Shown here piece after piece: positions 1-64,000 of a stretch of DNA of 64,000 nucleotides (position 1 is the first letter of the stretch; every line of letters starts with the position of its first letter). Made by a program: the position numbers and the translations under genes. The stretch is from Psychrobacter namhaensis (GTDB lineage Bacteria; Pseudomonadota; Gammaproteobacteria; Pseudomonadales; Moraxellaceae). Under the pieces are notes generated by a model. The model was not told where the DNA came from. It saw only the letters and a program-made list of their open reading frames with translations, and ran no database searches. The DNA lies in contig NZ_JABASS010000009.1 of assembly GCF_016107545.1 (NCBI RefSeq), forward strand, positions 1-64,000. Direction: 5' to 3'.

Positions 1-87
1 TAACGCTTTTAGAATCCCCCATTTGAGCGCGGCGAAAGTGGTGGGAGTATGTCAAAAAAGCCCATTATCCTTAATGAGGAAAAAACT

Positions 88-624
88 ATGATTTATCAGT
101 ATTTAGACAAAGTGCCTGAATTTGCCGTGCCATTTAACGGTTGGGTGGCAGACTCAGCTCAAGTGATGGGTGATGTATATTTGGGTCATCAAGCCAGTGT
201 TTGGTTTGGCGCAGTGATTCGCGGTGATAACGAACGCGTCCACATTGGTGACTATAGCAACGTGCAGGAAAACAGCGTTATCCATACCGATGCGGGTATT
301 GAGGTAAAAGTTGGCAACTATGTCACCATTGGTCATTTAGCGATGCTCCATGGCTGCGAAATCGGCGATAATAGTTTGATCGGTATTGGGGCGATCGTGC
401 TAAACCATGCCAAAATTGGCAAAAACTGTATCATTGGTGCCAATGCTTTGGTCACCGAAGGTAAAGAGATTCCCGATAATTCTCTTGTCATGGGCTCGCC
501 TGCCAAAGTCGTCAAAACACTGACCGATGAGCAAGCTGCTATGTTGAGAATGTCAGCGGAGCACTATGCTGAGCGCTGCCAGAAGTTCAAAACGGGCCTA
601 AAAGAAATCGCCATGCCAAGCTAA
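88..624 (+). CDS. gamma-class carbonic anhydrase family protein (YrdA/PaaY-like)
   Basis: Cytoplasmic left-handed beta-helix protein of the gamma carbonic anhydrase-like family, about 178 aa, the usual length. The hexapeptide-repeat pattern (hydrophobic-G-x-x pairs such as VYLG, VHIG, VKVG, CEIG, AKIG) runs through most of the protein. The three expected metal-binding histidines are visible in VIHTD and in GHLAMLHGC. The frame is open back to an ATG at 49, but I prefer the ATG at 88: a GAGGA Shine-Dalgarno lies 7 bases before it, and the protein then begins MIYQYLDK as family members do. Many bacterial YrdA/PaaY homologues have weak or untested anhydrase activity, so zinc binding is safer to claim than catalysis. 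It stands alone, convergent with the next gene. Confidence 0.85.
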
Positions 625-697
625 GCGTTAGCCAATAGCGGAGTCGTATAAAAAGTGAGTGGGTGATATTGGGCGATCTTTTTATATTTTTTAGGCG

Positions 698-1147
698 TTA
701 AGTCATCAGCATCATCACCAGCCAAATAATGGCAAAAATGATAATGCCAATGATAAGTCCGCGAAAAATATCATGGCGTACAGAGTAGTTGTTGAGATAA
801 TTATTGTTATTGGCTGTTTCATCGATATTTAGTGCGTTAATGCTTTCTGCCCCAGCGGATTTGCCAACGATGAACCCCATTAAAGCGCCAAGTAGCAACA
901 TAAAAGGCGTGAACAACCAAAAAATCTCGCCGTTACCAATACCAACTATTGAGCGAATGACCACAATGGCCAGATCGATCAGCAAACCGCCAAAGCCATA
1001 CATGACTCCGTTCAAGAGTGCATAAAGCATACGGTCTAAGGGTGACTGATAACGGTTACCTAACTGCCGCTGTCTGATTTCTCTGATTGAGCGAGCAGGT
1101 CGACGTGGTTTATTCGGCAAATCGGTTTTATTATTAGGCGATGGCAT
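698..1147 (-). CDS. hypothetical inner-membrane protein
   Basis: I do not recognise this 149 aa protein. The N-terminal ~40 residues are basic and proline-rich (PNKPRRPAR), suggesting a cytoplasmic tail. Three hydrophobic stretches follow: about residues 46-70 (GVMYGFGGLLIDLAIVVI), 75-95 (IFWLFTPFMLLLGALMGFIVG) and a C-terminal segment 128-149 (GLIIGIIIFAIIWLVMMLM). A polar asparagine-rich loop (around TANNNNYLNNY) separates the second and third. The layout predicts three membrane helices. It is convergent with the carbonic anhydrase-like gene and shows no operon partner. The function is unknown. Confidence 0.6.
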   Translation of the reverse strand: MPSPNNKTDLPNKPRRPARSIREIRQRQLGNRYQSPLDRMLYALLNGVMYGFGGLLIDLAIVVIRSIVGIGNGEIFWLFTPFMLLLGALMGFIVGKSAGAESINALNIDETANNNNYLNNYSVRHDIFRGLIIGIIIFAIIWLVMMLMT

Positions 1148-1347
1148 AGGGTTCTCTGAGCTTTTTATTCAATATGCTAGATACAGTAAGCTACCATAAT
1201 GTTGCTTGGCAAGCAGTAGCGTTTTGAAAGCTTACTCATCAAATTTTTTATTCATAAAACCACCGTTTCTGTTTTCCAAACCGTTTATAACAAACATGGT
1301 TTGTATTAAAAATACCACTCTTTAATAAACAAAATTAAGGCACCTCT

Positions 1348-2049
1348 ATGCAGGCGACACAATTCCAAAATGCGCAAAAAGAACTGGCACTTTTTGACTT
1401 AGACCATACGTTGCTCGATGTCGATAGCGACTATCTGTGGGGCGAATATATCGTCAAGCATAACCTCGTCGACGAAGCCGAATATCGCACGGCCAACCAG
1501 AAGTTTTACCAAGACTATATCGAAGGCACACTGGATGCGACAGAATACAACGAATTTGTCGCGCAGTTTTTGAGTAGCTTGCCGTTGGATCGGCTTGATG
1601 AGCTAAGAGAAGACTATATCAAGTCTGAGATTGAGCCGCATATCCGCCCAAAAGCGATGGAGGTGCTCTGTCAGCACATCGAGCAAGGGCACGATGTGGT
1701 GATTATTTCTGCCACCAATGATTTTGTGGTGTCTGCGATTGCCAAACGGTTTGGTATTGCAAAAGCCAATGTATTGGCAACGCCGCTGGAAATAAAAAAT
1801 GAGCGTTATACGGGTAAGCTCACCGATAAACCAAATTTTCAAGCAGGTAAGATATATCATTTAGATAAGTGGCTAAATAAGCAGCAAGTGGCTGGCATAA
1901 CGTTTGAGAAGACTTATGCGTATTCAGACTCTAAAAATGACATTCCATTATTGGAATGGGCCGATGTGGCGGTCTGTGTGTCACCTGATGAGGCACTACA
2001 TGCGCATGCCTTAGCGCATCGCTGGGCAGTGGAGGATTGGTCACTATAG
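1348..2049 (+). CDS. HAD-IB family phosphatase (SerB-like)
   Basis: Haloacid dehalogenase-superfamily hydrolase of subfamily IB, 233 aa. Motif I is DLDHTLLDVDSDYLWGEY near residue 17: the first Asp is the nucleophile and the second the acid/base. Motif II is the VIISAT Ser/Thr segment near residue 118. The conserved lysine region and motif III (YSDSKNDIPLLE, near residue 192) supply the Mg2+-binding aspartates. This arrangement matches the TIGR01490-type family, which is related to phosphoserine phosphatase. The real substrate cannot be read from the sequence. It is a single gene, preceded by AAGG before the ATG, and followed by a palindromic repeat element before prfB. Confidence 0.85.
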   Translation: MQATQFQNAQKELALFDLDHTLLDVDSDYLWGEYIVKHNLVDEAEYRTANQKFYQDYIEGTLDATEYNEFVAQFLSSLPLDRLDELREDYIKSEIEPHIRPKAMEVLCQHIEQGHDVVIISATNDFVVSAIAKRFGIAKANVLATPLEIKNERYTGKLTDKPNFQAGKIYHLDKWLNKQQVAGITFEKTYAYSDSKNDIPLLEWADVAVCVSPDEALHAHALAHRWAVEDWSL

Positions 2050-2140
2050 GGTGTTTAATGTGGGGAGAGTCACAATTAGCCAACTATTTAGCGTCAATCT
2101 AATTTAAACTAGCGCCCTAGCGTTCATTCACTATCAACAG

Positions 2141-2242
2141 GATACAACATAGCTGCTGATATAAATGTTACTTGCGTGCTGTGTCTACGCTGACAGAGGC
2201 TGCGCAACATTTATGTCAGCAGCGCGTCACTATTTACGTATC
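2141..2242. repeat. palindromic intergenic repeat, copy 1
   Basis: A ~102 bp element bounded by GATAC (2141-2145) and GTATC (2238-2242). It contains an 18-base inverted repeat (2152-2169 against 2206-2223) with one mismatch, around a 36-base centre containing TCTACGCTGACAGAGGCTGC. A second copy with the same ends, arms and centre lies at 3744-3842. It carries no ORF and sits between the HAD phosphatase and prfB. It resembles a REP/MITE-type non-autonomous element, which is inference from structure. Confidence 0.75.
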
Positions 2243-2301
2243 AATTTTATTTTGTACCGACTATAGTTATTTATTTTTATTAAAAAAGCACAGGACTATT
2301 T

Positions 2302-3397
2302 ATGGAAATCAACCCGTATCAAGAAAAAATCAAAGACTTGTCTGAGCGCGGACAGGACTTGCGGAGGTATCTTTGACTTCGATGGTAAGCAAGAACGCCT
2401 AGAAGAAGTCAATTTAGAATTAGAAAACCCTGAGCTTTGGAATGATCCAGAGCGTGCGACCAAGATTAATAAAGAAAAAAGTCATCTTGATGGGGTCATC
2501 GATGTGGTGGTCTCTCTTGAAACCACGCTAGAAGATGCGTCTGCCATGCTTGAGCTGGCGGTAGAAGCTGAAGATGAATCGCTACTTGCCGATGTGCAAG
2601 CGGAGCTGGATCACGCTGAGACGCGCGTGGCTGATTTAGAGTTTCGCCGTATGTTTAGCGGTGAGATGGATCCGAACAATTGCTATTTGGACATTCAGTC
2701 GGGCAGTGGCGGCACCGAAGCGCAAGACTGGGCAGAGATGCTGCTGCGGATGTATACACGCTGGGCCGAAGCACATGGCTTTAAGGTGGATGTGATAGAA
2801 GTATCGGCAGGCAGTGTTGCTGGGATTAAATCAGCGACGATTGAGATTAAGGGCGACTATGCCTTTGGTTGGCTTCGTACCGAGATTGGCGTGCATCGTC
2901 TCGTCCGTAAGTCACCGTTTGATAGTAACAATGGTCGTCATACGTCATTTGCTGCGGTTTTTGTGTCTCCTGAAATTGATGATAATGTCGAGATTGATAT
3001 CAATCCAGCGGATTTACGCATCGATACTTATCGCTCATCAGGTGCCGGTGGTCAGCACGTGAACACCACTGACTCTGCTGTTCGTATCACCCATGAGCCT
3101 TCAGGCGTGGTAGTGACCTGCCAAAACGAGCGTAGCCAACACGGCAACAAAGCCACCGCGATGAAGATGCTACGTGCTAAGCTCTATGAGCTTGAGATGC
3201 AAAAACGCATGGAAAAACAGCAAGCGGTCGAAGACAATAAATCTGACGTAGGCTGGGGCAGTCAAATACGCTCTTATGTACTGGATGACTCGCGTATCAA
3301 AGACTTGCGTACGGGCGTTGAAACCTTTAACACGGGTGCCGTGTTAGATGGTGACCTTGATCAATTTATTGAAGCGAGTTTAAAAGCAGGTCTGTAA
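2302..3397 (+). CDS. prfB: peptide chain release factor 2, with programmed +1 frameshift
   Basis: RF2 terminates translation at UGA and UAA. The ATG at 2302 (AGGA six bases upstream) opens a 24-codon frame ending CTT TGA at 2371-2376. The body resumes in the +1 frame with GAC at 2375. The site reads GGAGG-TAT-CTT-TGA-C: an internal Shine-Dalgarno three bases before the slippery CTT, the classic RF2 autoregulatory frameshift. When RF2 is scarce the ribosome slips and makes full protein. The spliced product is 364 aa (E. coli RF2 is 365). The stop-codon recognition motif SPF is near residues 204-206 and the peptidyl-transferase-site GGQ near 249-251. An automatic call may start only at 2504 and miss the N-terminus. 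Confidence 0.97.
2363..2377 (+). promoter_or_regulatory. RF2 programmed frameshift signal
   Basis: The internal GGAGG (2363-2367), a three-base spacer, CTT and the in-frame stop TGA followed by C (2371-2377) form the recoding element. The spacing and the UGA-C stop context match the well-studied E. coli prfB site. Confidence 0.95.
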
Positions 3398-3438
3398 AAA
3401 TAACTTTGAAACATTTAAAATCTCATTAAGGACACATT

Positions 3439-3723
3439 ATGCTAAGCGTGAACAATTATTTTGACAATAAAGTAACGTCTATCGCCTTTCAAACAGCGAC
3501 CAAACCGGCTACCGTTGGGGTGATGGAAATTGGTGAGTACGAATTTGGCACCAGTGAATTTGAGACCATGAGTGTGGTCAGCGGAGCCTTGACCGTCAAG
3601 CTACCGGAAAGTGACGAGTGGCAAACGTTTAATGCTGGCGAGCAGTTTACCGTTGATGCCAACAAAACCTTCAACGTCAAAGTCGACGTAGAAACGGCTT
3701 ACTTATGCGTTTATGGTAAATAA
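3439..3723 (+). CDS. ppnP: pyrimidine/purine nucleoside phosphorylase (YaiE/DUF1255)
   Basis: Small single-domain cupin-like protein of 94 aa, the standard size for the PpnP (YaiE, formerly DUF1255) family. Family members phosphorolyse diverse nucleosides to free base and ribose-1-phosphate. The typical start ([17 protein letters not shown]), the central [19 protein letters not shown] and the GALTVKLP segments are all visible. It begins about 40 bases after the prfB stop with an AAGGA ribosome site, so it may share prfB transcripts. Downstream lie a repeat element and a rho-independent terminator at 3898-3932. Confidence 0.92.
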
Positions 3724-3743
3724 CGTTAATTCACTATAAAAAT

Positions 3744-3842
3744 GATACATAGCTGCTGAAATAAAGGTTACTTGCTTACTTTGTCTACGCTGACAGAGGC
3801 TGCGCAAAATGTATTCCAGCAGCGCGTCAATATTAGCGTATC
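3744..3842. repeat. palindromic intergenic repeat, copy 2
   Basis: A 99 bp copy of the element at 2141-2242, again bounded by GATAC and GTATC. The arms are 3752-3769 and 3806-3823 and the centre TCTACGCTGACAGAGGCTGC is identical. The arms are more diverged than in copy 1. It lies between the ppnP stop and the ppnP terminator. Confidence 0.75.
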
Positions 3843-3897
3843 CACGCTATTTGTGCTGACGGTAGCGTTTTTAGGTTAAAGCTGTACTTAATACAAT

Positions 3898-3932
3898 CAA
3901 CGCCAAGTGTTTATCGCTTGGCGTTTTTTTTA
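3898..3932 (+). terminator. rho-independent terminator after ppnP
   Basis: Stem AACGCCAAG / CTTGGCGTT with a short loop, followed by a run of eight T. Confidence 0.85.
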
Positions 3933-4006
3933 ATACTAATGTGAAAGCCTCCAAAGATTAGCGCCAATTGTTAAAATAGGTTTTTACAGAGAATTACACT
4001 TTATCC

Positions 4007-5197
4007 GTGGCAAATAAACAGCAAAAAAAACCGTCGTTTATTAAGCTAAAACGTCTAATGTCTCAAACGAGTGTTTTTATGACCAAAGCAAATGAGCAAA
4101 CGGGCAAGCAAGATGTGCGCCATGATTATGAACACTTGGCTCGGCTAGCAAATTTACGCTATGTTAGTGATGATGAGCCAGGCTACGAGCGCAGGCGTTG
4201 GGGGCGCGGTTTTACCTATCGTGACGCGACTGGCAAAACAGTGAAAGACAAAGCACTGCGTCAGCGATTTGAGGCGCTGGTAATACCGCCCATGTGGACA
4301 GAGGTTTGGATATGCCAAGACGAAAAAGGTCACCTGCAATCGACGGGACGCGATGAGAAAGCACGTAAACAGTATCTGTATCATCCAGAGTGGGATCGCG
4401 TACGCGACCAAGCCAAGTTTGATGCAATGATAGGTTTTGCAGAGGCATTGCCAAACTTGCGTGCTCAAGTTGAAAAAGACTTGGAGGCGACGTCGCTGTC
4501 ACGAGAAAACGTCCTCGCGGCGGTGGTCAAATTATTAGAGACCACCTTGATACGTATCGGCAATAGCCGTTATGCCAAGCTGAATAAAAGCTACGGTCTT
4601 AGTACCTTACGGAGTAAGCATGTGAGTGAAACGGACACGGGTCTGGCGTTTGATTTCGTTGGTAAAAGTGCCAAGGAGCATCACGTTGAATTGCAAGATG
4701 AGCGTTTGATTGAGATTGTACAAGCGTGCTCTGATTTGCCAGGCTATCAGGTTTTTAAGTATTTGGATGAGCATGGTCACAAGCAAGTCGTCGATAGCGC
4801 CGACATCAATGAGTATCTACGGACACACATTTGCACCAATGACAGCAGTGGCGAGATGTACAGTGCAAAGGATTTTCGTACGTGGATGGCCAGTGTTTTG
4901 GCGGCCAGTCACTTGTATGATGAACTGCAAACGTCCGCAGGCAAAGCCATATTAGCCAGCGCGCCCAACAGCAATGAGCGCCAACAACTGATCACTGATA
5001 TGGTGAAAAGTGTGGCAGAAGCGCTAGGCAATACGCCAGCTGTCTGCCGCGCCTCTTATATTAATCCTAGGATTATTGAGCGATTTTTAGCAGGGCAATT
5101 TTTCGAGCCTTATAAACAGGCACGCCGTGGCCATACCAATCAATACCAAAACTGCGAAGAGAAAGCGCTGCTTGGGTTTTTGCTTGCTGACGTTTAA
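4007..5197 (+). CDS. type IB DNA topoisomerase
   Basis: Bacterial poxvirus-like topoisomerase IB, which relaxes supercoils by nicking and resealing one strand through a 3'-phosphotyrosyl link. With the GTG start at 4007 it is 396 aa. The N-terminal domain opens with the hallmark YVSDDEPGYERRRWGRGF (about 52-69). The catalytic residues are visible: Arg202 (TLRSKH), Lys220 (FVGKS), Arg291 (FRTW) and the nucleophile Tyr351 (CRASYINP). The first ~25 residues are poorly conserved, so an ATG at 4058 or 4079 is a possible alternative start, and no strong Shine-Dalgarno decides it. The gene stands alone. Family members are sporadic in bacteria and usually non-essential. Confidence 0.9.
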   Translation: MANKQQKKPSFIKLKRLMSQTSVFMTKANEQTGKQDVRHDYEHLARLANLRYVSDDEPGYERRRWGRGFTYRDATGKTVKDKALRQRFEALVIPPMWTEVWICQDEKGHLQSTGRDEKARKQYLYHPEWDRVRDQAKFDAMIGFAEALPNLRAQVEKDLEATSLSRENVLAAVVKLLETTLIRIGNSRYAKLNKSYGLSTLRSKHVSETDTGLAFDFVGKSAKEHHVELQDERLIEIVQACSDLPGYQVFKYLDEHGHKQVVDSADINEYLRTHICTNDSSGEMYSAKDFRTWMASVLAASHLYDELQTSAGKAILASAPNSNERQQLITDMVKSVAEALGNTPAVCRASYINPRIIERFLAGQFFEPYKQARRGHTNQYQNCEEKALLGFLLADV

Positions 5198-5447
5198 GGC
5201 ATGCGTAGGGTGTTAAAGCACCAGATTTGCGCGTTTAGACATATTCTTTTACCTATCCATGAATAAGTTTTATCAACCACATAGGATGACAAAATAAAAA
5301 TGATACGTTATGTATTGAAATAATTATAGAAATGCGTTACTAATAGAGCACGTTAAATACGAATCTATCAAACGGGCATAGGATGTGACCGTCTTACCAT
5401 CATCACCCCATCTTAACCGTTACCTGCTATTGCTAAAGGATTAGCTT

Positions 5448-7151
5448 ATGAACACCACCTCTCAAACCTCTACTGTTACCGATGCAGAGTCTTCAGTCAC
5501 ACCAAAAAATTATACCGATTATTATAATAATTTCGACATGAATACACTGTTGATGGAAATCTTTGGTGAGCACTTAGACGATCGCCTAAATGCCTATATG
5601 GCTTGTTGTGGCCGTCATGTACGCGATGGCCGCGCTGATAGTATCGCGCTGGTACATGAAGATACAGCGGGCAATGTGACGCGCATGAGCTTTGCTGAGC
5701 TGGATCAGGCAAGTGCGCAAGTTGCCAACTTATTACAGTCTTATGGCGTAAAAGCGGGCGATAAGGTGGCGACCATGCTACCACGTACGCCTGAGCTGTT
5801 GACCGTCGTACTAGCAATATGGCGTATCGGCGCCGTGTATCAGCCACTATTTACCGCTTTTGGCTACGACTCTATCAAGTACCGGATGGACAAGGCCGAT
5901 ACCAAAGTCGTCTTTACCAATGTCGATAATCGCGGCAAATTTGAAGACTTGGCTGAGCAAACCAAAATGGTATTGGTAGGCGAGGCAGCAGACGCGCAAA
6001 CATGGGGCGATGATCACTATAGCCAGTCAGTGGCTGCACAGTCGCAGACTATAGAGCCTGTATTGCTCGATACTGATGCACCATTTTTGCAGATGTTTAC
6101 CTCGGGTACGGTGGGGAAATCTAAAGGCGTCAGCGTCCCATTGGCAGCGTTACCTGCCTTTTATTTGTATATGCGTTATGCCATTGACTTACGCGAAGAG
6201 GATCACTATTGGAACATGGCAGATCCAGGCTGGGCATATGGGTTGTACTATGCCATCACAGGGCCGTTATTATTGGGCGTCACTACTTATTTCAATGAAG
6301 CTGGGTTTGATGCGACCAATACTCGTGACTTTATGGCGCGTCATCAGATTACCAACTTGGCCTCTTCACCAACCGCGTTTCGCATGATGAAGTCTAGTGG
6401 CGTATTTGAGAACGTTCATGACGAGGCCAATGCCAAGCTGTCGCTACGCTGCGCCAACTCAGCAGGAGAGACTTTAAATACCGAGGTAGTTAATTGGGTT
6501 GAAACCTACTTAAACTGCAAGGTGTGTGATCAGTACGGTCAAACAGAAACTGGCATGACGTGCTGTGAGCATCATGCACTGGCACATGACTGTCCAGTGG
6601 GTTCGATGGGTATGGCGCTACCTGGGCATACACTCGTGGTACTAGATGATGATTTGAATGTGTTGCCTGATGGGGAGCAAGGGCAGTTGGCCGTTGTGGT
6701 CAGTCAATCGCCCGCGTTTTATTTCCGTGGTTATAGCTGGAATGAAAAGCAGGCGTTTGCTGGTGACTACTACCTAACGGGTGATGTGGTCGAGCGTCAT
6801 AGTGATGGCAGCTACTGGTTCTCAGGGCGCGATGACGATATTATCATTACAGCAGGCTACCGCGTGGGTCCCACCGATGTCGAAAACACCGTGTTAGAGC
6901 ATGAGGCAGTCGCAGAGTCAGCTGCGGTGGGTGTGCCAGATGAGGTGCGTGGGCATACCATCAAGGCTTATGTGGTACTAAAAGAGGGCATCGTGGGTAG
7001 TGACGAGATTGCTCAGCAAATTCAAGATCTCGTACGCAAACGTTTGTCGACTCATGCTTATCCGCGTGAGGTTGAGTTTGTGGCAGAGTTACCAAAGACA
7101 CCCAGTGGCAAAATTCAGCGCTTTTTACTGCGCAGTTTGTCTGCGGCGTAG
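5448..7151 (+). CDS. AMP-forming acyl-CoA synthetase
   Basis: ANL-superfamily ligase of 567 aa that activates a carboxylic acid to acyl-AMP and then acyl-CoA. The phosphate-binding loop is TSGTVGKSKGV (about 217-227). The QYGQTETG motif (about 364) and TGDVV ... SGRDDDII hinge segment follow, and the C-terminal catalytic lysine is in PKTPSGK. It resembles the acetyl/medium-chain acyl-CoA synthetase group; the exact chain length cannot be read. AAGGA eight bases before the ATG supports the start. The SDR gene begins 37 bases after its stop, suggesting a two-gene operon for activating and oxidising a fatty or aromatic acid. Confidence 0.88.
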   Translation: MNTTSQTSTVTDAESSVTPKNYTDYYNNFDMNTLLMEIFGEHLDDRLNAYMACCGRHVRDGRADSIALVHEDTAGNVTRMSFAELDQASAQVANLLQSYGVKAGDKVATMLPRTPELLTVVLAIWRIGAVYQPLFTAFGYDSIKYRMDKADTKVVFTNVDNRGKFEDLAEQTKMVLVGEAADAQTWGDDHYSQSVAAQSQTIEPVLLDTDAPFLQMFTSGTVGKSKGVSVPLAALPAFYLYMRYAIDLREEDHYWNMADPGWAYGLYYAITGPLLLGVTTYFNEAGFDATNTRDFMARHQITNLASSPTAFRMMKSSGVFENVHDEANAKLSLRCANSAGETLNTEVVNWVETYLNCKVCDQYGQTETGMTCCEHHALAHDCPVGSMGMALPGHTLVVLDDDLNVLPDGEQGQLAVVVSQSPAFYFRGYSWNEKQAFAGDYYLTGDVVERHSDGSYWFSGRDDDIIITAGYRVGPTDVENTVLEHEAVAESAAVGVPDEVRGHTIKAYVVLKEGIVGSDEIAQQIQDLVRKRLSTHAYPREVEFVAELPKTPSGKIQRFLLRSLSAA

Positions 7152-7188
7152 ACACAATCAACTCAAAATAAAAAAGTAAGGAACAATC

Positions 7189-7980
7189 ATGCAAATTGAA
7201 CAACACAGCTTTTTGGTGACAGGTGGCGCATCGGGTCTTGGCGAGTCAGTGGTACGTGCCATCATTGCTCAAGGCGGCAACGTCGTTATCGCTGATCTCA
7301 ATGACTCTGCTGGGCAAGCATTGGTCGATGAGCTGGGTGATAGAGCGCGTTTTGTCCGTTGTGATGTGACCCGTGGCGATGAGGTGCAAGCGGCAATTGA
7401 GATGGCTGAAAAAGCGTTTGGCGGCCTGCAAGGGTCGGTTAATTGCGCTGGTATCGCCGTCGTGCAAAAGCTGCTGGATCGTGACAATAATCCAGCGGAT
7501 CTTGAGTCCTTTAGTCGCGGGGTGAATATCAACCTTGTGGGTTCTTTTAACGTCGCGCGTTTGGTCGCGGCCAGTATTGCGAAGCGTGTGGCTCATGATA
7601 GTCATGCAGGAGCCACTGTAGAAAATAATATCGATCAGGGTGTCATTATTAACACAGCTTCTATCGCAGCCTTTGATGGTCAAGTGGGTCAAGCCAGTTA
7701 TGCTTCGTCCAAAGCGGGCGTGGTTGGTTTGACCTTACCGCTTGCTCGTGAGCTTGCGCGTCATGGTATCCGTGTCATGACCATCGCACCAGGTGTCTTT
7801 GCTACTCCGATGATGCAAAGTATCCCTGAAAAAGCGCGTGAGCAATTAGAGGCAGGTGTGCCTTATCCTAAGCGTTTAGGTAATCCAAATGAATTTGCCA
7901 AATTGGTCACCCACATCATTGACAATGCTTATCTAAACGGTGAGGTTATTCGTCTAGACGGAGCGATTCGTATGGTGTAG
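7189..7980 (+). CDS. SDR oxidoreductase, 3-hydroxyacyl-CoA dehydrogenase type-2-like
   Basis: Classical short-chain dehydrogenase of 263 aa. The NAD(P)-binding TGGASGLG is at residues 11-18, NCAG near 85, and the catalytic Ser (INTASIAAF) with YASSK follow. An Asp at the end of beta-2 (VVIADL) favours NAD(H). The sequence, including GVFATPM and the C-terminal NGEVIRLDGAIRM, resembles the 3-hydroxy-2-methylbutyryl/3-hydroxyacyl-CoA dehydrogenase type 2 (HSD17B10-like) group. It lies 37 bases after the acyl-CoA synthetase with its own AAGGA site, consistent with joint action on an acyl-CoA. The substrate assignment is inference. Confidence 0.85.
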   Translation: MQIEQHSFLVTGGASGLGESVVRAIIAQGGNVVIADLNDSAGQALVDELGDRARFVRCDVTRGDEVQAAIEMAEKAFGGLQGSVNCAGIAVVQKLLDRDNNPADLESFSRGVNINLVGSFNVARLVAASIAKRVAHDSHAGATVENNIDQGVIINTASIAAFDGQVGQASYASSKAGVVGLTLPLARELARHGIRVMTIAPGVFATPMMQSIPEKAREQLEAGVPYPKRLGNPNEFAKLVTHIIDNAYLNGEVIRLDGAIRMV

Positions 7981-8586
7981 TGCTTTTTAAGCACTGCCAA
8001 CTCCCTTTGAGTTTATCTTTCTTGTCTTATTCAACACTTTTGTACAAAGACTGACATAGCGCTTTGAGATATTATGATTAACTGCCGCACGGGTTAATGA
8101 TAAAGCTCCAAGCCTGTGTCATTTTTTATACGCAGCTTCTTACCTATACACACAGTTTTTTACCTATAAGCGCCAAACTGCTATCCAAAGTTTTTGGTAG
8201 ATCTTCTCTTAAATCAACGCTTTATTTTCTCTATAGTATTGAGTAAACCTTCTTCTCACTGTTTTTAATTTATACTCTTGAAATACCTGCTTAATGTGCC
8301 TATTAATGTTCTATGATGATATCATCACAATTAGTAGGGGTTTATGTGCCATGAAACAAGGCTATGCAACAAGACCACGAAGCAATGGTTTTTTTGCTAC
8401 TTACTAATAAGTCATTGTTTATGGTTGACAGCTTATATAGATGAGTTGAAATCTGGCACGTTACCCCCTATATAGATAACAGCTAATAGTGATGGATACT
8501 TGTGAAAATTGGTGATAAATACCGTATTTCCAGTATCTTATTTCATATCAACTGACTAAAAATACTAATTATAAAAGGACACCATA
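7981..8586 (+). other. 606-base gap upstream of clpB
   Basis: I see no convincing gene here. The region is AT-rich. A sigma32-like promoter for clpB lies at 8445-8473 (separate entry). A weaker CTTGAAA at 8277-8283, with CCTATTA 15 bases later, could be a second heat-shock promoter but is a poorer match. Confidence 0.5.
8445..8473 (+). promoter_or_regulatory. candidate sigma32 (heat-shock) promoter of clpB
   Basis: GTTGAAA at 8445-8451, a 12-base spacer, and CCCCCTATAT at 8464-8473 approximate the heat-shock consensus CTTGAAA / CCCCAT-T. It would start transcription about 105 bases before the clpB ATG. ClpB is a classic sigma32 regulon member, so the location fits. Prediction from sequence only. 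Confidence 0.55.
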
Positions 8587-11184
8587 ATGAGGTTCGAAAA
8601 GTTTACCCAAAAACTGCAATCTGCCATTCAAGAAGCACAAAGCCTAGCGTTAGGCCGCGATCATACCGGCATAGATCCTGTGCACCTGCTGGCTGTATTG
8701 CTACAAGATGAATCCAACTTGTCTATTTGCCAACAAGCGGGCGCCTCTATCCCAGCGTTAAAGAATGGCGTGGCAAAGGCATTGGACAATCAAGCAACGA
8801 TTAGCGAGCCGACAGGCGACGTTAATTTAAACCCAAACTCAGTAAAAATTCTAAACTTAGCAGATCGCCAAGCACAAAAAGAAGGTGATGATTTTATTGC
8901 TACTGAGTGGGTGATGTTGGCACTCGCTGAGCAAGGCGAAACCAAAAAAATATTTGAAAGTGCTGGCGTGACGGCGAGCAAATTAAAAGCGGTCATTGAG
9001 CAATTGCGTGGTGATGAGACAGTGAACAATCAAAATGCTGAAGATCAGCGAGATGCGTTGAATAAATATACGATCAACCTGACTGAGCAGGCGGAGCAGG
9101 GAAAGCTTGACCCCGTGATTGGCCGTGACGAAGAGATTCGCCGTACCATTCAAGTACTCTCCCGTCGTACCAAAAACAATCCTGTGCTGATTGGGGAGCC
9201 AGGCGTTGGTAAAACGGCTATCGTTGAAGGCTTGGCACAAAAAATCATCAATGGCGATGTACCCGAAGGTTTACGCCGTAAAGAAGTGCTGTCGCTTGAC
9301 TTAGGGGCATTGATTGCGGGCGCAAAATTCCGCGGTGAGTTTGAAGAGCGTCTCAAAGCAGTGCTCAGCGACTTGGCCAAGCAAGAAGGCAATGTCATCT
9401 TGTTCATTGATGAGCTGCACACGATGGTTGGGGCTGGCAAGTCAGATGGCGCGATGGATGCGGGCAATATGCTAAAACCAGCGCTTGCTCGTGGTGAGCT
9501 GCATTGCGTTGGTGCCACGACATTGGACGAATATCGCCAATATATCGAAAAAGATGCGGCGCTTGAACGTCGTTTTCAAAAAGTCATGGTCGATGAGCCA
9601 ACAGTTGAAGACACTATTGCGATTTTACGTGGTCTCAAAGAGCGTTATGAGCTGCATCATGGGGTTGATATTCAGGACAGCGCGATTATTGCGGCCGCTC
9701 GTATGAGTCATCGTTATATTACCGATCGTAAGCTACCGGATAAAGCGATTGATTTGATTGATGAGGCAGCCAGCCGCTTACGTATGGAGATGGATAGCAA
9801 GCCTGAAGCATTGGGTAAGCTGGACAGTCGTTTGATTCAGCTGAAAATGCAGCGCGAAGTCTTGAAAAATGAAGAAGACGCGGGCGCACAAGCAGAGCGT
9901 AAAGTGCTCGATGCGCAAATTGAAGAGCTAGAAAAAGAATACGCTGATCTCAACGAGATTTGGCAAGCAGAGAAAGCACTCGTCAAAGGCAGTCAGCAGC
10001 TAAAAGACGAGCTGGATAAAGCGCGTATTGCTTATGATAAAGCCAGTCGTGAAGGCGACTATGAGACCATGAGTAAGCTACAGTACGAGACCATTCCGCA
10101 GTTAGAGCGCCGTATTACGGAGTCTGATCTGGCGGAACAAAAAGAGCAGACAGGTGAAGACAGCTCTGTGAAACTGCTACGTAATAAAGTCACGGACAAT
10201 GAAATTGCTGAAGTGGTTGCCGCAGCGACTGGCATCCCTGTGAGTAAAATGATGCAAGGCGAACGTGACAAGATGCTCGCAATGGAAGAAAAACTCCATG
10301 AGCGTGTGATTGGTCAAGATGAGGCGGTCGAAGCGGTAGCCAATGCGGTACGCCGTAGTCGGGCAGGATTGTCTGATCCCAATCGCCCGTCAGGCTCGTT
10401 CTTATTCTTAGGCCCTACTGGTGTCGGTAAAACGGAGTTGACCAAGTCGCTTGCGAACTTCTTGTTTGATAGTGAAGATGCGATCGTACGTATCGACATG
10501 AGTGAATACATGGAGAAGCATAGCGTCAGCCGCTTGGTGGGTGCGCCTCCAGGGTACGTCGGCTATGAAGAAGGTGGCGCATTAACCGAGGCCGTACGCC
10601 GTAAGCCTTATAGTGTGATTTTGTTTGATGAAGTTGAAAAAGCGCACCCTGATGTGTTCAATATCTTGCTACAAGTATTGGATGATGGCCGCTTAACGGA
10701 CTCACAGGGTCGCGTGGTGGACTTCAAAAATACGGTTATCATCATGACCAGTAATTTGGGTTCGCATAAAATCCAAGAGATGGTTGGTGAAAGCTATGAT
10801 GATATCAAAGCTGAGGTGATGGAGTCGGTGGGGCAGCATTTCCGCCCAGAGTTCGTCAACCGGATTGACGAGATTGTGGTGTTCCATCCGCTTGGTATGT
10901 CACAGATGGCAGGCATCGCTGACATTCAGTTGGATCGATTGCGCAAGCGCTTGCATGAGCGTGAGATGGATATCGAACTATCAGCCGATGCGATGAACAA
11001 GCTGGTGGCGGTCGGCTACGATCCTGTATATGGTGCGCGTCCACTCAAACGTGCCATTCAGCAAGAGATCGAAAACCCATTGTCACTCAAATTGCTGGCG
11101 GGTGATTTTGTCGCCGGTGACATTATCAAAGTCGATGTTGGGGCGGATGATAAGCTGGTTTTTGACAAACTTAGAATGAGCTAA
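8587..11184 (+). CDS. clpB: ATP-dependent protein disaggregase ClpB
   Basis: Hsp100 disaggregase of 865 aa (E. coli ClpB is 857). Working with DnaK/DnaJ/GrpE, it threads aggregated proteins through a hexameric pore. Domains in order: N domain (~1-145); AAA1 with Walker A GEPGVGKT at 203-210, Walker B ILFIDELH and pore loop [12 protein letters not shown]; a coiled-coil M domain (~410-525); AAA2 with GPTGVGKT near 610, pore loop [13 protein letters not shown] and Walker [12 protein letters not shown]; and the C-terminal small domain. AAGGA precedes the ATG by seven bases. A sigma32-like promoter lies upstream and a terminator follows, so it is monocistronic. Confidence 0.97.
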
Positions 11185-11222
11185 TACTAAACGCTACAAG
11201 GCTGTTTTTAAATAGGAAAATC

Positions 11223-11257
11223 AACCCCTTACTTGCTATCGCAGGTAAGGGGTTTTT
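11223..11257 (+). terminator. rho-independent terminator after clpB
   Basis: Stem AACCCCTTAC / GTAAGGGGTT followed by TTT. Confidence 0.85.
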
Positions 11258-11376
11258 GTGTGATGTACTATTATTTTTACCGTTTAGACACGGTTACTAT
11301 GCTATAAATAAGATAGGCTTTAACAGTACAAATGTAAAATGAATGGGACAAATTTAAAATAAAGGGAGAAGAAAAA

Positions 11377-12630
11377 ATGACGGTATCTACCAAAAAATAT
11401 ATAAGCGCGCCATTAACCTTGCCGATCATCATAGCAGGGCTCTTGTTTAGTAACGCCGCTTGCTCCAATCAATCGGCAGTCAGCACCAATGCAGAATCGA
11501 CAGAGTACAAAGAAGTAAAAACCTCTGCTACAGACTCACCAATGAGTTCTGAAAAACCCGCCTTTACCACGAAAGCCGTTGCTACTTTTTCTGAGCCTTG
11601 GGCCATGACGGCGCTCCCTAAGCTTGACAATGAACCGCTAAAACTGCTTGTGACGCAAAAGTCGGGTGAGTTGTTTGTGGTCAACACCGCAACAGGCGTT
11701 AAGACAGCCATCACTGGTGTACCGAACGTGGCCTATGGCGGGCAGGGCGGTCTCGGAGACATTATCCTTGCCCCTGACTTTGCGACTTCTAATAACCTAT
11801 ATATAAGCTATGCAGAAGCGGGCAAAGGCGGCGAGCGCAATAAGTTTGGTGCCAAGGTAATAAAAGCCAGATTGACGGGATTAAACACCAGTTCGCCAAG
11901 CTTGCAGGAGATTACATCGATTTGGCAGCAGAAGCCAAAAGTGAAAGGGCAAGCTCATTATAGTCACCGCTTACTCTTTTCACCTGATGGTCAGTACTTA
12001 TATATCAGCTCAGGTGAACGCCAAAAAAAAGAACCAGCACAAGATATGTCCATGAATTTGGGTAAAATCATTCGGTTGTATCCTGATGGTTCGGTGCCCG
12101 CAGACAATCCATTTGTAGACAATTCCAATGAGGTGGTTGCTCAATTTTGGAGCATCGGTCACCGTAATGTACTGGGCATGGCGTTCGATGATAGTGGCAG
12201 ATTATGGGCGCACGAAATGGGTCCAAGGGGCGGCGATGAGTTTAACCTCATTGAGTCCGGTAATAATTATGGCTGGCCCGTGGTGTCAAATGGTCGCAAT
12301 TACTCAGGTACGCCAATCCCAGATCATGATACGCATCCTAAATTTGCCGCGCCAAAGATTTCGTGGACGCCTGTGATTTCCCCGTCATCCATGAGCAAGT
12401 ATACGGCTGGCACGCACAATGACTTTCCAGCGTGGCGCGGTGATTTTCTGATGGGTGGATTGTCATCGAAAGCCCTTATTGTGGTTGATGTGAATGATGA
12501 CAACACCGCTTCTGAGCGCTATCGCTATGATATGGGCGAGCGTATTCGTAGTGTACTGGCAGTAGATGGGCAGGTGTGGATGTTAGAAGATGGTAGCGAC
12601 AGTAATCTGTTACGACTGTCACCGAAATAG
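11377..12630 (+). CDS. PQQ-dependent sugar (aldose) dehydrogenase, likely exported
   Basis: Soluble-glucose-dehydrogenase-like beta-propeller of 417 aa, resembling E. coli YliI/Asd. These enzymes oxidise aldose sugars in the periplasm with PQQ and Ca2+. Hallmarks: the N-terminal EPWAM, GGQGGLGDI, the catalytic-site SHRLLFSPDGQYLYISSGER, FWSIGHRNVLGMAF and MGPRGGDEFNLIESGNNYGWP. The N-terminus is basic then hydrophobic (LPIIIAGLLFSNAAC). This is a signal peptide and perhaps a lipoprotein, although Asn at -3 makes the lipobox atypical. The residues after the Cys form a Ser/Thr-rich linker. No PQQ biosynthesis genes are nearby. It stands alone between clpB and the BCCT genes. Confidence 0.85.
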   Translation: MTVSTKKYISAPLTLPIIIAGLLFSNAACSNQSAVSTNAESTEYKEVKTSATDSPMSSEKPAFTTKAVATFSEPWAMTALPKLDNEPLKLLVTQKSGELFVVNTATGVKTAITGVPNVAYGGQGGLGDIILAPDFATSNNLYISYAEAGKGGERNKFGAKVIKARLTGLNTSSPSLQEITSIWQQKPKVKGQAHYSHRLLFSPDGQYLYISSGERQKKEPAQDMSMNLGKIIRLYPDGSVPADNPFVDNSNEVVAQFWSIGHRNVLGMAFDDSGRLWAHEMGPRGGDEFNLIESGNNYGWPVVSNGRNYSGTPIPDHDTHPKFAAPKISWTPVISPSSMSKYTAGTHNDFPAWRGDFLMGGLSSKALIVVDVNDDNTASERYRYDMGERIRSVLAVDGQVWMLEDGSDSNLLRLSPK

Positions 12631-12845
12631 ACAACGCTATATTTGCCGCTAAAAATTCGATAGGTGGACTGCTACGGATGTACTCCTCCCCAGATACTCT
12701 ATTTTTGTAATGTATGGTCTGAGATAGCAAGGATAATATAAGCGGGTTCTCTCGATAGAGAACTCGTGAATACTCGAATTAAATTTGATAGTTGTCAGTT
12801 ACCTTGTTAAGGTTAGTCTCCTAAAAAATTAAGGCTAATAAAAAA

Positions 12846-14489
12846 ATGGACCATGTAAAAGTTGGCCGCTTAGGCCCTTTTCCACGGGTGAGTAAACCTG
12901 TGTTTATTACATCGTCACTGTTGATTATTGGATTTATTATTTTCGGAGCATTTTTTACCGAAACAGCAGGGGCACTCTTTAGTTTCTTACAAAATTTTAT
13001 TACCGATAAATTCGGTTGGCTTTTTATTATCTTAGTCAATGTGGCGCTTGTACTCTGTATTTACTTAGCCATGAGCCGTTATGGTGACATTCGGTTAGGC
13101 AATCAAACCGAGCGACCACAGTACAATCTGTTTTCATGGATTGGCATGTTGTTTTCCGCCGGTATTGGTATTGGTTTGGTCTACTGGGGTACCGCAGAGC
13201 CACTGTACCATTTCATGGCACCGCCAATGGGTGAAGCAGAAACAGTGGCGGCAGCAAAGCAAGCGATGAACATCTCATTTGTGCACTGGGGTTTACACGC
13301 TTGGGCCGTTTATACGGTTGTGGCGTTATCCTTAGCGTATTTTCATTTCCGCCGTGGCTTACCTTTATCGATTCGATCGACACTATATCCTTTGCTTGGC
13401 AAAAGGATTTATGGTCGATGGGGGCACACGGTCGATATCTTGGCAGTGTTTGGGACGATGTTTGGTGTGGTTACCTCACTTGGGCTTGGGGTGATGCAGA
13501 TCAATGCTGGACTCGAGAAGCTGTTTGGTCTGCCTAACAGTATCACTGTGCAGTTTGCTTTGATTGCTTTTATCACAGCGCTTGCAGCGGCTTCTGTCAT
13601 GATGGGTTTAGACAAAGGTATTAAGCGTCTTAGTGACATTAATATTGGGTTTACGGTCATTTTATTGGCATTCATGGTCATTTTGGGACCGACACTCTTT
13701 ATCTTTGATAGCTTTATCGAAAATATTGGAAATTATCTCACATCGGTTGTATCGCTAGGTACGTGGGGTGAGTCTTATAGTGGGACGGATTGGCAGAGTG
13801 GTTGGACGATATTTTATTGGGCATGGTGGGTCAGTTGGGCCCCATTCGTCGGTATATTTATTGCCCGTATCTCTCGTGGTCGTACTATTCGTGAGTTTAC
13901 ACTTGGGGTGCTGCTGATCCCTATGCTGATTTTATTCTTTTGGTTCACGACCTTTGGTGGCGTTGCGATTCATATGGAGCTTGCTTCTGCTGTGACGGGC
14001 ATTAGTCCAGGACTGGTTGAAGCGGTACAAGCAGATACCGGTAGTGCCATCTTTAAATTGGTCGAGTACTATCCGTTGGCGAAACCGATTACGTTACTGG
14101 TGGTGGTTATGATCATGCTTTGGTTTGTGACGTCGTCAGACTCGGCAAGTTTTGTCATTGATATGTTGACCGCTGGTGGCGATACCAATCCACCAAAGAT
14201 CCAGCGTTTGTTTTGGGCCACGACAGAAGGAGTTATTGCTGCTATTTTACTTGCGGCTGGTGGACTGGGGGCACTACAGGCGGCTGCCATCGTAGCAGGA
14301 CTGCCATTTGCGTTGGTGGTGTTTGTGATGATGTACGCGTTATTACGGGGTCTTAGTCGTGATCGTCTGATTTTGTATCGCGCTCAGCAGAGCTTTATTA
14401 CGGATGAGTCAGCGGATCACAATTCGGCCAATGAGTTCGTTGACGAGCATTTACTAAAAGGGCCGCCTAAGATCGTTAAAGGTGACTAA
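12846..14489 (+). CDS. BCCT family betaine/carnitine/choline transporter (copy 1)
   Basis: Sodium- or proton-coupled compatible-solute transporter of 547 aa with the twelve-helix BCCT fold. The family motif in TM3 is GMLFSAGIGIGLVYWGTAEP, and the TM8 signature is FYWAWWVSWAPFVGIFIARISRGRTIREF-type (about 320-350). The glycine motif G-I-G-I-G has Gly where the choline transporter BetT has Asp; from recalled BetP work this favours betaine-type Na+ coupling over choline/H+. The C-terminal tail is short, so an osmosensing domain as in BetP is not evident. It is followed by a close paralogue in tandem, which starts with nearly identical DNA. Confidence 0.93.
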   Translation: MDHVKVGRLGPFPRVSKPVFITSSLLIIGFIIFGAFFTETAGALFSFLQNFITDKFGWLFIILVNVALVLCIYLAMSRYGDIRLGNQTERPQYNLFSWIGMLFSAGIGIGLVYWGTAEPLYHFMAPPMGEAETVAAAKQAMNISFVHWGLHAWAVYTVVALSLAYFHFRRGLPLSIRSTLYPLLGKRIYGRWGHTVDILAVFGTMFGVVTSLGLGVMQINAGLEKLFGLPNSITVQFALIAFITALAAASVMMGLDKGIKRLSDINIGFTVILLAFMVILGPTLFIFDSFIENIGNYLTSVVSLGTWGESYSGTDWQSGWTIFYWAWWVSWAPFVGIFIARISRGRTIREFTLGVLLIPMLILFFWFTTFGGVAIHMELASAVTGISPGLVEAVQADTGSAIFKLVEYYPLAKPITLLVVVMIMLWFVTSSDSASFVIDMLTAGGDTNPPKIQRLFWATTEGVIAAILLAAGGLGALQAAAIVAGLPFALVVFVMMYALLRGLSRDRLILYRAQQSFITDESADHNSANEFVDEHLLKGPPKIVKGD

Positions 14490-14520
14490 TAAGTAAAACA
14501 GCCTGTCAAGCCGTTCCTAT

Positions 14521-14555
14521 AAGCCCCAATTTATTCGTAAATTGGGGCTTATTTA
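14521..14555 (+). terminator. rho-independent terminator between the BCCT genes
   Basis: Perfect stem AAGCCCCAATTTA / TAAATTGGGGCTT with a TTCG loop, followed by ATTTATT. It suggests the two transporter genes are separately transcribed. Confidence 0.85.
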
Positions 14556-14719
14556 TTGCAATGATTGAGACGATTTTACAGAAAATCAAGATGCTTTGGC
14601 TAACATAAGATTCAATAAGTCTTTATCATTTCTAGGTATTAAACTCTGTTTTGAAGGTGTTACATTTGATAATTGGCTCAGACCTTGTTATGGTGGCGCA
14701 CTTTTTTGGGAAAATACCT

Positions 14720-16372
14720 ATGGATCATGTAAAAGTTGGCCGCTTAGGCCCTTTTCCGCGGGTAAACAAACCTGTATTTTTAACGTCAGCGCTTTTGATT
14801 GTGGTATTCATTATCTTTGGTGCGTTATTTAACGAACAAGCAGAGATCGTCTTTAACCAAGCAAAAGCATTTGTTTCTTTACGCTTTGGTTGGTTCTTTA
14901 TTGTGGTGGTTAATTTAGCCCTACTGATGAGTGTGTATTTGATATTTAGTCGCTACGGCGATATTAGGCTCGGTCATCAGACAGAGAGGCCTGAGTACAA
15001 TTTAGTGTCTTGGATTGGTATGTTGTTTTCGGCAGGTATCGGTATTGGCTTGCTATATTGGGGAACAGCAGAGCCGTTGTATCACTTTATGGCCCCGCCG
15101 CTGGGCGAGGCACAGACCATAGAAGCGGCCAAACTTGCGATGAATATTTCATTCTTGCATTATGGTTTTCATGTGTGGGCAATCTATGGCATCGTCGCTT
15201 TGGCATTGGCTTATTTTCACTACCGTGTTGGTTTGCCATTGGCCATCCGCTCAACCCTTTATCCTTTAATCGGTAAAAAAATCTACGGACCTATGGGTCA
15301 TACCGTCGATACGCTAGCAGTCTTTGGGACGATGTTTGGGGTAGTGACGACACTGGGTCTTGGCGTACTACAGATCAATTCTGGTCTTGATACGTTGTTT
15401 GGTATTCCTAATAGTATTACGACTCAGATTGTTTTGATTGCTCTCATTACAGGTCTTGCGGCTTTATCCTTGATGATGGGACTGGATAAAGGAATCAAGC
15501 GTTTAAGTGATATCAATATCTTTTTGACGGTCGTACTCCTAAGCTTTGTCATTATCTTAGGACCTACCCAGTTCATACTGAATAGTTTTATTGAAAATGT
15601 CGGTAATTATCTGCACCAAGTCATTCCATTAGGTACGTGGACTGAGTCGTATGAGGGTGAAGATAACTGGCAGTCATATTGGACCATATTCTATTGGGCG
15701 TGGTGGATCAGCTGGTCACCATTTGTTGGTGTGTTTGTCGCGCGTATCTCGCGTGGCCGTACTATTCGTGAGTTTATATTGGGTGTGTTACTGATCCCTG
15801 TGACGATCCTATTTATATGGTTTACTGCCTTTGGCGGCTCGGCAGTCAACATGGAGCTAATGGCAGCAATCACTCCGGACATGGCAAGTCCAGGTCTTGT
15901 TGAAGCCGTAAAAGCGGATACGGGTAGTGCTATCTTTAAGTTGATGGAGCTATACCCTTTCACAGACGCGATATCATTATTGATTATTGTGATGATTGTA
16001 CTGTGGTTTGTGACTTCTTCAGATTCAGCTAGTTTTGTCATTGATATGTTGACTTCAGGGGGCGATACCAATCCGCCAAAAATTCAGCGTTTATTTTGGG
16101 CAGGTACGGAAGGGGTGATTGCAGCGGTATTACTGGCAGCTGGCGGTCTAGGCGCATTACAGGCAGCGTCTATCGTTTCAGGATTTCCGTTTGCTGTTGT
16201 TATTGTGATTATGATGTATTCTTTGTTGCGTGGTCTGAGCCGAGACCGCTTGATTTTGTATCGTAACCAGCAGTGGTACACGACTGAAGAATCGGCGGAA
16301 CACAATTCAGCGAATGAGTTTCCTGATGAAAACTTGTTAAAAGGGCCACCTGTGCTTGAAAAAGACGTCTAA
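14720..16372 (+). CDS. BCCT family betaine/carnitine/choline transporter (copy 2)
   Basis: Tandem paralogue of the preceding transporter, 550 aa from the ATG at 14720. I chose that start because both paralogues then begin MDHVKVGRLGPFPRV with almost identical DNA. The frame can be extended to a TTG at 14651 with no support. The same BCCT motifs are present (GIGIGLLYWGTAEP; FYWAWWISWSPFVG; SSDSASFVIDML), as is the C-terminal HNSANEF.DE.LLKGPP tail. Differences are concentrated in TM1-2 and the loop near residues 385-405 (ITPDMASPGLVE), so the substrate preference may differ. A terminator separates it from copy 1 and another follows it. Confidence 0.93.
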   Translation: MDHVKVGRLGPFPRVNKPVFLTSALLIVVFIIFGALFNEQAEIVFNQAKAFVSLRFGWFFIVVVNLALLMSVYLIFSRYGDIRLGHQTERPEYNLVSWIGMLFSAGIGIGLLYWGTAEPLYHFMAPPLGEAQTIEAAKLAMNISFLHYGFHVWAIYGIVALALAYFHYRVGLPLAIRSTLYPLIGKKIYGPMGHTVDTLAVFGTMFGVVTTLGLGVLQINSGLDTLFGIPNSITTQIVLIALITGLAALSLMMGLDKGIKRLSDINIFLTVVLLSFVIILGPTQFILNSFIENVGNYLHQVIPLGTWTESYEGEDNWQSYWTIFYWAWWISWSPFVGVFVARISRGRTIREFILGVLLIPVTILFIWFTAFGGSAVNMELMAAITPDMASPGLVEAVKADTGSAIFKLMELYPFTDAISLLIIVMIVLWFVTSSDSASFVIDMLTSGGDTNPPKIQRLFWAGTEGVIAAVLLAAGGLGALQAASIVSGFPFAVVIVIMMYSLLRGLSRDRLILYRNQQWYTTEESAEHNSANEFPDENLLKGPPVLEKDV

Positions 16373-16402
16373 ACGCTAGCCGTTGTATCTGATGTCTATA
16401 AG

Positions 16403-16433
16403 ATACCCAGCTTATGATCAGCTGGGTATTTTT
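16403..16433 (+). terminator. rho-independent terminator after BCCT copy 2
   Basis: Stem ATACCCAGCT / AGCTGGGTAT followed by TTTT. Confidence 0.85.
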
Positions 16434-16506
16434 ATGGGCGTTTGATAGCCAACGAAAAAGTAAGGCTGGTTAGACAATTTAAGATATCGTCAGTTAAAAA
16501 TACAAT

Positions 16507-16612
16507 CGATACGTGAATATGTCCGTGCTAATGGAATAGATTTTTCTTGTTTGCTGTTCACAGGCGTGACAGAGGCTACGCAAGATTTATCCCAGATTTA
16601 CTTTATTACTTT
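16507..16612. repeat. possible diverged third copy of the intergenic repeat
   Basis: The segment GTGACAGAGGCTACGCAAGATTTATCCCAG near 16566-16595 matches the right half of the elements at 2141 and 3744 with several differences. The arms are badly eroded and the GATAC/GTATC ends are not both convincing. The boundaries given are approximate. Confidence 0.35.
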
Positions 16613-16632
16613 TAAATTGAACCAGCTATAGA

Positions 16633-16950
16633 CTAGTTACATTCACCTTTTACATAGCCTACTGCTTCAGGTTTACCGCAGGCTGAACAGGCATTCCCTG
16701 CTGTACGATAGCTGATGACTGAGCCAACCTGAGTTTTTACGCAGACTGGATCATACTGCATGGTACACATGGTATCTGCAGAGCTAGCTGGGGGGCACTG
16801 AGTAAAAGGGCCGTCAGGTAGCGAATTTTGGGTATTGGTCGGTTGGGTAGGAGTAGTGTCAGGCGTCACTGAGCTGGGCAGGTAGCTACAGCTTGCTAAT
16901 GCCATTGTCAGGGTTAAGCCAAACAATGAAGATTTGAGCAGGTTGATCAT
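16633..16950 (-). CDS. small lipoprotein with a Kazal-like domain
   Basis: Predicted lipoprotein of 105 aa. The signal peptide (LLKSSLFGLTLTMALASC) ends in the lipobox L-A-S-C, with the lipidated Cys at residue 21. A proline/threonine-rich linker follows. The C-terminal ~55 residues carry six cysteines spaced like a Kazal-type serine protease inhibitor: MC.MQYDPVC ... SYRTAGNACSAC ... GYVKGEC. The YDPVC motif and the conserved Tyr before a C-x2-C pair are the strongest signs. An inhibitory role would be exerted in the periplasm or at the cell surface. That role is inferred; Kazal-like domains are not always inhibitors. AAGGA precedes the ATG. Confidence 0.7.
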   Translation of the reverse strand: MINLLKSSLFGLTLTMALASCSYLPSSVTPDTTPTQPTNTQNSLPDGPFTQCPPASSADTMCTMQYDPVCVKTQVGSVISYRTAGNACSACGKPEAVGYVKGECN

Positions 16951-17104
16951 AATGATATGTCCTTATAAATGAGTGTAATAATATCCTATAGTCGATAGGC
17001 AGTTTTCATATTTTGATAAAGTGCCATTTCGCATTTATAGTAGCGTATTTGTAGATGGCTATCTATAGTCAGGCACAGTAAGTCAATAAATCTTAAACGA
17101 TAAC

Positions 17105-17140
17105 CAAAAAACCCAAGCTCAGTATAGAGCTTGGGTTTTA
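17105..17140 (-). terminator. rho-independent terminator after the DUF3144 gene
   Basis: Stem AAACCCAAGCT / AGCTTGGGTTT. On the minus strand it is followed by a T-run, so it ends the DUF3144 transcript. Confidence 0.8.
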
Positions 17141-17198
17141 ATGTTACGATTATAGCAACACTGATTTAACGGTAAGGTATCAAACGCGTTAGAACGTT

Positions 17199-17570
17199 TT
17201 ATTCAGCTGACTTATCGTCTTGATTGATTTGTACATATTTATCAAAGTTTTGCGCATAATCAGTCAGGTTGTCGCTTAGCATTTGGCGATATTGTTTGAC
17301 ATAAAACTCAACGATATCGTCTTTTTCTTTGGCAAAATCATCGCCTTTGACAAAACCGATAGAAGCGACTGATGCACTGTAACGTGCTGCTGCGTACAAT
17401 AGCGAAGCGCCTACTTGTCCTGAATGTGCTTCTGGTCCTAGCTGACTGTTGGCGACACCGATGATGGCATCAGCGCGTTGATAAAATGCCTGCATTTCAG
17501 GGGTGATCTCAATGTTTGTATCAACATTGTTGTCTTGAGTGTTGCTGTCTTGAATATTGTCTTGAGACAT
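17199..17570 (-). CDS. DUF3144 family protein
   Basis: Small acidic cytoplasmic protein of 123 aa that I place in the DUF3144 family. The family-like core is FYQRADAIIGVANSQ ... GQVGASLLYAAARYSAS (about 30-75), followed by a helical region FYVKQYRQMLSDNLTDYAQNF. The N-terminal ~25 residues are Asn/Asp/Gln-rich and probably disordered. The function of the family is unknown. It lies 72 bases downstream of metK on the same strand and may be co-transcribed with it; a terminator follows. Confidence 0.75.
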   Translation of the reverse strand: MSQDNIQDSNTQDNNVDTNIEITPEMQAFYQRADAIIGVANSQLGPEAHSGQVGASLLYAAARYSASVASIGFVKGDDFAKEKDDIVEFYVKQYRQMLSDNLTDYAQNFDKYVQINQDDKSAE

Positions 17571-17642
17571 AAGCGACTCCTAATAAGTGTCGGGGATTTT
17601 GAGTTTATAAAGACGATTTGCATATGGTTTTAAACGATTATG

Positions 17643-18809
17643 TTATAAACCAGCGTCTGCTTTTAAGACCTCAGCTTTGTCTGTTTTTTCCCATGTAAAG
17701 GCAGTTTCTGAGCCTGGGCGACCAAAATGACCGAAAGTGGCCGTTTGCTGATACATTGGCTGCAGTAAGTTTAGCATGCGGGTAATGCCATAAGGGCGCA
17801 GATCAAAATGCGTGCGAATCAGACGAATAATCTCATCATTACTGATTTTGCTGGTTCCAAACGTGTTAACAGAGATAGAGGTTGGCTCAGCGACCCCAAT
17901 GGCATAACTGACTTGTACTTCACAGCGCTCAGCCAGTCCTGCTGCGACGATATTTTTTGCAACGTAACGTACGGCATAAGCGGCACTGCGATCCACTTTT
18001 GAAGGGTCTTTGCCACTAAATGCACCGCCACCATGACGCGCCATACCGCCATAAGTATCAACGATGATTTTACGGCCCGTCAATCCTGCATCACCAACAG
18101 GGCCGCCAATGACGAATTTACCCGTTGGATTGATATGATAGCGTGTACCAGCATGCAGTAGATCCGCTGGCAGTACTTGCTTGATGATAGACTCCATAAC
18201 GGCTTCTTGCAGATCCGTTTGCGAGATGCTTGGATCATGTTGTGTCGATAACACAACGGCATCAATCGCCACTGGTTTATTACCATCATATTTTAGCGTC
18301 ACTTGCGCCTTTGCATCCGGACGTAACCAAGGTAGCTCACCTGCGCGGCGCAGCTCAGATTGACGCTCCATCAAGCGATGAGCGAATTCAATAGGGGCGG
18401 GCATTAGTACTTCAGTTTCATTGCTGGCATAACCAAACATAAGACCTTGATCGCCTGCACCTTGCTCTTCAGGATCACTGCGATCGACCCCTTGAGCAAT
18501 TTCAGGAGATTGCTTGCCAAGCATGTTAATCACTGCGCAAGTCTCGCCATCAAAGCCTAAGTCGGAATGATGATAGCCAATACCATTCACCGTATCACGC
18601 ACAATACGCTCAACATCGATATTTGCCGTCGTGGTGACTTCACCTGCTAGTATCACCGCACCCGTCTTAACCAAGGTTTCGCATGCCACGCGTGCATGTA
18701 GGTCTTCACGTAAGATAGCGTCAAGGATGGCGTCTGAGATTTGGTCAGCCATTTTATCAGGATGGCCTTCGCTCACAGATTCGGAGGTAAATAAGTTGTA
18801 TTCACGCAT
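17643..18809 (-). CDS. metK: S-adenosylmethionine synthase
   Basis: Makes S-adenosylmethionine from methionine and ATP. With the ATG at 18809 the protein starts [19 protein letters not shown] and is 388 aa, close to E. coli MetK (384). The frame stays open to 18992, but those extra residues are not conserved in the family, so the longer start is rejected. Signature motifs: [16 protein letters not shown] near the N-terminus (ATP/Mg2+ site), the hexapeptide GAGDQG in [18 protein letters not shown], and [19 protein letters not shown]. The Shine-Dalgarno is weak. I saw no SAM riboswitch in the leader, as expected in gammaproteobacteria. Confidence 0.96.
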
Positions 18810-19362
18810 AATGGGATCGCTTAATTGAATCAATAAGGGTAGGAAAAAGCATGACGCCTGCGCGCCGCTTTGATTAATATTGGCCGTGCAATCAGTTGCT
18901 CGGCAGATAATTGGTGTTGCTAGATTTTGGTAATAGAACCAATCCCAAAAAATATGACTAGCTGTCTCAAACTCGTTTAGCTTGCTATTCAAATTTTTGG
19001 CAATGATACAAATTTAAAGAATGCTTTTTTATAGTGATAAATTTGACTAAGACGGACTCTCGCGATTAGTCAACCAGTAGGCGCATAGAAACGTTACTAA
19101 TTAGCTTTAATTGTAGAGCGTTAAGCCAAAATTAACCCTAAAATACCGTCACTGTTGTGCTCATCACCTTATTATAATCATGGTGATTGTCACAATGTCT
19201 GGACATAAAATAGGGTTATTCTACCTTGAAATACCATAAAACTCTAGTGAGCAGCACTTGCTTTACTATAAGAAATGCTCAACAAGGCATTTGCTATCGG
19301 CAAACATTGGCATTTAATGAAGGCTTACTGAGATTCATGGTTGGGTTAAGACTGTTGGCACA
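18810..19362 (-). other. 553-base gap between nth and metK
   Basis: Both flanking genes are on the minus strand, so this must hold the metK promoter and the nth 3' end. I see no credible ORF, no clear terminator for nth and no recognised riboswitch. Confidence 0.4.
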
Positions 19363-20058
19363 TTATAACTCTAAAAAAGACGCTTTATCTTTAAACATAC
19401 ATTCGCCATAGACAGGGCAGGCGCCGCATTTGGGCGTGCGTGCTTGACAGGTATAGCGCCCGTGTAAAATAAGATAATGATGGGCATCAACCATAAAGTC
19501 TTCTGGAATACGCTCGACCAGATTTTTTTCAACGACGAGTACGTTTTTCCCAGTAGCAAGGCCAGTGCGATTCCCTACTCGAAAGATGTGCGTGTCGACC
19601 GCCATGGTTGGTTGACCAAAGGCGGTATTTAAGACCACATTGGCTGTTTTTCGTCCAACGCCTGCCAGTGATTCTAAATCTTTGCGATTATCGGGGACTG
19701 TACTATCAAACTTTTCGATCAAATCACGGCAGGTCTTGATGACGTTTTTGGCTTTGGCGTTGTATAAGCCAATATTTTTGATATAGGATTTTAATCCGTC
19801 TTCACCCAGTGCCAGTATCGCCTCAGGCGTATTGGCCACGGGGTACAACTGCTGGGTGGCAATATTGACGCTCACATCCGTTGCCTGTGCAGATAGTATA
19901 ACCGCCACAAGCAACTCAAAATTACTGTCATAATTGAGCTCAGTGACAGGCTCCTTAATTGTCTCTGCCAGCTTTTCAAAGAATGGACGCACATCACGGT
20001 TGGGCATGCGTCTGGATGGCGGTGTGTCGGCTGTTTTATGTTTGACCGTTTTACTCAT
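19363..20058 (-). CDS. nth: endonuclease III
   Basis: Base-excision-repair DNA glycosylase/AP lyase acting on oxidised pyrimidines. It is 231 aa, slightly longer than E. coli Nth (211) because of an N-terminal basic extension. The helix-hairpin-helix LAGVGRKTANVV carries the catalytic Lys137, and Asp155 is in AVDTHIFRV. The [4Fe-4S] cluster cysteines Cys204, Cys211, Cys214 and Cys220 show the exact C-x6-C-x2-C-x5-C spacing. It lies about 100 bases after an rnfB-like gene on the same strand. In E. coli nth is the last gene of the rsxABCDGE-nth operon, so this pairing looks like a reduced form of that neighbourhood. Confidence 0.96.
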   Translation of the reverse strand: MSKTVKHKTADTPPSRRMPNRDVRPFFEKLAETIKEPVTELNYDSNFELLVAVILSAQATDVSVNIATQQLYPVANTPEAILALGEDGLKSYIKNIGLYNAKAKNVIKTCRDLIEKFDSTVPDNRKDLESLAGVGRKTANVVLNTAFGQPTMAVDTHIFRVGNRTGLATGKNVLVVEKNLVERIPEDFMVDAHHYLILHGRYTCQARTPKCGACPVYGECMFKDKASFLEL

Positions 20059-20160
20059 GGCGTTTGGCTGTTATGTTAGTGAGTGGTGATACAAAATTAT
20101 AGGCGAGATGTACTATCTGTGTGATTTATTAAAGTATCAATCTCGTAATGAAGGCGCTAC

Positions 20161-20994
20161 TTATAGACTTTCGAGCTCTGCTTGTAGTGCGTCAAGCTCC
20201 GCTTGTTTTTTATCATTGGCTCGGACACTTAGCTGTTTTTCTAGTTTTTTAATCTTAGTGCGTAATTTGGCCGCTGCAATGGTGTTTTTTGCTTGCGCTT
20301 CACTGATGTTGAAAGATTGACTGGCGGCATTATTCAGTTTGGCTTCTACCATACTGACCACAGGTCTACTGTTGCTACTATCAGTAAGCTGGTCGGTCAC
20401 GCGTCTTAGATGCGTGTGATAGCGCTGTCTTAAGTCTTCTTGCTCGGTTGCGCGTTCAGAGGTAGAAAGCTCACGCTCTATCGTGACCAAATCAATGCAA
20501 TCAACAGGACAAGGAGCGATACACAGCTCACAGCCAGTACATAAATCCGTAAAGATAGTGTGCATATGCTTGCCAGTACCGACGATAGCATCAACAGGGC
20601 AGGCAGGAATACACTTGGTGCAGCCGATACAATCATCTTCTCGGATAACGGCGCGTACCTCGGTAGGACGTTCAGATGTCGCGTCTATTGGCCACTGCGA
20701 AGGCGCCGCTTTGAGCGTCGTTTTATCGCTATCAGGAGCAACAATTTGAGCGATGGCATTGGTCACTGGCTGACCGCCAGGGACACACTTATTGTACGGT
20801 TCGTCATCGAGCACGATGGCAGCGGCATACGGTAGGCACCCATCTGGATGCTCACAAAGCCCGCACTGCGTCTGCGGCAAGCAAGCATCAATGAGTGAAA
20901 TCTTTGCCTGTGTATCAGCGGGCAGTGTTTCAATGCTCAATGTATCGAACAATATTGGCAGATTGACTAAGCGGATATTGGTGCTATTTTGCAT
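20161..20994 (-). CDS. rsxB: RnfB/RsxB-like iron-sulfur ferredoxin subunit
   Basis: 277 aa protein with the RnfB arrangement. An N-terminal four-cysteine Fe-S motif comes first (CLPQTQCGLCEHPDGC, residues ~34-49). Two [4Fe-4S] ferredoxin motifs follow (CIGCTKCIPACP and CTGCELCIAPCP, about 122-170). The C-terminal ~80 residues are charged and predicted coiled coil. E. coli RsxB begins with a membrane anchor; here the N-terminus is not hydrophobic, so the protein looks soluble. No other rnf/rsx genes are in the window. It may deliver electrons to a partner encoded elsewhere or maintain Fe-S proteins such as its neighbour Nth. The last suggestion is inference from position. Confidence 0.85.
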   Translation of the reverse strand: MQNSTNIRLVNLPILFDTLSIETLPADTQAKISLIDACLPQTQCGLCEHPDGCLPYAAAIVLDDEPYNKCVPGGQPVTNAIAQIVAPDSDKTTLKAAPSQWPIDATSERPTEVRAVIREDDCIGCTKCIPACPVDAIVGTGKHMHTIFTDLCTGCELCIAPCPVDCIDLVTIERELSTSERATEQEDLRQRYHTHLRRVTDQLTDSSNSRPVVSMVEAKLNNAASQSFNISEAQAKNTIAAAKLRTKIKKLEKQLSVRANDKKQAELDALQAELESL

Positions 20995-21205
20995 GTCATT
21001 AATAACCTTAATACCAGTAATAGAGGATGGTATTAGTATGATAAGTATAAAAATAAAGGGCTGAGATACCAGAGTTTTGTATCAGAAACGTGTTGCCAAA
21101 AGGCATGTTCAATCAGCAAAACGATTTTAACTAAAACAGTAATTTTAAAGACATAACGTTCAAACCACAACGTTAAAGCGCTGCTGTTGATTAAAGTGTT
21201 ATTTA

Positions 21206-22156
21206 TTACAGTGTTATGCCTTGTTCATGAGCAATCTGCGCAATCAGCTCATAAGCAATGCTACCTTTTGACGGTATTTTGGGCAGGTTTGAGACGTCAA
21301 AAAAATCAGCGTGTGACAGCTCATCTTCTTGGATGACAATGTCACCGCCTGCATAAGAGGCTCGGAAGCCAAGCATCAAATTAGACGGAAATGGCCATGG
21401 CTGACTGCTCACATAGCGAATGTCTGTGACGCTAATATTTACCTCTTCTGCTACTTCACGTACTACGGCATGCTCTAGGCTTTCACCCACTTCTACGAAA
21501 CCTGCAATGAGACCGTATAGTCGTGGCAGTGTTTGCTCCCCATAGCGATGATGGTGTGCCAGCAATACTTGCATTTCTCCCGTCTGTGGATTGGGACGAG
21601 TAATGGCAGTGATGACACAAGGCTGGACACGAGGGTATTGGCGTAATCGACACACTGGACAAACCATGGCACGCTCACCTCGGTCTGCATGAACGACGGC
21701 GGCTGCACAGCGACTACAAAACCGTGTGTCTGTCTGCCAACGCAATAACTGTATGGCTTGGCTAATCTGAGTGGTCAAAGCCACAGGAAGCTGAGTGATC
21801 AGCTGGCGATAAGGAAGAAACACATTTCCGCTGCTTTCAGCGACAAGAGGGAGCGCCACGTTATGAGCAACTGCATAGTCATACGTAATGGCATTAGCAG
21901 CTTGTGCTGTGAACGTATTAATAACACTGATTTTACGCTTAATGTCTATTGAATCATCTGGCAAGCCATCAGAGAGCCAATGATTTGGCGCTAGGCTTTC
22001 GAGGAGGGTGACATGACCCACCTGATAAGCTTGCGGGTGTCCGCTATGATCTGGTTTTGGACGGGTCTGTGGTAATTGAACCTGCAGTGGCCACCAGCCG
22101 TCTGGCGTTTGTTGGCATAAAACGGTGTCATCACTAAACACAAAAGCACTGGCCAT
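21206..22156 (-). CDS. nudC: NAD+ diphosphatase / RNA NAD-decapping hydrolase
   Basis: Nudix hydrolase NudC, which cleaves NAD(H) and removes NAD caps from RNA. It is 316 aa from the ATG at 22156; the frame extends two codons to a TTG that I consider unused. The four-cysteine zinc ribbon is C147, C150, C166 and C169. The Nudix box covers residues ~219-241 (GFVEVGESLEHAVVREVAEEV), ending in Asn where the consensus has Gly. The NudC-specific SQPWPFPSN is at 251-259. It is longer than E. coli NudC (257 aa) because of an extended N-terminal domain, as in many relatives. Transcribed alone. Confidence 0.93.
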   Translation of the reverse strand: MASAFVFSDDTVLCQQTPDGWWPLQVQLPQTRPKPDHSGHPQAYQVGHVTLLESLAPNHWLSDGLPDDSIDIKRKISVINTFTAQAANAITYDYAVAHNVALPLVAESSGNVFLPYRQLITQLPVALTTQISQAIQLLRWQTDTRFCSRCAAAVVHADRGERAMVCPVCRLRQYPRVQPCVITAITRPNPQTGEMQVLLAHHHRYGEQTLPRLYGLIAGFVEVGESLEHAVVREVAEEVNISVTDIRYVSSQPWPFPSNLMLGFRASYAGGDIVIQEDELSHADFFDVSNLPKIPSKGSIAYELIAQIAHEQGITL

Positions 22157-22293
22157 ACCCAAAGTTCCAAAACGTTGAAGGCAAGTCTGTATCGTATAAA
22201 AAACAGACTTGCTTACAGTAAGATAAATTAATATTTATGGCAGCAAAAAATTGACCATAACACCGTGGTCATAGCCACTGAAGGGCGCTGTGA

Positions 22294-23976
22294 TTAGGCA
22301 GCAAGTAGCTGACTTAAGCTCTGCTGACCGACATCAAGCGCCTGCTTGCTAACAGGACGATTGTGCTCAAAACCATCTAAATGATAGTCGACGGCCATCA
22401 TGACATCGGCGATGTAGGCTAGCGTGTCATCTTCTATACGTCGTCCGCCTTCGATACGTTGCTCAATATAGTTGGCCAATTGGCTAAGCATACTAGCAGC
22501 GGTTGGCAGTTGTAAGAAGCGTACCGCCCCTGCAACTTGGCGCATCATCTCAGGAATATTCTGGATATTGAGCATGTCTCGCTCTGGCTCAGCCAAATAA
22601 TCATTGACGGCTTGTTCGGCACTGGCAATAGCGGTACGACTTTCTTGTATCAAGGTGTCGCTTGCAGTATTGAGCTGATGCAATGAGATATGCGGATTGT
22701 TTAAAGGCAAATAAATCGCCCCTGGTGTATGCATTTCGGCCATAGCGATGGTCGCGTTCTCTGCATGCATCAATGCCAGTAACAAGTGGTCAAACTCATC
22801 AGAAGAGGGCGCTCGCCAATATCTGACAGCGTCTGCTGCGGTGCTCAGGCTGTTCGCGGCATTTGTTAGACCAAGCAAGTGGAGTGCGGAGCTCAATGCC
22901 GTGAGTTCTTCAATAATTTGTGTCGTCTGCATATCGATTGGATTGATTGAATCACCACGCGCGTAGCTGTCTACATGCTCCTTGATTGTGTTGATTTGGG
23001 TTTGAATGATGGTATTTAACGTATCGGTAAGCACACGATTAGGACCAAACAAAAAACGCTTCATTTGCTCGAGCTGAGGGCCTTCTAGATGATTATTGGC
23101 ATATTGCTCACGCAGTCGCTGTGCCTCTTCATGGTCACGCTGGCAGGCAAAGCTGACCAAATCAGCAAAACGCCTATCCATGATGGGTAAGTAGCTTTGG
23201 AACTGCTGCTCTAAATAGATGAGAGTATGTTTTTGGCTCAGATTCAGCGGCAACATAGCCGCGATATCTGTGACGGCCGCATTGGCCGCTTGCCAGAACA
23301 GGCTGCTGGTGTTTGATGCTATCAACGCACAGGCTGCACTCATAGCATCAAGTTTTTGCTGATCATCTGGGCTGATGTCACCTTGCTGATGACGCAGAGC
23401 GACGCCAAGACCACTACGGTAAGCATCGGTTAACAACTCACTATCAAGGTTGAGCGCTTTAAGTGGTTGGAAGTTTTGTTCAGGATTGGCAATAACCACG
23501 CTGCTGCTGCCAAAAGCAGAAAAATTGTCTGCTGTGATAGGAGTCTCTTGCCCGTGAGCATTGAGCTTATTAATAACTGGTAATAACAAGGTTGGTTCTA
23601 TCGACTCTGTCAACAGCACAAACTCGACATAACGATCCAGCGTCATGATGGCTTCTGATAAGTCCATGATTAAGTTGACATCGTTATTATCGCCACTATC
23701 ATAAAGGCGTTGTAGTCCTTTCACAATAGCGGTATTTAACACTTTTGCACCGACCAAAGAGATCAGCTCAAAGATATAAGACAGCTGCTTTAATACCGTA
23801 ATAGAATCTAGTAATAAAGGTGCCTGACTACTATCATCAGTAAACTCACTTAAGTGAATCTCGGTGTCTTTCAGGGTGACGATGATCTCATCATGCAACA
23901 AATGTAGTGAGGGTAGATTAAAATCAGTAACACTAAGTGTTGGGACGGTGAACTTCATTTGCGCAGACTGGTCCAT
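22294..23976 (-). CDS. FimL-like protein (ChpA N-terminal domain homologue)
   Basis: About 560 aa from the ATG at 23976, which has GGA nine bases upstream. The frame remains open to 24078, but that extension is hydrophobic and has no ribosome site. The length and sequence character match P. aeruginosa FimL (557 aa), which resembles the N-terminal part of the chemotaxis-type kinase ChpA without phosphorylatable histidines and promotes type IV pilus function and cAMP signalling. The protein is almost entirely helical, with repeated four-helix-bundle-like segments and no catalytic motif that I can see. It stands near nudC and the rnhA-dnaQ fusion, neither related in function. The assignment is by recall of family features. 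Confidence 0.55.
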   Translation of the reverse strand: MDQSAQMKFTVPTLSVTDFNLPSLHLLHDEIIVTLKDTEIHLSEFTDDSSQAPLLLDSITVLKQLSYIFELISLVGAKVLNTAIVKGLQRLYDSGDNNDVNLIMDLSEAIMTLDRYVEFVLLTESIEPTLLLPVINKLNAHGQETPITADNFSAFGSSSVVIANPEQNFQPLKALNLDSELLTDAYRSGLGVALRHQQGDISPDDQQKLDAMSAACALIASNTSSLFWQAANAAVTDIAAMLPLNLSQKHTLIYLEQQFQSYLPIMDRRFADLVSFACQRDHEEAQRLREQYANNHLEGPQLEQMKRFLFGPNRVLTDTLNTIIQTQINTIKEHVDSYARGDSINPIDMQTTQIIEELTALSSALHLLGLTNAANSLSTAADAVRYWRAPSSDEFDHLLLALMHAENATIAMAEMHTPGAIYLPLNNPHISLHQLNTASDTLIQESRTAIASAEQAVNDYLAEPERDMLNIQNIPEMMRQVAGAVRFLQLPTAASMLSQLANYIEQRIEGGRRIEDDTLAYIADVMMAVDYHLDGFEHNRPVSKQALDVGQQSLSQLLAA

Positions 23977-24122
23977 AGTTGTTTTTCCATAAGGTACTGA
24001 TGCGAATAGCGATGGTTTAAATGAGGCATAAAAAGCGTTTATTAGTGATGTTTTAACGCTTAATATAACAATAATCAAGGCGATAGTATAAACACCAACG
24101 TCGTAAATTATTTAAATGACGG

Positions 24123-25724
24123 TTATATATTGGCTTTAAGCTCAGGATACTCTTCTGCAAGGGCGTTATACCAGTGTTGGTTGGCACTCTCATCTGTGGT
24201 TGATTCTAGTAATAGAGACGCTAGATTGGCAAAGCTTGCATGCGCTGTCTGTCCGCCGTCTGTCTGTGTGTCTTCTTCAATAGCAAGCGTGACTTGTCCA
24301 CCCGTCATCGCTAAATAAACTTCAGCCAAGATCTCTGAGTCAAGTAACGCCCCGTGGAAGGTACGATCTTGTTTACCAACGTCTAGGCGGCGTACTAAGG
24401 CATCTAGCGTGTTCTTCTGCCCAGGGTACTGCTGCTTTGCCATCACCAGCGAGTCAGTCACTTGTACGCGCTCGGAGAAGTCGTGCATACCGACTTTGGC
24501 AAACTCCATATTTAAGAAGTTCATATCAAATGAGGCATTATGGGCGATGATTTCTGCGCCGTCCATAAAGTCATACAGCGATTGCGCGACTTGATCGAAG
24601 GTGGGCTTATCTGCTAAAAAAGCCTCAGAGATGCCATGAATGCGAATAACCTCATCATCCATACCGCGCTGCGGATTGATATAAACGTGTAGTTTCTCGC
24701 CAGTGAATTTGCGTCCCACCATCTCGACAATACCAACTTCAATGATACGATCGCCTTTTAGCGCATCAAGCCCCGTGGTCTCAGTATCCATAATGAGTTG
24801 GCGGTCAGCTTCATGGCGGTGTATGGGCTTGGGTAGTAGTGGGGTAAAGTGTGGGTTAGCACGGCTAGTATCACCATCGAACTTTGTGGCACCAGTCGCC
24901 ATGTCTGGCGTGGGGGTATCTAGGGTGGTATCAGGCATTGGTGCGTGGGTCTCTGGCATATCTGTGGTACTCATTGACATGGGTTTTATCGCATCATTTT
25001 GAGAGCGATTGATTTTGATAGTAGTGGCTGGACTTAGCACATTATCGTGCTGATTTTCTAACGGTTCTTCATCATGCTCATCGTCCACCACATCAAAGCC
25101 TAAGGGGTCAAAATTTAACCAGTCATCGTTAGAATCGCTAGAAGCCGTGGGGGCTTTATCAGTCGTTATTTGCGCTTTTTTTTTAGAAACATCTGACAAT
25201 ACTGCAGTTGAGGCGTCCTCACTGTTAGAGGTCACGCCTAGATTGGCCAACTCGTCTGCTTTTTCATTGCCTGCGTGTCCAGCATGTCCTTTTACCCAAT
25301 GCCAGTCAACATCACGCTGTCGACAAAGCTCATCTAATTGTTGCCAAAGGTCTTGGTTGGCCACGGGTTTTTTACTGGCAGTTTTCCAGCCTCTTTTTTT
25401 CCACCCGTCAATCCATTCGGTAATGCCTTTTTTGACATAACTGGAGTCGGTCCAAATCTCAAGTCTTTGTGCAAGTGGGCTATGCGTCAGTGCTTTTATC
25501 GCACCCATCAGCTCCATACGGTTGTTGGTCGTCTCTTTGTCACCGCCATATAAATCTTGCGTACTGCCGTCACTAAATATGAGATGTGCGCCCCAGCCGC
25601 CCGCACCAGGATTACCTTTACAGGCTCCATCTGTATAAGCAACCGTCGTATTTGCTTTGGCGGCCAACGGATTCATCGCGTTATTTTTGCTAAACTGCTG
25701 CGCTGAGGTGCGATTATCTGACAT
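24123..25724 (-). CDS. RNase HI - DNA polymerase III epsilon (proofreading) fusion
   Basis: One uninterrupted 533 aa frame joins two replication enzymes. Residues ~26-162 are a complete RNase HI (removes RNA from RNA-DNA hybrids) with Asp32, Glu71, Asp93 and Asp157 in place. Residues ~162-307 are a low-complexity, acidic, Pro/Thr/Met-rich linker. Residues ~308-485 are a DnaQ-type 3'-5' exonuclease with DTE (Asp313, Glu315), Asp400 and H-x4-D (His457, Asp462). The C-terminal ~45 residues could bind the polymerase alpha subunit. In E. coli rnhA and dnaQ are adjacent but divergent separate genes. Both catalytic sets look intact. An ATG at 25676 is an alternative start. Confidence 0.92.
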
Positions 25725-26116
25725 AACAAATTATTGACCTAATAAATGATAAATGAGGGTGGCGCAAAGAGATTCTTTAGCGTTATTTTCAAGATAGTCA
25801 TCCCTTAATATGCTGGGCCTGAGTATAACAAATCTATTGTTAATATGGACAGTGCTATCGTGAATATCGGCCGTCTCAGGGCGCAAAATCGCAAAACCAC
25901 TCATCACATCTTATATGATAATAGTAACTGTTTGGTTTTCTGTTAAAATAGGTTAGGTTGCGAACAAGGTGGGTCTGTCGTCTGGCTGAACGAGTCAGTA
26001 GCCATTTACTGTACTGACACCACTCTAACGGTCACGCTACTCGTCATGTTTTTGTCACCACTGTTTAATGATAATTTCCTTCACAAAAGTTTTAATGCAT
26101 GCAGGATAACCCTATT
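25725..26116. other. 392-base divergent intergenic region
   Basis: It lies between the rnhA-dnaQ fusion (minus) and a lipoprotein gene (plus), so it should carry both promoters. I see no ORF, strong hairpin or recognisable operator. Confidence 0.4.
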
Positions 26117-26671
26117 ATGTCCTTACGCTCAAACGTTTTTTCTAAAAGGCAGACCCGCTTAATGGTCAGTATGGCGATAAGCAGCGCGCTGTTTTTGACT
26201 GCTTGTAGTGAGAGTCACACGCAACCTGAAGCAGAAGTGGTTGAGGTGGCGTCAGACTTATCTGTCTTTGAAGGGTGTTATACGGTAAGTCAAGATGAGC
26301 CTGCCCAAATAAAAGTCAGTCAACAGGAGGGCTCGTGGGTGATGCAAATGAAGGAGCCTGCAAGTGCCAAACGTGTTTGGGACAATCCTGAGCCATTAGA
26401 GGTGATTGAAAATAGTGCGGTGCCGCAATTTTTCTCTATTGACCCAGAGCATGTCGACGCCGTTATCGGTCGGCCTGATCGAGTACTGGTACTGGCTCAT
26501 GTCAAACCCGTTTACGCCAATATCGACCCACTCTTAGACAGTGAGTATTTGTCCTATATTTATCGCGGTGCCAATACCATCTATCGCGTGGAGTGTGATG
26601 ACGTCAATACGGATATTTTAGCCAACCCGCATGCCGATATTGTTATTGAGGATGTGGATGAGCGTATTTAG
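26117..26671 (+). CDS. hypothetical lipoprotein
   Basis: 184 aa predicted lipoprotein, not otherwise recognised. The ATG at 26117 has AGGA ten bases upstream and is preferred to an in-frame ATG at 26099. The signal segment (LMVSMAISSALFLTAC) ends in lipobox L-T-A-C. The residue after Cys is Ser, which favours outer-membrane sorting by the usual +2 rule. The mature protein is acidic and contains two further cysteines (FEGCYTV and RVECDD) that could form a disulfide. It is followed 67 bases later by a small membrane-protein gene. Confidence 0.6.
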   Translation: MSLRSNVFSKRQTRLMVSMAISSALFLTACSESHTQPEAEVVEVASDLSVFEGCYTVSQDEPAQIKVSQQEGSWVMQMKEPASAKRVWDNPEPLEVIENSAVPQFFSIDPEHVDAVIGRPDRVLVLAHVKPVYANIDPLLDSEYLSYIYRGANTIYRVECDDVNTDILANPHADIVIEDVDERI

Positions 26672-26738
26672 ATAAGTACTACCGGCGTGAGTACAGCGTC
26701 ATTTGTTATCAACAGTTCAGTCATTAGAGTCAGGCAAT

Positions 26739-27044
26739 ATGAATTTTTTTAGTTATGTGGTTTTGGGTGGGTTTTCTTATGCGGCTGGTTGGGCGGTAAG
26801 GACGTATATATTGGATAAAAAGCCTGAAACCGAGCAACCTTACAACCTCAAACATCCTGCTATCTTAGCGTATTTGGGTGGTTTCTTTATTATTATGCTG
26901 ATTGTCTCTTGGTTAATTGGTCGTTATTTACTCGGGCACGTTGCCATTGATTTACCTTTTATTATTATTAATAGTATCGTGGCGACCTTTGTCTATTCGT
27001 TCGGACTTAATCCCGAAAAATCTCGTTATGATGTCCCTAATTAA
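26739..27044 (+). CDS. small hypothetical membrane protein
   Basis: 101 aa from the ATG at 26739 (MNFFSYVVLGGFSYAAGW). A TTG at 26703 in the same frame has no support. Hydrophobic segments at about residues 3-20, 42-62 (ILAYLGGFFIIMLIVSWLIG) and 68-90 suggest three membrane passes. The C-terminus is polar (NPEKSRYDVPN). The function is unknown. It may share a transcript with the upstream lipoprotein gene; a strong terminator follows. Confidence 0.5.
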   Translation: MNFFSYVVLGGFSYAAGWAVRTYILDKKPETEQPYNLKHPAILAYLGGFFIIMLIVSWLIGRYLLGHVAIDLPFIIINSIVATFVYSFGLNPEKSRYDVPN

Positions 27045-27070
27045 AGAGAGCCGATAGATTCAATAAACAA

Positions 27071-27109
27071 GAAAAAGCCATGACCACATCAATGACCATG
27101 GCTTTTTTA
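27071..27109. terminator. bidirectional rho-independent terminator
   Basis: Stem AAAAAGCCATG(GTCA) / (TGAC)CATGGCTTTTTT between convergent genes. It has A and T runs on both sides and can serve both strands. Confidence 0.8.
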
Positions 27110-27145
27110 GTCACGTAATTGTCTACGGCTTTAAGCGTTTGGCGG

Positions 27146-27595
27146 TTATGATTTTTTTTGAATATCGGTACTATTCTTAGTGTTTGATTGTTCTTCTTTC
27201 TTAGAGGTCGATTGTTCTTCTTTCTTAGAAGTCGATTGTTCTTGTTTCCATGCTTTATATTTATGTAGATCTTTTTTAGCCTGCTTTAAGAAAAATCTGA
27301 GTACCAGTGCGTCATCGACATAACCGATGAACGGAATGGAGTCTGGAATAAGGTCAATAGGATTTAGTGTATAAATCGCACCAATCACACCAGCTGAGAT
27401 GGTTTTAAAAGGAATCTTACGATAGTCACCTTTGTAATAGTCTTTGATAAGACTCATAAATAGCATCAAATCATCGCTAAAAGGTTCAAGATAGCTGTTA
27501 TCTTCTAGTTTTTCTTTGAGCTTGTCTTCTTGGCCTATCAGGTGTTTCAAATTGGAGACAAGTGCGTCGTGTTTATCAGTTTTTTTATTAAACAT
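27146..27595 (-). CDS. YkvA/DUF1232 family membrane protein
   Basis: 149 aa. The DUF1232 signature is clear in the middle: a hydrophobic segment followed by NPIDLIPDSIPFIGYVDDALVL (about residues 76-97). Family members are small membrane proteins of unknown function. The C-terminal ~30 residues are an unusual hydrophilic tail made of an eight-residue repeat, EQSTSKKE, present two and a half times and encoded by a 24-base tandem DNA repeat. The repeat is in frame, so copy number can vary without breaking the gene. Confidence 0.8.
   Translation of the reverse strand: MFNKKTDKHDALVSNLKHLIGQEDKLKEKLEDNSYLEPFSDDLMLFMSLIKDYYKGDYRKIPFKTISAGVIGAIYTLNPIDLIPDSIPFIGYVDDALVLRFFLKQAKKDLHKYKAWKQEQSTSKKEEQSTSKKEEQSNTKNSTDIQKKS
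27186..27245. repeat. 24-base tandem repeat inside the DUF1232 gene
   Basis: Two nearly identical 24-base units (27186-27209, 27210-27233) and a half unit encode the C-terminal EQSTSKKE repeats. One base differs between the full units. Confidence 0.8.
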
Positions 27596-27838
27596 AATTA
27601 TTATCCTTACTTATTTGCGATGAATTTGTATTTACAGTAACAAATTTAATCGCCCTATATTGTGTGTGTCGGTAGCGAAAAAGTAAAGATGGGTAAAGGT
27701 TGGGCAACTTGGCGTATGGGCAAATACGCTACCATAGGCGAGCGTGATAACATGCGTATCCTGCACGTACTCGCGCCATAAACACGGCATTAAAGCGGAT
27801 GAATAATCAATATAAAAGCATACAGGTAGTAGCAAAGC

Positions 27839-29125
27839 ATGGGTTCAAAAATACCGTCTATACAGCCATCAAGTCGTGCAACACACACGCAGCCAAAGAC
27901 AGCGACCGAAATAAGTACTGGATTAAATCGCCGGCAGTTTTTGCGTCGAATAGGCATTGGTGCCGGTACTGCAGCCTTAGCAGCCCAAGGTATTTCTCAG
28001 GTTTTTGCAGCCAGTCCTCGTGAGCATAATGGTCGTTTGCAGATTACTAAGGACGATTTGCCCACGGCGTTATTGGATGAGCGCTTACCATCGCAGACAT
28101 CATTTTCACAAACAAGCTGTATCATACCAACGATTGAGACGCGAATTTTTGCCAGCTCCAATGTTGGCGGTAGTGAGGAGCGCAATCAGCTGGCGTTGGA
28201 TCGGCTGGCTTGTGCCGGTTTTAAGGTGAACAACCCCGCGATTACCACTCGGCAGTATTTGCGCTTTGCAGGCACTGATGTACAGCGAGCCGGCGACCTA
28301 CAAAATATCGCGACTGGTGCGATAGCGGCGCCTAAGCTGCTGCTGGGCGTACGCGGTGGATATGGTGCGATGCGTTTACTACCCATGGTGGATTGGTCCA
28401 CGCTTGGGCGCATTATGGCGGAGCGCGGTACGATACTGGCAGGCTTTAGTGATGTGACGGCTATCCAGTGTGCGCTACTGGCAAAAGGGGCGATGAGCTC
28501 ACTCGCAGCACCGATGCTTTATAGTGAGTTTGGCAAAATCAAACCCGATCAAGTGACTTGCCTACAGTTTGCGGAGGCCCTGAGTAACCCCAATTTAACC
28601 ATCACGGTACAAGATGCGTCTTTAACCAGTCAGCAGTTACCCAGTATGCTGACAACGGGTAAGCCACAAGTATTGAGGGGCACCATTTGGGGTGGCAACC
28701 TGAGCGTGGTATCGGCGCTGGCAGGTAGTGATTATCTACCGCGGATCGAAGGTGGTATTGTATTTTTAGAAGATGTGGGCGAGCAGGCGTATCGTATTGA
28801 GCGTATGCTCTATGATTTGTATTTGGCAGGCGTGTTTAAGGGTCAGCAAGCGATCGTGTTTGGTGCGCTATCTGGGGCAGGGGAGGACAGTTACGACAAA
28901 CGTTATGACGTTGCCACCGTGGTTCGCCAATTGCATAAGCTCACAGGCTTACCGATTTATAGTGGCATGCGTTTTGGCCATATTGGACAAAAACACAGCT
29001 TCCCACTTGGGGCAATTTGCCAAATTAGTCCAAACACAAGCCATGGCTATCAGCTAGCTTTTACCAACTACCCAACCATCAAGGCAGATGCCATGCACGT
29101 TGCAGGCTTGTGGCAAGCGGTTTAA
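27839..29125 (+). CDS. LD-carboxypeptidase (S66) with a Tat signal peptide
   Basis: 428 aa. From ~residue 90 the protein is an S66-family murein tetrapeptide LD-carboxypeptidase, which removes the terminal D-alanine from L,D-linked tetrapeptides during peptidoglycan recycling. The nucleophile region reads GFSDVTAIQ; the C-terminal ALSGAGED and HIGQKHSFPLG carry the Glu and His of the Ser-Glu-His triad. The N-terminus holds a twin-arginine motif, NRRQFLRRIG (30-39), a mild hydrophobic stretch and an A-x-A-like site near 55-58, so export by Tat is predicted. E. coli LdcA is cytoplasmic, which makes this unusual. Convergent with the AraC-type regulator. Confidence 0.85.
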   Translation: MGSKIPSIQPSSRATHTQPKTATEISTGLNRRQFLRRIGIGAGTAALAAQGISQVFAASPREHNGRLQITKDDLPTALLDERLPSQTSFSQTSCIIPTIETRIFASSNVGGSEERNQLALDRLACAGFKVNNPAITTRQYLRFAGTDVQRAGDLQNIATGAIAAPKLLLGVRGGYGAMRLLPMVDWSTLGRIMAERGTILAGFSDVTAIQCALLAKGAMSSLAAPMLYSEFGKIKPDQVTCLQFAEALSNPNLTITVQDASLTSQQLPSMLTTGKPQVLRGTIWGGNLSVVSALAGSDYLPRIEGGIVFLEDVGEQAYRIERMLYDLYLAGVFKGQQAIVFGALSGAGEDSYDKRYDVATVVRQLHKLTGLPIYSGMRFGHIGQKHSFPLGAICQISPNTSHGYQLAFTNYPTIKADAMHVAGLWQAV

Positions 29126-29144
29126 GCGTTCAATGCTATCATTG

Positions 29145-30143
29145 CTAAATGGGCAGCCGCGAAAACTTATCCTGATACTCTTTAGGCGTTAGTTCCGTGG
29201 CACGCTTAAACAGACGCGTAAAGGATGAGATATCATCATAACCAACGTGATCGACCAGCGATTTAATCGTCACATCGCCTGATTCTAACAAGCGTTTTGC
29301 CTGCTCAATTCTGACGGCTTGAATGTACTCAATCGGCCGCATGGCGACACAAGACTGAAAGCGTCTGTTCAAGGTACGCGGGGTGATATTGACCATCGCC
29401 GCCAAACGACTGACTTGAATAGGCCGATGGAAGTTTGCTTCGATAAACTCTTGTACTTGCTTGACGAGCGGATCTGAATGCGGTTTGTGCAGCGTCACGT
29501 TTGTGTAACTGTTTTGATTGCCTCTTTTACTGTCGATAATCTGAGTTCTTGCCACTTGCGTAGAAATCTCACGTCCGCAGTAGCGCTCTATCAATAATAA
29601 TCCCAAATCATAAAAGGCACTACCACCCGCGGCACAGAATATGTTACCCGATTGGGTGACGAACTGATTCTCCTGTAAATCAACGAGTGGAAAATCTGCT
29701 TTAAATTTACTCGCATAACCCCAATGAGTCGTGGCTATCTTATCGTCTAGCAGTCCTGCCTTTGCCAAAAAAAACGCTCCGCTACAATTGCTGGCAATAT
29801 CAGCCTTGGTCTTAGCCAGTCGTTGTAGGTGCGGTAGCAGCTCACTGTTTTGTCTTAATACTTTATCGATTGAATCACCAATGGTGGGTATTAATAATAA
29901 ATCGCATGCCGTGACGTCTTGAATGTCGCAATGCGCTTGCATGAGTAAGCGATTGCTACATCTGATATCCACACCGCCTAGGCTCGCTATTTGCACATTA
30001 AATCTAGGCTCAACTGCCTCATCCAAAAATCGCTGCCAGCTGACACCAGTGAATGAAAACAAGTCCAATGCGCCAGCAAGCACACTACCGAGCACCCCAT
30101 CGAATCCCAAAATAATGACTTTAAACGGTTTGTAGTTAGGCAT
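29145..30143 (-). CDS. GlxA-type AraC family transcriptional regulator
   Basis: 332 aa regulator with two domains. The N-terminal ~190 residues form a DJ-1/PfpI (glutamine-amidotransferase-like) sensor domain, with the nucleophile-elbow Cys in SNCSGAFFLAKAG. The C-terminal ~110 residues hold two AraC helix-turn-helix motifs (SRLAAMVNITPRTLNRRF and IKSLVDHVGYDDISSFTRLFK). It is divergent from the acyl-CoA dehydrogenase / MDR / SDR run that starts at 30326. By the usual arrangement it probably controls that run in response to an unknown metabolite, which is inference from position. Confidence 0.88.
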   Translation of the reverse strand: MPNYKPFKVIILGFDGVLGSVLAGALDLFSFTGVSWQRFLDEAVEPRFNVQIASLGGVDIRCSNRLLMQAHCDIQDVTACDLLLIPTIGDSIDKVLRQNSELLPHLQRLAKTKADIASNCSGAFFLAKAGLLDDKIATTHWGYASKFKADFPLVDLQENQFVTQSGNIFCAAGGSAFYDLGLLLIERYCGREISTQVARTQIIDSKRGNQNSYTNVTLHKPHSDPLVKQVQEFIEANFHRPIQVSRLAAMVNITPRTLNRRFQSCVAMRPIEYIQAVRIEQAKRLLESGDVTIKSLVDHVGYDDISSFTRLFKRATELTPKEYQDKFSRLPI

Positions 30144-30325
30144 CTGTGTCGGCTTTCCCTTGATAGCTATTACCCAAATAGACAGTTTTTTAGCTACAAA
30201 TTTCTTATTGTATGTCTTATTTGACCATAATTATGTCATAAATGACAATACGGCAAGGCGCGAAATTAGCTTAGTATCTATTGATAACCAATTTTTTTGT
30301 TAACGACAATACTAACGAGAACATT

Positions 30326-32131
30326 ATGGCAGCAGAAACGCTTATCAATGATTTTGAATTACCCTTCCAATTATACGATGTTTTGGACACTGAAACGCTG
30401 ACCGAACATCCCAAATTCTCAGAGCACAGCCGCGAGACATTCGTTGCGGTACTAGACACCGCAAACAAAATAGCAACCGATTTGTTTTTGCCGCACAACC
30501 ACGTTGCCGATAAAAACGAGCCGCAGTTTGATGGTAAAAAAGTTAGCATGATAGATGATGTGAAAGTCGCCTTTGATGCGTTTCGGGACTCGGGTTTTAT
30601 CGCGGGTCGTTATAGCTTCGAAGATGGTGGGATGCAGCTGCCTGAAACAGTGATGACAGCAGTGGCAGGCTATTTTATGGCGGCCAACCCCTCAACGACT
30701 GCGTATCCGTTTTTGACCACAGCGGCAATCAACGTGATCTCACACTTTGCCAATGACGATATCAAAGCGGCCTTTATGCCGCGTATGCTGACGGGGGACT
30801 TTACTGGAACGATGGCACTGACGGAGCCACATGCGGGGTCATCGCTGGCTGACATCAAAACCACCGCGGTAAAACAAAACGATGGCTCATACCGAATAAA
30901 AGGCAGTAAGATTTATATCTCAGCAGGCGATCACGAACTGTCTGACAATATTGTTCATTTGGTATTGGCCAAAATTCCAGGCGGTCCTAGTGGCGTCAAA
31001 GGGATTTCTTTGTTTGCCGTGCCAAAATATCGCTTAAACGATGACTTGTCGGTTGGCGAGCGCAATGACGTGCATTTGACTGGACTCATTCATAAGCTTG
31101 GTTATCGAGGGGCTACCTCGACGGCATTGAGCTTTGGTGATGAAGGCGACTGTCATGGTTATCTGATTGGCGAAGCGCACTTTGGTCTGCGTTATATGTT
31201 CAAAATGATGAATGAGGCACGTATCGCGGTTGGTTTTGGGGCCTCTATGATTGGCTATCGGGGTTATCAGTACTCGCTAGATTACGCCAAAGACCGAACG
31301 CAAGGTCGAATCGCACCGAACAACAAGCCTGAAGATGCCGCCACGGCAATCATCCAGCATGGCGATGTAAAGCGTATGCTACTCGCGCAAAAAGCCTACT
31401 CTGAGGGTGGTATTTCCTTATGCCTATACGGCTCAAACCTGATAGACCGTATCAATACTTGCGAAGACGAAACGCTAAAAAATGAGCTGTCAGAACTATT
31501 AGACTTACTCACACCAGTGTTAAAAGCATGGCCGTCTGAGTATGGCCCTAAAGCCAATGACTTGGGCATTCAAGTATTGGGCGGTGCCGGTTATACGCGC
31601 GAATATCATGCCGAGCAGTTTTGGCGTGACAACCGTCTCAACCCCATCCACGAAGGCACAAATGGCGTGCAAGCCTTAGATTTGTCATTTCGCAAGTTAT
31701 GGCAAAAAGGTGGGCTTGGTATTCAGATTCTAAAGCGTGAAATCACGCAAGATCTAACCAGCATCACCACGCCTGAGAGCGCAGCGCTTGCGGGTAAATT
31801 AACGCCTTATATGGGTCATCTGCATGACGTGCTGGTGCATTTAAGCAAAGTTTTACAGACTGAAGAGGCGTTAACGCTTACTGGCAACGCCCAAGCGCTC
31901 ATGAATGTTTTTGCCTCAATTGTGCTGAGCTGGATTTGGATTCGCCAAGCGAGTAAAGCTGAGCAACTGTTAAGTGAGACAAGCGACGCTGAAAAACAAA
32001 ATTTCTATCAGGGAAAAATACAGGCGGCAAAATACTTTATCGATTGGGAATTACCATTAATCAAACGCGATATCGCAATTTTAACCCACAACAATTCTGT
32101 TTGCACGGACATGCAAGCCGACTGGTTCTAA
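30326..32131 (+). CDS. acyl-CoA dehydrogenase (large, FadE5-like)
   Basis: FAD-dependent acyl-CoA dehydrogenase of 601 aa from the ATG at 30326 (GAGA upstream); the frame is open to 30281. It is longer than the ~380 aa canonical type because of an N-terminal extension and a C-terminal helical domain (from ~residue 470), as in the FadE5-like / dimethylsulfoniopropionate-type group. Visible motifs are MALTEPHAGSSLADIKT (FAD/substrate site), GSKIYISAGDH and the C-terminal core QVLGGAGYTREYHAEQFWRD ... HEGTNGVQALDL. The catalytic Glu is probably in IHEGTNG. First gene of a run with an MDR reductase and two SDRs; 22 bases separate it from the next start. Confidence 0.9.
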   Translation: MAAETLINDFELPFQLYDVLDTETLTEHPKFSEHSRETFVAVLDTANKIATDLFLPHNHVADKNEPQFDGKKVSMIDDVKVAFDAFRDSGFIAGRYSFEDGGMQLPETVMTAVAGYFMAANPSTTAYPFLTTAAINVISHFANDDIKAAFMPRMLTGDFTGTMALTEPHAGSSLADIKTTAVKQNDGSYRIKGSKIYISAGDHELSDNIVHLVLAKIPGGPSGVKGISLFAVPKYRLNDDLSVGERNDVHLTGLIHKLGYRGATSTALSFGDEGDCHGYLIGEAHFGLRYMFKMMNEARIAVGFGASMIGYRGYQYSLDYAKDRTQGRIAPNNKPEDAATAIIQHGDVKRMLLAQKAYSEGGISLCLYGSNLIDRINTCEDETLKNELSELLDLLTPVLKAWPSEYGPKANDLGIQVLGGAGYTREYHAEQFWRDNRLNPIHEGTNGVQALDLSFRKLWQKGGLGIQILKREITQDLTSITTPESAALAGKLTPYMGHLHDVLVHLSKVLQTEEALTLTGNAQALMNVFASIVLSWIWIRQASKAEQLLSETSDAEKQNFYQGKIQAAKYFIDWELPLIKRDIAILTHNNSVCTDMQADWF

Positions 32132-32153
32132 AGACCTCTCTAAGGAAAGAGTA

Positions 32154-33161
32154 ATGACAACAATCAACAAGCAGTGGCGACTAAAAGCAAGACCGGTTGG
32201 CGAACCGAGCGCTGATACTTGGGAGTATACCGAGACAGAGCTGCCGACCATCAAAGACGGGCAGTTGCTGATAAAAATTGAGTATATCTCTATGGATCCG
32301 GCGATGCGTGGGTGGCTCAATGACGCAAAGTCTTACATCGAGCCGGTACAGATTGGCGATGTCATGCGTGCTGGTACGGTGGGTGAAGTTATTGCAAGCA
32401 AGCATGAGAAGTTTGCCGTTGGTGATTATGTGGCTGGTCACAATGGTATGCAGTCGTATGCCGTCAGTGACGGTACGGGCCTGCACAAAGTCGATCCAAA
32501 TCTCGCACCATTGTCTTATTACTTGGGCGTATTGGGTATGCCGGGCATGACTGGCTATTTTGGTTTGTTAAAAACAGGGGAGCCAAAAGCAGGCGAGACC
32601 GTTGTCGTATCTGGCGCGGCAGGTGCGGTTGGTAGTTTGGTCGGTCAAATTGCCAAAATTAAGGGCTGCCGAGTCGTCGGTATCGCAGGCGGTAGCGAAA
32701 AATGTCAGTTCTTGATTGATGAGCTTGGATTTGATGCGACGATCGATTATAAAAATGAAGATGTAAAAAAAGCACTGAAGAAAACCTGCCCAGATGGCGT
32801 TGATGTGTATTTTGACAATGTTGGTGGCGATATTTTAAATGACGTACTCACCCAGATTAATCTGCGCGCGCGTATCGTTATTTGCGGTGCGATTAGCCAA
32901 TATAACAACACCACAGCGGTCAAAGGCCCATCAAATTACTTGTCATTATTGGTCAATCGCGCGCGTATGGAGGGTATTGTGGTGTTTGATAATATCAAGG
33001 AATACCCAATCGCGATGAAAGAGATTGCGGGCTGGATTCAGTCAGGTGATATCAAAGTAAAAGATCATATCGTTGAAGGTATCGAGACCTTCCCTGATAC
33101 CTTAATGATGCTTTTTAAAGGGAAAAATTTTGGCAAGTTGGTACTTAAGGTAGAGGGATAA
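32154..33161 (+). CDS. zinc-independent MDR family NADP-dependent oxidoreductase
   Basis: 335 aa medium-chain reductase of the leukotriene B4 12-hydroxydehydrogenase / CurA type, which reduces alpha,beta-unsaturated ketones or aldehydes with NADPH. The substrate-side ISMDPAMRGW, the glycine-rich SGAAGAVGSLVGQIAK (about 142-157) and VYFDNVGGDILNDVL are diagnostic. Zinc ligands are absent, as expected. It sits in tight order between the acyl-CoA dehydrogenase (22-base gap) and an SDR (3-base gap), so it is almost certainly in one operon. The substrate is not readable from the sequence. Confidence 0.9.
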   Translation: MTTINKQWRLKARPVGEPSADTWEYTETELPTIKDGQLLIKIEYISMDPAMRGWLNDAKSYIEPVQIGDVMRAGTVGEVIASKHEKFAVGDYVAGHNGMQSYAVSDGTGLHKVDPNLAPLSYYLGVLGMPGMTGYFGLLKTGEPKAGETVVVSGAAGAVGSLVGQIAKIKGCRVVGIAGGSEKCQFLIDELGFDATIDYKNEDVKKALKKTCPDGVDVYFDNVGGDILNDVLTQINLRARIVICGAISQYNNTTAVKGPSNYLSLLVNRARMEGIVVFDNIKEYPIAMKEIAGWIQSGDIKVKDHIVEGIETFPDTLMMLFKGKNFGKLVLKVEG

Positions 33162-33164
33162 ATC

Positions 33165-33947
33165 ATGACACCAAATATAAATGGAGTAGCAAGTAATGTT
33201 GCTGGTAAGCGCATTTTGATTACGGGCGGTGCTTCTGGTATCGGTGCAGCCAGTGCGTTACTACTGGCCAGTCGCGGCGCAAAAGTTGTGATTGGCGACA
33301 GGGCAGAAGAACTAGGCGCTGCCATAGCCAAGCAAGGTCAAGATGCTGGCAATAGCATTACCTTTAAAAAGGTAGATGTCACCAGTGGCGATGAAGTACG
33401 AGCGTTATTTGCTTTTGCTGTGCAAGCGCTTGGTGGCCTCGATGTCGTGGTAAACAACGCTGGTATCGACCATAAACCTGCCCCCATGCATGAGCTAACC
33501 GAGGAAGATTTTGACCGTAATATCGCAGTGAACCTAAAAGGCGTCTGGCACTGTATGCGTGCTGCGGTTACTTGTATGGCACCCAATGGCGGTGGTCATG
33601 TGATTAATGTGGCATCTATTGCAGGCTTGCGATCTGCGCCCATGTTGTCTATTTATAGTGCCGCTAAACATGGCGTCATGGGGCTTACCAAGTCTGCGGC
33701 CCATGAATACGCCCGTGTCAATATTCGCTTTAATGCGGTGTGTCCCAGTTTTATCGATACACCAATGGTGCGTAATACCATGGCAAATATGGACGAGCGC
33801 GCGCAGCAAGCCACCATCAAGGCCAGCCCACTGCGCCGTTTGGGAGAAGTTGATGAGGTGTCTGGTGCGATTGCATGGCTGGCCAGTGATGAGAGCAGCT
33901 TTATGAATGGTCATGCCTTTACCCTTGATGGCGGTATGTTGGCTTAA
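33165..33947 (+). CDS. SDR family oxidoreductase
   Basis: Classical short-chain dehydrogenase of 260 aa. The cofactor motif TGGASGIG is at about 18-25 and NNAG near 98, with the catalytic Ser in INVASIAG and YSAAKHG. Asp after beta-2 (VVIGDR) suggests NAD(H). It starts three bases after the MDR gene stop, indicating translational coupling. Together with the acyl-CoA dehydrogenase and the second SDR it suggests stepwise oxidation of a CoA ester or alcohol. It is best left as a general alcohol/3-hydroxyacyl dehydrogenase. Confidence 0.88.
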   Translation: MTPNINGVASNVAGKRILITGGASGIGAASALLLASRGAKVVIGDRAEELGAAIAKQGQDAGNSITFKKVDVTSGDEVRALFAFAVQALGGLDVVVNNAGIDHKPAPMHELTEEDFDRNIAVNLKGVWHCMRAAVTCMAPNGGGHVINVASIAGLRSAPMLSIYSAAKHGVMGLTKSAAHEYARVNIRFNAVCPSFIDTPMVRNTMANMDERAQQATIKASPLRRLGEVDEVSGAIAWLASDESSFMNGHAFTLDGGMLA

Positions 33948-34010
33948 TGGCTTAATATCAAAAGAATTTTTGATAGGGCTTTTATTCAAATATTTAAAAT
34001 ATAAGGAATA

Positions 34011-34775
34011 ATGATGAAAGATTTATTTGATTTAACTGGTAAGATTGCCTTGGTGACGGGTGCCAGCCGCGGTATTGGCGAGTCTATTGCACGTCTGCTT
34101 GCCTCAAGAGGGGCTCACGTGATTGTCTCTAGCCGCAAAATCGACGCTTGCCAAGCGGTGGCTGATAGCATTATTGCTGATGGCCATAAAGCCAGTGCTT
34201 TTGCTTGTCATGTGGGAGATATGGAGCAGATTGATGCGATTTTTGAGCATATCAAAAGTGAATTTGGTCAGATTGATATTTTGGTCAATAACGCCGCCGC
34301 CAACCCTTATTACGGGCATATCTTAGACACCGATTTAGCGGCTTTTGATAAGACCGTTGAAGTTAACATTCGCGGCTACTTCTTTATGTCGACCGCTGCG
34401 GGCAAGATGATGCGCGAGCAGGGCGGCGGCGTCATTTTAAATACCGCATCCGTGAATGGTTTGGTCGCAGGTGACAAGCAAGGTATTTACTCAATCACTA
34501 AGGCGGCTGTCATTAGTATGACCAAAGCCTTTGCAAAAGAGTGTGGCCCGTTAAATATTCGTGTGAATGCGTTATTGCCAGGCTTGACCGATACAAAGTT
34601 TGCCTCTGCCTTGACCACCAATGATAAAGTCTTAAAAATGGCGCTGCATGCCATCCCTTTAGGGCGCGTGGCTGATCCCGATGAGATGGCTGGCACAGTA
34701 TTATATCTAGTGTCTGACGCATCGAGCTATACTACAGGCGCGACCGTGGTGGTAGATGGCGGCATGCTCGCCTAG
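34011..34775 (+). CDS. SDR family oxidoreductase
   Basis: 254 aa short-chain dehydrogenase with TGASRGIG near 17-24, NNAA near 92, catalytic Ser in LNTASVNG and YSITKAA. Arg/Lys after beta-2 (VIVSSRK) suggests NADP(H) preference, unlike the SDR before it. It resembles the DHRS4/3-oxoacyl-reductase-like group. Either of two adjacent ATG codons (34011 or 34014) could be used; AAGGA lies upstream. Last gene of the run and followed by a terminator. Confidence 0.88.
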   Translation: MMKDLFDLTGKIALVTGASRGIGESIARLLASRGAHVIVSSRKIDACQAVADSIIADGHKASAFACHVGDMEQIDAIFEHIKSEFGQIDILVNNAAANPYYGHILDTDLAAFDKTVEVNIRGYFFMSTAAGKMMREQGGGVILNTASVNGLVAGDKQGIYSITKAAVISMTKAFAKECGPLNIRVNALLPGLTDTKFASALTTNDKVLKMALHAIPLGRVADPDEMAGTVLYLVSDASSYTTGATVVVDGGMLA

Positions 34776-34814
34776 CTTCGTGTTGCTGATAGAAGCACAG
34801 AAACCGTTTTTAAA

Positions 34815-34852
34815 AAAAACCGCATAAGAGTCATTTCTGTGCGGTTTTTGGT
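34815..34852 (+). terminator. rho-independent terminator after the SDR gene
   Basis: Stem AAAAACCGCA / TGCGGTTTTT around a 15-base loop. A competing longer hairpin using CACAGAAA / TTTCTGTG overlaps it. Confidence 0.75.
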
Positions 34853-35002
34853 TTAACGCCTGAATTGAATAAAAAACTTCTTTAGACTTCTACTATCGTA
34901 TCGCGTTTGCGACCCTTCCTATACGCAAACCAGCTCGGTAATGGCATAATAAACACAAAGAACCAAACTGGCAGAGACGGACATAAAACAAGGGAGTCAA
35001 CC

Positions 35003-35863
35003 ATGGATTCAGTGAACGACAATATAGCAGCCGACATCTCTAAAAACAAAACGTGGTTATTTGTCCCAGCGACTCGGATCGATCGAGTGGCAAAAGCGTT
35101 TGCCAGTGATGCAGATGCAGTGATTATTGATTTGGAGGATGCCGTCGCCCAAGAGGATAAGGCACAAGCTCGAGAGGCGTTGAAAAAATACTATGATGAT
35201 CAAAATGACACGCAAAATCATCAGCCGATTTGGCTACGGATTAATCAAGCAGGCAGTCAAGCATTTTTTGAAGACGTAGCGCTATGCCAGCAAATGCCTA
35301 AAATAGCGGGTGTGCTACTGGCCAAAGCGGAAAAAGCAGCAGATATTGAATACGTGCATCAGCACACTGGTCTACCTGTCATCGCACTAATAGAAAGTGC
35401 CGCTGGTTTATATCACATAGATAACATGGCAAAAACGACTGGATTGATCGCGTTCAGTTATGGGTTTTTAGACTTGTGCAATGATCTGCGCGTGCAAGCA
35501 GGCACGCCCTCAGCGGATATCATTGCCAATCAGATCCGCTATCAATTAATTTTAATATCGAAAATACATCAGTTAGCGCCGCCCATCGACACCATTTATC
35601 CTGATTTCAACGACGGGGCAGGATTGCGCGCTCGCGTACAGTTGTGGTCGCAAATGGGTATGTTAGGGATGCTGTGTATTCATCCCAAGCAAGTAGCCAC
35701 TGTCCCACAAGCCCTACAACCGACAGATAGTGAGCTTGAGTTTGCGCAGCGTGTGGTTGCAGAGTATGAACAAAGCGGGCAGGCGGTGTTTAAAATAGAG
35801 GGCGAGATGGTCGATGCGCCCGTGATTGAGCGCTGCCGTCAATTATTGGTGAAGTCGCAGTGA
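35003..35863 (+). CDS. CitE-like CoA ester lyase (HpcH/HpaI family)
   Basis: 286 aa TIM-barrel lyase of the citrate-lyase-beta/malyl-CoA-lyase family, which cleaves or forms C-C bonds in beta-hydroxyacyl-CoA compounds using Mg2+. The start is the ATG at 35003, which has AGGGAG upstream; the open frame reaches 34907. Features: FVPATRIDRVAKAF, the DLEDAV metal/substrate motif, LRIN, the metal ligand Glu in ALIESAAGL and the Asp-containing YGFLDLCNDL. No citrate lyase alpha or gamma genes are adjacent, so it is a stand-alone CitE homologue. The terminator upstream puts it on its own transcript. Confidence 0.87.
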   Translation: MDSVNDNIAADISKNKTWLFVPATRIDRVAKAFASDADAVIIDLEDAVAQEDKAQAREALKKYYDDQNDTQNHQPIWLRINQAGSQAFFEDVALCQQMPKIAGVLLAKAEKAADIEYVHQHTGLPVIALIESAAGLYHIDNMAKTTGLIAFSYGFLDLCNDLRVQAGTPSADIIANQIRYQLILISKIHQLAPPIDTIYPDFNDGAGLRARVQLWSQMGMLGMLCIHPKQVATVPQALQPTDSELEFAQRVVAEYEQSGQAVFKIEGEMVDAPVIERCRQLLVKSQ

Positions 35864-35936
35864 TTGGCAAAGTGGCGAGCGGTGAAATAATGCTTTATCA
35901 TAAACCATACATACTAAGACTCTATCAAAAAACCCT

Positions 35937-36350
35937 ATGATTTTTATCAGCAATAATATTAGCCTCAGTGACAATGAAGTGGAGATCAGTGCCATACGCG
36001 CGCAGGGAGCAGGCGGGCAAAATGTCAATAAAGTCTCCTCTGCGATTCATCTGCGGTTTGATATCCATGCCTCAAGTTTGAGTGATATTCATAAGCAGCG
36101 CCTGCTGGATAGTAAAGATAGCCGAATCACCAAAGAAGGTGTGCTCATCATTAAAGCCCAGCAGTTTCGCACGCAAGAAAGAAACAAAATCGATGCGTTT
36201 GAACGTCTGCGCAGCTTCATCATAAAAGCCACGTATGTCAATAAGACCCGCAAGCCTACCAAACCGAGTAGAAACGCCAAGCGTAAACGTGTTGATCAAA
36301 AAACCCAGCGCGGCAAGACCAAAGCCTTACGCGGTAAAGTGGACTATTAA
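35937..36350 (+). CDS. arfB: alternative ribosome-rescue factor B (peptidyl-tRNA hydrolase)
   Basis: 137 aa rescue factor (YaeJ) that releases peptides from ribosomes stalled without a stop codon. The GGQ catalytic motif lies in RAQGAGGQNVNKVSSA (about 20-35). The C-terminal ~35 residues are extremely Lys/Arg-rich (KTRKPTKPSRNAKRKR), the tail that enters the empty mRNA channel. There is no codon-recognition domain, which separates it from RF1/RF2. Convergent with the MFS gene. Confidence 0.93.
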   Translation: MIFISNNISLSDNEVEISAIRAQGAGGQNVNKVSSAIHLRFDIHASSLSDIHKQRLLDSKDSRITKEGVLIIKAQQFRTQERNKIDAFERLRSFIIKATYVNKTRKPTKPSRNAKRKRVDQKTQRGKTKALRGKVDY

Positions 36351-36369
36351 AACCAGCGCTCCTTACTGC

Positions 36370-37569
36370 TTAGCCGAGTCTGCTGCCCAGCTCAGGGAAG
36401 CGCTTTATCATAAATAACATCAGTAGCAGCGCGGCACTCGCGATAGCAGCCCCAACGTAGCCCACACTGGATAAAGAGATATGCGTCACTGCATAACCGC
36501 CGAACAACGCGCCTGTCCCAATTCCTAAATTAATAATGCCTGAGAACATTGACATCAGCATGTCTTGCGCACTCACATCCACCATGATGACTTTGGCTTG
36601 CATAGAGATAATCAGTAGCATGAGCGCGGCCCCCCAAAGTAAGGCAATCAAGCTAAGTGCCCATATCGAGGTCACAGCAAAGAGTAGCGCGAGCATAGAG
36701 ACCAGCATCAGTATCGTCGATATCAGCATCAGCCTAGTGTTAAAACTGTCACCCCAGCGGCTAAATATCACACTACCCAAAATACCTGCGGCACCAAAAA
36801 GTAGCAATACAAAAGTCGCTAGGTTTTCACTGATTGAGCCAACCTGCCGCATGAAAGGCTCGATATAAGAGTAAGCAGTGTAGTGTGCGGTAAAGACGAG
36901 CAAAATCAGTAAATACAAACAGACCAACAATGGATTTTTGAGCAATTCTGGGATCTTTCGAAAAGAGCCTTCAAACATACTAGGCAGGGTTGGCAAGAGC
37001 TTCGCTTGGAGGATAAAGACAATGAGGGCAATGACGCCAATACCGCCAAAGGTCGCGCGCCAGCCAAACCATTGACCAATCAATCGTCCTAAGGGCACAC
37101 CTAGTACCATCGCAAGCGACGTACCCGTCGCCAGCACACTAAGCGCCAACGCTTTTTTACCTTTAGGTGCCACACGTATGGCAATCGCCGCCGTGATTGA
37201 CCAAAATATCGCATGGGACAGTGCAATCCCAACGCGACTGATAAGCAGCACATCAAAACTCCATGCAAACACTGACAGGACATGGCTTGCAATAAAGACG
37301 GCAAAAAGACCTAAGAGCAAACGCTTGCGCTCAAAGCGACTGGTCAGCAGCATCAGCGGCAATGACATCGCAGCGACAATCCAAGCATAAAGCGTCAGCA
37401 TCCAACCTGTCTCTGCCGTGGTGATAGAAAAATCTTGAGCAATGTCACTTAATAAGGCCACAGGGACAAATTCGGTCGTGTTCATAATGAATGCGCTCAC
37501 ACCCATCAAAAAAACTTGAAAATACTGAGTTCGGCGAGCGTCTGAGCTCACCTCAAGGTTGTGTTTCAT
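36370..37569 (-). CDS. MFS sugar efflux transporter (SotB-like)
   Basis: 399 aa major-facilitator protein with twelve predicted helices. The N-terminal FLMGVSAFIMNTTEFVPVALLSDIAQDF and GWMLTLYAWIVAAMSLPLML segments closely resemble SotB/YdeA, an exporter of arabinose and related sugars. The motif A equivalent (TSRFERKRLL) follows TM2. The loop between helices 6 and 7 contains LPTLPSMFEGSFRKIPELLK. Export of sugars or other small compounds is inferred from family membership. Single gene. Confidence 0.85.
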   Translation of the reverse strand: MKHNLEVSSDARRTQYFQVFLMGVSAFIMNTTEFVPVALLSDIAQDFSITTAETGWMLTLYAWIVAAMSLPLMLLTSRFERKRLLLGLFAVFIASHVLSVFAWSFDVLLISRVGIALSHAIFWSITAAIAIRVAPKGKKALALSVLATGTSLAMVLGVPLGRLIGQWFGWRATFGGIGVIALIVFILQAKLLPTLPSMFEGSFRKIPELLKNPLLVCLYLLILLVFTAHYTAYSYIEPFMRQVGSISENLATFVLLLFGAAGILGSVIFSRWGDSFNTRLMLISTILMLVSMLALLFAVTSIWALSLIALLWGAALMLLIISMQAKVIMVDVSAQDMLMSMFSGIINLGIGTGALFGGYAVTHISLSSVGYVGAAIASAALLLMLFMIKRFPELGSRLG

Positions 37570-38138
37570 AAAATCCAGTACAAAGAAGAGGCTAATACAG
37601 CAAAATTAGCTGAAAAGTGGGATAAGACATATAAGGGGGTCAAGAAAGGAGGGAAAGATACCAATTCAAAGGGATAAGTTAAAGTAGTTTTTTGCTAATG
37701 AGCATCGGTTTTCAAGCAAGAAGTAACACAATATAAAAGGAGTGTTGGGGTGTCATGGATAATCCCTGTTCACCTATTGGAGATCAAGAAGGCTGTTTTA
37801 TAACCAGACGCTTGATAGGGTCTGGTATTGTTAACACGCTTTAAAAGTAAGATTAATAATAGTATTGGTTAACAGTAACAACACGAGTAACAGTATTTAT
37901 TTTCTATCATCTGGTATGCTATCATCAGTGAATCACCTATCGTGGGTTTAACAGTTTTGTACCGCTAGCCGTTATGGCAATCTAATGGCGACGGACAAAC
38001 CTTGCAACTTCCAGCACGATATAAAATAACTCTGGTAAAGCGCATGAGCCTGTACTCCGACATCCTCATTTGTGCCTGATTTTATTTGCCTGTTTGGGCT
38101 TATTTCATACTTTTTTGTCGGAGTTACAGGAGTCTAAG
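37570..38138. other. 569-base gap with no recognised gene
   Basis: It lies between the MFS gene (minus) and an unrecognised plus-strand gene. It holds one small hairpin, ACCAGAC / GTCTGGT (37803-37826), without a T-run. Nothing else is convincing. Confidence 0.4.
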
Positions 38139-38786
38139 GTGTTCAATACCAAGAGCCACACGGCCAACCAATCCAAATATACCCGTCGTTATCGTCCGTG
38201 TCATCCTCTGGCGCAATATGCAGTCAATCAAATAGAGGCACTTAAGCTGTGTTCGCAAGACATTGTCAAAGCCATGGGTTATCCTCTAAAGCATACCATA
38301 CCCGCCTGTGATCGCCTGCGGCACGTATTGTCGAACAAGCATCTTGGACTGGATGGCAGCTACATAGACAAATACTTTACAGCCGATGATTTTTTAGCGA
38401 AGCTGTTTGTGGTGCTAGAAATACCTTATGCCCCATTTGCAGAAGACATCGAGCAGATCAAATACAAATTAGCCCATGCCCCCAATCCTTTGCCCCAATA
38501 TAACTTACGAGCGGATGTGGATTTTCACTTTACTAGCGGGGCAAACTGGATGTCTCGCGCCGCCGCATCACGTTTCGCTCAGGTCCATCTACCTCGTGGT
38601 TTTGCCAAACTGGATGAGGCAGAGCGGGAGTCGATAGTACAAGAAGGTATTTGTGAGCACTATCAGCAGTATGAAGGGCATTTGCCGTATGACGGGAGAA
38701 TCAAAGGCTATCGACTGACTACTGAACAAAATAATACAGTGGTGGATAGAGTGACGTACGGCCTACCAAAATCTAGTGGTGTGTAA
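38139..38786 (+). CDS. hypothetical protein
   Basis: 215 aa protein I do not recognise. I start it at GTG 38139, because AGGAG lies six bases upstream; the open frame reaches a GTG at 38070. The first ~60 residues are basic (YTRRYRPCHPLAQYA) and include SQDIVKAMGYPLKHTIPACDRLRHVL, which has the look of a helix-turn-helix. The rest is mixed helical, with HFTSGANWMSRAAASRF and an acidic segment before GYRLTTEQ. There is no signal peptide or membrane helix from this start. It could be a DNA-binding protein, but that is a guess. A terminator follows. Confidence 0.55.
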   Translation: MFNTKSHTANQSKYTRRYRPCHPLAQYAVNQIEALKLCSQDIVKAMGYPLKHTIPACDRLRHVLSNKHLGLDGSYIDKYFTADDFLAKLFVVLEIPYAPFAEDIEQIKYKLAHAPNPLPQYNLRADVDFHFTSGANWMSRAAASRFAQVHLPRGFAKLDEAERESIVQEGICEHYQQYEGHLPYDGRIKGYRLTTEQNNTVVDRVTYGLPKSSGV

Positions 38787-38886
38787 GTGCTGTGATTATA
38801 TAAAAGGCCTATTAACTTGAGTGAAGAGATTTTTGTAGATAAGCCATAAAGAGGGTTAGCATAAATACAGACGTTTTAAGCAACAT

Positions 38887-38917
38887 AAAGCTTCACTTTA
38901 TAGTGAGGCTTTTTTTA
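38887..38917 (+). terminator. rho-independent terminator
   Basis: Stem AAGCTTCACT / AGTGAGGCTT (one G-T pair) followed by seven T. It ends the transcript of the hypothetical gene at 38139. Confidence 0.8.
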
Positions 38918-38969
38918 TTGTCAAAGCCAACGTTTTAAGCGATATATTCTATATCTATGCTTTGATTGG

Positions 38970-39605
38970 TCATTCAGGTTTAGAGATTGCCCGCCATAAA
39001 ATCACAAACAGCGCATCGAACTCCGCAATAATGGGCGTCTCTGTCTGACGAATGATATGCATCAGTCCAAGGCGGTTGATAAACCCCATAAACACGTCAA
39101 AAAGTGTATAAAGTGGCACGGTGTCATTTAACACACCACGAGTTTGGCCATCTTCTAATACCGTCAAAAACGCGTCAATCAGCTCTTTGTTCTCATAAAT
39201 AGCGATATTACGAAAGTGTAGCTCTGACACCGAATACAACACCATCACCGCGTCGGGATGGGAGTCGACAAAGTCAAAGCATACCCATAACGTCTTACGC
39301 AGCCGCTCCTCTACGCTATCAATACCTTGCAGATGGTCTATCATTCGTGACGCTAGTCGCCCCAATACTCTGTCCATAATGGTATAAAACAGGGTTTGTT
39401 TGTCGCCAAAGTACTTGTAAAGGGTTTGCAATGAGACATTAGCGGTCTTTGCAATCTGCGCCATGGTGACTTCATTAGCATCAAAACCTGCAAATAGCTT
39501 ACGTACTGCTTTTTCAATGTTGTCCAGCGTGGCAGGGCGCATAGCGGATAAAGGGGATAGGTGCCGGGCCTCAGTGACGCGATCAACCTGACTGGTCGTT
39601 TTCAT
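38970..39605 (-). CDS. TetR family transcriptional regulator
   Basis: 211 aa repressor-type protein. The N-terminal helix-turn-helix is clear: NEVTMAQIAKTANVSLQTLYKYFGDKQTLFYTI-type sequence at about residues 39-70. The C-terminal ligand-binding domain has no recognisable subfamily motif. It is divergent from the acyl-CoA dehydrogenase gene at 39893, and two similar palindromes in the 287-base gap are good operator candidates. The likely effector is an acyl-CoA or related acid from the adjacent beta-oxidation operon. That is inference from arrangement. Confidence 0.9.
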   Translation of the reverse strand: MKTTSQVDRVTEARHLSPLSAMRPATLDNIEKAVRKLFAGFDANEVTMAQIAKTANVSLQTLYKYFGDKQTLFYTIMDRVLGRLASRMIDHLQGIDSVEERLRKTLWVCFDFVDSHPDAVMVLYSVSELHFRNIAIYENKELIDAFLTVLEDGQTRGVLNDTVPLYTLFDVFMGFINRLGLMHIIRQTETPIIAEFDALFVILWRAISKPE

Positions 39606-39693
39606 ACCTTATGCTTCCTGTGTGCTGGTGTGTTTTAGACATTTTCTACTCAAGCCCTAAGCCGCTCAACCAACTTACTACACATACAAAATG

Positions 39694-39709
39694 AGTAATG
39701 AGTATTACC
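39694..39709. promoter_or_regulatory. candidate TetR operator 1
   Basis: AGTAATGAGTATTACC, an imperfect palindrome matching 13 of 16 positions of the site at 39803-39818. It lies nearer the TetR gene, as expected for autoregulation. Confidence 0.5.
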
Positions 39710-39802
39710 ATTGTTGTTTAAGTGGTTGCGCGAGTACGGATACTATCCTAGTATAAGTACTTAGTGTGAGCAATCAACAAGGGTTCATTATCTATTTTTA
39801 AC

Positions 39803-39818
39803 GGTAATATATATTACC
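39803..39818. promoter_or_regulatory. candidate TetR operator 2
   Basis: GGTAATATATATTACC is a perfect 16-base palindrome 75 bases before the acyl-CoA dehydrogenase ATG, where a repressor would block the operon promoter. Confidence 0.6.
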
Positions 39819-39892
39819 ATGAATAGAGCGATTTTCCTTTAGATAAGTTTGGCTTACCCACTACCCATTCACCCTCGTCAAGGAGAGACAAC

Positions 39893-41044
39893 ATGAGTAT
39901 AGAAAAATTCACCCCAAACTGGATGACCGAAGAGCACCAAATGGTTTATGACAGTGCGCTAAAAATGTTTAAAAGTTGGGAGTCAAAGGATGAGCAGTGG
40001 CGCAAAAACGGCATGATTGATCGCACGGCTTGGGAAGAGGCAGGGGCGATGGGGTTTTTGTGCGCATCAATACCAGAAGCGTATGGCGGCGGCGGCGGTG
40101 ACTTTGGTCATGAAGCGGCGCTTCTTTATGCTCAAGCAGAGGCCAATCAATCAGGTTTTGGTGGGACGGTGCATTCAGGTATTGTTGCCCCTTATATCTT
40201 GGCTCATGGTACAGAAGAGCAGAAAAAAGAATGGCTACCTAAGATGGCAACAGGCGAGTATGTGGCCGCGATTGCTATGACTGAACCTGGGACTGGCTCA
40301 GACCTACAAAATATCAAGACTTACGCCGTAAAAGATGGCGAGGACTATATTATCAATGGTTCAAAAACCTTTATCACCAATGGTCAGCATGCCAATCTGA
40401 TTTTGCTGGCTTGCAAGACGGATCGTGATAAAGGCGCTCAAGGTGTCTCACTTATTGTGGTAGAAACCGATAAAGTGACTGGTTTTGAGCGTGGTCGTAA
40501 TCTCGAGAAGATCGGTATGACCTCACAAGACACCTCGGAGTTGTTCTTCAGTAATGTACGTGTGCCTCAAAAGAACCTTTTGGGTACAGTAGAAGGTATG
40601 GGTTTCATTCAGATGATGCAAGAGCTGCCCCGTGAGCGTTTGATCATTGCCATATCAGGGATTGGTGCAATGAAGCTTGCGATCAATTTAACACTAGATT
40701 ACGTTAAAGGCCGAGAAGCCTTTGGCAAGCCAGTTTGGTCATTCCAAAATACGCGCTTTAAGATGGCAGAGTGTTACGCCGATTATCTTGCTGCTAGCAG
40801 TATGTGTGATGCCGCCATCGATGCTATGTTAGAAGGTAAATTAACCGTTCCTCATGCCTCACTGGTTAAGTACTGGGTGACGCAAAAACAATGTGACGTG
40901 ATTGATGAGTGCGTCCAGCTCTTTGGGGGCTATGGCTACATGACAGAGTATCCAATCGCTCGCTTGTATGCCGATGCTCGAGTACAAAAAATCTACGGTG
41001 GCACCAATGAGATTATGAAAGAGCTGGCGTCACGCTTTATGTAA
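39893..41044 (+). CDS. acyl-CoA dehydrogenase
   Basis: Canonical-length (383 aa) FAD-dependent acyl-CoA dehydrogenase, the first step of beta-oxidation. Motifs: MTEPGTGSDLQNIKT (about 128-142), NGSKTFITNGQHANL, the C-terminal REAFGKPVWSFQNTRF and QLFGGYGYMTEYPIARLYADARVQKIYGGTNEI-type sequence. The catalytic Glu, if as in medium-chain relatives, is in the GGTNEI region. GGAG precedes the ATG. It heads a four-gene operon with thiolase, FadB-like and AMACR-like genes under a divergent TetR gene. Confidence 0.93.
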   Translation: MSIEKFTPNWMTEEHQMVYDSALKMFKSWESKDEQWRKNGMIDRTAWEEAGAMGFLCASIPEAYGGGGGDFGHEAALLYAQAEANQSGFGGTVHSGIVAPYILAHGTEEQKKEWLPKMATGEYVAAIAMTEPGTGSDLQNIKTYAVKDGEDYIINGSKTFITNGQHANLILLACKTDRDKGAQGVSLIVVETDKVTGFERGRNLEKIGMTSQDTSELFFSNVRVPQKNLLGTVEGMGFIQMMQELPRERLIIAISGIGAMKLAINLTLDYVKGREAFGKPVWSFQNTRFKMAECYADYLAASSMCDAAIDAMLEGKLTVPHASLVKYWVTQKQCDVIDECVQLFGGYGYMTEYPIARLYADARVQKIYGGTNEIMKELASRFM

Positions 41045-41148
41045 GTGTTTGCCGCCGTTTTTTGGATAAAGTTAGTACGTTTTATGGTTCGTTGAAAATA
41101 AAATTGCGCTAGTTATTGTTGATTGATAAAAGAAAAAAGGGATTTTTT

Positions 41149-42357
41149 ATGACTGAGACCGCTTACATTTATGAGGCTATCCGTACCCCGCGTGGCAAAG
41201 GAAAAAAGGATGGTTCTTTGTATCAGGCATCACCGACTTGGTTGACGCGTACCTTATTAAAAGAGATGCAGCAGCGTCACCACTTGGACACCAGTTTGGT
41301 TGATGATGTGGTGCTTGGGTGTGTGACACCAGTTGGTGAGCAGGGTTCTGATATTGCACGCATCGCGGTTATCGACGCTGGCTGGGCGCAAAGTGTCGCG
41401 GGTCTCACTTTGTCTCGGTTTTGTGCATCAGGCCTTGAGTCTATCAATTTGGCTGCCGCCAAGGTCATGTCAGGCATGGAGGACATGGTGGTGGCAGGTG
41501 GGGTTGAGTCCATGAGCCGCGTACCGATGGGTTCTGATGGTGGCGCTTGGTATATGGACCCTCGGGTCAATGAAGCGACGCATTTTGTGCCGCAAGGGGT
41601 TGGCGCAGATACCATAGCGACGCTCAAAGGCTTTAGCCGTACTGACGTTGATGCCTTTGCCACCGAGTCGCATCGCCGTGCTGCTAATGCGTGGGAGAAA
41701 GGCTACTACGATAAGTCCGTCGTTCCTGTGACGGATATCAATGGCATGATGCTGTTGGACAAAGATGAAACCATCCGTCCTAACACCAATGTTGAGACGT
41801 TAGCGGGACTTAAACCCTCTTTTATTGTGCCAGGAAAAATGGGCTTTGACAGTGTTATCTTGGACAGATATACCACGATTGAGAACGTTGACCACGTGCA
41901 TCATGCTGGCAATTCTTCGGGTATCGTTGATGGGGCCGCTCTGTGTTTGGTCGGTAGTGCCGCTGCCGGTCAAAAAGCAGGCCTTAAACCACGCGCTAAG
42001 ATCACGATGGCATCAGTGATTGGCTCAGAGCCTGCCATTATGCTGACAGGCCCGACGCCCGCTTGCCAAAAAGCCCTCAAAAAAGCGGGTATGCAAGCTT
42101 CAGATATTGACTTATGGGAGATCAATGAGGCGTTCGCTGCGATACCACTGAATACCGCTGATGATTTTGGACTCTCGCTCGATATCGTCAATGTCAATGG
42201 CGGCGCGATCGCCATGGGTCATCCGCTTGGGGCAACAGGTGCCATGCTTATGACGACTGTCCTTGATGAGTTAGAACGCCGTGACCTAAAAACGGCGATG
42301 ATTACTCTATGTGTGGGCGGCGGTATGGGTATTGCGACGATCATTGAGCGTGTCTAG
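41149..42357 (+). CDS. thiolase (acetyl-CoA C-acyltransferase, FadA-like)
   Basis: 402 aa thiolase, cleaving 3-ketoacyl-CoA to acetyl-CoA and a shortened acyl-CoA. It starts at the ATG at 41149, preceded by AGGGA; the open frame to a TTG at 41116 is unsupported. The acylated Cys lies in [10 protein letters not shown] (about residue 90), the His in GHPLGATGA and the second Cys in TLCVGGGMG. An N-terminal [16 protein letters not shown] is typical of the FadA/FadI type. It lies about 100 bases after the acyl-CoA dehydrogenase and 96 bases before the FadB-like gene. Confidence 0.93.
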
Positions 42358-42453
42358 ATCATTGAGCGCGAACAGGTTGATATGCTTTTATTAGCTTGAT
42401 TTGGTTCAGATTGGAAGAGCATTGTAATTAAGGGACTATTCAAAGGACGAAAC

Positions 42454-44655
42454 ATGACTATAAACAATAGTGTAAAAGATGGGGCGAAAGACAGTGTGGA
42501 TTTAATTAATAAGCTGGAAGGTTTTTCTGCCCAACGTGATGACGATGGCATCGTGACTGTCATCATTGATCAAAGTACGCGCAAAATGAATGTCATCGGT
42601 GAGGGTTTTACCGAGGCGTTTGCGGCGATGACAGACAGCTTTATTAACGATGAGTCTGTGACAGGCTTAATCTTGACGTCAGGTAAAGAGACGTTTGTGG
42701 TCGGTGCAGATATCGACCAACTGTCTACCATCAAAACCGCTGAGCAAGCGTTTGAGTTGGCTGAAGATCTGAAAGGTAGTCTGCGTAAACTTGAGACATC
42801 AGGAAAACCAGTCGTTGCAGCGTTGACAGGGACAGCACTTGGCGGTGGTTTAGAGCTTGCCCTAGCGTGTCATTATCGTATTGCAATCGATGCACCTAAA
42901 ATGAAACTGGGACTGCCTGAAGTCAAATTGGGCTTGCTGCCAGGCGGCGGCGGTACTCAGCGTTTACCTCGCCTAGTCGGTATTCAAGTGGCGCTTGAGC
43001 TGATGACGCAAGGCAAAGAGCTGCGCCCAGCCACTGCTAAAGACATGGGTCTGATTGATACCATCGCCACTGACAAAGTAGATATGCTAAAGCAGGCCAA
43101 AGAATGGATTAAGGCCAATCCAAATGCCCAGCAGCCATGGGACAAAAAAGGCTTTAAAATCCCTGGTGGCGATAGCAAGCATCCTCAGGTAGTGCCAGTA
43201 TTTTCAGTGGCGCCAGCCATGGCCAATCAAAAATCGCACGGTAATTATCCAGCGATTACGCACATCATGTCTTGCGTGTTTGAAGGGTGCCTCGTGGATA
43301 TCGACACCGGTCTTGAGATTGAATCGCGTTACTTTGCAGCTTGTGTGCTCTCTGTTGAATCTAAAAACATGATCAGCACGCTATGGACTCAGCTTAACAA
43401 TATTAAAAAAGGTCAGTCGCGTCCTCAAGGGTTTGAGCGCACGCAAACCAAAAAAGTCGGTATTTTGGGCGCTGGTATGATGGGGGCGGGCATTGCTTAT
43501 GTCACTGCCAAAGCGGGCATTGATGTTGTGCTACTAGATACCGAGATAGCAGGGGCGGAAAAAGGCAAAGCGTACTCTGCTAAGATTCTTGATAAAGCCA
43601 CCAGCCGTCAGCGCGCCACTAGAGAGCAAAAACAAGCGCTATTAGATCGTATTAAGCCAACTTTTTCCTATGACGATTTGGCAGACTGTGACCTTATCAT
43701 CGAAGCGGTATTTGAAAATCGAGACATCAAAGCCAAGTGTACGCAGCAAAGCGAAGCCGTCATTGCTAAAACAGCGGTTTTTGCCTCCAATACTTCCACA
43801 CTGCCGATCACTGGACTGGCAAAAGCCAGTACGCGCCCGAACCAGTTCATTGGTCTGCATTTCTTTTCACCCGTTGATAAGATGCCTTTGGTTGAGATTA
43901 TCATGGGCGAGCAAACCGATGATGCGACTTTAGCCAAAGCCTTTGATTATGTGCTGCAAATTGGCAAGACGCCTATCGTGGTAAATGACAGTCGTGGGTT
44001 TTATACCTCGCGTGTGTTTGGCACGTATGTCTCAGAAGGTATCGCCATGTTAGGCGAGGGCGTTCATCCACGCAGTATCGAAGTGGCTGGCACGAAAGCA
44101 GGGATGCCGATGCCGCCACTGGCGTTACAAGATGAGGTGTCATTGAGTCTTGCGCTACACGTTAGTGAACAGCAGCAATTGGATATGGCCGCAGAAGGAA
44201 AGTCAATTCCTGTACGCCCATCGTATGAGATTCTCAAAACACTGGTAAAAGAGTACAACCGCGCAGGCAAAAAGAGCGGCAAAGGCTTTTATGAGTACTC
44301 AGACAATGGCGATAAACACTTATGGCCTGAATTGACGAAACTATACCCACCAAAAACCGAGCAACCACCGCAGCAGGATTTGGTCGATCGGTTGATGTTC
44401 ATCCAAGCCAATGAATCCGCTAAGTGTTATGAAGAAAACGTCGTACGCTCTGTCGCTGATGCCAATATTGGTTCTATTTTTGGTTGGGGCTTTGCGCCAC
44501 ATCAGGGTGGTACGCTACAGTTTATCAATGCCATGGGAATAGACGCGTTTATTGCGCGTAGTCGTGAGCTTGCTGCGACATACGGGGAGCGTTTCGAGCC
44601 TGCTCAGATTTTGTTAGCAATGGCAGACAAAGGCGAGGTGTTCTCAGATGGCTAA
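42454..44655 (+). CDS. FadB/FadJ-like multifunctional enoyl-CoA hydratase / 3-hydroxyacyl-CoA dehydrogenase
   Basis: 733 aa alpha subunit of the fatty-acid oxidation complex. The N-terminal third is a crotonase-fold hydratase/isomerase (GKETFVVGADID oxyanion region, GGGLELALACHYRI, KLGLLPGGGGTQRLPRL). Residues from ~328 form the NAD-binding domain with GILGAGMMGAGIAYV, and a 3-hydroxyacyl-CoA dehydrogenase core with GLHFFSPVDKMPLVEII. The paired C-terminal helical domains complete the fold. It acts with the thiolase just upstream. The CoA-transferase-like gene overlaps its last 8 bases, so translation is coupled. Confidence 0.94.
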   Translation: MTINNSVKDGAKDSVDLINKLEGFSAQRDDDGIVTVIIDQSTRKMNVIGEGFTEAFAAMTDSFINDESVTGLILTSGKETFVVGADIDQLSTIKTAEQAFELAEDLKGSLRKLETSGKPVVAALTGTALGGGLELALACHYRIAIDAPKMKLGLPEVKLGLLPGGGGTQRLPRLVGIQVALELMTQGKELRPATAKDMGLIDTIATDKVDMLKQAKEWIKANPNAQQPWDKKGFKIPGGDSKHPQVVPVFSVAPAMANQKSHGNYPAITHIMSCVFEGCLVDIDTGLEIESRYFAACVLSVESKNMISTLWTQLNNIKKGQSRPQGFERTQTKKVGILGAGMMGAGIAYVTAKAGIDVVLLDTEIAGAEKGKAYSAKILDKATSRQRATREQKQALLDRIKPTFSYDDLADCDLIIEAVFENRDIKAKCTQQSEAVIAKTAVFASNTSTLPITGLAKASTRPNQFIGLHFFSPVDKMPLVEIIMGEQTDDATLAKAFDYVLQIGKTPIVVNDSRGFYTSRVFGTYVSEGIAMLGEGVHPRSIEVAGTKAGMPMPPLALQDEVSLSLALHVSEQQQLDMAAEGKSIPVRPSYEILKTLVKEYNRAGKKSGKGFYEYSDNGDKHLWPELTKLYPPKTEQPPQQDLVDRLMFIQANESAKCYEENVVRSVADANIGSIFGWGFAPHQGGTLQFINAMGIDAFIARSRELAATYGERFEPAQILLAMADKGEVFSDG

Positions 44656-45754
44656 CAGAGAGTTACCAAACCACGGACAGATGCATGAACAAATGACTGA
44701 CTGTCTGCGAGGGTTACGAGTGGTTGATTTGACTCGTAACCTACCCGGACCTTTTGCCACGCGCCTGCTGGCTGATTTGGGGGCAGATATCATCAAAATC
44801 GAACCCACAAATGGTGACTCCGCCAGAGCTTTTGGTGACTTGTTTACCGCCTTAAATCATGGCAAGACCACCGAAAAACATGATTTTCGTGATGCTAAAG
44901 GTATTGAGGCCATTAAAGCCCATCTTAAAGATGCGGATGTCATGTTAGATAGCTTTCGCCCTGGTGTCCTAAAAGGCATGGGCCTAGACGCCCAAACGCT
45001 GCACGCCATCAACCCAAAGCTGGTGATCGCCTCAATCACAGGGTATGGTGTCACAGACAGCACGATGGAAGCTGAGGGCCGCGTCAATCATGACTGGGCC
45101 AATAAAGCAGGCCATGATATTAACTTTATGGCCATGAGCGGTGTCCTTGATCAATTAAAGACCGCCCAAGGTGAGCAGGCCATGCCGAATGTCCAGTTTG
45201 CTGATTTAGCGGGCGGTAGTGATACGGCAGTGATTGCTATACTTGCTGCTGTATTCGCCGCCCAGCGTACCAAAAAAGGTCGTCATATTGCGATCAGTAT
45301 GACCCATAGCTTATATCAGCACATGGTCATGCCAAAGGCAACCGGCGCACTGGTTGAGAGTCTCACAGGTAAGCGTCCCACGCCGCAGCATGACTTTTTG
45401 GGAGGGGCACTGCCTTGCTACCGTTTATACCAAACTGCCGACCATCGTTATATGGCGGTTGGCTCATTGGAGCTAAAGTTCTGGCAAGGACTGTGCGATG
45501 TGCTGGAGTTGCCAGCGCTTAAAGACGTACACTGGCAACGGGGTGTTATGCCGCACATGATTGAGAGCCAGTCGGCAACCAAAACAATCGCAGAAAAATT
45601 TGCCAGTCAAACGCTGGCCTATTGGCAACAAGTCTTTGCCTCGGTTGATGTCTGCGTGACCCCTGTGCTGAGCTTACATGAAGCCAAAGCGCATCCCTTG
45701 TTTGCCCATCAAGATGAGCATGACGCCACATCCGGATGGCAGCAGATTGTATAA
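44648..45754 (+). CDS. CaiB/BaiF family CoA transferase, alpha-methylacyl-CoA racemase-like
   Basis: 368 aa family III CoA-transferase fold. The N-terminal VVDLTRNLPGPFATRLLADLGADIIKIEP is characteristic, and the catalytic Asp is in QFADLAGGSDTA. The C-terminal half is more like alpha-methylacyl-CoA racemase (AMACR) than formyl-CoA or carnitine CoA-transferases, for example in LADLGAD ... GGSDTAVIAILAAVFAAQ. Racemisation of 2-methylacyl-CoA would let the operon handle methyl-branched chains. The ATG at 44648 overlaps fadB by 8 bases; ATGs at 44681 and 44693 are other possible starts. Confidence 0.85.
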   Translation: MANRELPNHGQMHEQMTDCLRGLRVVDLTRNLPGPFATRLLADLGADIIKIEPTNGDSARAFGDLFTALNHGKTTEKHDFRDAKGIEAIKAHLKDADVMLDSFRPGVLKGMGLDAQTLHAINPKLVIASITGYGVTDSTMEAEGRVNHDWANKAGHDINFMAMSGVLDQLKTAQGEQAMPNVQFADLAGGSDTAVIAILAAVFAAQRTKKGRHIAISMTHSLYQHMVMPKATGALVESLTGKRPTPQHDFLGGALPCYRLYQTADHRYMAVGSLELKFWQGLCDVLELPALKDVHWQRGVMPHMIESQSATKTIAEKFASQTLAYWQQVFASVDVCVTPVLSLHEAKAHPLFAHQDEHDATSGWQQIV

Positions 45755-45818
45755 AGAAATGGCTGAGCATCATTACTGATGCAGCACGGGATACCTTTTA
45801 ACTCAACCCTTGATGAGG

Positions 45819-46505
45819 TCATTCAGATAAATGGCTTTTTTCTAAATTCGCCAAAAATGCGGCAAAACCCTCTGCCGCCCGAGCTTCTAAACGGCTGCTG
45901 GTAATCACACGGACCTGATTGCTCCAAGTGATGGCATAGCCTTGGGCCTCAAATTTTTTGACCAAATCCACATCTTCATGACAAGGCAATGGGGCAAAGC
46001 CACCCACCGTAAGATATGCTTCACTGCTAAACATTAAATTTGCGCCGTGAATGTGGCGATGTCCCATACTGTCTTGGTAGTGATTGATATAATCTTGTCG
46101 CGTTTGCGGTGCTAAATGCGCCCAGCTATCCACGCTCACCACACCGCAAATCATATCCGTAGGCTGCTGCGTCATATGGACGATTTGCTGTATCAGCCAG
46201 TCTACCGTTACGATTGAATCTGCGTCTGTGCAGGCAATCCACGTTGCACCTTTTTTGATGGCATGGCGAATACCCATATCTCGCACCCGTCCCACACAGT
46301 GATAATGACAGCATAGGTAATCCACACCTGCGGCTTTGACTAATGCAAGCGTCTCATCGGTGCAACTATCCAGCACCACAAGTGGGTACGCCGTAATGGT
46401 CGGCGGCAGCTGCGTCATGGCTGTCTGAACCGACGTGAGGCAATTGGTCATTGTCATCGCTTCATTATGAGCGGGAATCACAATACCGATTTTTATCTCA
46501 TCCAT
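45819..46505 (-). CDS. family 2 glycosyltransferase
   Basis: 228 aa GT-A fold glycosyltransferase. The N-terminal GIVIPAHNEAMTMTNCLTSV nucleotide-sugar motif, the metal-binding DADSIVTVDWL (about residues 101-111) and CHEDVDLVKKFEAQG (acceptor/catalytic region) are visible. There is no membrane segment, so it is soluble or peripheral. It is the last gene of a minus-strand cluster with a methyltransferase 34 bases upstream. The donor and acceptor are unknown. Confidence 0.87.
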   Translation of the reverse strand: MDEIKIGIVIPAHNEAMTMTNCLTSVQTAMTQLPPTITAYPLVVLDSCTDETLALVKAAGVDYLCCHYHCVGRVRDMGIRHAIKKGATWIACTDADSIVTVDWLIQQIVHMTQQPTDMICGVVSVDSWAHLAPQTRQDYINHYQDSMGHRHIHGANLMFSSEAYLTVGGFAPLPCHEDVDLVKKFEAQGYAITWSNQVRVITSSRLEARAAEGFAAFLANLEKSHLSE

Positions 46506-46539
46506 GTACCACCCATTGTGTTGCTAGCTGTCGTACGCC

Positions 46540-47310
46540 TCATATTAAGTTTTCTTGCATAGCGACTGAATTTGACGTGTTTTGCCAAACGTCTAGTAAA
46601 AAATCGGTATCGATAATCTCACTTTGATGACTAAAAGCCCCTTGCTGAGCGCTCTTATTGTTTATCCCACGCTTTGCTAAATTAAACGCTTGGTGTAAGC
46701 GTTGGTGCACCGTGTCGCCTGTCATCACAAAGCCATCAATGGGGTAGCGCCAATGACAGCACAGTAATGTGCCGCCTATGGCAAGGTTTTGACCGATCCA
46801 AGTGGTCACCGCATCAATCTCGTTTGGGGATAAATAATATAAAATTTCGCTAATGACAACCAAATCAAAGGGTGGTTGACTGACAAGAGGATGGTCTGAT
46901 GAAGGCTCAGATCCTAAAAACGCCTCTTTTAAAGTGAATAGAGCGTTAGGAATCGTCCCTTGAATCACCCTAACATGAGAGGACGCTGACAAGCGTTGAC
47001 TGGCAAGTTGTACCGCATGATGATTACCATCTATACAGACCAATGCCTGACAGCGGTGGGCAAGTAATTCGCTAAAAACGCCATTGCCGCAGCCCAATTC
47101 AATGCCATTGCCATATTTTGCTTGGGGCAGGACCGCCAGACACATATCACGTTTGCGTTTTTCATACCAGCGGGTCTGATATTGCCATGGGTCGGTACTG
47201 TCGTTATATAACGCATCAAAATACGTTGCTGAATAGCTGTCAGACTGGTTGTTAATGTCAGTATCAGTAGTAAGCGTCATTGGCGTTGTCGATTCAGACA
47301 TGTGGTTCAT
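46540..47310 (-). CDS. SAM-dependent methyltransferase (NodS-like)
   Basis: About 256 aa from the ATG at 47310, which is preceded by GGAGG; the open frame reaches 47418. SAM-binding motif I is GIELGCGNGVFSELLA, with VVISEILYYLSP as motif IV/V. The layout resembles the nodulation protein NodS family, N-methyltransferases of chitooligosaccharides, though here the family name only suggests an amino or hydroxyl acceptor. It overlaps the PIG-L gene by 17 bases, so the two are translationally coupled. Together they could deacetylate an N-acetyl group and then methylate the freed amine. Confidence 0.82.
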   Translation of the reverse strand: MNHMSESTTPMTLTTDTDINNQSDSYSATYFDALYNDSTDPWQYQTRWYEKRKRDMCLAVLPQAKYGNGIELGCGNGVFSELLAHRCQALVCIDGNHHAVQLASQRLSASSHVRVIQGTIPNALFTLKEAFLGSEPSSDHPLVSQPPFDLVVISEILYYLSPNEIDAVTTWIGQNLAIGGTLLCCHWRYPIDGFVMTGDTVHQRLHQAFNLAKRGINNKSAQQGAFSHQSEIIDTDFLLDVWQNTSNSVAMQENLI

Positions 47311-48193
47311 ACAAATAAACCTCCCAGAGCTGGCTAATTCTAGCGATGGCTTGCGCCGATAAAATGGGCGGGTTACCCGTACTTTCATCAACGGTGATTT
47401 GGCTTTTAAAACAGGCAATGGCTTGCGTTTTACGCTGTAATTGCTCAGGGGTTAAATCAAGCCTGAGGGCACAGTGCCAAGGAATGCGGCTGTCATCAGG
47501 TTTTGCCCAATGCCATGCCCAAATGAGTGCTTGATAACAGGCCAGATTGTGCTGCTTGGCAAAAGCAGATACCACCTGACCTGTGGCTTCGTGATCAGGA
47601 TGGCCATCGTGAGCAAAGGGTGTCACTAAAATATCGTCAGGCTGAATAATAGCGGCTAATTTTTCGTTAAACGGGGCTTGTTGAGCAAATACATCACCAT
47701 CCGTTAGACCTAGAGTCATAGTCGTGACCTGTTGAGCGATGCCCAATGCTTTTAATGCCGCAAGGCTTTCTTGTGGACGGATGACATTAAGTTTTTGTGG
47801 CGGATAAATCTGCGAGTCTGGATGGCTTTGTGTGCCATTGGTCACATGAATCAAGATGATAGGATTGCCATTAGCCACCAGTTGTTGCAGCATACCGCCG
47901 CAGCCCAAGGTTTCATCATCGGGATGCGGGGCAAAGACACACACACGCTGATGCGGCAAAAAGTTTTGTGCAATATTCAATCGAGGTAAGTCTTGCAGTC
48001 CTTGCCAATTTTGCCAAGCGTCTTGACTGGTGCCATCGCCCTCAATCACACGGTCACCGACAATCGGATGATTGTGTTCAGAGGTGGCCGTATAATCGGT
48101 TACGGTATCGGTACTGACCGCTGCATCATTAACGCTAAATGTTAGGTCAGACCATGCAGGATGTTCTGACATATTGGTGGTTACAGTTGCCAT
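47294..48193 (-). CDS. PIG-L family deacetylase
   Basis: 299 aa zinc-dependent N-deacetylase of the LmbE/PIG-L family. The N-terminal ~75 residues are poorly conserved, followed by VFAPHPDDETLGCGG with the HPDDE motif at 90-94. The second zinc motif HPDHE lies at 198-202 within FAHDGHPDHEATG. Family members remove acetyl from N-acetylglucosamine groups on small molecules or glycolipids. It overlaps the upstream acyl-CoA dehydrogenase gene by 13 bases and the downstream methyltransferase by 17. The specific substrate is unknown. Confidence 0.88.
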   Translation of the reverse strand: MATVTTNMSEHPAWSDLTFSVNDAAVSTDTVTDYTATSEHNHPIVGDRVIEGDGTSQDAWQNWQGLQDLPRLNIAQNFLPHQRVCVFAPHPDDETLGCGGMLQQLVANGNPIILIHVTNGTQSHPDSQIYPPQKLNVIRPQESLAALKALGIAQQVTTMTLGLTDGDVFAQQAPFNEKLAAIIQPDDILVTPFAHDGHPDHEATGQVVSAFAKQHNLACYQALIWAWHWAKPDDSRIPWHCALRLDLTPEQLQRKTQAIACFKSQITVDESTGNPPILSAQAIARISQLWEVYLYEPHV

Positions 48194-49269
48194 ATGTTTT
48201 CCTGTCCATCCGTTAAGTCATCGAGTGTTTCGCTGGCTAAAGTACTTGATAGTTCGCCAATTTTTTGTAAATCAAACGCGCCGTGACTTTGGCGAATAAA
48301 TACAGGCAAATCCGCTGATAGCCTTGCGAAATGGGCATTATCACAAAAGGGTGCTGCGCCCAATGCCAGTCCGACGGTTTCGATGACTTCACGCGCCAAC
48401 TGCTCGACGTTTACTCTTAATTGGCGAATGGCAAGTTCATGCCTGTGTTCTGGTTGGCTGTCTATCAAGTGAGCCACATGGCGAAAATACTGCTGAGTGA
48501 TGGCCAGTGCTGTGCCAATCTGTCCCAGATACATGGCTTTAAAATCGTGCGGTTTATGCTGATACCCTTTTATCAAGTAGGCTGCTATGGCCGTCGTTGC
48601 GCCATACCAGCAAGCAGCTACCCCTGCCGCGCCATGCCAAAAGCCCACGCGTTCTAAATACGCGTTTGCCGTGCCAACATGACTGGCTGCTGCTTGATTG
48701 AACTGTATGGTAGCTGTATCAGTGGCTTGCATGCCGACCGCTTGCCATGCTCCGTTGTCGATCTTGATCTCGTCTTGCTGCATATCCACAACAAGTAATT
48801 GCGATTGTCCATTCTCATCTCGATAAGTCATGAGACCATGATCCACGATATTGGCGCCTGAACACCATGACTTTGAGCCGCTGATTTTGCCTTGTTGATA
48901 ACGTATGGGATCAGGATGACCTTCTGCCGCCCAAATAGCCCATAGCCCTTGTGCCCGCTCGCTATAGCCGACTTCATGTAAAATACTTAGGGCGTCTAAG
49001 TGTGACTCAAACCATTTAGCAATCGTTAAATCAATGCCTGCCACATATGCCAAAACTTGCCAACGCGTTAAGGTGTGTAGGTTTTTCCTGCCACCACTGG
49101 CAGGGTGGGGGATTTTGTCGCTATAAGTGACTAAACGCTTTAAGATGTCGTGCCGCAGTTTATCGGTGATAACCAACGTGTCAATCGTCTGACGATCAGC
49201 GGAGATAATGTCGTCTATAGCGATCTTAATATTTTGTAATAAAGGATTTTTTGCCTCTAACGTTACCAT
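48181..49269 (-). CDS. acyl-CoA dehydrogenase-like flavoprotein
   Basis: 362 aa acyl-CoA dehydrogenase-fold protein, divergent from the two catabolic enzymes elsewhere in the window. The FAD-binding middle domain contains GKISGSKSWCSGANIVDHGLM-type sequence (about 128-148). The C-terminal helical domain ends with RQSHGAFDLQKIG. The usual MTEP-G and GG-G-Y motifs are lost. It heads the four-gene set acyl-CoA dehydrogenase / PIG-L / methyltransferase / GT2, and the otsA stop lies 34 bases upstream. AGGA precedes the ATG. It may desaturate an acyl chain carried on CoA or ACP, or oxidise the cluster product; this is unresolved. Confidence 0.8.
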   Translation of the reverse strand: MVTLEAKNPLLQNIKIAIDDIISADRQTIDTLVITDKLRHDILKRLVTYSDKIPHPASGGRKNLHTLTRWQVLAYVAGIDLTIAKWFESHLDALSILHEVGYSERAQGLWAIWAAEGHPDPIRYQQGKISGSKSWCSGANIVDHGLMTYRDENGQSQLLVVDMQQDEIKIDNGAWQAVGMQATDTATIQFNQAAASHVGTANAYLERVGFWHGAAGVAACWYGATTAIAAYLIKGYQHKPHDFKAMYLGQIGTALAITQQYFRHVAHLIDSQPEHRHELAIRQLRVNVEQLAREVIETVGLALGAAPFCDNAHFARLSADLPVFIRQSHGAFDLQKIGELSSTLASETLDDLTDGQENIWQL

Positions 49270-49303
49270 GGAGATTTCCTAATAATTATTGTGGGTCAGG
49301 CCT

Positions 49304-50938
49304 TTAGACGGTAGCTGGACACTCGTTGGTTGTGTGATGACTTTTGACATCGTATAGATCATCTAAAAAATCTTGCTGCCAAGCGTGTAAATTGTCTTGC
49401 TGTAACCCCTGTAACAACGCCTGATAGCGCTCCTTTCGCTGGGCAAGTGGCATCTCTAAAGCTGTTTTTAAACCGTGTATGATGCTTTTAGGCTGGTGCG
49501 GATCGATAATGACCGCCGCTTGCATTTGTTCAGCCGCCCCTGCATAACGTGATAGCATTAACACACCTGGATTCTCAGGGTTTTGGGCGGCAATGTATTC
49601 TTTGGCGACTAGGTTCATACCATCTTTAAGCGAATTGACCCAACCGATATCGCTGTGCCAAAACGCCCTCATTAGTGCGTCGTGATTTAATACTTTTTCG
49701 CTATACGTAATCGCCTCCCAGTTATTTATAAAATCGTTAGCTTTGTCGTGGGCGCTAAAGCCATCGGTTTTAAACGTAGGCGTTTGCTCCCCACTAGGCA
49801 AAAATTGCTGATTAATACCATGGACGGTTTGTTTGACATTGTCATAAAGCCGGCGATAAATAGGTAGATCTAAGCGGCTAGGGCAGGCAATTTGCAGTAG
49901 TTTTAGCTGGTTTTGATATAGCGGATATTGTTGTAAAAAATAGCGATATGCTGAAAAACGCTCCAATAAACCTTTGGAGTAATCAATTCTATCGACAGCA
50001 ATTATCTGCTGTGCGGCGGGCTTTATGACGTTTTTTTGCTGTGTGTGTTTTACCGTTTGTGAGGGTAGACGTGAAGATGAACGAGTGATCTGCTGCTGGA
50101 TTTTTGCAACATTCACACCGATTGGGTAGGCGTTAATTGCTAAACAGTGCGTGGCGCATAAATCTAGATTGAGCGTTAACTGTACCCCAGAGAATCGGTT
50201 AAACGGGGTAAAGTCTTGACTGTTATATGACTCGTTTAAAGGGCTGTGTTGTAAAAAGCGGCCGTTTAAATAATGCTGAAAGACGGCTATAGCGTTGGTT
50301 TTATCTTGCTGAGTTTGCGTACCCAGTACATCATAATGAGCAAGGTGTTCAATCAATTCAGGGCTTTGGCCAAGTTGCTGCCAAAATGCCAGTGGGGCAA
50401 ATGGAATGTGCAAAAAAAAGCCAATACGATTATTTATCCCTAATTGTCGACAGTAATGCGCCACGCTTAAAAAATGGTAATCATGGACCCAAATCACGTC
50501 ATTCGGCTCAATCACTTTTTTTAGTTGCCTGGCAAAAAGACGGTTTACCGCTTGATAACCTGCATAATCTTGCGGGGCTTGGCTGATTAAATTGGCTTGT
50601 TCGTGCAACAGTGGCCACAGTACATTATTGGCAAATCCGCAGTAAAAATGTTGGTACTGTTTGGTCGTTAGAGCAGTGGTTATATAGGTGACTTTTGAGT
50701 TTGTTCTTTGCCCGTCAGCGTCAGCGCTTGCTAAAGTAGGTGGTTTGCTACTGCTAAACGCATTGGTCGCACAGTCGTTAAAAACATCGACACAAGGATC
50801 TACAATCTTGCCATTCCAGCCCATCCAAATACTTGGATTTTCTATTAATACATCATGCAGTGCTACCGCAAGGCCGCCTGCCATCGGATTGTTGTCGGGC
50901 ATTTTAACCCGATTAGATAAAACGATTAAACGGCTCAT
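49304..50938 (-). CDS. otsA: trehalose-6-phosphate synthase
   Basis: GT20 retaining glycosyltransferase making trehalose-6-phosphate from UDP-glucose and glucose-6-phosphate. It is 544 aa, about 70 longer than E. coli OtsA, with extra segments near residues 55-75 and 280-300 (low-complexity Ser/Lys/Gln). The N-terminal SRLIVLSNRV, VHDYH, VDRIDYSKGLLERF (phosphate/UDP site) and DGMNLVAKEY motifs are conserved. Its ATG overlaps the otsB stop by four bases (ATGA), typical of translational coupling. Together they make the compatible solute trehalose, consistent with the osmolyte transporters elsewhere in the window. Confidence 0.93.
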   Translation of the reverse strand: MSRLIVLSNRVKMPDNNPMAGGLAVALHDVLIENPSIWMGWNGKIVDPCVDVFNDCATNAFSSSKPPTLASADADGQRTNSKVTYITTALTTKQYQHFYCGFANNVLWPLLHEQANLISQAPQDYAGYQAVNRLFARQLKKVIEPNDVIWVHDYHFLSVAHYCRQLGINNRIGFFLHIPFAPLAFWQQLGQSPELIEHLAHYDVLGTQTQQDKTNAIAVFQHYLNGRFLQHSPLNESYNSQDFTPFNRFSGVQLTLNLDLCATHCLAINAYPIGVNVAKIQQQITRSSSRLPSQTVKHTQQKNVIKPAAQQIIAVDRIDYSKGLLERFSAYRYFLQQYPLYQNQLKLLQIACPSRLDLPIYRRLYDNVKQTVHGINQQFLPSGEQTPTFKTDGFSAHDKANDFINNWEAITYSEKVLNHDALMRAFWHSDIGWVNSLKDGMNLVAKEYIAAQNPENPGVLMLSRYAGAAEQMQAAVIIDPHQPKSIIHGLKTALEMPLAQRKERYQALLQGLQQDNLHAWQQDFLDDLYDVKSHHTTNECPATV

Positions 50939-51876
50939 ATAACGTGTCTCATTGGGTTTTTGATAGAATAGGTGTTAGCGTCTGCTAAGTCAGACAGTAG
51001 AGTAAGGTGGCTTTGACAAAAGCTTAAGAAGCTCTCAAGCAATACCCGTACCTCGTGTACACTATGCACATAGTAATGGGCGCACGTTCGCTCATCGCCT
51101 ACTTTAATACCCATGCCCTTTACTGTTTTTTGGAGTGTTTTTACTGTTTTAGCCCCATTTTTGTCTTGCACAGCTATAAAACCTGCCTCATCGGTAATGT
51201 CATCACCAATAAAGATAGGACACAAGTCTTCGCTAACTTGCATATTCTTTAATAAGGTTAAAATCGCTGTCCCTTTATCTGCCCCTTTTGGCATGATTTC
51301 CCACACATATTTCCCTTGTTTCAATGTCCAATTGGAATGATGGTTTAATACTGCTGACATTATGGTATAAGCTGCATCCGCTAAAGTAGGATCACACCGA
51401 TAGTGTAGGGCAATGGAATATGGCTTATTTTCTATCGTGAAATCACGATAAGGCAGACAAGCTTGGATGATGCGCTGCCTGATAGTGGTAAGCTCGGTAG
51501 CATCCACATGCGCAACGCTTATGTGGTCACTATGATTGCCATTACTATTATCAATGTCTTCTTTGCTATCAAAGGCTATTTCTAGCCCATGAGTGGCGGC
51601 AATCGGTAACTGTAGAGGAGACAGCATTTTTTTTGCTTCATCAAGACTGCGTCCTGTGACGATGGCGACGTTAACGCCATGATTTTGTATTTTTTGTAAA
51701 AGTGTCAAGGTTGCGTTTGGAATGGCGCTGTCTTTGGGATTAAGCGTAAAATCCGCCAGCGTGCCATCCATATCCAAGAACAAACAGTAGTGATACTGAT
51801 TAGATAAATAATCAGCAAAGGTGTTGGGCGGGATGTACGATGGCGTACTTATGCTGGGGTTTATTGCAACAGTCAC
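50935..51876 (-). CDS. otsB: trehalose-6-phosphate phosphatase
   Basis: 313 aa HAD-superfamily phosphatase that releases trehalose from trehalose-6-phosphate. Motif I is FLDMDGTLADF (about residues 33-43), motif II is in VAIVTGRSLDEA and motif III is GDDITDEAGF. The C-terminal extension ends in a poorly conserved tail overlapping otsA by four bases. First gene of the minus-strand run otsB-otsA-acyl-CoA dehydrogenase-PIG-L-methyltransferase-GT2. Its promoter should lie in the 51877-52435 gap. Confidence 0.93.
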   Translation of the reverse strand: MTVAINPSISTPSYIPPNTFADYLSNQYHYCLFLDMDGTLADFTLNPKDSAIPNATLTLLQKIQNHGVNVAIVTGRSLDEAKKMLSPLQLPIAATHGLEIAFDSKEDIDNSNGNHSDHISVAHVDATELTTIRQRIIQACLPYRDFTIENKPYSIALHYRCDPTLADAAYTIMSAVLNHHSNWTLKQGKYVWEIMPKGADKGTAILTLLKNMQVSEDLCPIFIGDDITDEAGFIAVQDKNGAKTVKTLQKTVKGMGIKVGDERTCAHYYVHSVHEVRVLLESFLSFCQSHLTLLSDLADANTYSIKNPMRHVI

Positions 51877-52435
51877 ACTTTTTCCTTTTTAGTGAGGCAA
51901 TATTAGGTTTTGACTAAATGTAACCTGACTTTGAGATAGGCTATCTGCTAAAAGCTCATGCGTTTGTCAGTTTGGGTGGCTAGAGTAACGAGCCGTATAT
52001 CTCCAAACCTAATAATAAGTTTGCCATAGACCCAGTTATACTCTGGTGGCGAGTATGTTTAATTTGGCATAATTTCTGTAACTTACCAGATGTGCCCTTA
52101 ATGAACGCGCTTTTATTAATAATGGCTCATCTACTGCTTGGATTGATAAGTACAGGTTTCAGCCGTTTTTTATTAAGGGTCTTGCACGTTTTATAACAGC
52201 ATAATTTGCTTTAGTATCGATGAAATTATTTGGCTGTTTTCTTTTATTCCATATTTTCATATATTAATTCCTATTATTTTAGTGTGCTTATATTTACTTT
52301 AATGACAATAAGATTATGATGTAGCGCTGCGTTGCTCGTTGAGAATCCTCAACAGCTTCATGCGCCCCAATATTTCACTATAAATTTTTATATAACGATA
52401 TCCGATCAAAGGCATCGGAGAAGGACGGCATTACT
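51877..52435. other. 559-base divergent gap
   Basis: Divergent region between otsB (minus) and the YeeE/YedE gene (plus). It is AT-rich and carries no ORF. A small GTTGAG-AATC-CTCAAC hairpin (52338-52353) is the only structure I noticed. Both promoters should be here, but I could not pick them confidently. Confidence 0.4.
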
Positions 52436-53695
52436 TTGAATACTATGACGAGAGTTCAACCTGTAAATGATACAAAAGATCCTATTTTAAGAGACAGTCT
52501 GGCGTTAAATGCGCCGCAGAAAATGTTAATAGCAGGAGGCGCCATTGCAGGATTGATCTTGCTTATCTACTTGCTTGATACTCAGCACATCTCTCAATCA
52601 CTGCTTCTGGGCATAGGTCTTTTGTTAGGCTACACCCTCTTTCATGCTCGTTTTGGTTTTACCTCGGCGTTTAGACGTATGATGGCGGTAGGCAATGGGC
52701 AGGCGATGCGTTCTCATATGCTGATGCTGGCTGTCGCGGTGACATTGTTTGCGCCAATCCTTGCTTATGGCACGACATTTTTTGGTGGTCCGGTTGCAGG
52801 CTACGTAGCCCCGTTAGGTGTCAGCTTAGTCGTGGGCGCGTTCGTATTTGGTATTGGTATGCAACTTGGCGGCGGCTGTGCTTCGGGCACGCTCTATGCT
52901 GTAGGGGGTGGGCGTTCTGTTATGTTTATAACGTTCATTTTCTTTATCGTTGGCGCCACGATTGGTGCTTATCATCTGCCATTCTGGACAGAAGAGATGC
53001 CCGCTTACGCCCCTTATTCTTTGGCCACTTCTACAGGCTTTGGCTATACAGGTGCTTGGCTGCTATCTCTTGCTGTCTTTGGTATCATCGCGTGGGTGAC
53101 ATTAGTTGTTGAAAAAAAGAAAAATGCCCCTAAGATGGCGCCTGTGCCCTCAGAATCTGGCTGGAAACGTATTTTTCGCGGTTCTTGGCCACTGTTTGCA
53201 GCAGCAATTGTTTTAGCACTGCTTAATGCACTGACCTTGCTAACCCGTGGTCAGCCTTGGGGCATTACGTCCGCATTTACATTGTGGGGCTCGAAGATTG
53301 CTAGTGGCTTAGGGGTTGATGTGGCCAGTTGGGGCTATTGGCAAGGGGCGAATGCAGCCGCGCTTAACACGTCTGTTTTTGCAGATTCAACGACTGTACT
53401 CAATATCGGTATCATCATTGGCGCATTTATTGCTTCGGCTGCCGGTGGGTTATTCAAATTCACGCAGATTACGGTCGGCAATTTTGCGGCTTCAGTAATT
53501 GGTGGGCTGATGATGGGATATGGTGCCCGTCTTGCATTCGGCTGTAATATTGGCGCTTACTTTGGTGGTATTGCTTCTTTTAGCTTGCATGGCTATATTT
53601 GGGGCATACTCGCCATGGCAGGCACTTTTTTAGCATTGTACATGCGTCCCCTGTTTGGACTGTCAGTGCCAAAATCTAACGATTCTGTGTGCTAA
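52436..53695 (+). CDS. YeeE/YedE family sulfur (thiosulfate) transporter
   Basis: 419 aa polytopic membrane protein with about ten hydrophobic helices. Two internally similar halves each carry a conserved Cys-centred motif: GGGCASGTLYAVGGG near residue 145 and FGCNIGAYFGGI near 365. These fit the YeeE/YedE (TsuA-like) family, which takes up thiosulfate or related sulfur species via cysteine relays. The TTG at 52436 lies ten bases after AAGGA; an ATG at 52445 is an alternative start. A terminator follows. Confidence 0.85.
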   Translation: MNTMTRVQPVNDTKDPILRDSLALNAPQKMLIAGGAIAGLILLIYLLDTQHISQSLLLGIGLLLGYTLFHARFGFTSAFRRMMAVGNGQAMRSHMLMLAVAVTLFAPILAYGTTFFGGPVAGYVAPLGVSLVVGAFVFGIGMQLGGGCASGTLYAVGGGRSVMFITFIFFIVGATIGAYHLPFWTEEMPAYAPYSLATSTGFGYTGAWLLSLAVFGIIAWVTLVVEKKKNAPKMAPVPSESGWKRIFRGSWPLFAAAIVLALLNALTLLTRGQPWGITSAFTLWGSKIASGLGVDVASWGYWQGANAAALNTSVFADSTTVLNIGIIIGAFIASAAGGLFKFTQITVGNFAASVIGGLMMGYGARLAFGCNIGAYFGGIASFSLHGYIWGILAMAGTFLALYMRPLFGLSVPKSNDSVC

Positions 53696-53734
53696 TACAA
53701 AATACTCATCCCTATGATGAGGGTGTCTTATCTG

Positions 53735-53766
53735 AAAAGGCTCGCAATTAGTTGTGAGTCTTTTTT
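53735..53766 (+). terminator. rho-independent terminator after the YeeE/YedE gene
   Basis: Stem AGGCTCGCAA / TTGTGAGTCT (with G-T pairs), loop TTAG-like, then TTTTTT. The remaining bases to 54025 hold no gene that I can support. Confidence 0.7.
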
Positions 53767-54025
53767 ACTGGGTGTTCCATCGTAAAATGAGGGACGCTTC
53801 TGAGGTTTAATAAGGCTCGTTTGTACCGTGTGACGGGTTATGTGCCAGCTTTTGAGTTTGAAAAACGGTATGATAGTCGTTTAACCTTGACCGCTATTAT
53901 TGCCTGATAGGGTTAAATCAGCCTTCGATACAGTCGGAGCGGTTCCATACATTGAATAAGTACTATGTCTGATCCGCTATGAAAGAACATTTATACAAGA
54001 CCATTGATATATAAGGCACATTGCT

Positions 54026-54760
54026 ATGGAAACAAAACAGAATCCTCTGGAACAAAGCCAAAATGCTGTAGAACACAGACCCGTATTTATGCCTAGAGTC
54101 AACAGTGACAATCTGGTAAAAACGGACATGGTGAGGTTTGAGCGGCATGTGGGGTTTGCGAGTAGACAGAAGAAAAAATCTATCAATGATCTGCATCAAG
54201 TCATTCGTAAAAAGTATGGTTTCAATCACGTCCTAGAGCTGTCTAGTAAATCGGGTAATAAGTTGAGCTTTCCGCTAAGCCCACTGAGCTTGAAGCTAAC
54301 GAATGAGCATGATGGTAGGGAATATAGTGTCGAAAACGCTTTTTATGCCAGTAAGGTGTTTGAACATGGTGGACCTTACATCGACTTGCTGAACGCCCCG
54401 CCAAGACAAGCCAAAAAAGACGAGCGATTAACGGCCTCAGGTGAACTCATTGGCTACAACTATTTTGGTATGGAGTGGAGTATCGAGCCATTGACCACCT
54501 TTTATGATTGGCTATATGTGAATGCTCTAAAACAAAACCCTTCGCTGCACGAGGCGGTCATGCAGTATCAAGCTTTTACTGATATTACGTTTAATCCTAA
54601 AAAATCTATCCATTGTGCGGCTTATGCGCTGGCGATGTTTGTGGCGCTCAATAAGCGAGAGTTGCTCGATGAGGTTGAAGATCCGATGGCATTTTTTGAT
54701 TTATGTAGTGACTTTAAAGTGAGCAATACCGAGCAGCTTTTGGAAAAGGGTTGGGTCTGA
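54026..54760 (+). CDS. NADAR-type (DarT1-associated) ADP-ribosylglycohydrolase-like protein
   Basis: 244 aa. I recognise the layout of the NADAR antitoxin partner of DarT1 DNA-ADP-ribosyltransferases: HRPVFMPR near the start, VRFERHVGFASRQKKKSI, ELSSKSG, the NADAR-like core EYSVENAFYASKVFEHGGPY (99-118), then RQAKKDERLTASGELIGYNYFG and FTDITFNPKKSIHCAAYA. NADAR enzymes hydrolyse ADP-ribose from guanine bases. No DarT-like toxin (DUF4433 fold) is visible on either side, so it appears orphaned. Assignment is by recall of sequence character and needs a profile search. AAGG precedes the ATG. Confidence 0.65.
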   Translation: METKQNPLEQSQNAVEHRPVFMPRVNSDNLVKTDMVRFERHVGFASRQKKKSINDLHQVIRKKYGFNHVLELSSKSGNKLSFPLSPLSLKLTNEHDGREYSVENAFYASKVFEHGGPYIDLLNAPPRQAKKDERLTASGELIGYNYFGMEWSIEPLTTFYDWLYVNALKQNPSLHEAVMQYQAFTDITFNPKKSIHCAAYALAMFVALNKRELLDEVEDPMAFFDLCSDFKVSNTEQLLEKGWV

Positions 54761-55023
54761 TCGCTAGATTGGCACTCTTTTTTGAATGCCATGACACAGA
54801 GGCATAGAGACACAGAAACATACTTACCAGTCAGTTTTTATAAACTGTAGTGATTGAGCTTGCGTTTTTATGACTATATATCTAAAAGCGTTGGAATGAG
54901 AGATAATACGCTACAGGCTTTTAGCCGCTATGATTTGAAAAGTAGAAACGTGCTTAGAGATGCGTACAAATTGATAATATTAGACATTTAATAAAGCTAA
55001 CCCAAATAAAAAGGCAGTTCCAA

Positions 55024-55728
55024 ATGACCGACAATAACCCATACAACTTTTTACCTTTGCAGCCGACAGGTAGAAATGAGACTGATACTGCAAACACTTA
55101 TGCGCCTGAAGACATGATTAAAATATATGAGCAGCAATTTCTCATTTCAGTGCCTGAAGAAAAGCTGACAGAGTTTTTGCCAGCGCTCAAAGAGTTTTAT
55201 GACATTGATGATCATACGTTAGACGTCAGTGCCGTTATTTTTGAGGCAATCGCGGATTCTAGCATTATTTACAATCATAAAATCAAAGTAGGCGATTATC
55301 AAATAGTAGGTGGGTTGATAGAGGAAGCGATCGAATATGATGAAGATAATAAAGAAGACGAAGGCGTTAAAGACAAAGAAATTCAAGCCTATACATTAGA
55401 GTGTCAGCGTACTTTTTTCATTAACGATGTAGAGATACCTTATCATTTTAATTTGTTTATTTATGGTGACGGGTATTCTACTTTAACCAAAAAACAAACC
55501 GTGCTAGAAAAAATGTATTGGTTCGTCAGAGTTAGGTACGAGGAGAACCTATTAGACGATTCTGAAGATGGTGAGAGTTTAGAGTCTATTAATGAGCAGC
55601 TCGACCGCTTAGGTATTCGGAAAATGGATCTGACGACCATAGACGAGATAGTAAGCTATGTAGAGGACAACATCATAGATGACGCAATGGTGGACGAGCT
55701 GAATAAATTATTAGATGATGCAGAGTAG
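55024..55728 (+). CDS. hypothetical acidic protein
   Basis: 234 aa, not recognised. It is strikingly acidic, with long Glu/Asp tracts in the middle (EYDEDNKEDEGVKDKE, about 110-125) and C-terminus (LLDDSEDGE; ends NKLLDDAE). It has no signal peptide or membrane helix. The middle region alternates beta-like segments (QAYTLECQRTFF, YHFNLFIYGDGYSTL). The gene is AT-richer than its neighbours. It lies 263 bases after the NADAR-like gene with its own AAGG site, and about 300 bases before the tRNA-Gly gene. The surroundings suggest an accessory locus beside a tRNA, but no integrase is present. Confidence 0.6.
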   Translation: MTDNNPYNFLPLQPTGRNETDTANTYAPEDMIKIYEQQFLISVPEEKLTEFLPALKEFYDIDDHTLDVSAVIFEAIADSSIIYNHKIKVGDYQIVGGLIEEAIEYDEDNKEDEGVKDKEIQAYTLECQRTFFINDVEIPYHFNLFIYGDGYSTLTKKQTVLEKMYWFVRVRYEENLLDDSEDGESLESINEQLDRLGIRKMDLTTIDEIVSYVEDNIIDDAMVDELNKLLDDAE

Positions 55729-55971
55729 CGTAAAAAATAAGCGGTTGGGTGAGCGGTGTTTGTGACGCCAAGCACGATAAAATAAAGGGTTGTCTTAGGT
55801 AGGTAAAACGATCTAGGGCAGCCCCTTAAGTTTTGAGAGTTTAGGGCAGGGCACGGTTTGGGCACCAAATGGGCACCGCACCGAAAATGAGCTTTTTGGT
55901 TGAGTAGTTAGACTTAACTATATTCAAAAGATATTTCGAGAATTTCTCTACAAGCCCTGAAAATTAAACAA

Positions 55972-56012
55972 AAAAAAGCCTCACTGCTCTTATTATGAGT
56001 AGTGAGGCTTTT
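55972..56012. terminator. rho-independent terminator downstream of tRNA-Gly
   Basis: Stem AAAAGCCTCACTGCTC / GAGTAGTGAGGCTTTT with a 7-base loop and A/T runs on both sides. It terminates the minus-strand tRNA transcript and could also stop plus-strand readthrough. Confidence 0.8.
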
Positions 56013-56030
56013 GCTCTTGCGAGCCATATT

Positions 56031-56106
56031 TGGAGCGGGAAAAGAGATTCGAACTCTCGACCCCAACCTTGGCAAGGTTATGCTCTACCACTGAGCTATT
56101 CCCGCT
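56031..56106 (-). tRNA. tRNA-Gly (anticodon GCC)
   Basis: Minus-strand tRNA starting GCGGGAATAGCTCAG, with anticodon loop TTGCCAA (GCC), T-loop TTCGAAT and encoded CCA. D-arm GCTC/GAGC, anticodon stem TAACC/GGTTG and acceptor GCGGGAA/TTCCCGC all pair. The T-arm/acceptor junction has five T where normal geometry needs four. So there is one unpaired or extra base, either a real bulge or a homopolymer sequencing error. A consensus promoter lies upstream and a terminator downstream. Confidence 0.92.
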
Positions 56107-56150
56107 AAATCATCTGATAAACAATCTATTGTCTAGATGATGACGAGGTA

Positions 56151-56178
56151 TTATACGCAGTTTTTTTGGTCTGTCAAC
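56151..56178 (-). promoter_or_regulatory. sigma70 promoter of tRNA-Gly
   Basis: On the minus strand TTGACA (56178-56173) and TATAAT (56156-56151) match both consensus hexamers exactly with a 16-base spacer. They lie about 45 bases before the tRNA 5' end. Confidence 0.85.
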
Positions 56179-56371
56179 ACCTATGAAGAAAAAAAGTAAA
56201 GTTAGTAAAACAGGCGTGTCATCTGGTCATGAATATATGTTATAACAGTTTATTATATTATGTATTCCAAAAGCTTTGTATTGCATAAATAGGCTGGGAC
56301 GCACTTTATAATTTAACTCACTGACATTTTCAATGATCAATACTTACCAAGATAAGTCATAAGGATAAAAA

Positions 56372-58042
56372 ATGAGTCAACAATATACCATCGCCGATTA
56401 TTTGTTTGATCGTGTCGCAGAAGCGGGTGCCTCTGAGATATTTGGCGTGCCTGGTGATTTTAATTTAACTTTTTTAGACAATATCATCGCCTCTGATAAA
56501 CTACGCTGGGTGGGTAACACCAATGAGCTAAACGCAGGTTACGCCGCTGATGGCTACGCACGCGAGCGTGGCTTTGCGGCTATGGTGACAACTTTTGGTG
56601 TGGGGGAGTTGTCCGCGATTAATGCAACCGCGGGCTCTTTTGCTGAGTATGCACCAGTGTTACACATCGTGGGGGCACCAAGTACAGCACTACAAGATTC
56701 CAAACGTCGCATCCATCACACCCTTGGGGATGGCACATTTAATCATTTTATCAAAATGGTAGAGCCTGTAACGGTAGCACGGGCACAGATTACCCCTGAA
56801 AATGCGGCATCAGAGATCGACCGTGTGATTCGCTTGATACTAAAAAAGCACCGTCCAGGCTATCTGTTGCTATCCCCTGATGTTGCTCGTCAACCTATTT
56901 ATCCGCCAACGACCAAGCTTGATGACAGCCAAGAAGACATCACTAGCCAAGCCGCGCTAGCCAATTTTAAGCAAGCACTAATAGATTTTTTGCCAAATAA
57001 AACCACGACGCTTATGGCAGACTTGATGGTGCATCGTTTGGGGCTACAGCCGCAGCTCAAAGCCTTAATCGCCGATACCGATATTCCCTATACAACGCTG
57101 TCGTGGGGCAAGACATTGCTAGATGAAAACAGCGATCGCTGGGCAGGGACGTATGCCGGTGTGGCATCACGACCAGTGGTTAAAGATGCGGTAGAAAACT
57201 GCGAATGTTTGATAAAAATTGGTGTGCAATATACGGATACCACCACGGCAGGCTTTAGCCAAGATATCAATGAGGAGGTGGTGGTCGATCTGCATTATGA
57301 ACGCGCGTCTATTAGCGGTCAGAATTTTGCTCCGATTGCGTTAAAGGATTCTTTACAAGCGCTACATGAAGTGATGACATCTGGTATCAATATTATGCCC
57401 AAACCTTTTTCTGAGCCAGTCAAGCCGCACGAGCAAAATGGCAAAGATGACGAGCCTATTCGTCAGGATGACCTTTGGCACATCATTGCAGACCACTTAA
57501 ACCATAATAACGTGGTGTTTTCTGACCAAGGGACTGCCTACTTTGGTATTAGTGATGTGCGTCTGCCAGAGGGCGTTACGTCCTATGGGCAACCAATGTG
57601 GGGGTCGATTGGCTATACGTTGCCAGCAAGCTTGGGCGCTGCTATTGCCTCGCCAAATAAGCGTAGTGTCTTACTGATCGGTGATGGTTCAGCGTTATTG
57701 ACGGTACAAGAGCTCGCAGTGATGATTCAAGAGCGTATCAACCCAGTCATAGTATTGGTTAACAATGATGGCTATACGGTTGAGCGGGCGATTCATGGTG
57801 AACACCAGCGTTATAATGACATTCCTAAATGTAATTGGCAGATGATGCCGCAAGCGTTTGGTGCCACGGAAGACAACAGTTTAATTCTCAAGGTGAAAAC
57901 TGCTGGTGAGTTGAAATCTGCGCTCGAAACAGCGGCGGCAACCACAGATAAGTTAGTCATGCTAGAGGTGATGGCAGACAAGCATGATATCCCGCCACTG
58001 TTAGCTGATATCAGCGCCGCCCTGAAGCCGAAAGCCGATTAA
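56372..58042 (+). CDS. indolepyruvate/pyruvate decarboxylase (TPP-dependent)
   Basis: 556 aa thiamine-diphosphate 2-keto acid decarboxylase, similar in length to Enterobacter IPDC (552). The catalytic Glu52 lies in NTNELNAGYAADGYAR, and the paired histidines His115-His116 in RRIHHTLGDG mark decarboxylases of the PDC/IPDC group. The TPP motif GDGSALLTVQE ... VNNDGYTVE is near residues 437-470. Substrates could be pyruvate, indolepyruvate or phenylpyruvate; the sequence alone does not decide. AAGGA precedes the ATG. Single gene with its own terminator. Confidence 0.9.
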   Translation: MSQQYTIADYLFDRVAEAGASEIFGVPGDFNLTFLDNIIASDKLRWVGNTNELNAGYAADGYARERGFAAMVTTFGVGELSAINATAGSFAEYAPVLHIVGAPSTALQDSKRRIHHTLGDGTFNHFIKMVEPVTVARAQITPENAASEIDRVIRLILKKHRPGYLLLSPDVARQPIYPPTTKLDDSQEDITSQAALANFKQALIDFLPNKTTTLMADLMVHRLGLQPQLKALIADTDIPYTTLSWGKTLLDENSDRWAGTYAGVASRPVVKDAVENCECLIKIGVQYTDTTTAGFSQDINEEVVVDLHYERASISGQNFAPIALKDSLQALHEVMTSGINIMPKPFSEPVKPHEQNGKDDEPIRQDDLWHIIADHLNHNNVVFSDQGTAYFGISDVRLPEGVTSYGQPMWGSIGYTLPASLGAAIASPNKRSVLLIGDGSALLTVQELAVMIQERINPVIVLVNNDGYTVERAIHGEHQRYNDIPKCNWQMMPQAFGATEDNSLILKVKTAGELKSALETAAATTDKLVMLEVMADKHDIPPLLADISAALKPKAD

Positions 58043-58072
58043 CAGTATCGGCCAAGTTTTGATGATAAACGC

Positions 58073-58111
58073 AAAAGCCCATTTAGTTTGGTGACTAAAT
58101 GGGTTTTTTTT
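58073..58111 (+). terminator. rho-independent terminator after the decarboxylase gene
   Basis: Perfect stem GCCCATTTAGT / ACTAAATGGGT followed by seven T. Confidence 0.88.
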
Positions 58112-58232
58112 GACTGTTTTTATAATGTTGCCCAACTAAACAGAGATAGCCCTTATGTCTGTTTGCATACTTTAGTATCATGACAGGTTAGGCGATGTTC
58201 AGCCCTTGGCATTCAACAGGAGATAACCCATC

Positions 58233-58568
58233 GTGATTTGGCTAAAAATGCTTATTGGCGCGTTGATGGTATTGGTGATTCAATTATTCGCACAGACTCG
58301 GTTTTTCTATTTGGCTGCGCTTGCGCCCCTGTTCCCCACTTTTACTTTGATCAGTCATTTCATCGTTGGTACCGAGCGTAGTTCCGCTGACCTAAAAGTG
58401 GCCCTCATATTTAGTATGCTTGGGGTCATACCGCATCTGATTTACACTTTTGTGGTATTTTTTAGCATCAGCTATATTGGCTTGTATAAGGCGTTGTTAT
58501 TAGGGGTCGTTGCTTGGACAGTGGCAGCGGCTGTCTTGGTGGTCGCATGGCAATACATTCAGGCTTAA
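58233..58568 (+). CDS. GlpM-like small membrane protein
   Basis: 111 aa, four hydrophobic helices. The sequence (LIGALMVLVIQLFAQTRFFYLAALAPLFPTFTLISHFIVGTERS pattern, then a PHLIYTF segment) matches the GlpM family, described in Pseudomonas near glycerol-metabolism genes and linked to alginate production. The start is GTG at 58233, with AGGAG nine bases upstream. About 80 bases separate it from the antiporter gene. The molecular function of GlpM is unknown. Confidence 0.75.
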   Translation: MIWLKMLIGALMVLVIQLFAQTRFFYLAALAPLFPTFTLISHFIVGTERSSADLKVALIFSMLGVIPHLIYTFVVFFSISYIGLYKALLLGVVAWTVAAAVLVVAWQYIQA

Positions 58569-58647
58569 TGAAGGGTATAGCATCATTATTACGTCACTGT
58601 CGCAAGAACCCAACTCATCATAATCGATTAAAATAGGGCTTAAAAAG

Positions 58648-60438
58648 ATGGATACCTTAAATATCCTGTATCTCGTAGGCGCAGTACTCATTTTCGCCAG
58701 CATTATGGCGAGCACACTATCTGCGCGCTTAGGCGTACCATTGTTATTGCTGTTTTTGATAGTAGGAATGCTGGCGGGCGAGCAGGGAATATTGGGTATT
58801 GAGTTTTCTCAATATGCGCTCGCCAATTTTGTCGGGCAAGCAGCCTTAGCCTGTATCTTGTTAGATGGTGGTTTACGTACCTCTTTTAAGTCGTTTCGAG
58901 TCGGTTTAAAGCCTGCAGTTACTTTAGCTACGTGGGGTGTGCTGGTCACGGTGATGGTGTTAGGCGTGTTTGTCACTTGGCTGCTCGATGTTGACTGGCG
59001 CTTTGGTTTGTTAATGGCCGCTATTGTTGGTTCGACCGATGCGGCAGCTGTATTTTCTTTATTGCGCAATGGTGGGGTTAAACTGAATGATCGCGTTCAA
59101 GCCACGCTTGAGTTAGAGTCCGGTGCTAATGACCCGTTGGCTATTTTGTTGGTAACTGGTCTGATTGCCTTAAACGTTGATCCTGCCGGACAGACGGTAC
59201 TTGGATTTTTAGGCTTGCTGTTGCAGCAGCTGAGCTTTGGGTTGGGTATGGGCTTACTCTTTGGTTACTTGCTATCTCGGCTGTTGCCAAAGGTGCACTT
59301 GGCAGAAGGCATGTATGCTATTTTGATACTTTCTGCTGGTTTGGCCGTTTTTGCCGCGACCAATCTACTGGGCGGTAGTGGCTTTTTGGCGGTGTATCTG
59401 ACGGGCGTGTTGATTGGCAATCATAAGGTGCGCTCAACTGAGCATGTCATGCGAGTGATGGATAGCTTTGCTTGGTTATCGCAAGCGGTACTGTTTGTGG
59501 TATTGGGGCTTTTGGTCACTCCATCGAATGTCATCAATGTCTGGCACTATTCAGTAGCGATTGCGGCCTTTATGATTTTGGTTGCCCGTCCTATCGCCGT
59601 TTATACCAGTGTGAAACCTTTTAGATTTAAAGACAGAGAGATTGGTTTTATCTCTTGGGTCGGCTTACGTGGGGCGGTACCTATTACTCTTGCCATGCTG
59701 CCCGTGATGGCTGGGATAGACAACGCCTTTATGCTGTTTGATATTGCGTTTGGTGTGGTGGTTTTATCATTGATTTTGCAAGGGACGACCATTCCTTTTA
59801 TGGCCACTCTGTTCAAAGTACGTATTCCGAATAATAAAGACCCAAAAGAAGAACACGAGGTTTGGGTCTCAGATAAAGCGAGCATAACCTTGTATGAGTT
59901 TGAAGTTCAATCGGGCGCGTTTGCTATTGGCCGCCACCCGATGGACATCTCTAAACGCATTAGCCCCGACGAAATCAGTGTGTTTGCACTGGTACGCGGG
60001 CAGCAAATTGTGGTGGTTGATAATGACACCAAGCTAAAATTTGGCGATAGTGTCTGGTACGCGATGCGCGGCAATCATGCCAGTAAAATTGCCAACATCT
60101 TTAATGATACAACACTCGATCGTAAAGCCATCGATGATTTTTATGGTGACTGGCTGCTATCACCGAGTGTCAAACTTGGAGACTTACCATTTTTTGCCGG
60201 TATTATGGAATCTGAAACGTTAGTAAAAACGCTAAAAACCACAGATGAAGAGGGCTTCAAAAATATGTGGGAGCAAACGGTTGCTGAGTACGTAAAATCA
60301 CACTTGGGTACCGCGCCCGTCTCAGGCGATACCGTGGCAATCAGTGAAGAGTGGTCATTGGTCATTAAGGAAGTGGATGACAAAGGCAAGCTAAGAACCA
60401 TTGGTCTAAAAAACCAAGAATCACACACAGCAGTATAA
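58648..60438 (+). CDS. nhaP2: potassium/proton antiporter (NhaP2/CvrA-like)
   Basis: 596 aa CPA1-family cation/proton antiporter. About the first 400 residues form 12-13 membrane helices, with the family motifs ILLDGGLRTSF, GSTDAAAVFSLLR and LELESGANDPLAI (ion-binding Asp). The C-terminal ~190 residues form a soluble region with a TrkA-C (RCK-C-like) segment at about 400-480, typical of NhaP2/CvrA, which controls K+ and Na+ export. It probably links K+ homeostasis to the salt adaptation suggested by the BCCT and trehalose genes. Confidence 0.88.
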   Translation: MDTLNILYLVGAVLIFASIMASTLSARLGVPLLLLFLIVGMLAGEQGILGIEFSQYALANFVGQAALACILLDGGLRTSFKSFRVGLKPAVTLATWGVLVTVMVLGVFVTWLLDVDWRFGLLMAAIVGSTDAAAVFSLLRNGGVKLNDRVQATLELESGANDPLAILLVTGLIALNVDPAGQTVLGFLGLLLQQLSFGLGMGLLFGYLLSRLLPKVHLAEGMYAILILSAGLAVFAATNLLGGSGFLAVYLTGVLIGNHKVRSTEHVMRVMDSFAWLSQAVLFVVLGLLVTPSNVINVWHYSVAIAAFMILVARPIAVYTSVKPFRFKDREIGFISWVGLRGAVPITLAMLPVMAGIDNAFMLFDIAFGVVVLSLILQGTTIPFMATLFKVRIPNNKDPKEEHEVWVSDKASITLYEFEVQSGAFAIGRHPMDISKRISPDEISVFALVRGQQIVVVDNDTKLKFGDSVWYAMRGNHASKIANIFNDTTLDRKAIDDFYGDWLLSPSVKLGDLPFFAGIMESETLVKTLKTTDEEGFKNMWEQTVAEYVKSHLGTAPVSGDTVAISEEWSLVIKEVDDKGKLRTIGLKNQESHTAV

Positions 60439-60550
60439 TCTTTGTCACTATGGGTCATCATGCTGGTCAGTAGCTCAGCGTCTTAAAACTTTAGTGGTTG
60501 CAGTAAGCATGTGACTGGTTGAGAATAAATAGTCGTAAACGAATACTATC

Positions 60551-60592
60551 AAAAACCCTTTGTAGACTATCAAATGCTATAAAGGGTTTTAA
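60551..60592. terminator. bidirectional rho-independent terminator
   Basis: Stem AAAACCCTTT / AAAGGGTTTT, extended by GTAG/CTAT, between the convergent antiporter and DUF2058 genes. T-run is modest on both strands. Confidence 0.65.
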
Positions 60593-60619
60593 TTCAACAA
60601 TCTTTATAGAAGTGAGCTA

Positions 60620-61153
60620 CTACCACATTAAATCATCTGGAATCACATAAGCCGCATAAGGATCGTCTTCTGCCAGTACTTCTTCTGTCGTATCGTTAGA
60701 CACCACCATAAAGCCTTCCATTTTCGCATCTATACGATCTGCCAATGGTCGAGGGAGGAGGGCATAGCCTTCTTCTAGTCGTGCAATCACCACATGACCG
60801 ACCACAATTTGATCATACAGTTTTTGGGTGATAGCAATTTTTTTCACCTTAGAATTATCTACAAACTGATAGCTGACATCACCCTCTGTATCGGTAATCT
60901 GATGCTGCTTAATCATTTGTACAATATTGGCTTTTAGCATTTTCTCTTCTAAAGCACGTTGTTTTTCCTGATTGAGCTTTTGATCTTTCTCCAGCTTTTT
61001 TGCTTGGGCTTCTGCCAACGCTTTTTTGGCTTCCATACTCTCTGAGTCACCAGTCCGCTTAGCGTGCTGAGTCTGCTTGCTGATTTTTTTGGCTTTTTTG
61101 CTATCCACCAATCCCGCTTTTAACAATTGAGCCTGTAGGGCATTTTTTGCCAT
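60620..61153 (-). CDS. DUF2058 family protein (YaiL-like)
   Basis: 177 aa. The N-terminal MAKNALQAQLLKAGLVDSKKAKK and the following long charged coiled-coil (Lys/Glu/Ala-rich to ~residue 90) are typical of DUF2058 proteins, annotated in some databases as nucleoprotein/polynucleotide-associated enzymes. The C-terminal ~80 residues hold the folded part (SYQFVDNSKVKKIAIT ... ARLEEGYALLPRPLADRI). The function is not established. Single gene. Confidence 0.85.
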   Translation of the reverse strand: MAKNALQAQLLKAGLVDSKKAKKISKQTQHAKRTGDSESMEAKKALAEAQAKKLEKDQKLNQEKQRALEEKMLKANIVQMIKQHQITDTEGDVSYQFVDNSKVKKIAITQKLYDQIVVGHVVIARLEEGYALLPRPLADRIDAKMEGFMVVSNDTTEEVLAEDDPYAAYVIPDDLMW

Positions 61154-61408
61154 AGTTCCATCACCTAAATAAGATTACTTCAATCATAAATTAAAAAAAA
61201 TATATTGTAGCAAACTTTACTAGGGCATGCTGTTAGGAGAGGACAAGACTTCACGAATGAATCAAACGGACTCTATTAGACATTGTTTTTGATTATGGTG
61301 TGGTTTGGTCTAGCCGTCTGGGACAATTGTAATTACATCACTGGATGAAAGGGTCCAAATTGGTTATGATCAAATCATGGAGTAAATAACTACATTTAAG
61401 GATAAGTT

Positions 61409-62272
61409 ATGACAACATCACAGCACATTTTGGCTTGTATTGACGGCTCGGCAGTGACCGAATCGGTTTGTGACTATGCAGCGTGGTATGCCAGTAAGCT
61501 GAGCTTACCAGTCGGTCTGTTGCATGTTAGTGATATTCCTGTGTCGACCAGACGCGATTTGTCAGGGGCGATCGGTATTAATAGTCGCCAGTTTTTATTA
61601 GAAGAATTAACCGAACTGGATGAACAAAGAGCAAAGGTTGTGAACAGTTATAGCGATGCCCTAGTGCAAGATGCCAAAAGTCACATCCAAGGTAGCTTTG
61701 ATGGTGTCAGTGTCCGTATCTACCAACGGCACGGCAAGCTGTTACCAGCCATTGAGCACTTTAAAACAGAAAACCGAGCCGTCGTCATGGGACGGCGCGG
61801 AGAAGACCATAAAAACAGTCGCATTAATATCGGTAGTCAAATTGAAACAGTTGCCCGAGCATCAGATGTTCCGGTACTGATTTGCTCAGAGAAATTCAAA
61901 GAGCCAAGCTCATATATGATTGCCTTCGATGGCAGCAAAACGGCTATTAAAGCGGCGTGGATGGTTGCGAGAAGTCCTGTCTTGAAAGGGTTGCAGGGTC
62001 ATATCGTCATGATAGGCAACCATAACGACACGGCCAAACAAAGCTTGAGTGCAGCCGCAGCGCAGCTCGAAGATGCAGGTTTTGCCGTAGAGGCGCATCA
62101 TTTATCGGCGGCTGATGCCGTTGATGGCCTGTTAAAATTCCAAGTAGACAATCACATTGATATTATGGTGGTGGGCGCCTATGGCCATTCTAAGTGGCAG
62201 CAGTTATTTTTGGGAAGTACCACGACAGAAATTATCGCCAGCACGTTATCACCAGTGATTTTGGTGCGCTAA
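61409..62272 (+). CDS. tandem universal stress protein
   Basis: 287 aa with two UspA domains (about 1-150 and 160-287). The C-terminal domain has the complete ATP-binding motif G-x2-G-x9-G-S (GAYGHSKWQQLFLGS). The N-terminal domain has a degenerate version (GRRGEDHK ... NIGS) and probably binds nucleotide weakly or not at all. Tandem UspE-like proteins respond to stress and stationary phase. Single gene with AAGGA before the ATG. Confidence 0.88.
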   Translation: MTTSQHILACIDGSAVTESVCDYAAWYASKLSLPVGLLHVSDIPVSTRRDLSGAIGINSRQFLLEELTELDEQRAKVVNSYSDALVQDAKSHIQGSFDGVSVRIYQRHGKLLPAIEHFKTENRAVVMGRRGEDHKNSRINIGSQIETVARASDVPVLICSEKFKEPSSYMIAFDGSKTAIKAAWMVARSPVLKGLQGHIVMIGNHNDTAKQSLSAAAAQLEDAGFAVEAHHLSAADAVDGLLKFQVDNHIDIMVVGAYGHSKWQQLFLGSTTTEIIASTLSPVILVR

Positions 62273-62387
62273 CTTTCGTATTTTGTAAGCTTTACGATTG
62301 TAGTAGTCAAAAAATTTGAGTTAACTTCTAAAAGGTTTTGATAAGTAGAGTCTCTTTTGCTTAGCCGTCAGTAGAAAATCCTTAAGG

Positions 62388-62420
62388 CTATGGGATGATG
62401 AGTGAAATATCATCGCATAG
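62388..62420. other. hairpin between convergent genes
   Basis: Inverted repeat CTATGGGATGAT / ATCATCGCATAG with one mismatch and a nine-base loop. It lies between the convergent usp and siderophore-interacting genes. Without a T-run it is not a standard terminator. The remaining gap bases hold no gene. Confidence 0.4.
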
Positions 62421-62467
62421 CGTAAGTGATCTCTAAGACTATCAAGACTATTCATGTCTCTCGCGTG

Positions 62468-63211
62468 TTATGCGGCGTTCTCTGCGTCGTTACGCTTCTC
62501 AATTTTGTGTTGATCCTCTGTGCTGTTAACTTTCCAATAGCTAGAGACATACAAGTGCGTTTTTAGTATCAAGCGCTCTACTTTGAAGTACTGGCGTAGC
62601 GTACGCATACTATGGAATTCACAAGCCGCCCAAACCGCAGGTTGTCCCCTAAACCATGGAAGTGTTTTAATACGCTCAAGTAAAGGGCTGTTTTCTGCAT
62701 TAGGTGTGGCATTAATAATCCAATGGATTTCAACATTTGCAGGCTTTTTGAGTGTTTGTCGGTCCGCCTCAGTAGTCACCTCAAGTACAGCGTAGCCGCG
62801 CGCGTCATCAGGGAGCTGAGCGAGGTTGACAGTGATCGCAGGTAGGGCCGTCATATCGCCAACCAATAAAAACCAATCCGCATCATTGTTAATGAGCTTC
62901 TTTGGTCCAGGACCACCCACCAAGATTTGCTGTCCAACTTGGGCGTTTCGTGCCCACGTAGAGGCAGGCCCCTCAGCGTCATGCAAAGCAAAATCAACAT
63001 CTATTTCATTGTCACGTTGGCCGCTGATCGTATACGTACGCATCAGTGGACGTGACGCTTCTTTTTGAGGAAATATGAGTTTGATGTAAGCACTCTCTTG
63101 ATCGACTGGAAAGTCCCTCAATCCGTCACCGCCAAGCGTGACGCGGCACATATTTGGCGTGATGTATGTCGTGCCAATAACCTCAAGAACTCTGGGATTG
63201 GGTTTTGCCAT
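62468..63211 (-). CDS. siderophore-interacting protein (FAD-containing ferric reductase)
   Basis: 247 aa cytoplasmic flavoprotein of the SIP/ViuB family, which reduces ferric siderophores to free Fe2+. The FAD-binding RTYTISGQ motif is about residue 58. The NAD(P)H-side SIP domain contains DWFLLVGDMTALPAI (about 107-121). The C-terminal WAACEFHSMRTLRQYF segment is also typical. It lies 50 bases after the TonB-dependent receptor gene on the same strand, so uptake and reduction of one ferric siderophore are probably co-transcribed. I saw no Fur box in the short gap. Confidence 0.9.
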   Translation of the reverse strand: MAKPNPRVLEVIGTTYITPNMCRVTLGGDGLRDFPVDQESAYIKLIFPQKEASRPLMRTYTISGQRDNEIDVDFALHDAEGPASTWARNAQVGQQILVGGPGPKKLINNDADWFLLVGDMTALPAITVNLAQLPDDARGYAVLEVTTEADRQTLKKPANVEIHWIINATPNAENSPLLERIKTLPWFRGQPAVWAACEFHSMRTLRQYFKVERLILKTHLYVSSYWKVNSTEDQHKIEKRNDAENAA

Positions 63212-63261
63212 ATTATATTTTCCTTCTATTGTTATGATTGTTGTTCAATGCTTTCTGGTGC

Positions 63262-64000
63262 TTAAAAGCTTGCCTTTAGACTGACTGACACTTGACGCTC
63301 AGGTCCCATCCAGCAGTTATCGAGGTCATAGCAAGCGCCAACATAGGTTTTGTCAAAGAGATTGTTGATACTAGCGCCGACAGCAAGCATAGGATTAATT
63401 TGATAATTGCCACCGATATCTACCAAAGTCACACTTGGCAGCTCGTCTGAGTTTTGTTTATCAACCTGCATACCACCCTCATAGCGAACCCCTGCATTGA
63501 GGGTGATCTTATCTGTAGCATAGTAATCGGCCCATAGCGTGGCTTTGTGCTTAGCGATTTGCGCCGGCGTGTTACCGACTACCTCGGGATTGAACTCATC
63601 CTCGGTAATCTCAGCATCGGTATAGCTGTAGCTTGCAGTGATGTCTACCCAGTCATTCAGCATATGACTGCCGGATATCTCAACGCCTTTAGAAGTAATC
63701 TCACCAGTTTGAACTTTTTGTTGAGAATTGGATGGGTTCGTTACGATGACATTTTTTTGCGTAATATCAAACACAGCCAACGTCCCTTGGGTGGCACGAT
63801 CTGAGGACAGGTATTTGATACCCGCTTCTAACTGGTCAGCGGTGGTTGGTTTAAATGCTTCATTGGTAATGAAGTTGCTACCGACAACGGGCTGAAACGA
63901 TTGTGAGTAGCTGGCATAAGGAGATAGACCGTTATCAAAGTCATAAATGGCAGCAAGACGGCCACTGGTCTCTGACGCATCATTACTAATCGTTTTGTCA
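63262..64000 (-). CDS. TonB-dependent siderophore receptor, C-terminal part
   Basis: Partial gene: the frame is open to the right edge of the window, so the N-terminus and plug domain are missing. The visible ~245 residues show outer-membrane beta-barrel features: SYSQSFQPVVG, QLEAGIKY, LAVFDITQKN, GVEISGSHMLNDWVDITASYSYTDAEI, a NLFDKTY segment and a terminal Phe (VSLKASF) for Bam-mediated insertion. This is typical of ferric hydroxamate or other siderophore receptors such as FhuA/FoxA-like proteins. The adjacent SIP reductase supports this role. The exact siderophore cannot be read. Confidence 0.9.
   Translation of the reverse strand, partial: DKTISNDASETSGRLAAIYDFDNGLSPYASYSQSFQPVVGSNFITNEAFKPTTADQLEAGIKYLSSDRATQGTLAVFDITQKNVIVTNPSNSQQKVQTGEITSKGVEISGSHMLNDWVDITASYSYTDAEITEDEFNPEVVGNTPAQIAKHKATLWADYYATDKITLNAGVRYEGGMQVDKQNSDELPSVTLVDIGGNYQINPMLAVGASINNLFDKTYVGACYDLDNCWMGPERQVSVSLKASF

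Follow-up and report, generated by a model that had tools for sequence, protein, structure and literature searches.

A four-gene cassette beside trehalose genes in Psychrobacter namhaensis, conserved across bacteria and predicted to make an amino-sugar glycoside

In this work, we used computational analysis to examine a six-gene operon within a 64,000-nucleotide stretch of Psychrobacter namhaensis DNA (hereafter, the window). Four of its genes, encoding a flavoenzyme with the acyl-CoA dehydrogenase (ACAD) fold, a PIG-L deacetylase, a NodS-like methyltransferase (MT) and a glycosyltransferase of family GT2, constitute a cassette that is older and wider than the operon in which we found it. This cassette is real, widespread, co-inherited and stress-linked. 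Our preferred reading, to which we give a probability of about one half, is that the six genes form a stress-protectant biosynthesis operon in which OtsA and OtsB would make trehalose and the independent cassette would make a small amino-sugar glycoside.

The genes lie on the minus strand in the order otsB-otsA-ACAD-PIGL-MT-GT2, where the first-pass annotation of the window had placed them:

50935..51876, minus strand: otsB, trehalose-6-phosphate phosphatase, GTG start (PF02358, 102.8 bits)
49304..50938, minus strand: otsA, GT20 trehalose-6-phosphate synthase, divergent form (PF00982, 289.6 bits)
48181..49269, minus strand: ACAD-fold flavoenzyme, probably a group-D-type monooxygenase and not an acyl-CoA dehydrogenase (profile, fold, absence of the catalytic Glu)
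47294..48193, minus strand: PIG-L (LmbE, CE14) N-deacetylase (PF02585, 91.6 bits)
46540..47310, minus strand: NodS-like SAM methyltransferase, start placed at ATG 47310 (PF05401 NodS, 43 bits)
45819..46505, minus strand: small soluble GT2 glycosyltransferase of the GT-A fold (PF00535, 49 bits)

The close packing described in that annotation (overlaps of 4, 13 and 17 bases, gaps of about 35) proved exact. otsB and otsA overlap by 4 bases, ACAD and PIG-L by 13, and PIG-L and MT by 17, with a GGAGG located 5′ of the MT start; the gaps between otsA and ACAD and between MT and GT2 are each 34 bases. Because neither 34-base gap contains a promoter-like match, and because the number of promoter-like sites across the operon region is at shuffle level, the six genes likely form one transcript. 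Pfam backs every gene name except that of the dehydrogenase. OtsB also exceeds the cut-off of the trehalose-6-phosphate phosphatase model TIGR00685 (121.8 bits versus 68.05). OtsA, encoded by the sole GT20 gene of the genome, possesses the GT20 domain and falls below the NCBIfam equivalog cut-off (426.8 bits versus 564.85), with its match split over two stretches, which suggests that it is divergent or contains insertions. A set of fatty-acid degradation genes lies just downstream of the cassette on the opposite strand. A role in defence was considered and rejected; PADLOC returned only a methyltransferase-domain match (mad2).

Within Psychrobacter, the flavoenzyme gene was found in 45 of 100 sampled genomes, and one genome of the genus carries a close relative of the operon at 82% identity. 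All six genes occur in the same order in every fetched genus locus long enough to show it, apart from one that stops at a contig edge (L045) and one (L071, in genome G275) in which otsBA is missing and ACAD is truncated; the outer flanks of the operon vary from locus to locus. Among the 80 genomes tested for both, otsA was present in 33 of 34 with the cassette and in none of the 46 without it (Fisher p = 1e-21, a value that overstates independence, since the genomes are related). This pattern shows gain or loss of otsA and the cassette as a single block.

Outside the genus, a scan of the contigs in one genome collection yielded at least 482 relatives of the cassette; the scan used the closer of our alignment sets (A5), set A1 being too diverse. 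The best 80 of these, all from named genomes, were analysed further. ACAD and PIG-L were present in 80/80, MT in 78/80 and GT2 in 74/80, and two of the missing MT or GT2 calls fall at short or cut contigs. The junction overlaps are conserved too: in the same best 80 loci, ACAD and PIG-L overlap by 13 bases in 39 and by 4 in 29, PIG-L and MT by 4 in 34 of 78, and MT and GT2 by 4 in 52 of 74, and these recurring overlaps exceed chance. Moreover, the four proteins have pairwise distances that agree with one another across 73 loci (r = 0.93 to 0.96), a figure to which common species ancestry contributes. With the quartet near-obligate among the best 80 of at least 482 loci, its overlaps kept and its protein distances congruent, the four genes are one co-inherited unit, as had been proposed. 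The first-pass annotation had staked its case on their being conserved together outside this genome, and on this point the evidence is strongly in its favor.

In a phylum-wide sample, 34 of 398 Pseudomonadota genomes encoded the flavoenzyme (E ≤ 1e-20), and nearly all of 20 loci fetched from the positive genomes showed further members of the quartet. Relatives of the flavoenzyme are carried on plasmids of Acinetobacter, Pandoraea, Cupriavidus, Comamonas, Legionella, Paracoccus, Methylobacterium, Bradyrhizobium and Kitasatospora, and the plasmids that we opened for inspection contained most or all of the quartet. On the Kitasatospora plasmid, where the locus has a GC content of 74%, ACAD, PIG-L and MT are annotated and an unannotated stretch occupies the place expected for GT2. 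A second candidate for spread into the Actinomycetota, a locus labelled “Streptomyces cinereus” (L104), was discarded; its GC content is 44% and it groups within the Psychrobacter clade.

The member of the quartet whose annotation changed most is the ACAD-like protein. No ACAD model of Pfam matched it above cut-off, the sole match being to the middle domain (26.8 bits versus 33.3), and the ACAD C-terminal domain was detected in only 1 of 38 relatives. Its AlphaFold model (pLDDT 90) adopts the ACAD fold (TM about 0.7 to ACADs), with matches to DszC, TdsC, DnmZ and MAB_4123 and also to true ACADs; since classical ACADs score equally well structurally, the fold cannot separate a monooxygenase from a dehydrogenase. 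However, the best sequence-profile matches are to DszC, TdsC and MsuC. In addition, alignment with canonical ACADs from the same genome (omitting one row, L216, an off-target thiolase ORF) revealed that the catalytic glutamate is absent at both the EGT site, where an RQSH motif stands instead, and the isovaleryl-type site, and that the protein has neither the RxQFG nor the GGxGY flavin-binding stretch. On the basis of the profile and of these absences, we predict with moderate confidence that the protein is an oxygenase-like flavoenzyme of the group-D type. It shares with the group D flavin monooxygenases (DszC, TdsC, MsuC, DnmZ and KijD3) the fold, the profile, a CSG motif (CSGA, following GxK) and the lack of the ACAD glutamate, but is only about 15% identical to them, has a shorter N-terminal domain, and belongs to a cassette that contains no reductase gene. 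DnmZ and KijD3 are oxidisers of amino sugars.

The remaining cassette enzymes resemble, in their logic, those that build Nod factors. The PIG-L protein, the only PIG-L match in the genome, has both the domain score and the catalytic and metal residues of the PIG-L/LmbE (CE14) family, with PHPDDE (P89-E94) and D196, H198, D200 and H201 (DGHPDH) invariant in 29 relatives. Its nearest solved relative is diacetylchitobiose deacetylase (E = 4e-17), with which, as with MshB and BshB, it shares the domain and the catalytic motif. The methyltransferase carries an ExGCxxG-type SAM motif, scores above the gathering threshold of the Pfam NodS family (43 bits versus 24) and aligns with NodS over 174 profile positions; it also matches the solved NodS 3ofj (E = 3e-24), with a DDPW...E motif common to both. 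Since it falls below the NCBIfam NodS equivalog cut-off (58.9 bits versus 300), “NodS-like” is the right name for it. A still closer match (E = 2e-73) is PDB entry 4isc, a direct member of the cassette MT family whose entry calls the molecule only “Methyltransferase” and for which we found no assigned function; a crystal structure thus already exists for one enzyme of this family. The echo of NodC, NodB and NodS that had been noted in the operon holds in that a GT2, an N-deacetylase and an N-methyltransferase related to NodS are all present. The parallel with NodC and NodB is functional only, because the cassette deacetylase is a PIG-L (CE14) enzyme whereas NodB belongs to CE4, and the short cassette GT2 matches no chitin-oligosaccharide synthase model. 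The cassette also differs from the Nod factor pathway in always including the extra flavoenzyme, and we recognised no NodA or other acyltransferase in it or among its recurring neighbors.

The stress connection comes from the neighborhoods. Trehalose genes lie within 10 kb of the cassette in 41 of the best 80 of at least 482 loci, and their arrangement differs among lineages: otsBA is upstream on the same strand in Psychrobacter and downstream on the opposite strand in Acinetobacter, otsA precedes and otsB follows the quartet in Comamonas, and an otsB-GH65 pair adjoins it in Legionella. One Pseudomonas clade has glgA-treZ-malQ-treY-DUF2934-glgX beside the cassette and Paracoccus has treZ, where the labels TreY, TreZ, GlgX and GlgA reflect our own reading of the sequences together with their alpha-amylase domains; in three genomes of the phylum sample (G701, G595 and G565), TreY in this location was confirmed by TIGR02401. 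Two further loci of the phylum sample have otsB-otsA and treZ-treY nearby. In a second Pseudomonas clade, ligD lies directly upstream of the cassette and ku downstream, and katE is found near it in several Acinetobacter loci. Pfam confirmed LigD, Ku, catalase, GH77, alpha-amylase-type enzymes, a PLD-type synthase and DUF2934 among these neighbors. In a concatenated tree of the four cassette proteins, the trehalose-linked lineages occupy separate branches, so the link arose or was retained more than once.

The same association is seen at the level of whole genomes. OtsA, TreY or TreS scored above cut-offs in 31 of 33 genomes with the cassette and in 10 of 20 same-order genomes that lack it (Fisher p = 4e-4), sets that are not matched for genome size; confined to the same order, the comparison is 10 of 11 versus 10 of 20 (p = 0.05). 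The two cassette genomes in which no trehalose route passed the cut-offs are G497 and G566. Linkage to trehalose, suspected from the window, is strong, with different trehalose routes beside the cassette in separate lineages, but it is not universal, as in many Pseudomonas strains ligD and ku flank the cassette. This arrangement argues against a strict need for trehalose genes nearby. The quartet is embedded in the Pseudomonas stress islands that combine trehalose and glycogen genes, Ku/LigD and catalase, with either glgX as its neighbor or ligD and ku on its two sides; in the open-access literature we found no paper that counts these four genes as part of the islands or names a product for them.

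Taken together, we propose the following pathway. OtsA and OtsB would make trehalose. GT2 would move an N-acetylhexosamine (probably GlcNAc, from UDP-GlcNAc) onto a small acceptor, PIG-L would strip the acetyl group to leave a free amine, and the NodS-like enzyme would N-methylate it. The flavoenzyme would then oxidise the product, most likely by oxygenating the amine or a neighboring carbon, as sugar nitrososynthases do. We ordered the steps by analogy with two established cases, Nod factor synthesis and the amino-sugar nitrososynthases. We infer which donor and acceptor are used, in what order the steps run, where the methyl group goes, how the oxidation proceeds, what is made and that it is protective, and likewise the stress function of the cassette, which we read from its neighboring genes. 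Trehalose itself may serve either as a second protectant alongside this product or as the acceptor.

Were trehalose or its phosphate the acceptor or precursor, the cassette might add a methylated amino sugar to it or convert an analogue of trehalose, giving a trehalose-derived aminoglycoside. That unrelated trehalose routes are linked to the cassette in separate lineages, including an operon of the form otsA-quartet-otsB, speaks for this idea, as does the fact that otsA was never seen without the cassette in Psychrobacter. Yet many Pseudomonas have the cassette beside ligD and ku and their trehalose genes elsewhere, G275 retains the quartet without otsA, and trehalose genes are general stress genes, such that shared regulation alone could explain the linkage; we regard this alternative as rather unlikely. 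Another possibility, to which we would likewise assign only a modest chance, is that GT2 charges polyprenyl phosphate or a lipid, the other enzymes tailoring the sugar before it enters LPS, capsule or a glycolipid. By profile, GT2 is related to polyprenyl-phosphate glycosyltransferases and exopolysaccharide enzymes, among others, and some Pseudomonas loci have genes resembling cardiolipin synthase nearby. However, GT2 has only 228 residues, and its AlphaFold model (pLDDT 95), which gives GT-A fold matches, is a single compact domain with no added membrane helices; D94/D96, HxHGAN and E177-D178 are invariant in 31 relatives. The cassette furthermore has no gene of its own for a flippase, ligase, acyltransferase or transporter, and only in some Acinetobacter does an MFS gene follow it.

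The product first suggested for this operon was an acylated, N-methylated glycoconjugate; on that view the ACAD would desaturate or process the acyl chain. Of that suggestion, tailoring of an amino sugar is supported and the acyl part is not. The ACAD fold and the nearby fatty-acid degradation genes would fit it, but the latter adjoin the cassette in few loci only, no acyltransferase of the NodA kind is encoded in the cassette, and the ACAD-like protein, having lost the glutamate from both known positions, resembles flavin monooxygenases such as DszC and DnmZ. An acylated product is thus very improbable. We consider it scarcely credible that the product is a low-molecular-weight thiol or redox cofactor of the bacillithiol or mycothiol type, for which PIG-L would supply the amino-sugar core. 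Oxidative-stress genes such as katE are abundant at the loci, and PIG-L gives weak matches to the BshB1 and MshB models; nevertheless, it differs from these enzymes in gene context and falls below the NCBIfam cut-offs for BshB1 (56.7 bits versus 182.5), BshB2 (43.1 versus 195.25), MshB (15.2 versus 224.35) and Mca. No cysteine ligase of the BshC or MshC type was recognised among the recurring neighbors, and the cassette glycosyltransferase is a GT2 enzyme, whereas BshA and MshA are of the GT4 type.

Returning to the stress-protectant reading, one tentative extension, which we put forward as a possibility and not as our expectation, is that the cassette stands for a class of bacterial stress metabolite not described before: an N-methylated, N-oxygenated amino-sugar glycoside made beside or from trehalose and spread horizontally, on chromosomes and plasmids, through the Pseudomonadota and some Actinomycetota. 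We found no paper on the quartet or its product in the full-text open-access literature, and earlier mention in subscription papers is possible. For this set of four enzymes, which has at least 482 relatives in one genome collection and is also carried on plasmids, the papers searched assign no product. Strains of Acinetobacter baylyi and Pseudomonas putida carry the cassette, so its function is directly testable. If the cassette does make a protectant, then a common stress programme would have trehalose as only one of its two halves.

The operon's immediate neighbour in the window is a set of fatty-acid degradation genes, listed here with the trehalose gene otsA.

40595-45754, plus strand: fatty-acid degradation set, separate from the cassette
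49304-50938, minus strand: otsA

The set encodes an acyl-CoA dehydrogenase, a thiolase, a FadJ-like protein and a class III CoA-transferase; it terminates just past the GT2 gene, and only a small number of relatives have it next to the cassette.

The Psychrobacter OtsA scores under the NCBIfam OtsA cut-off, and its model matches are split over several stretches. Among the genomes sampled, G275 (locus L071, 8445-10138) is the sole cassette genome without otsA; its ACAD-fold reading frame has a shortened start and spans 272 residues, as if the front of the operon had been deleted.

One contig (L104) is labelled Streptomyces cinereus JCM 3040. Given that its six-gene operon clusters with those of Psychrobacter and that its DNA has a GC content of 44%, we consider the record to be probably contaminated or mislabelled. 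A divergent relative in genome G171 (L060, ca. 1-7800) adjoins what look like CRISPR-associated genes, as well as reading frames that appear to be repeat derived.

The quartet also lies on plasmid stress islands in clinical and environmental Acinetobacter (L077 and related loci), together with a long catalase gene, a DUF421 gene, an MFS gene, xseAB and otsBA. In part of the Pseudomonas clade in which the quartet adjoins glgX and other trehalose/glycogen genes, the GT2 gene is followed by a second PIG-L-type gene (L127, L134, L146, L147, L150, L152, L154 and L196), giving a five-gene version of the cassette.
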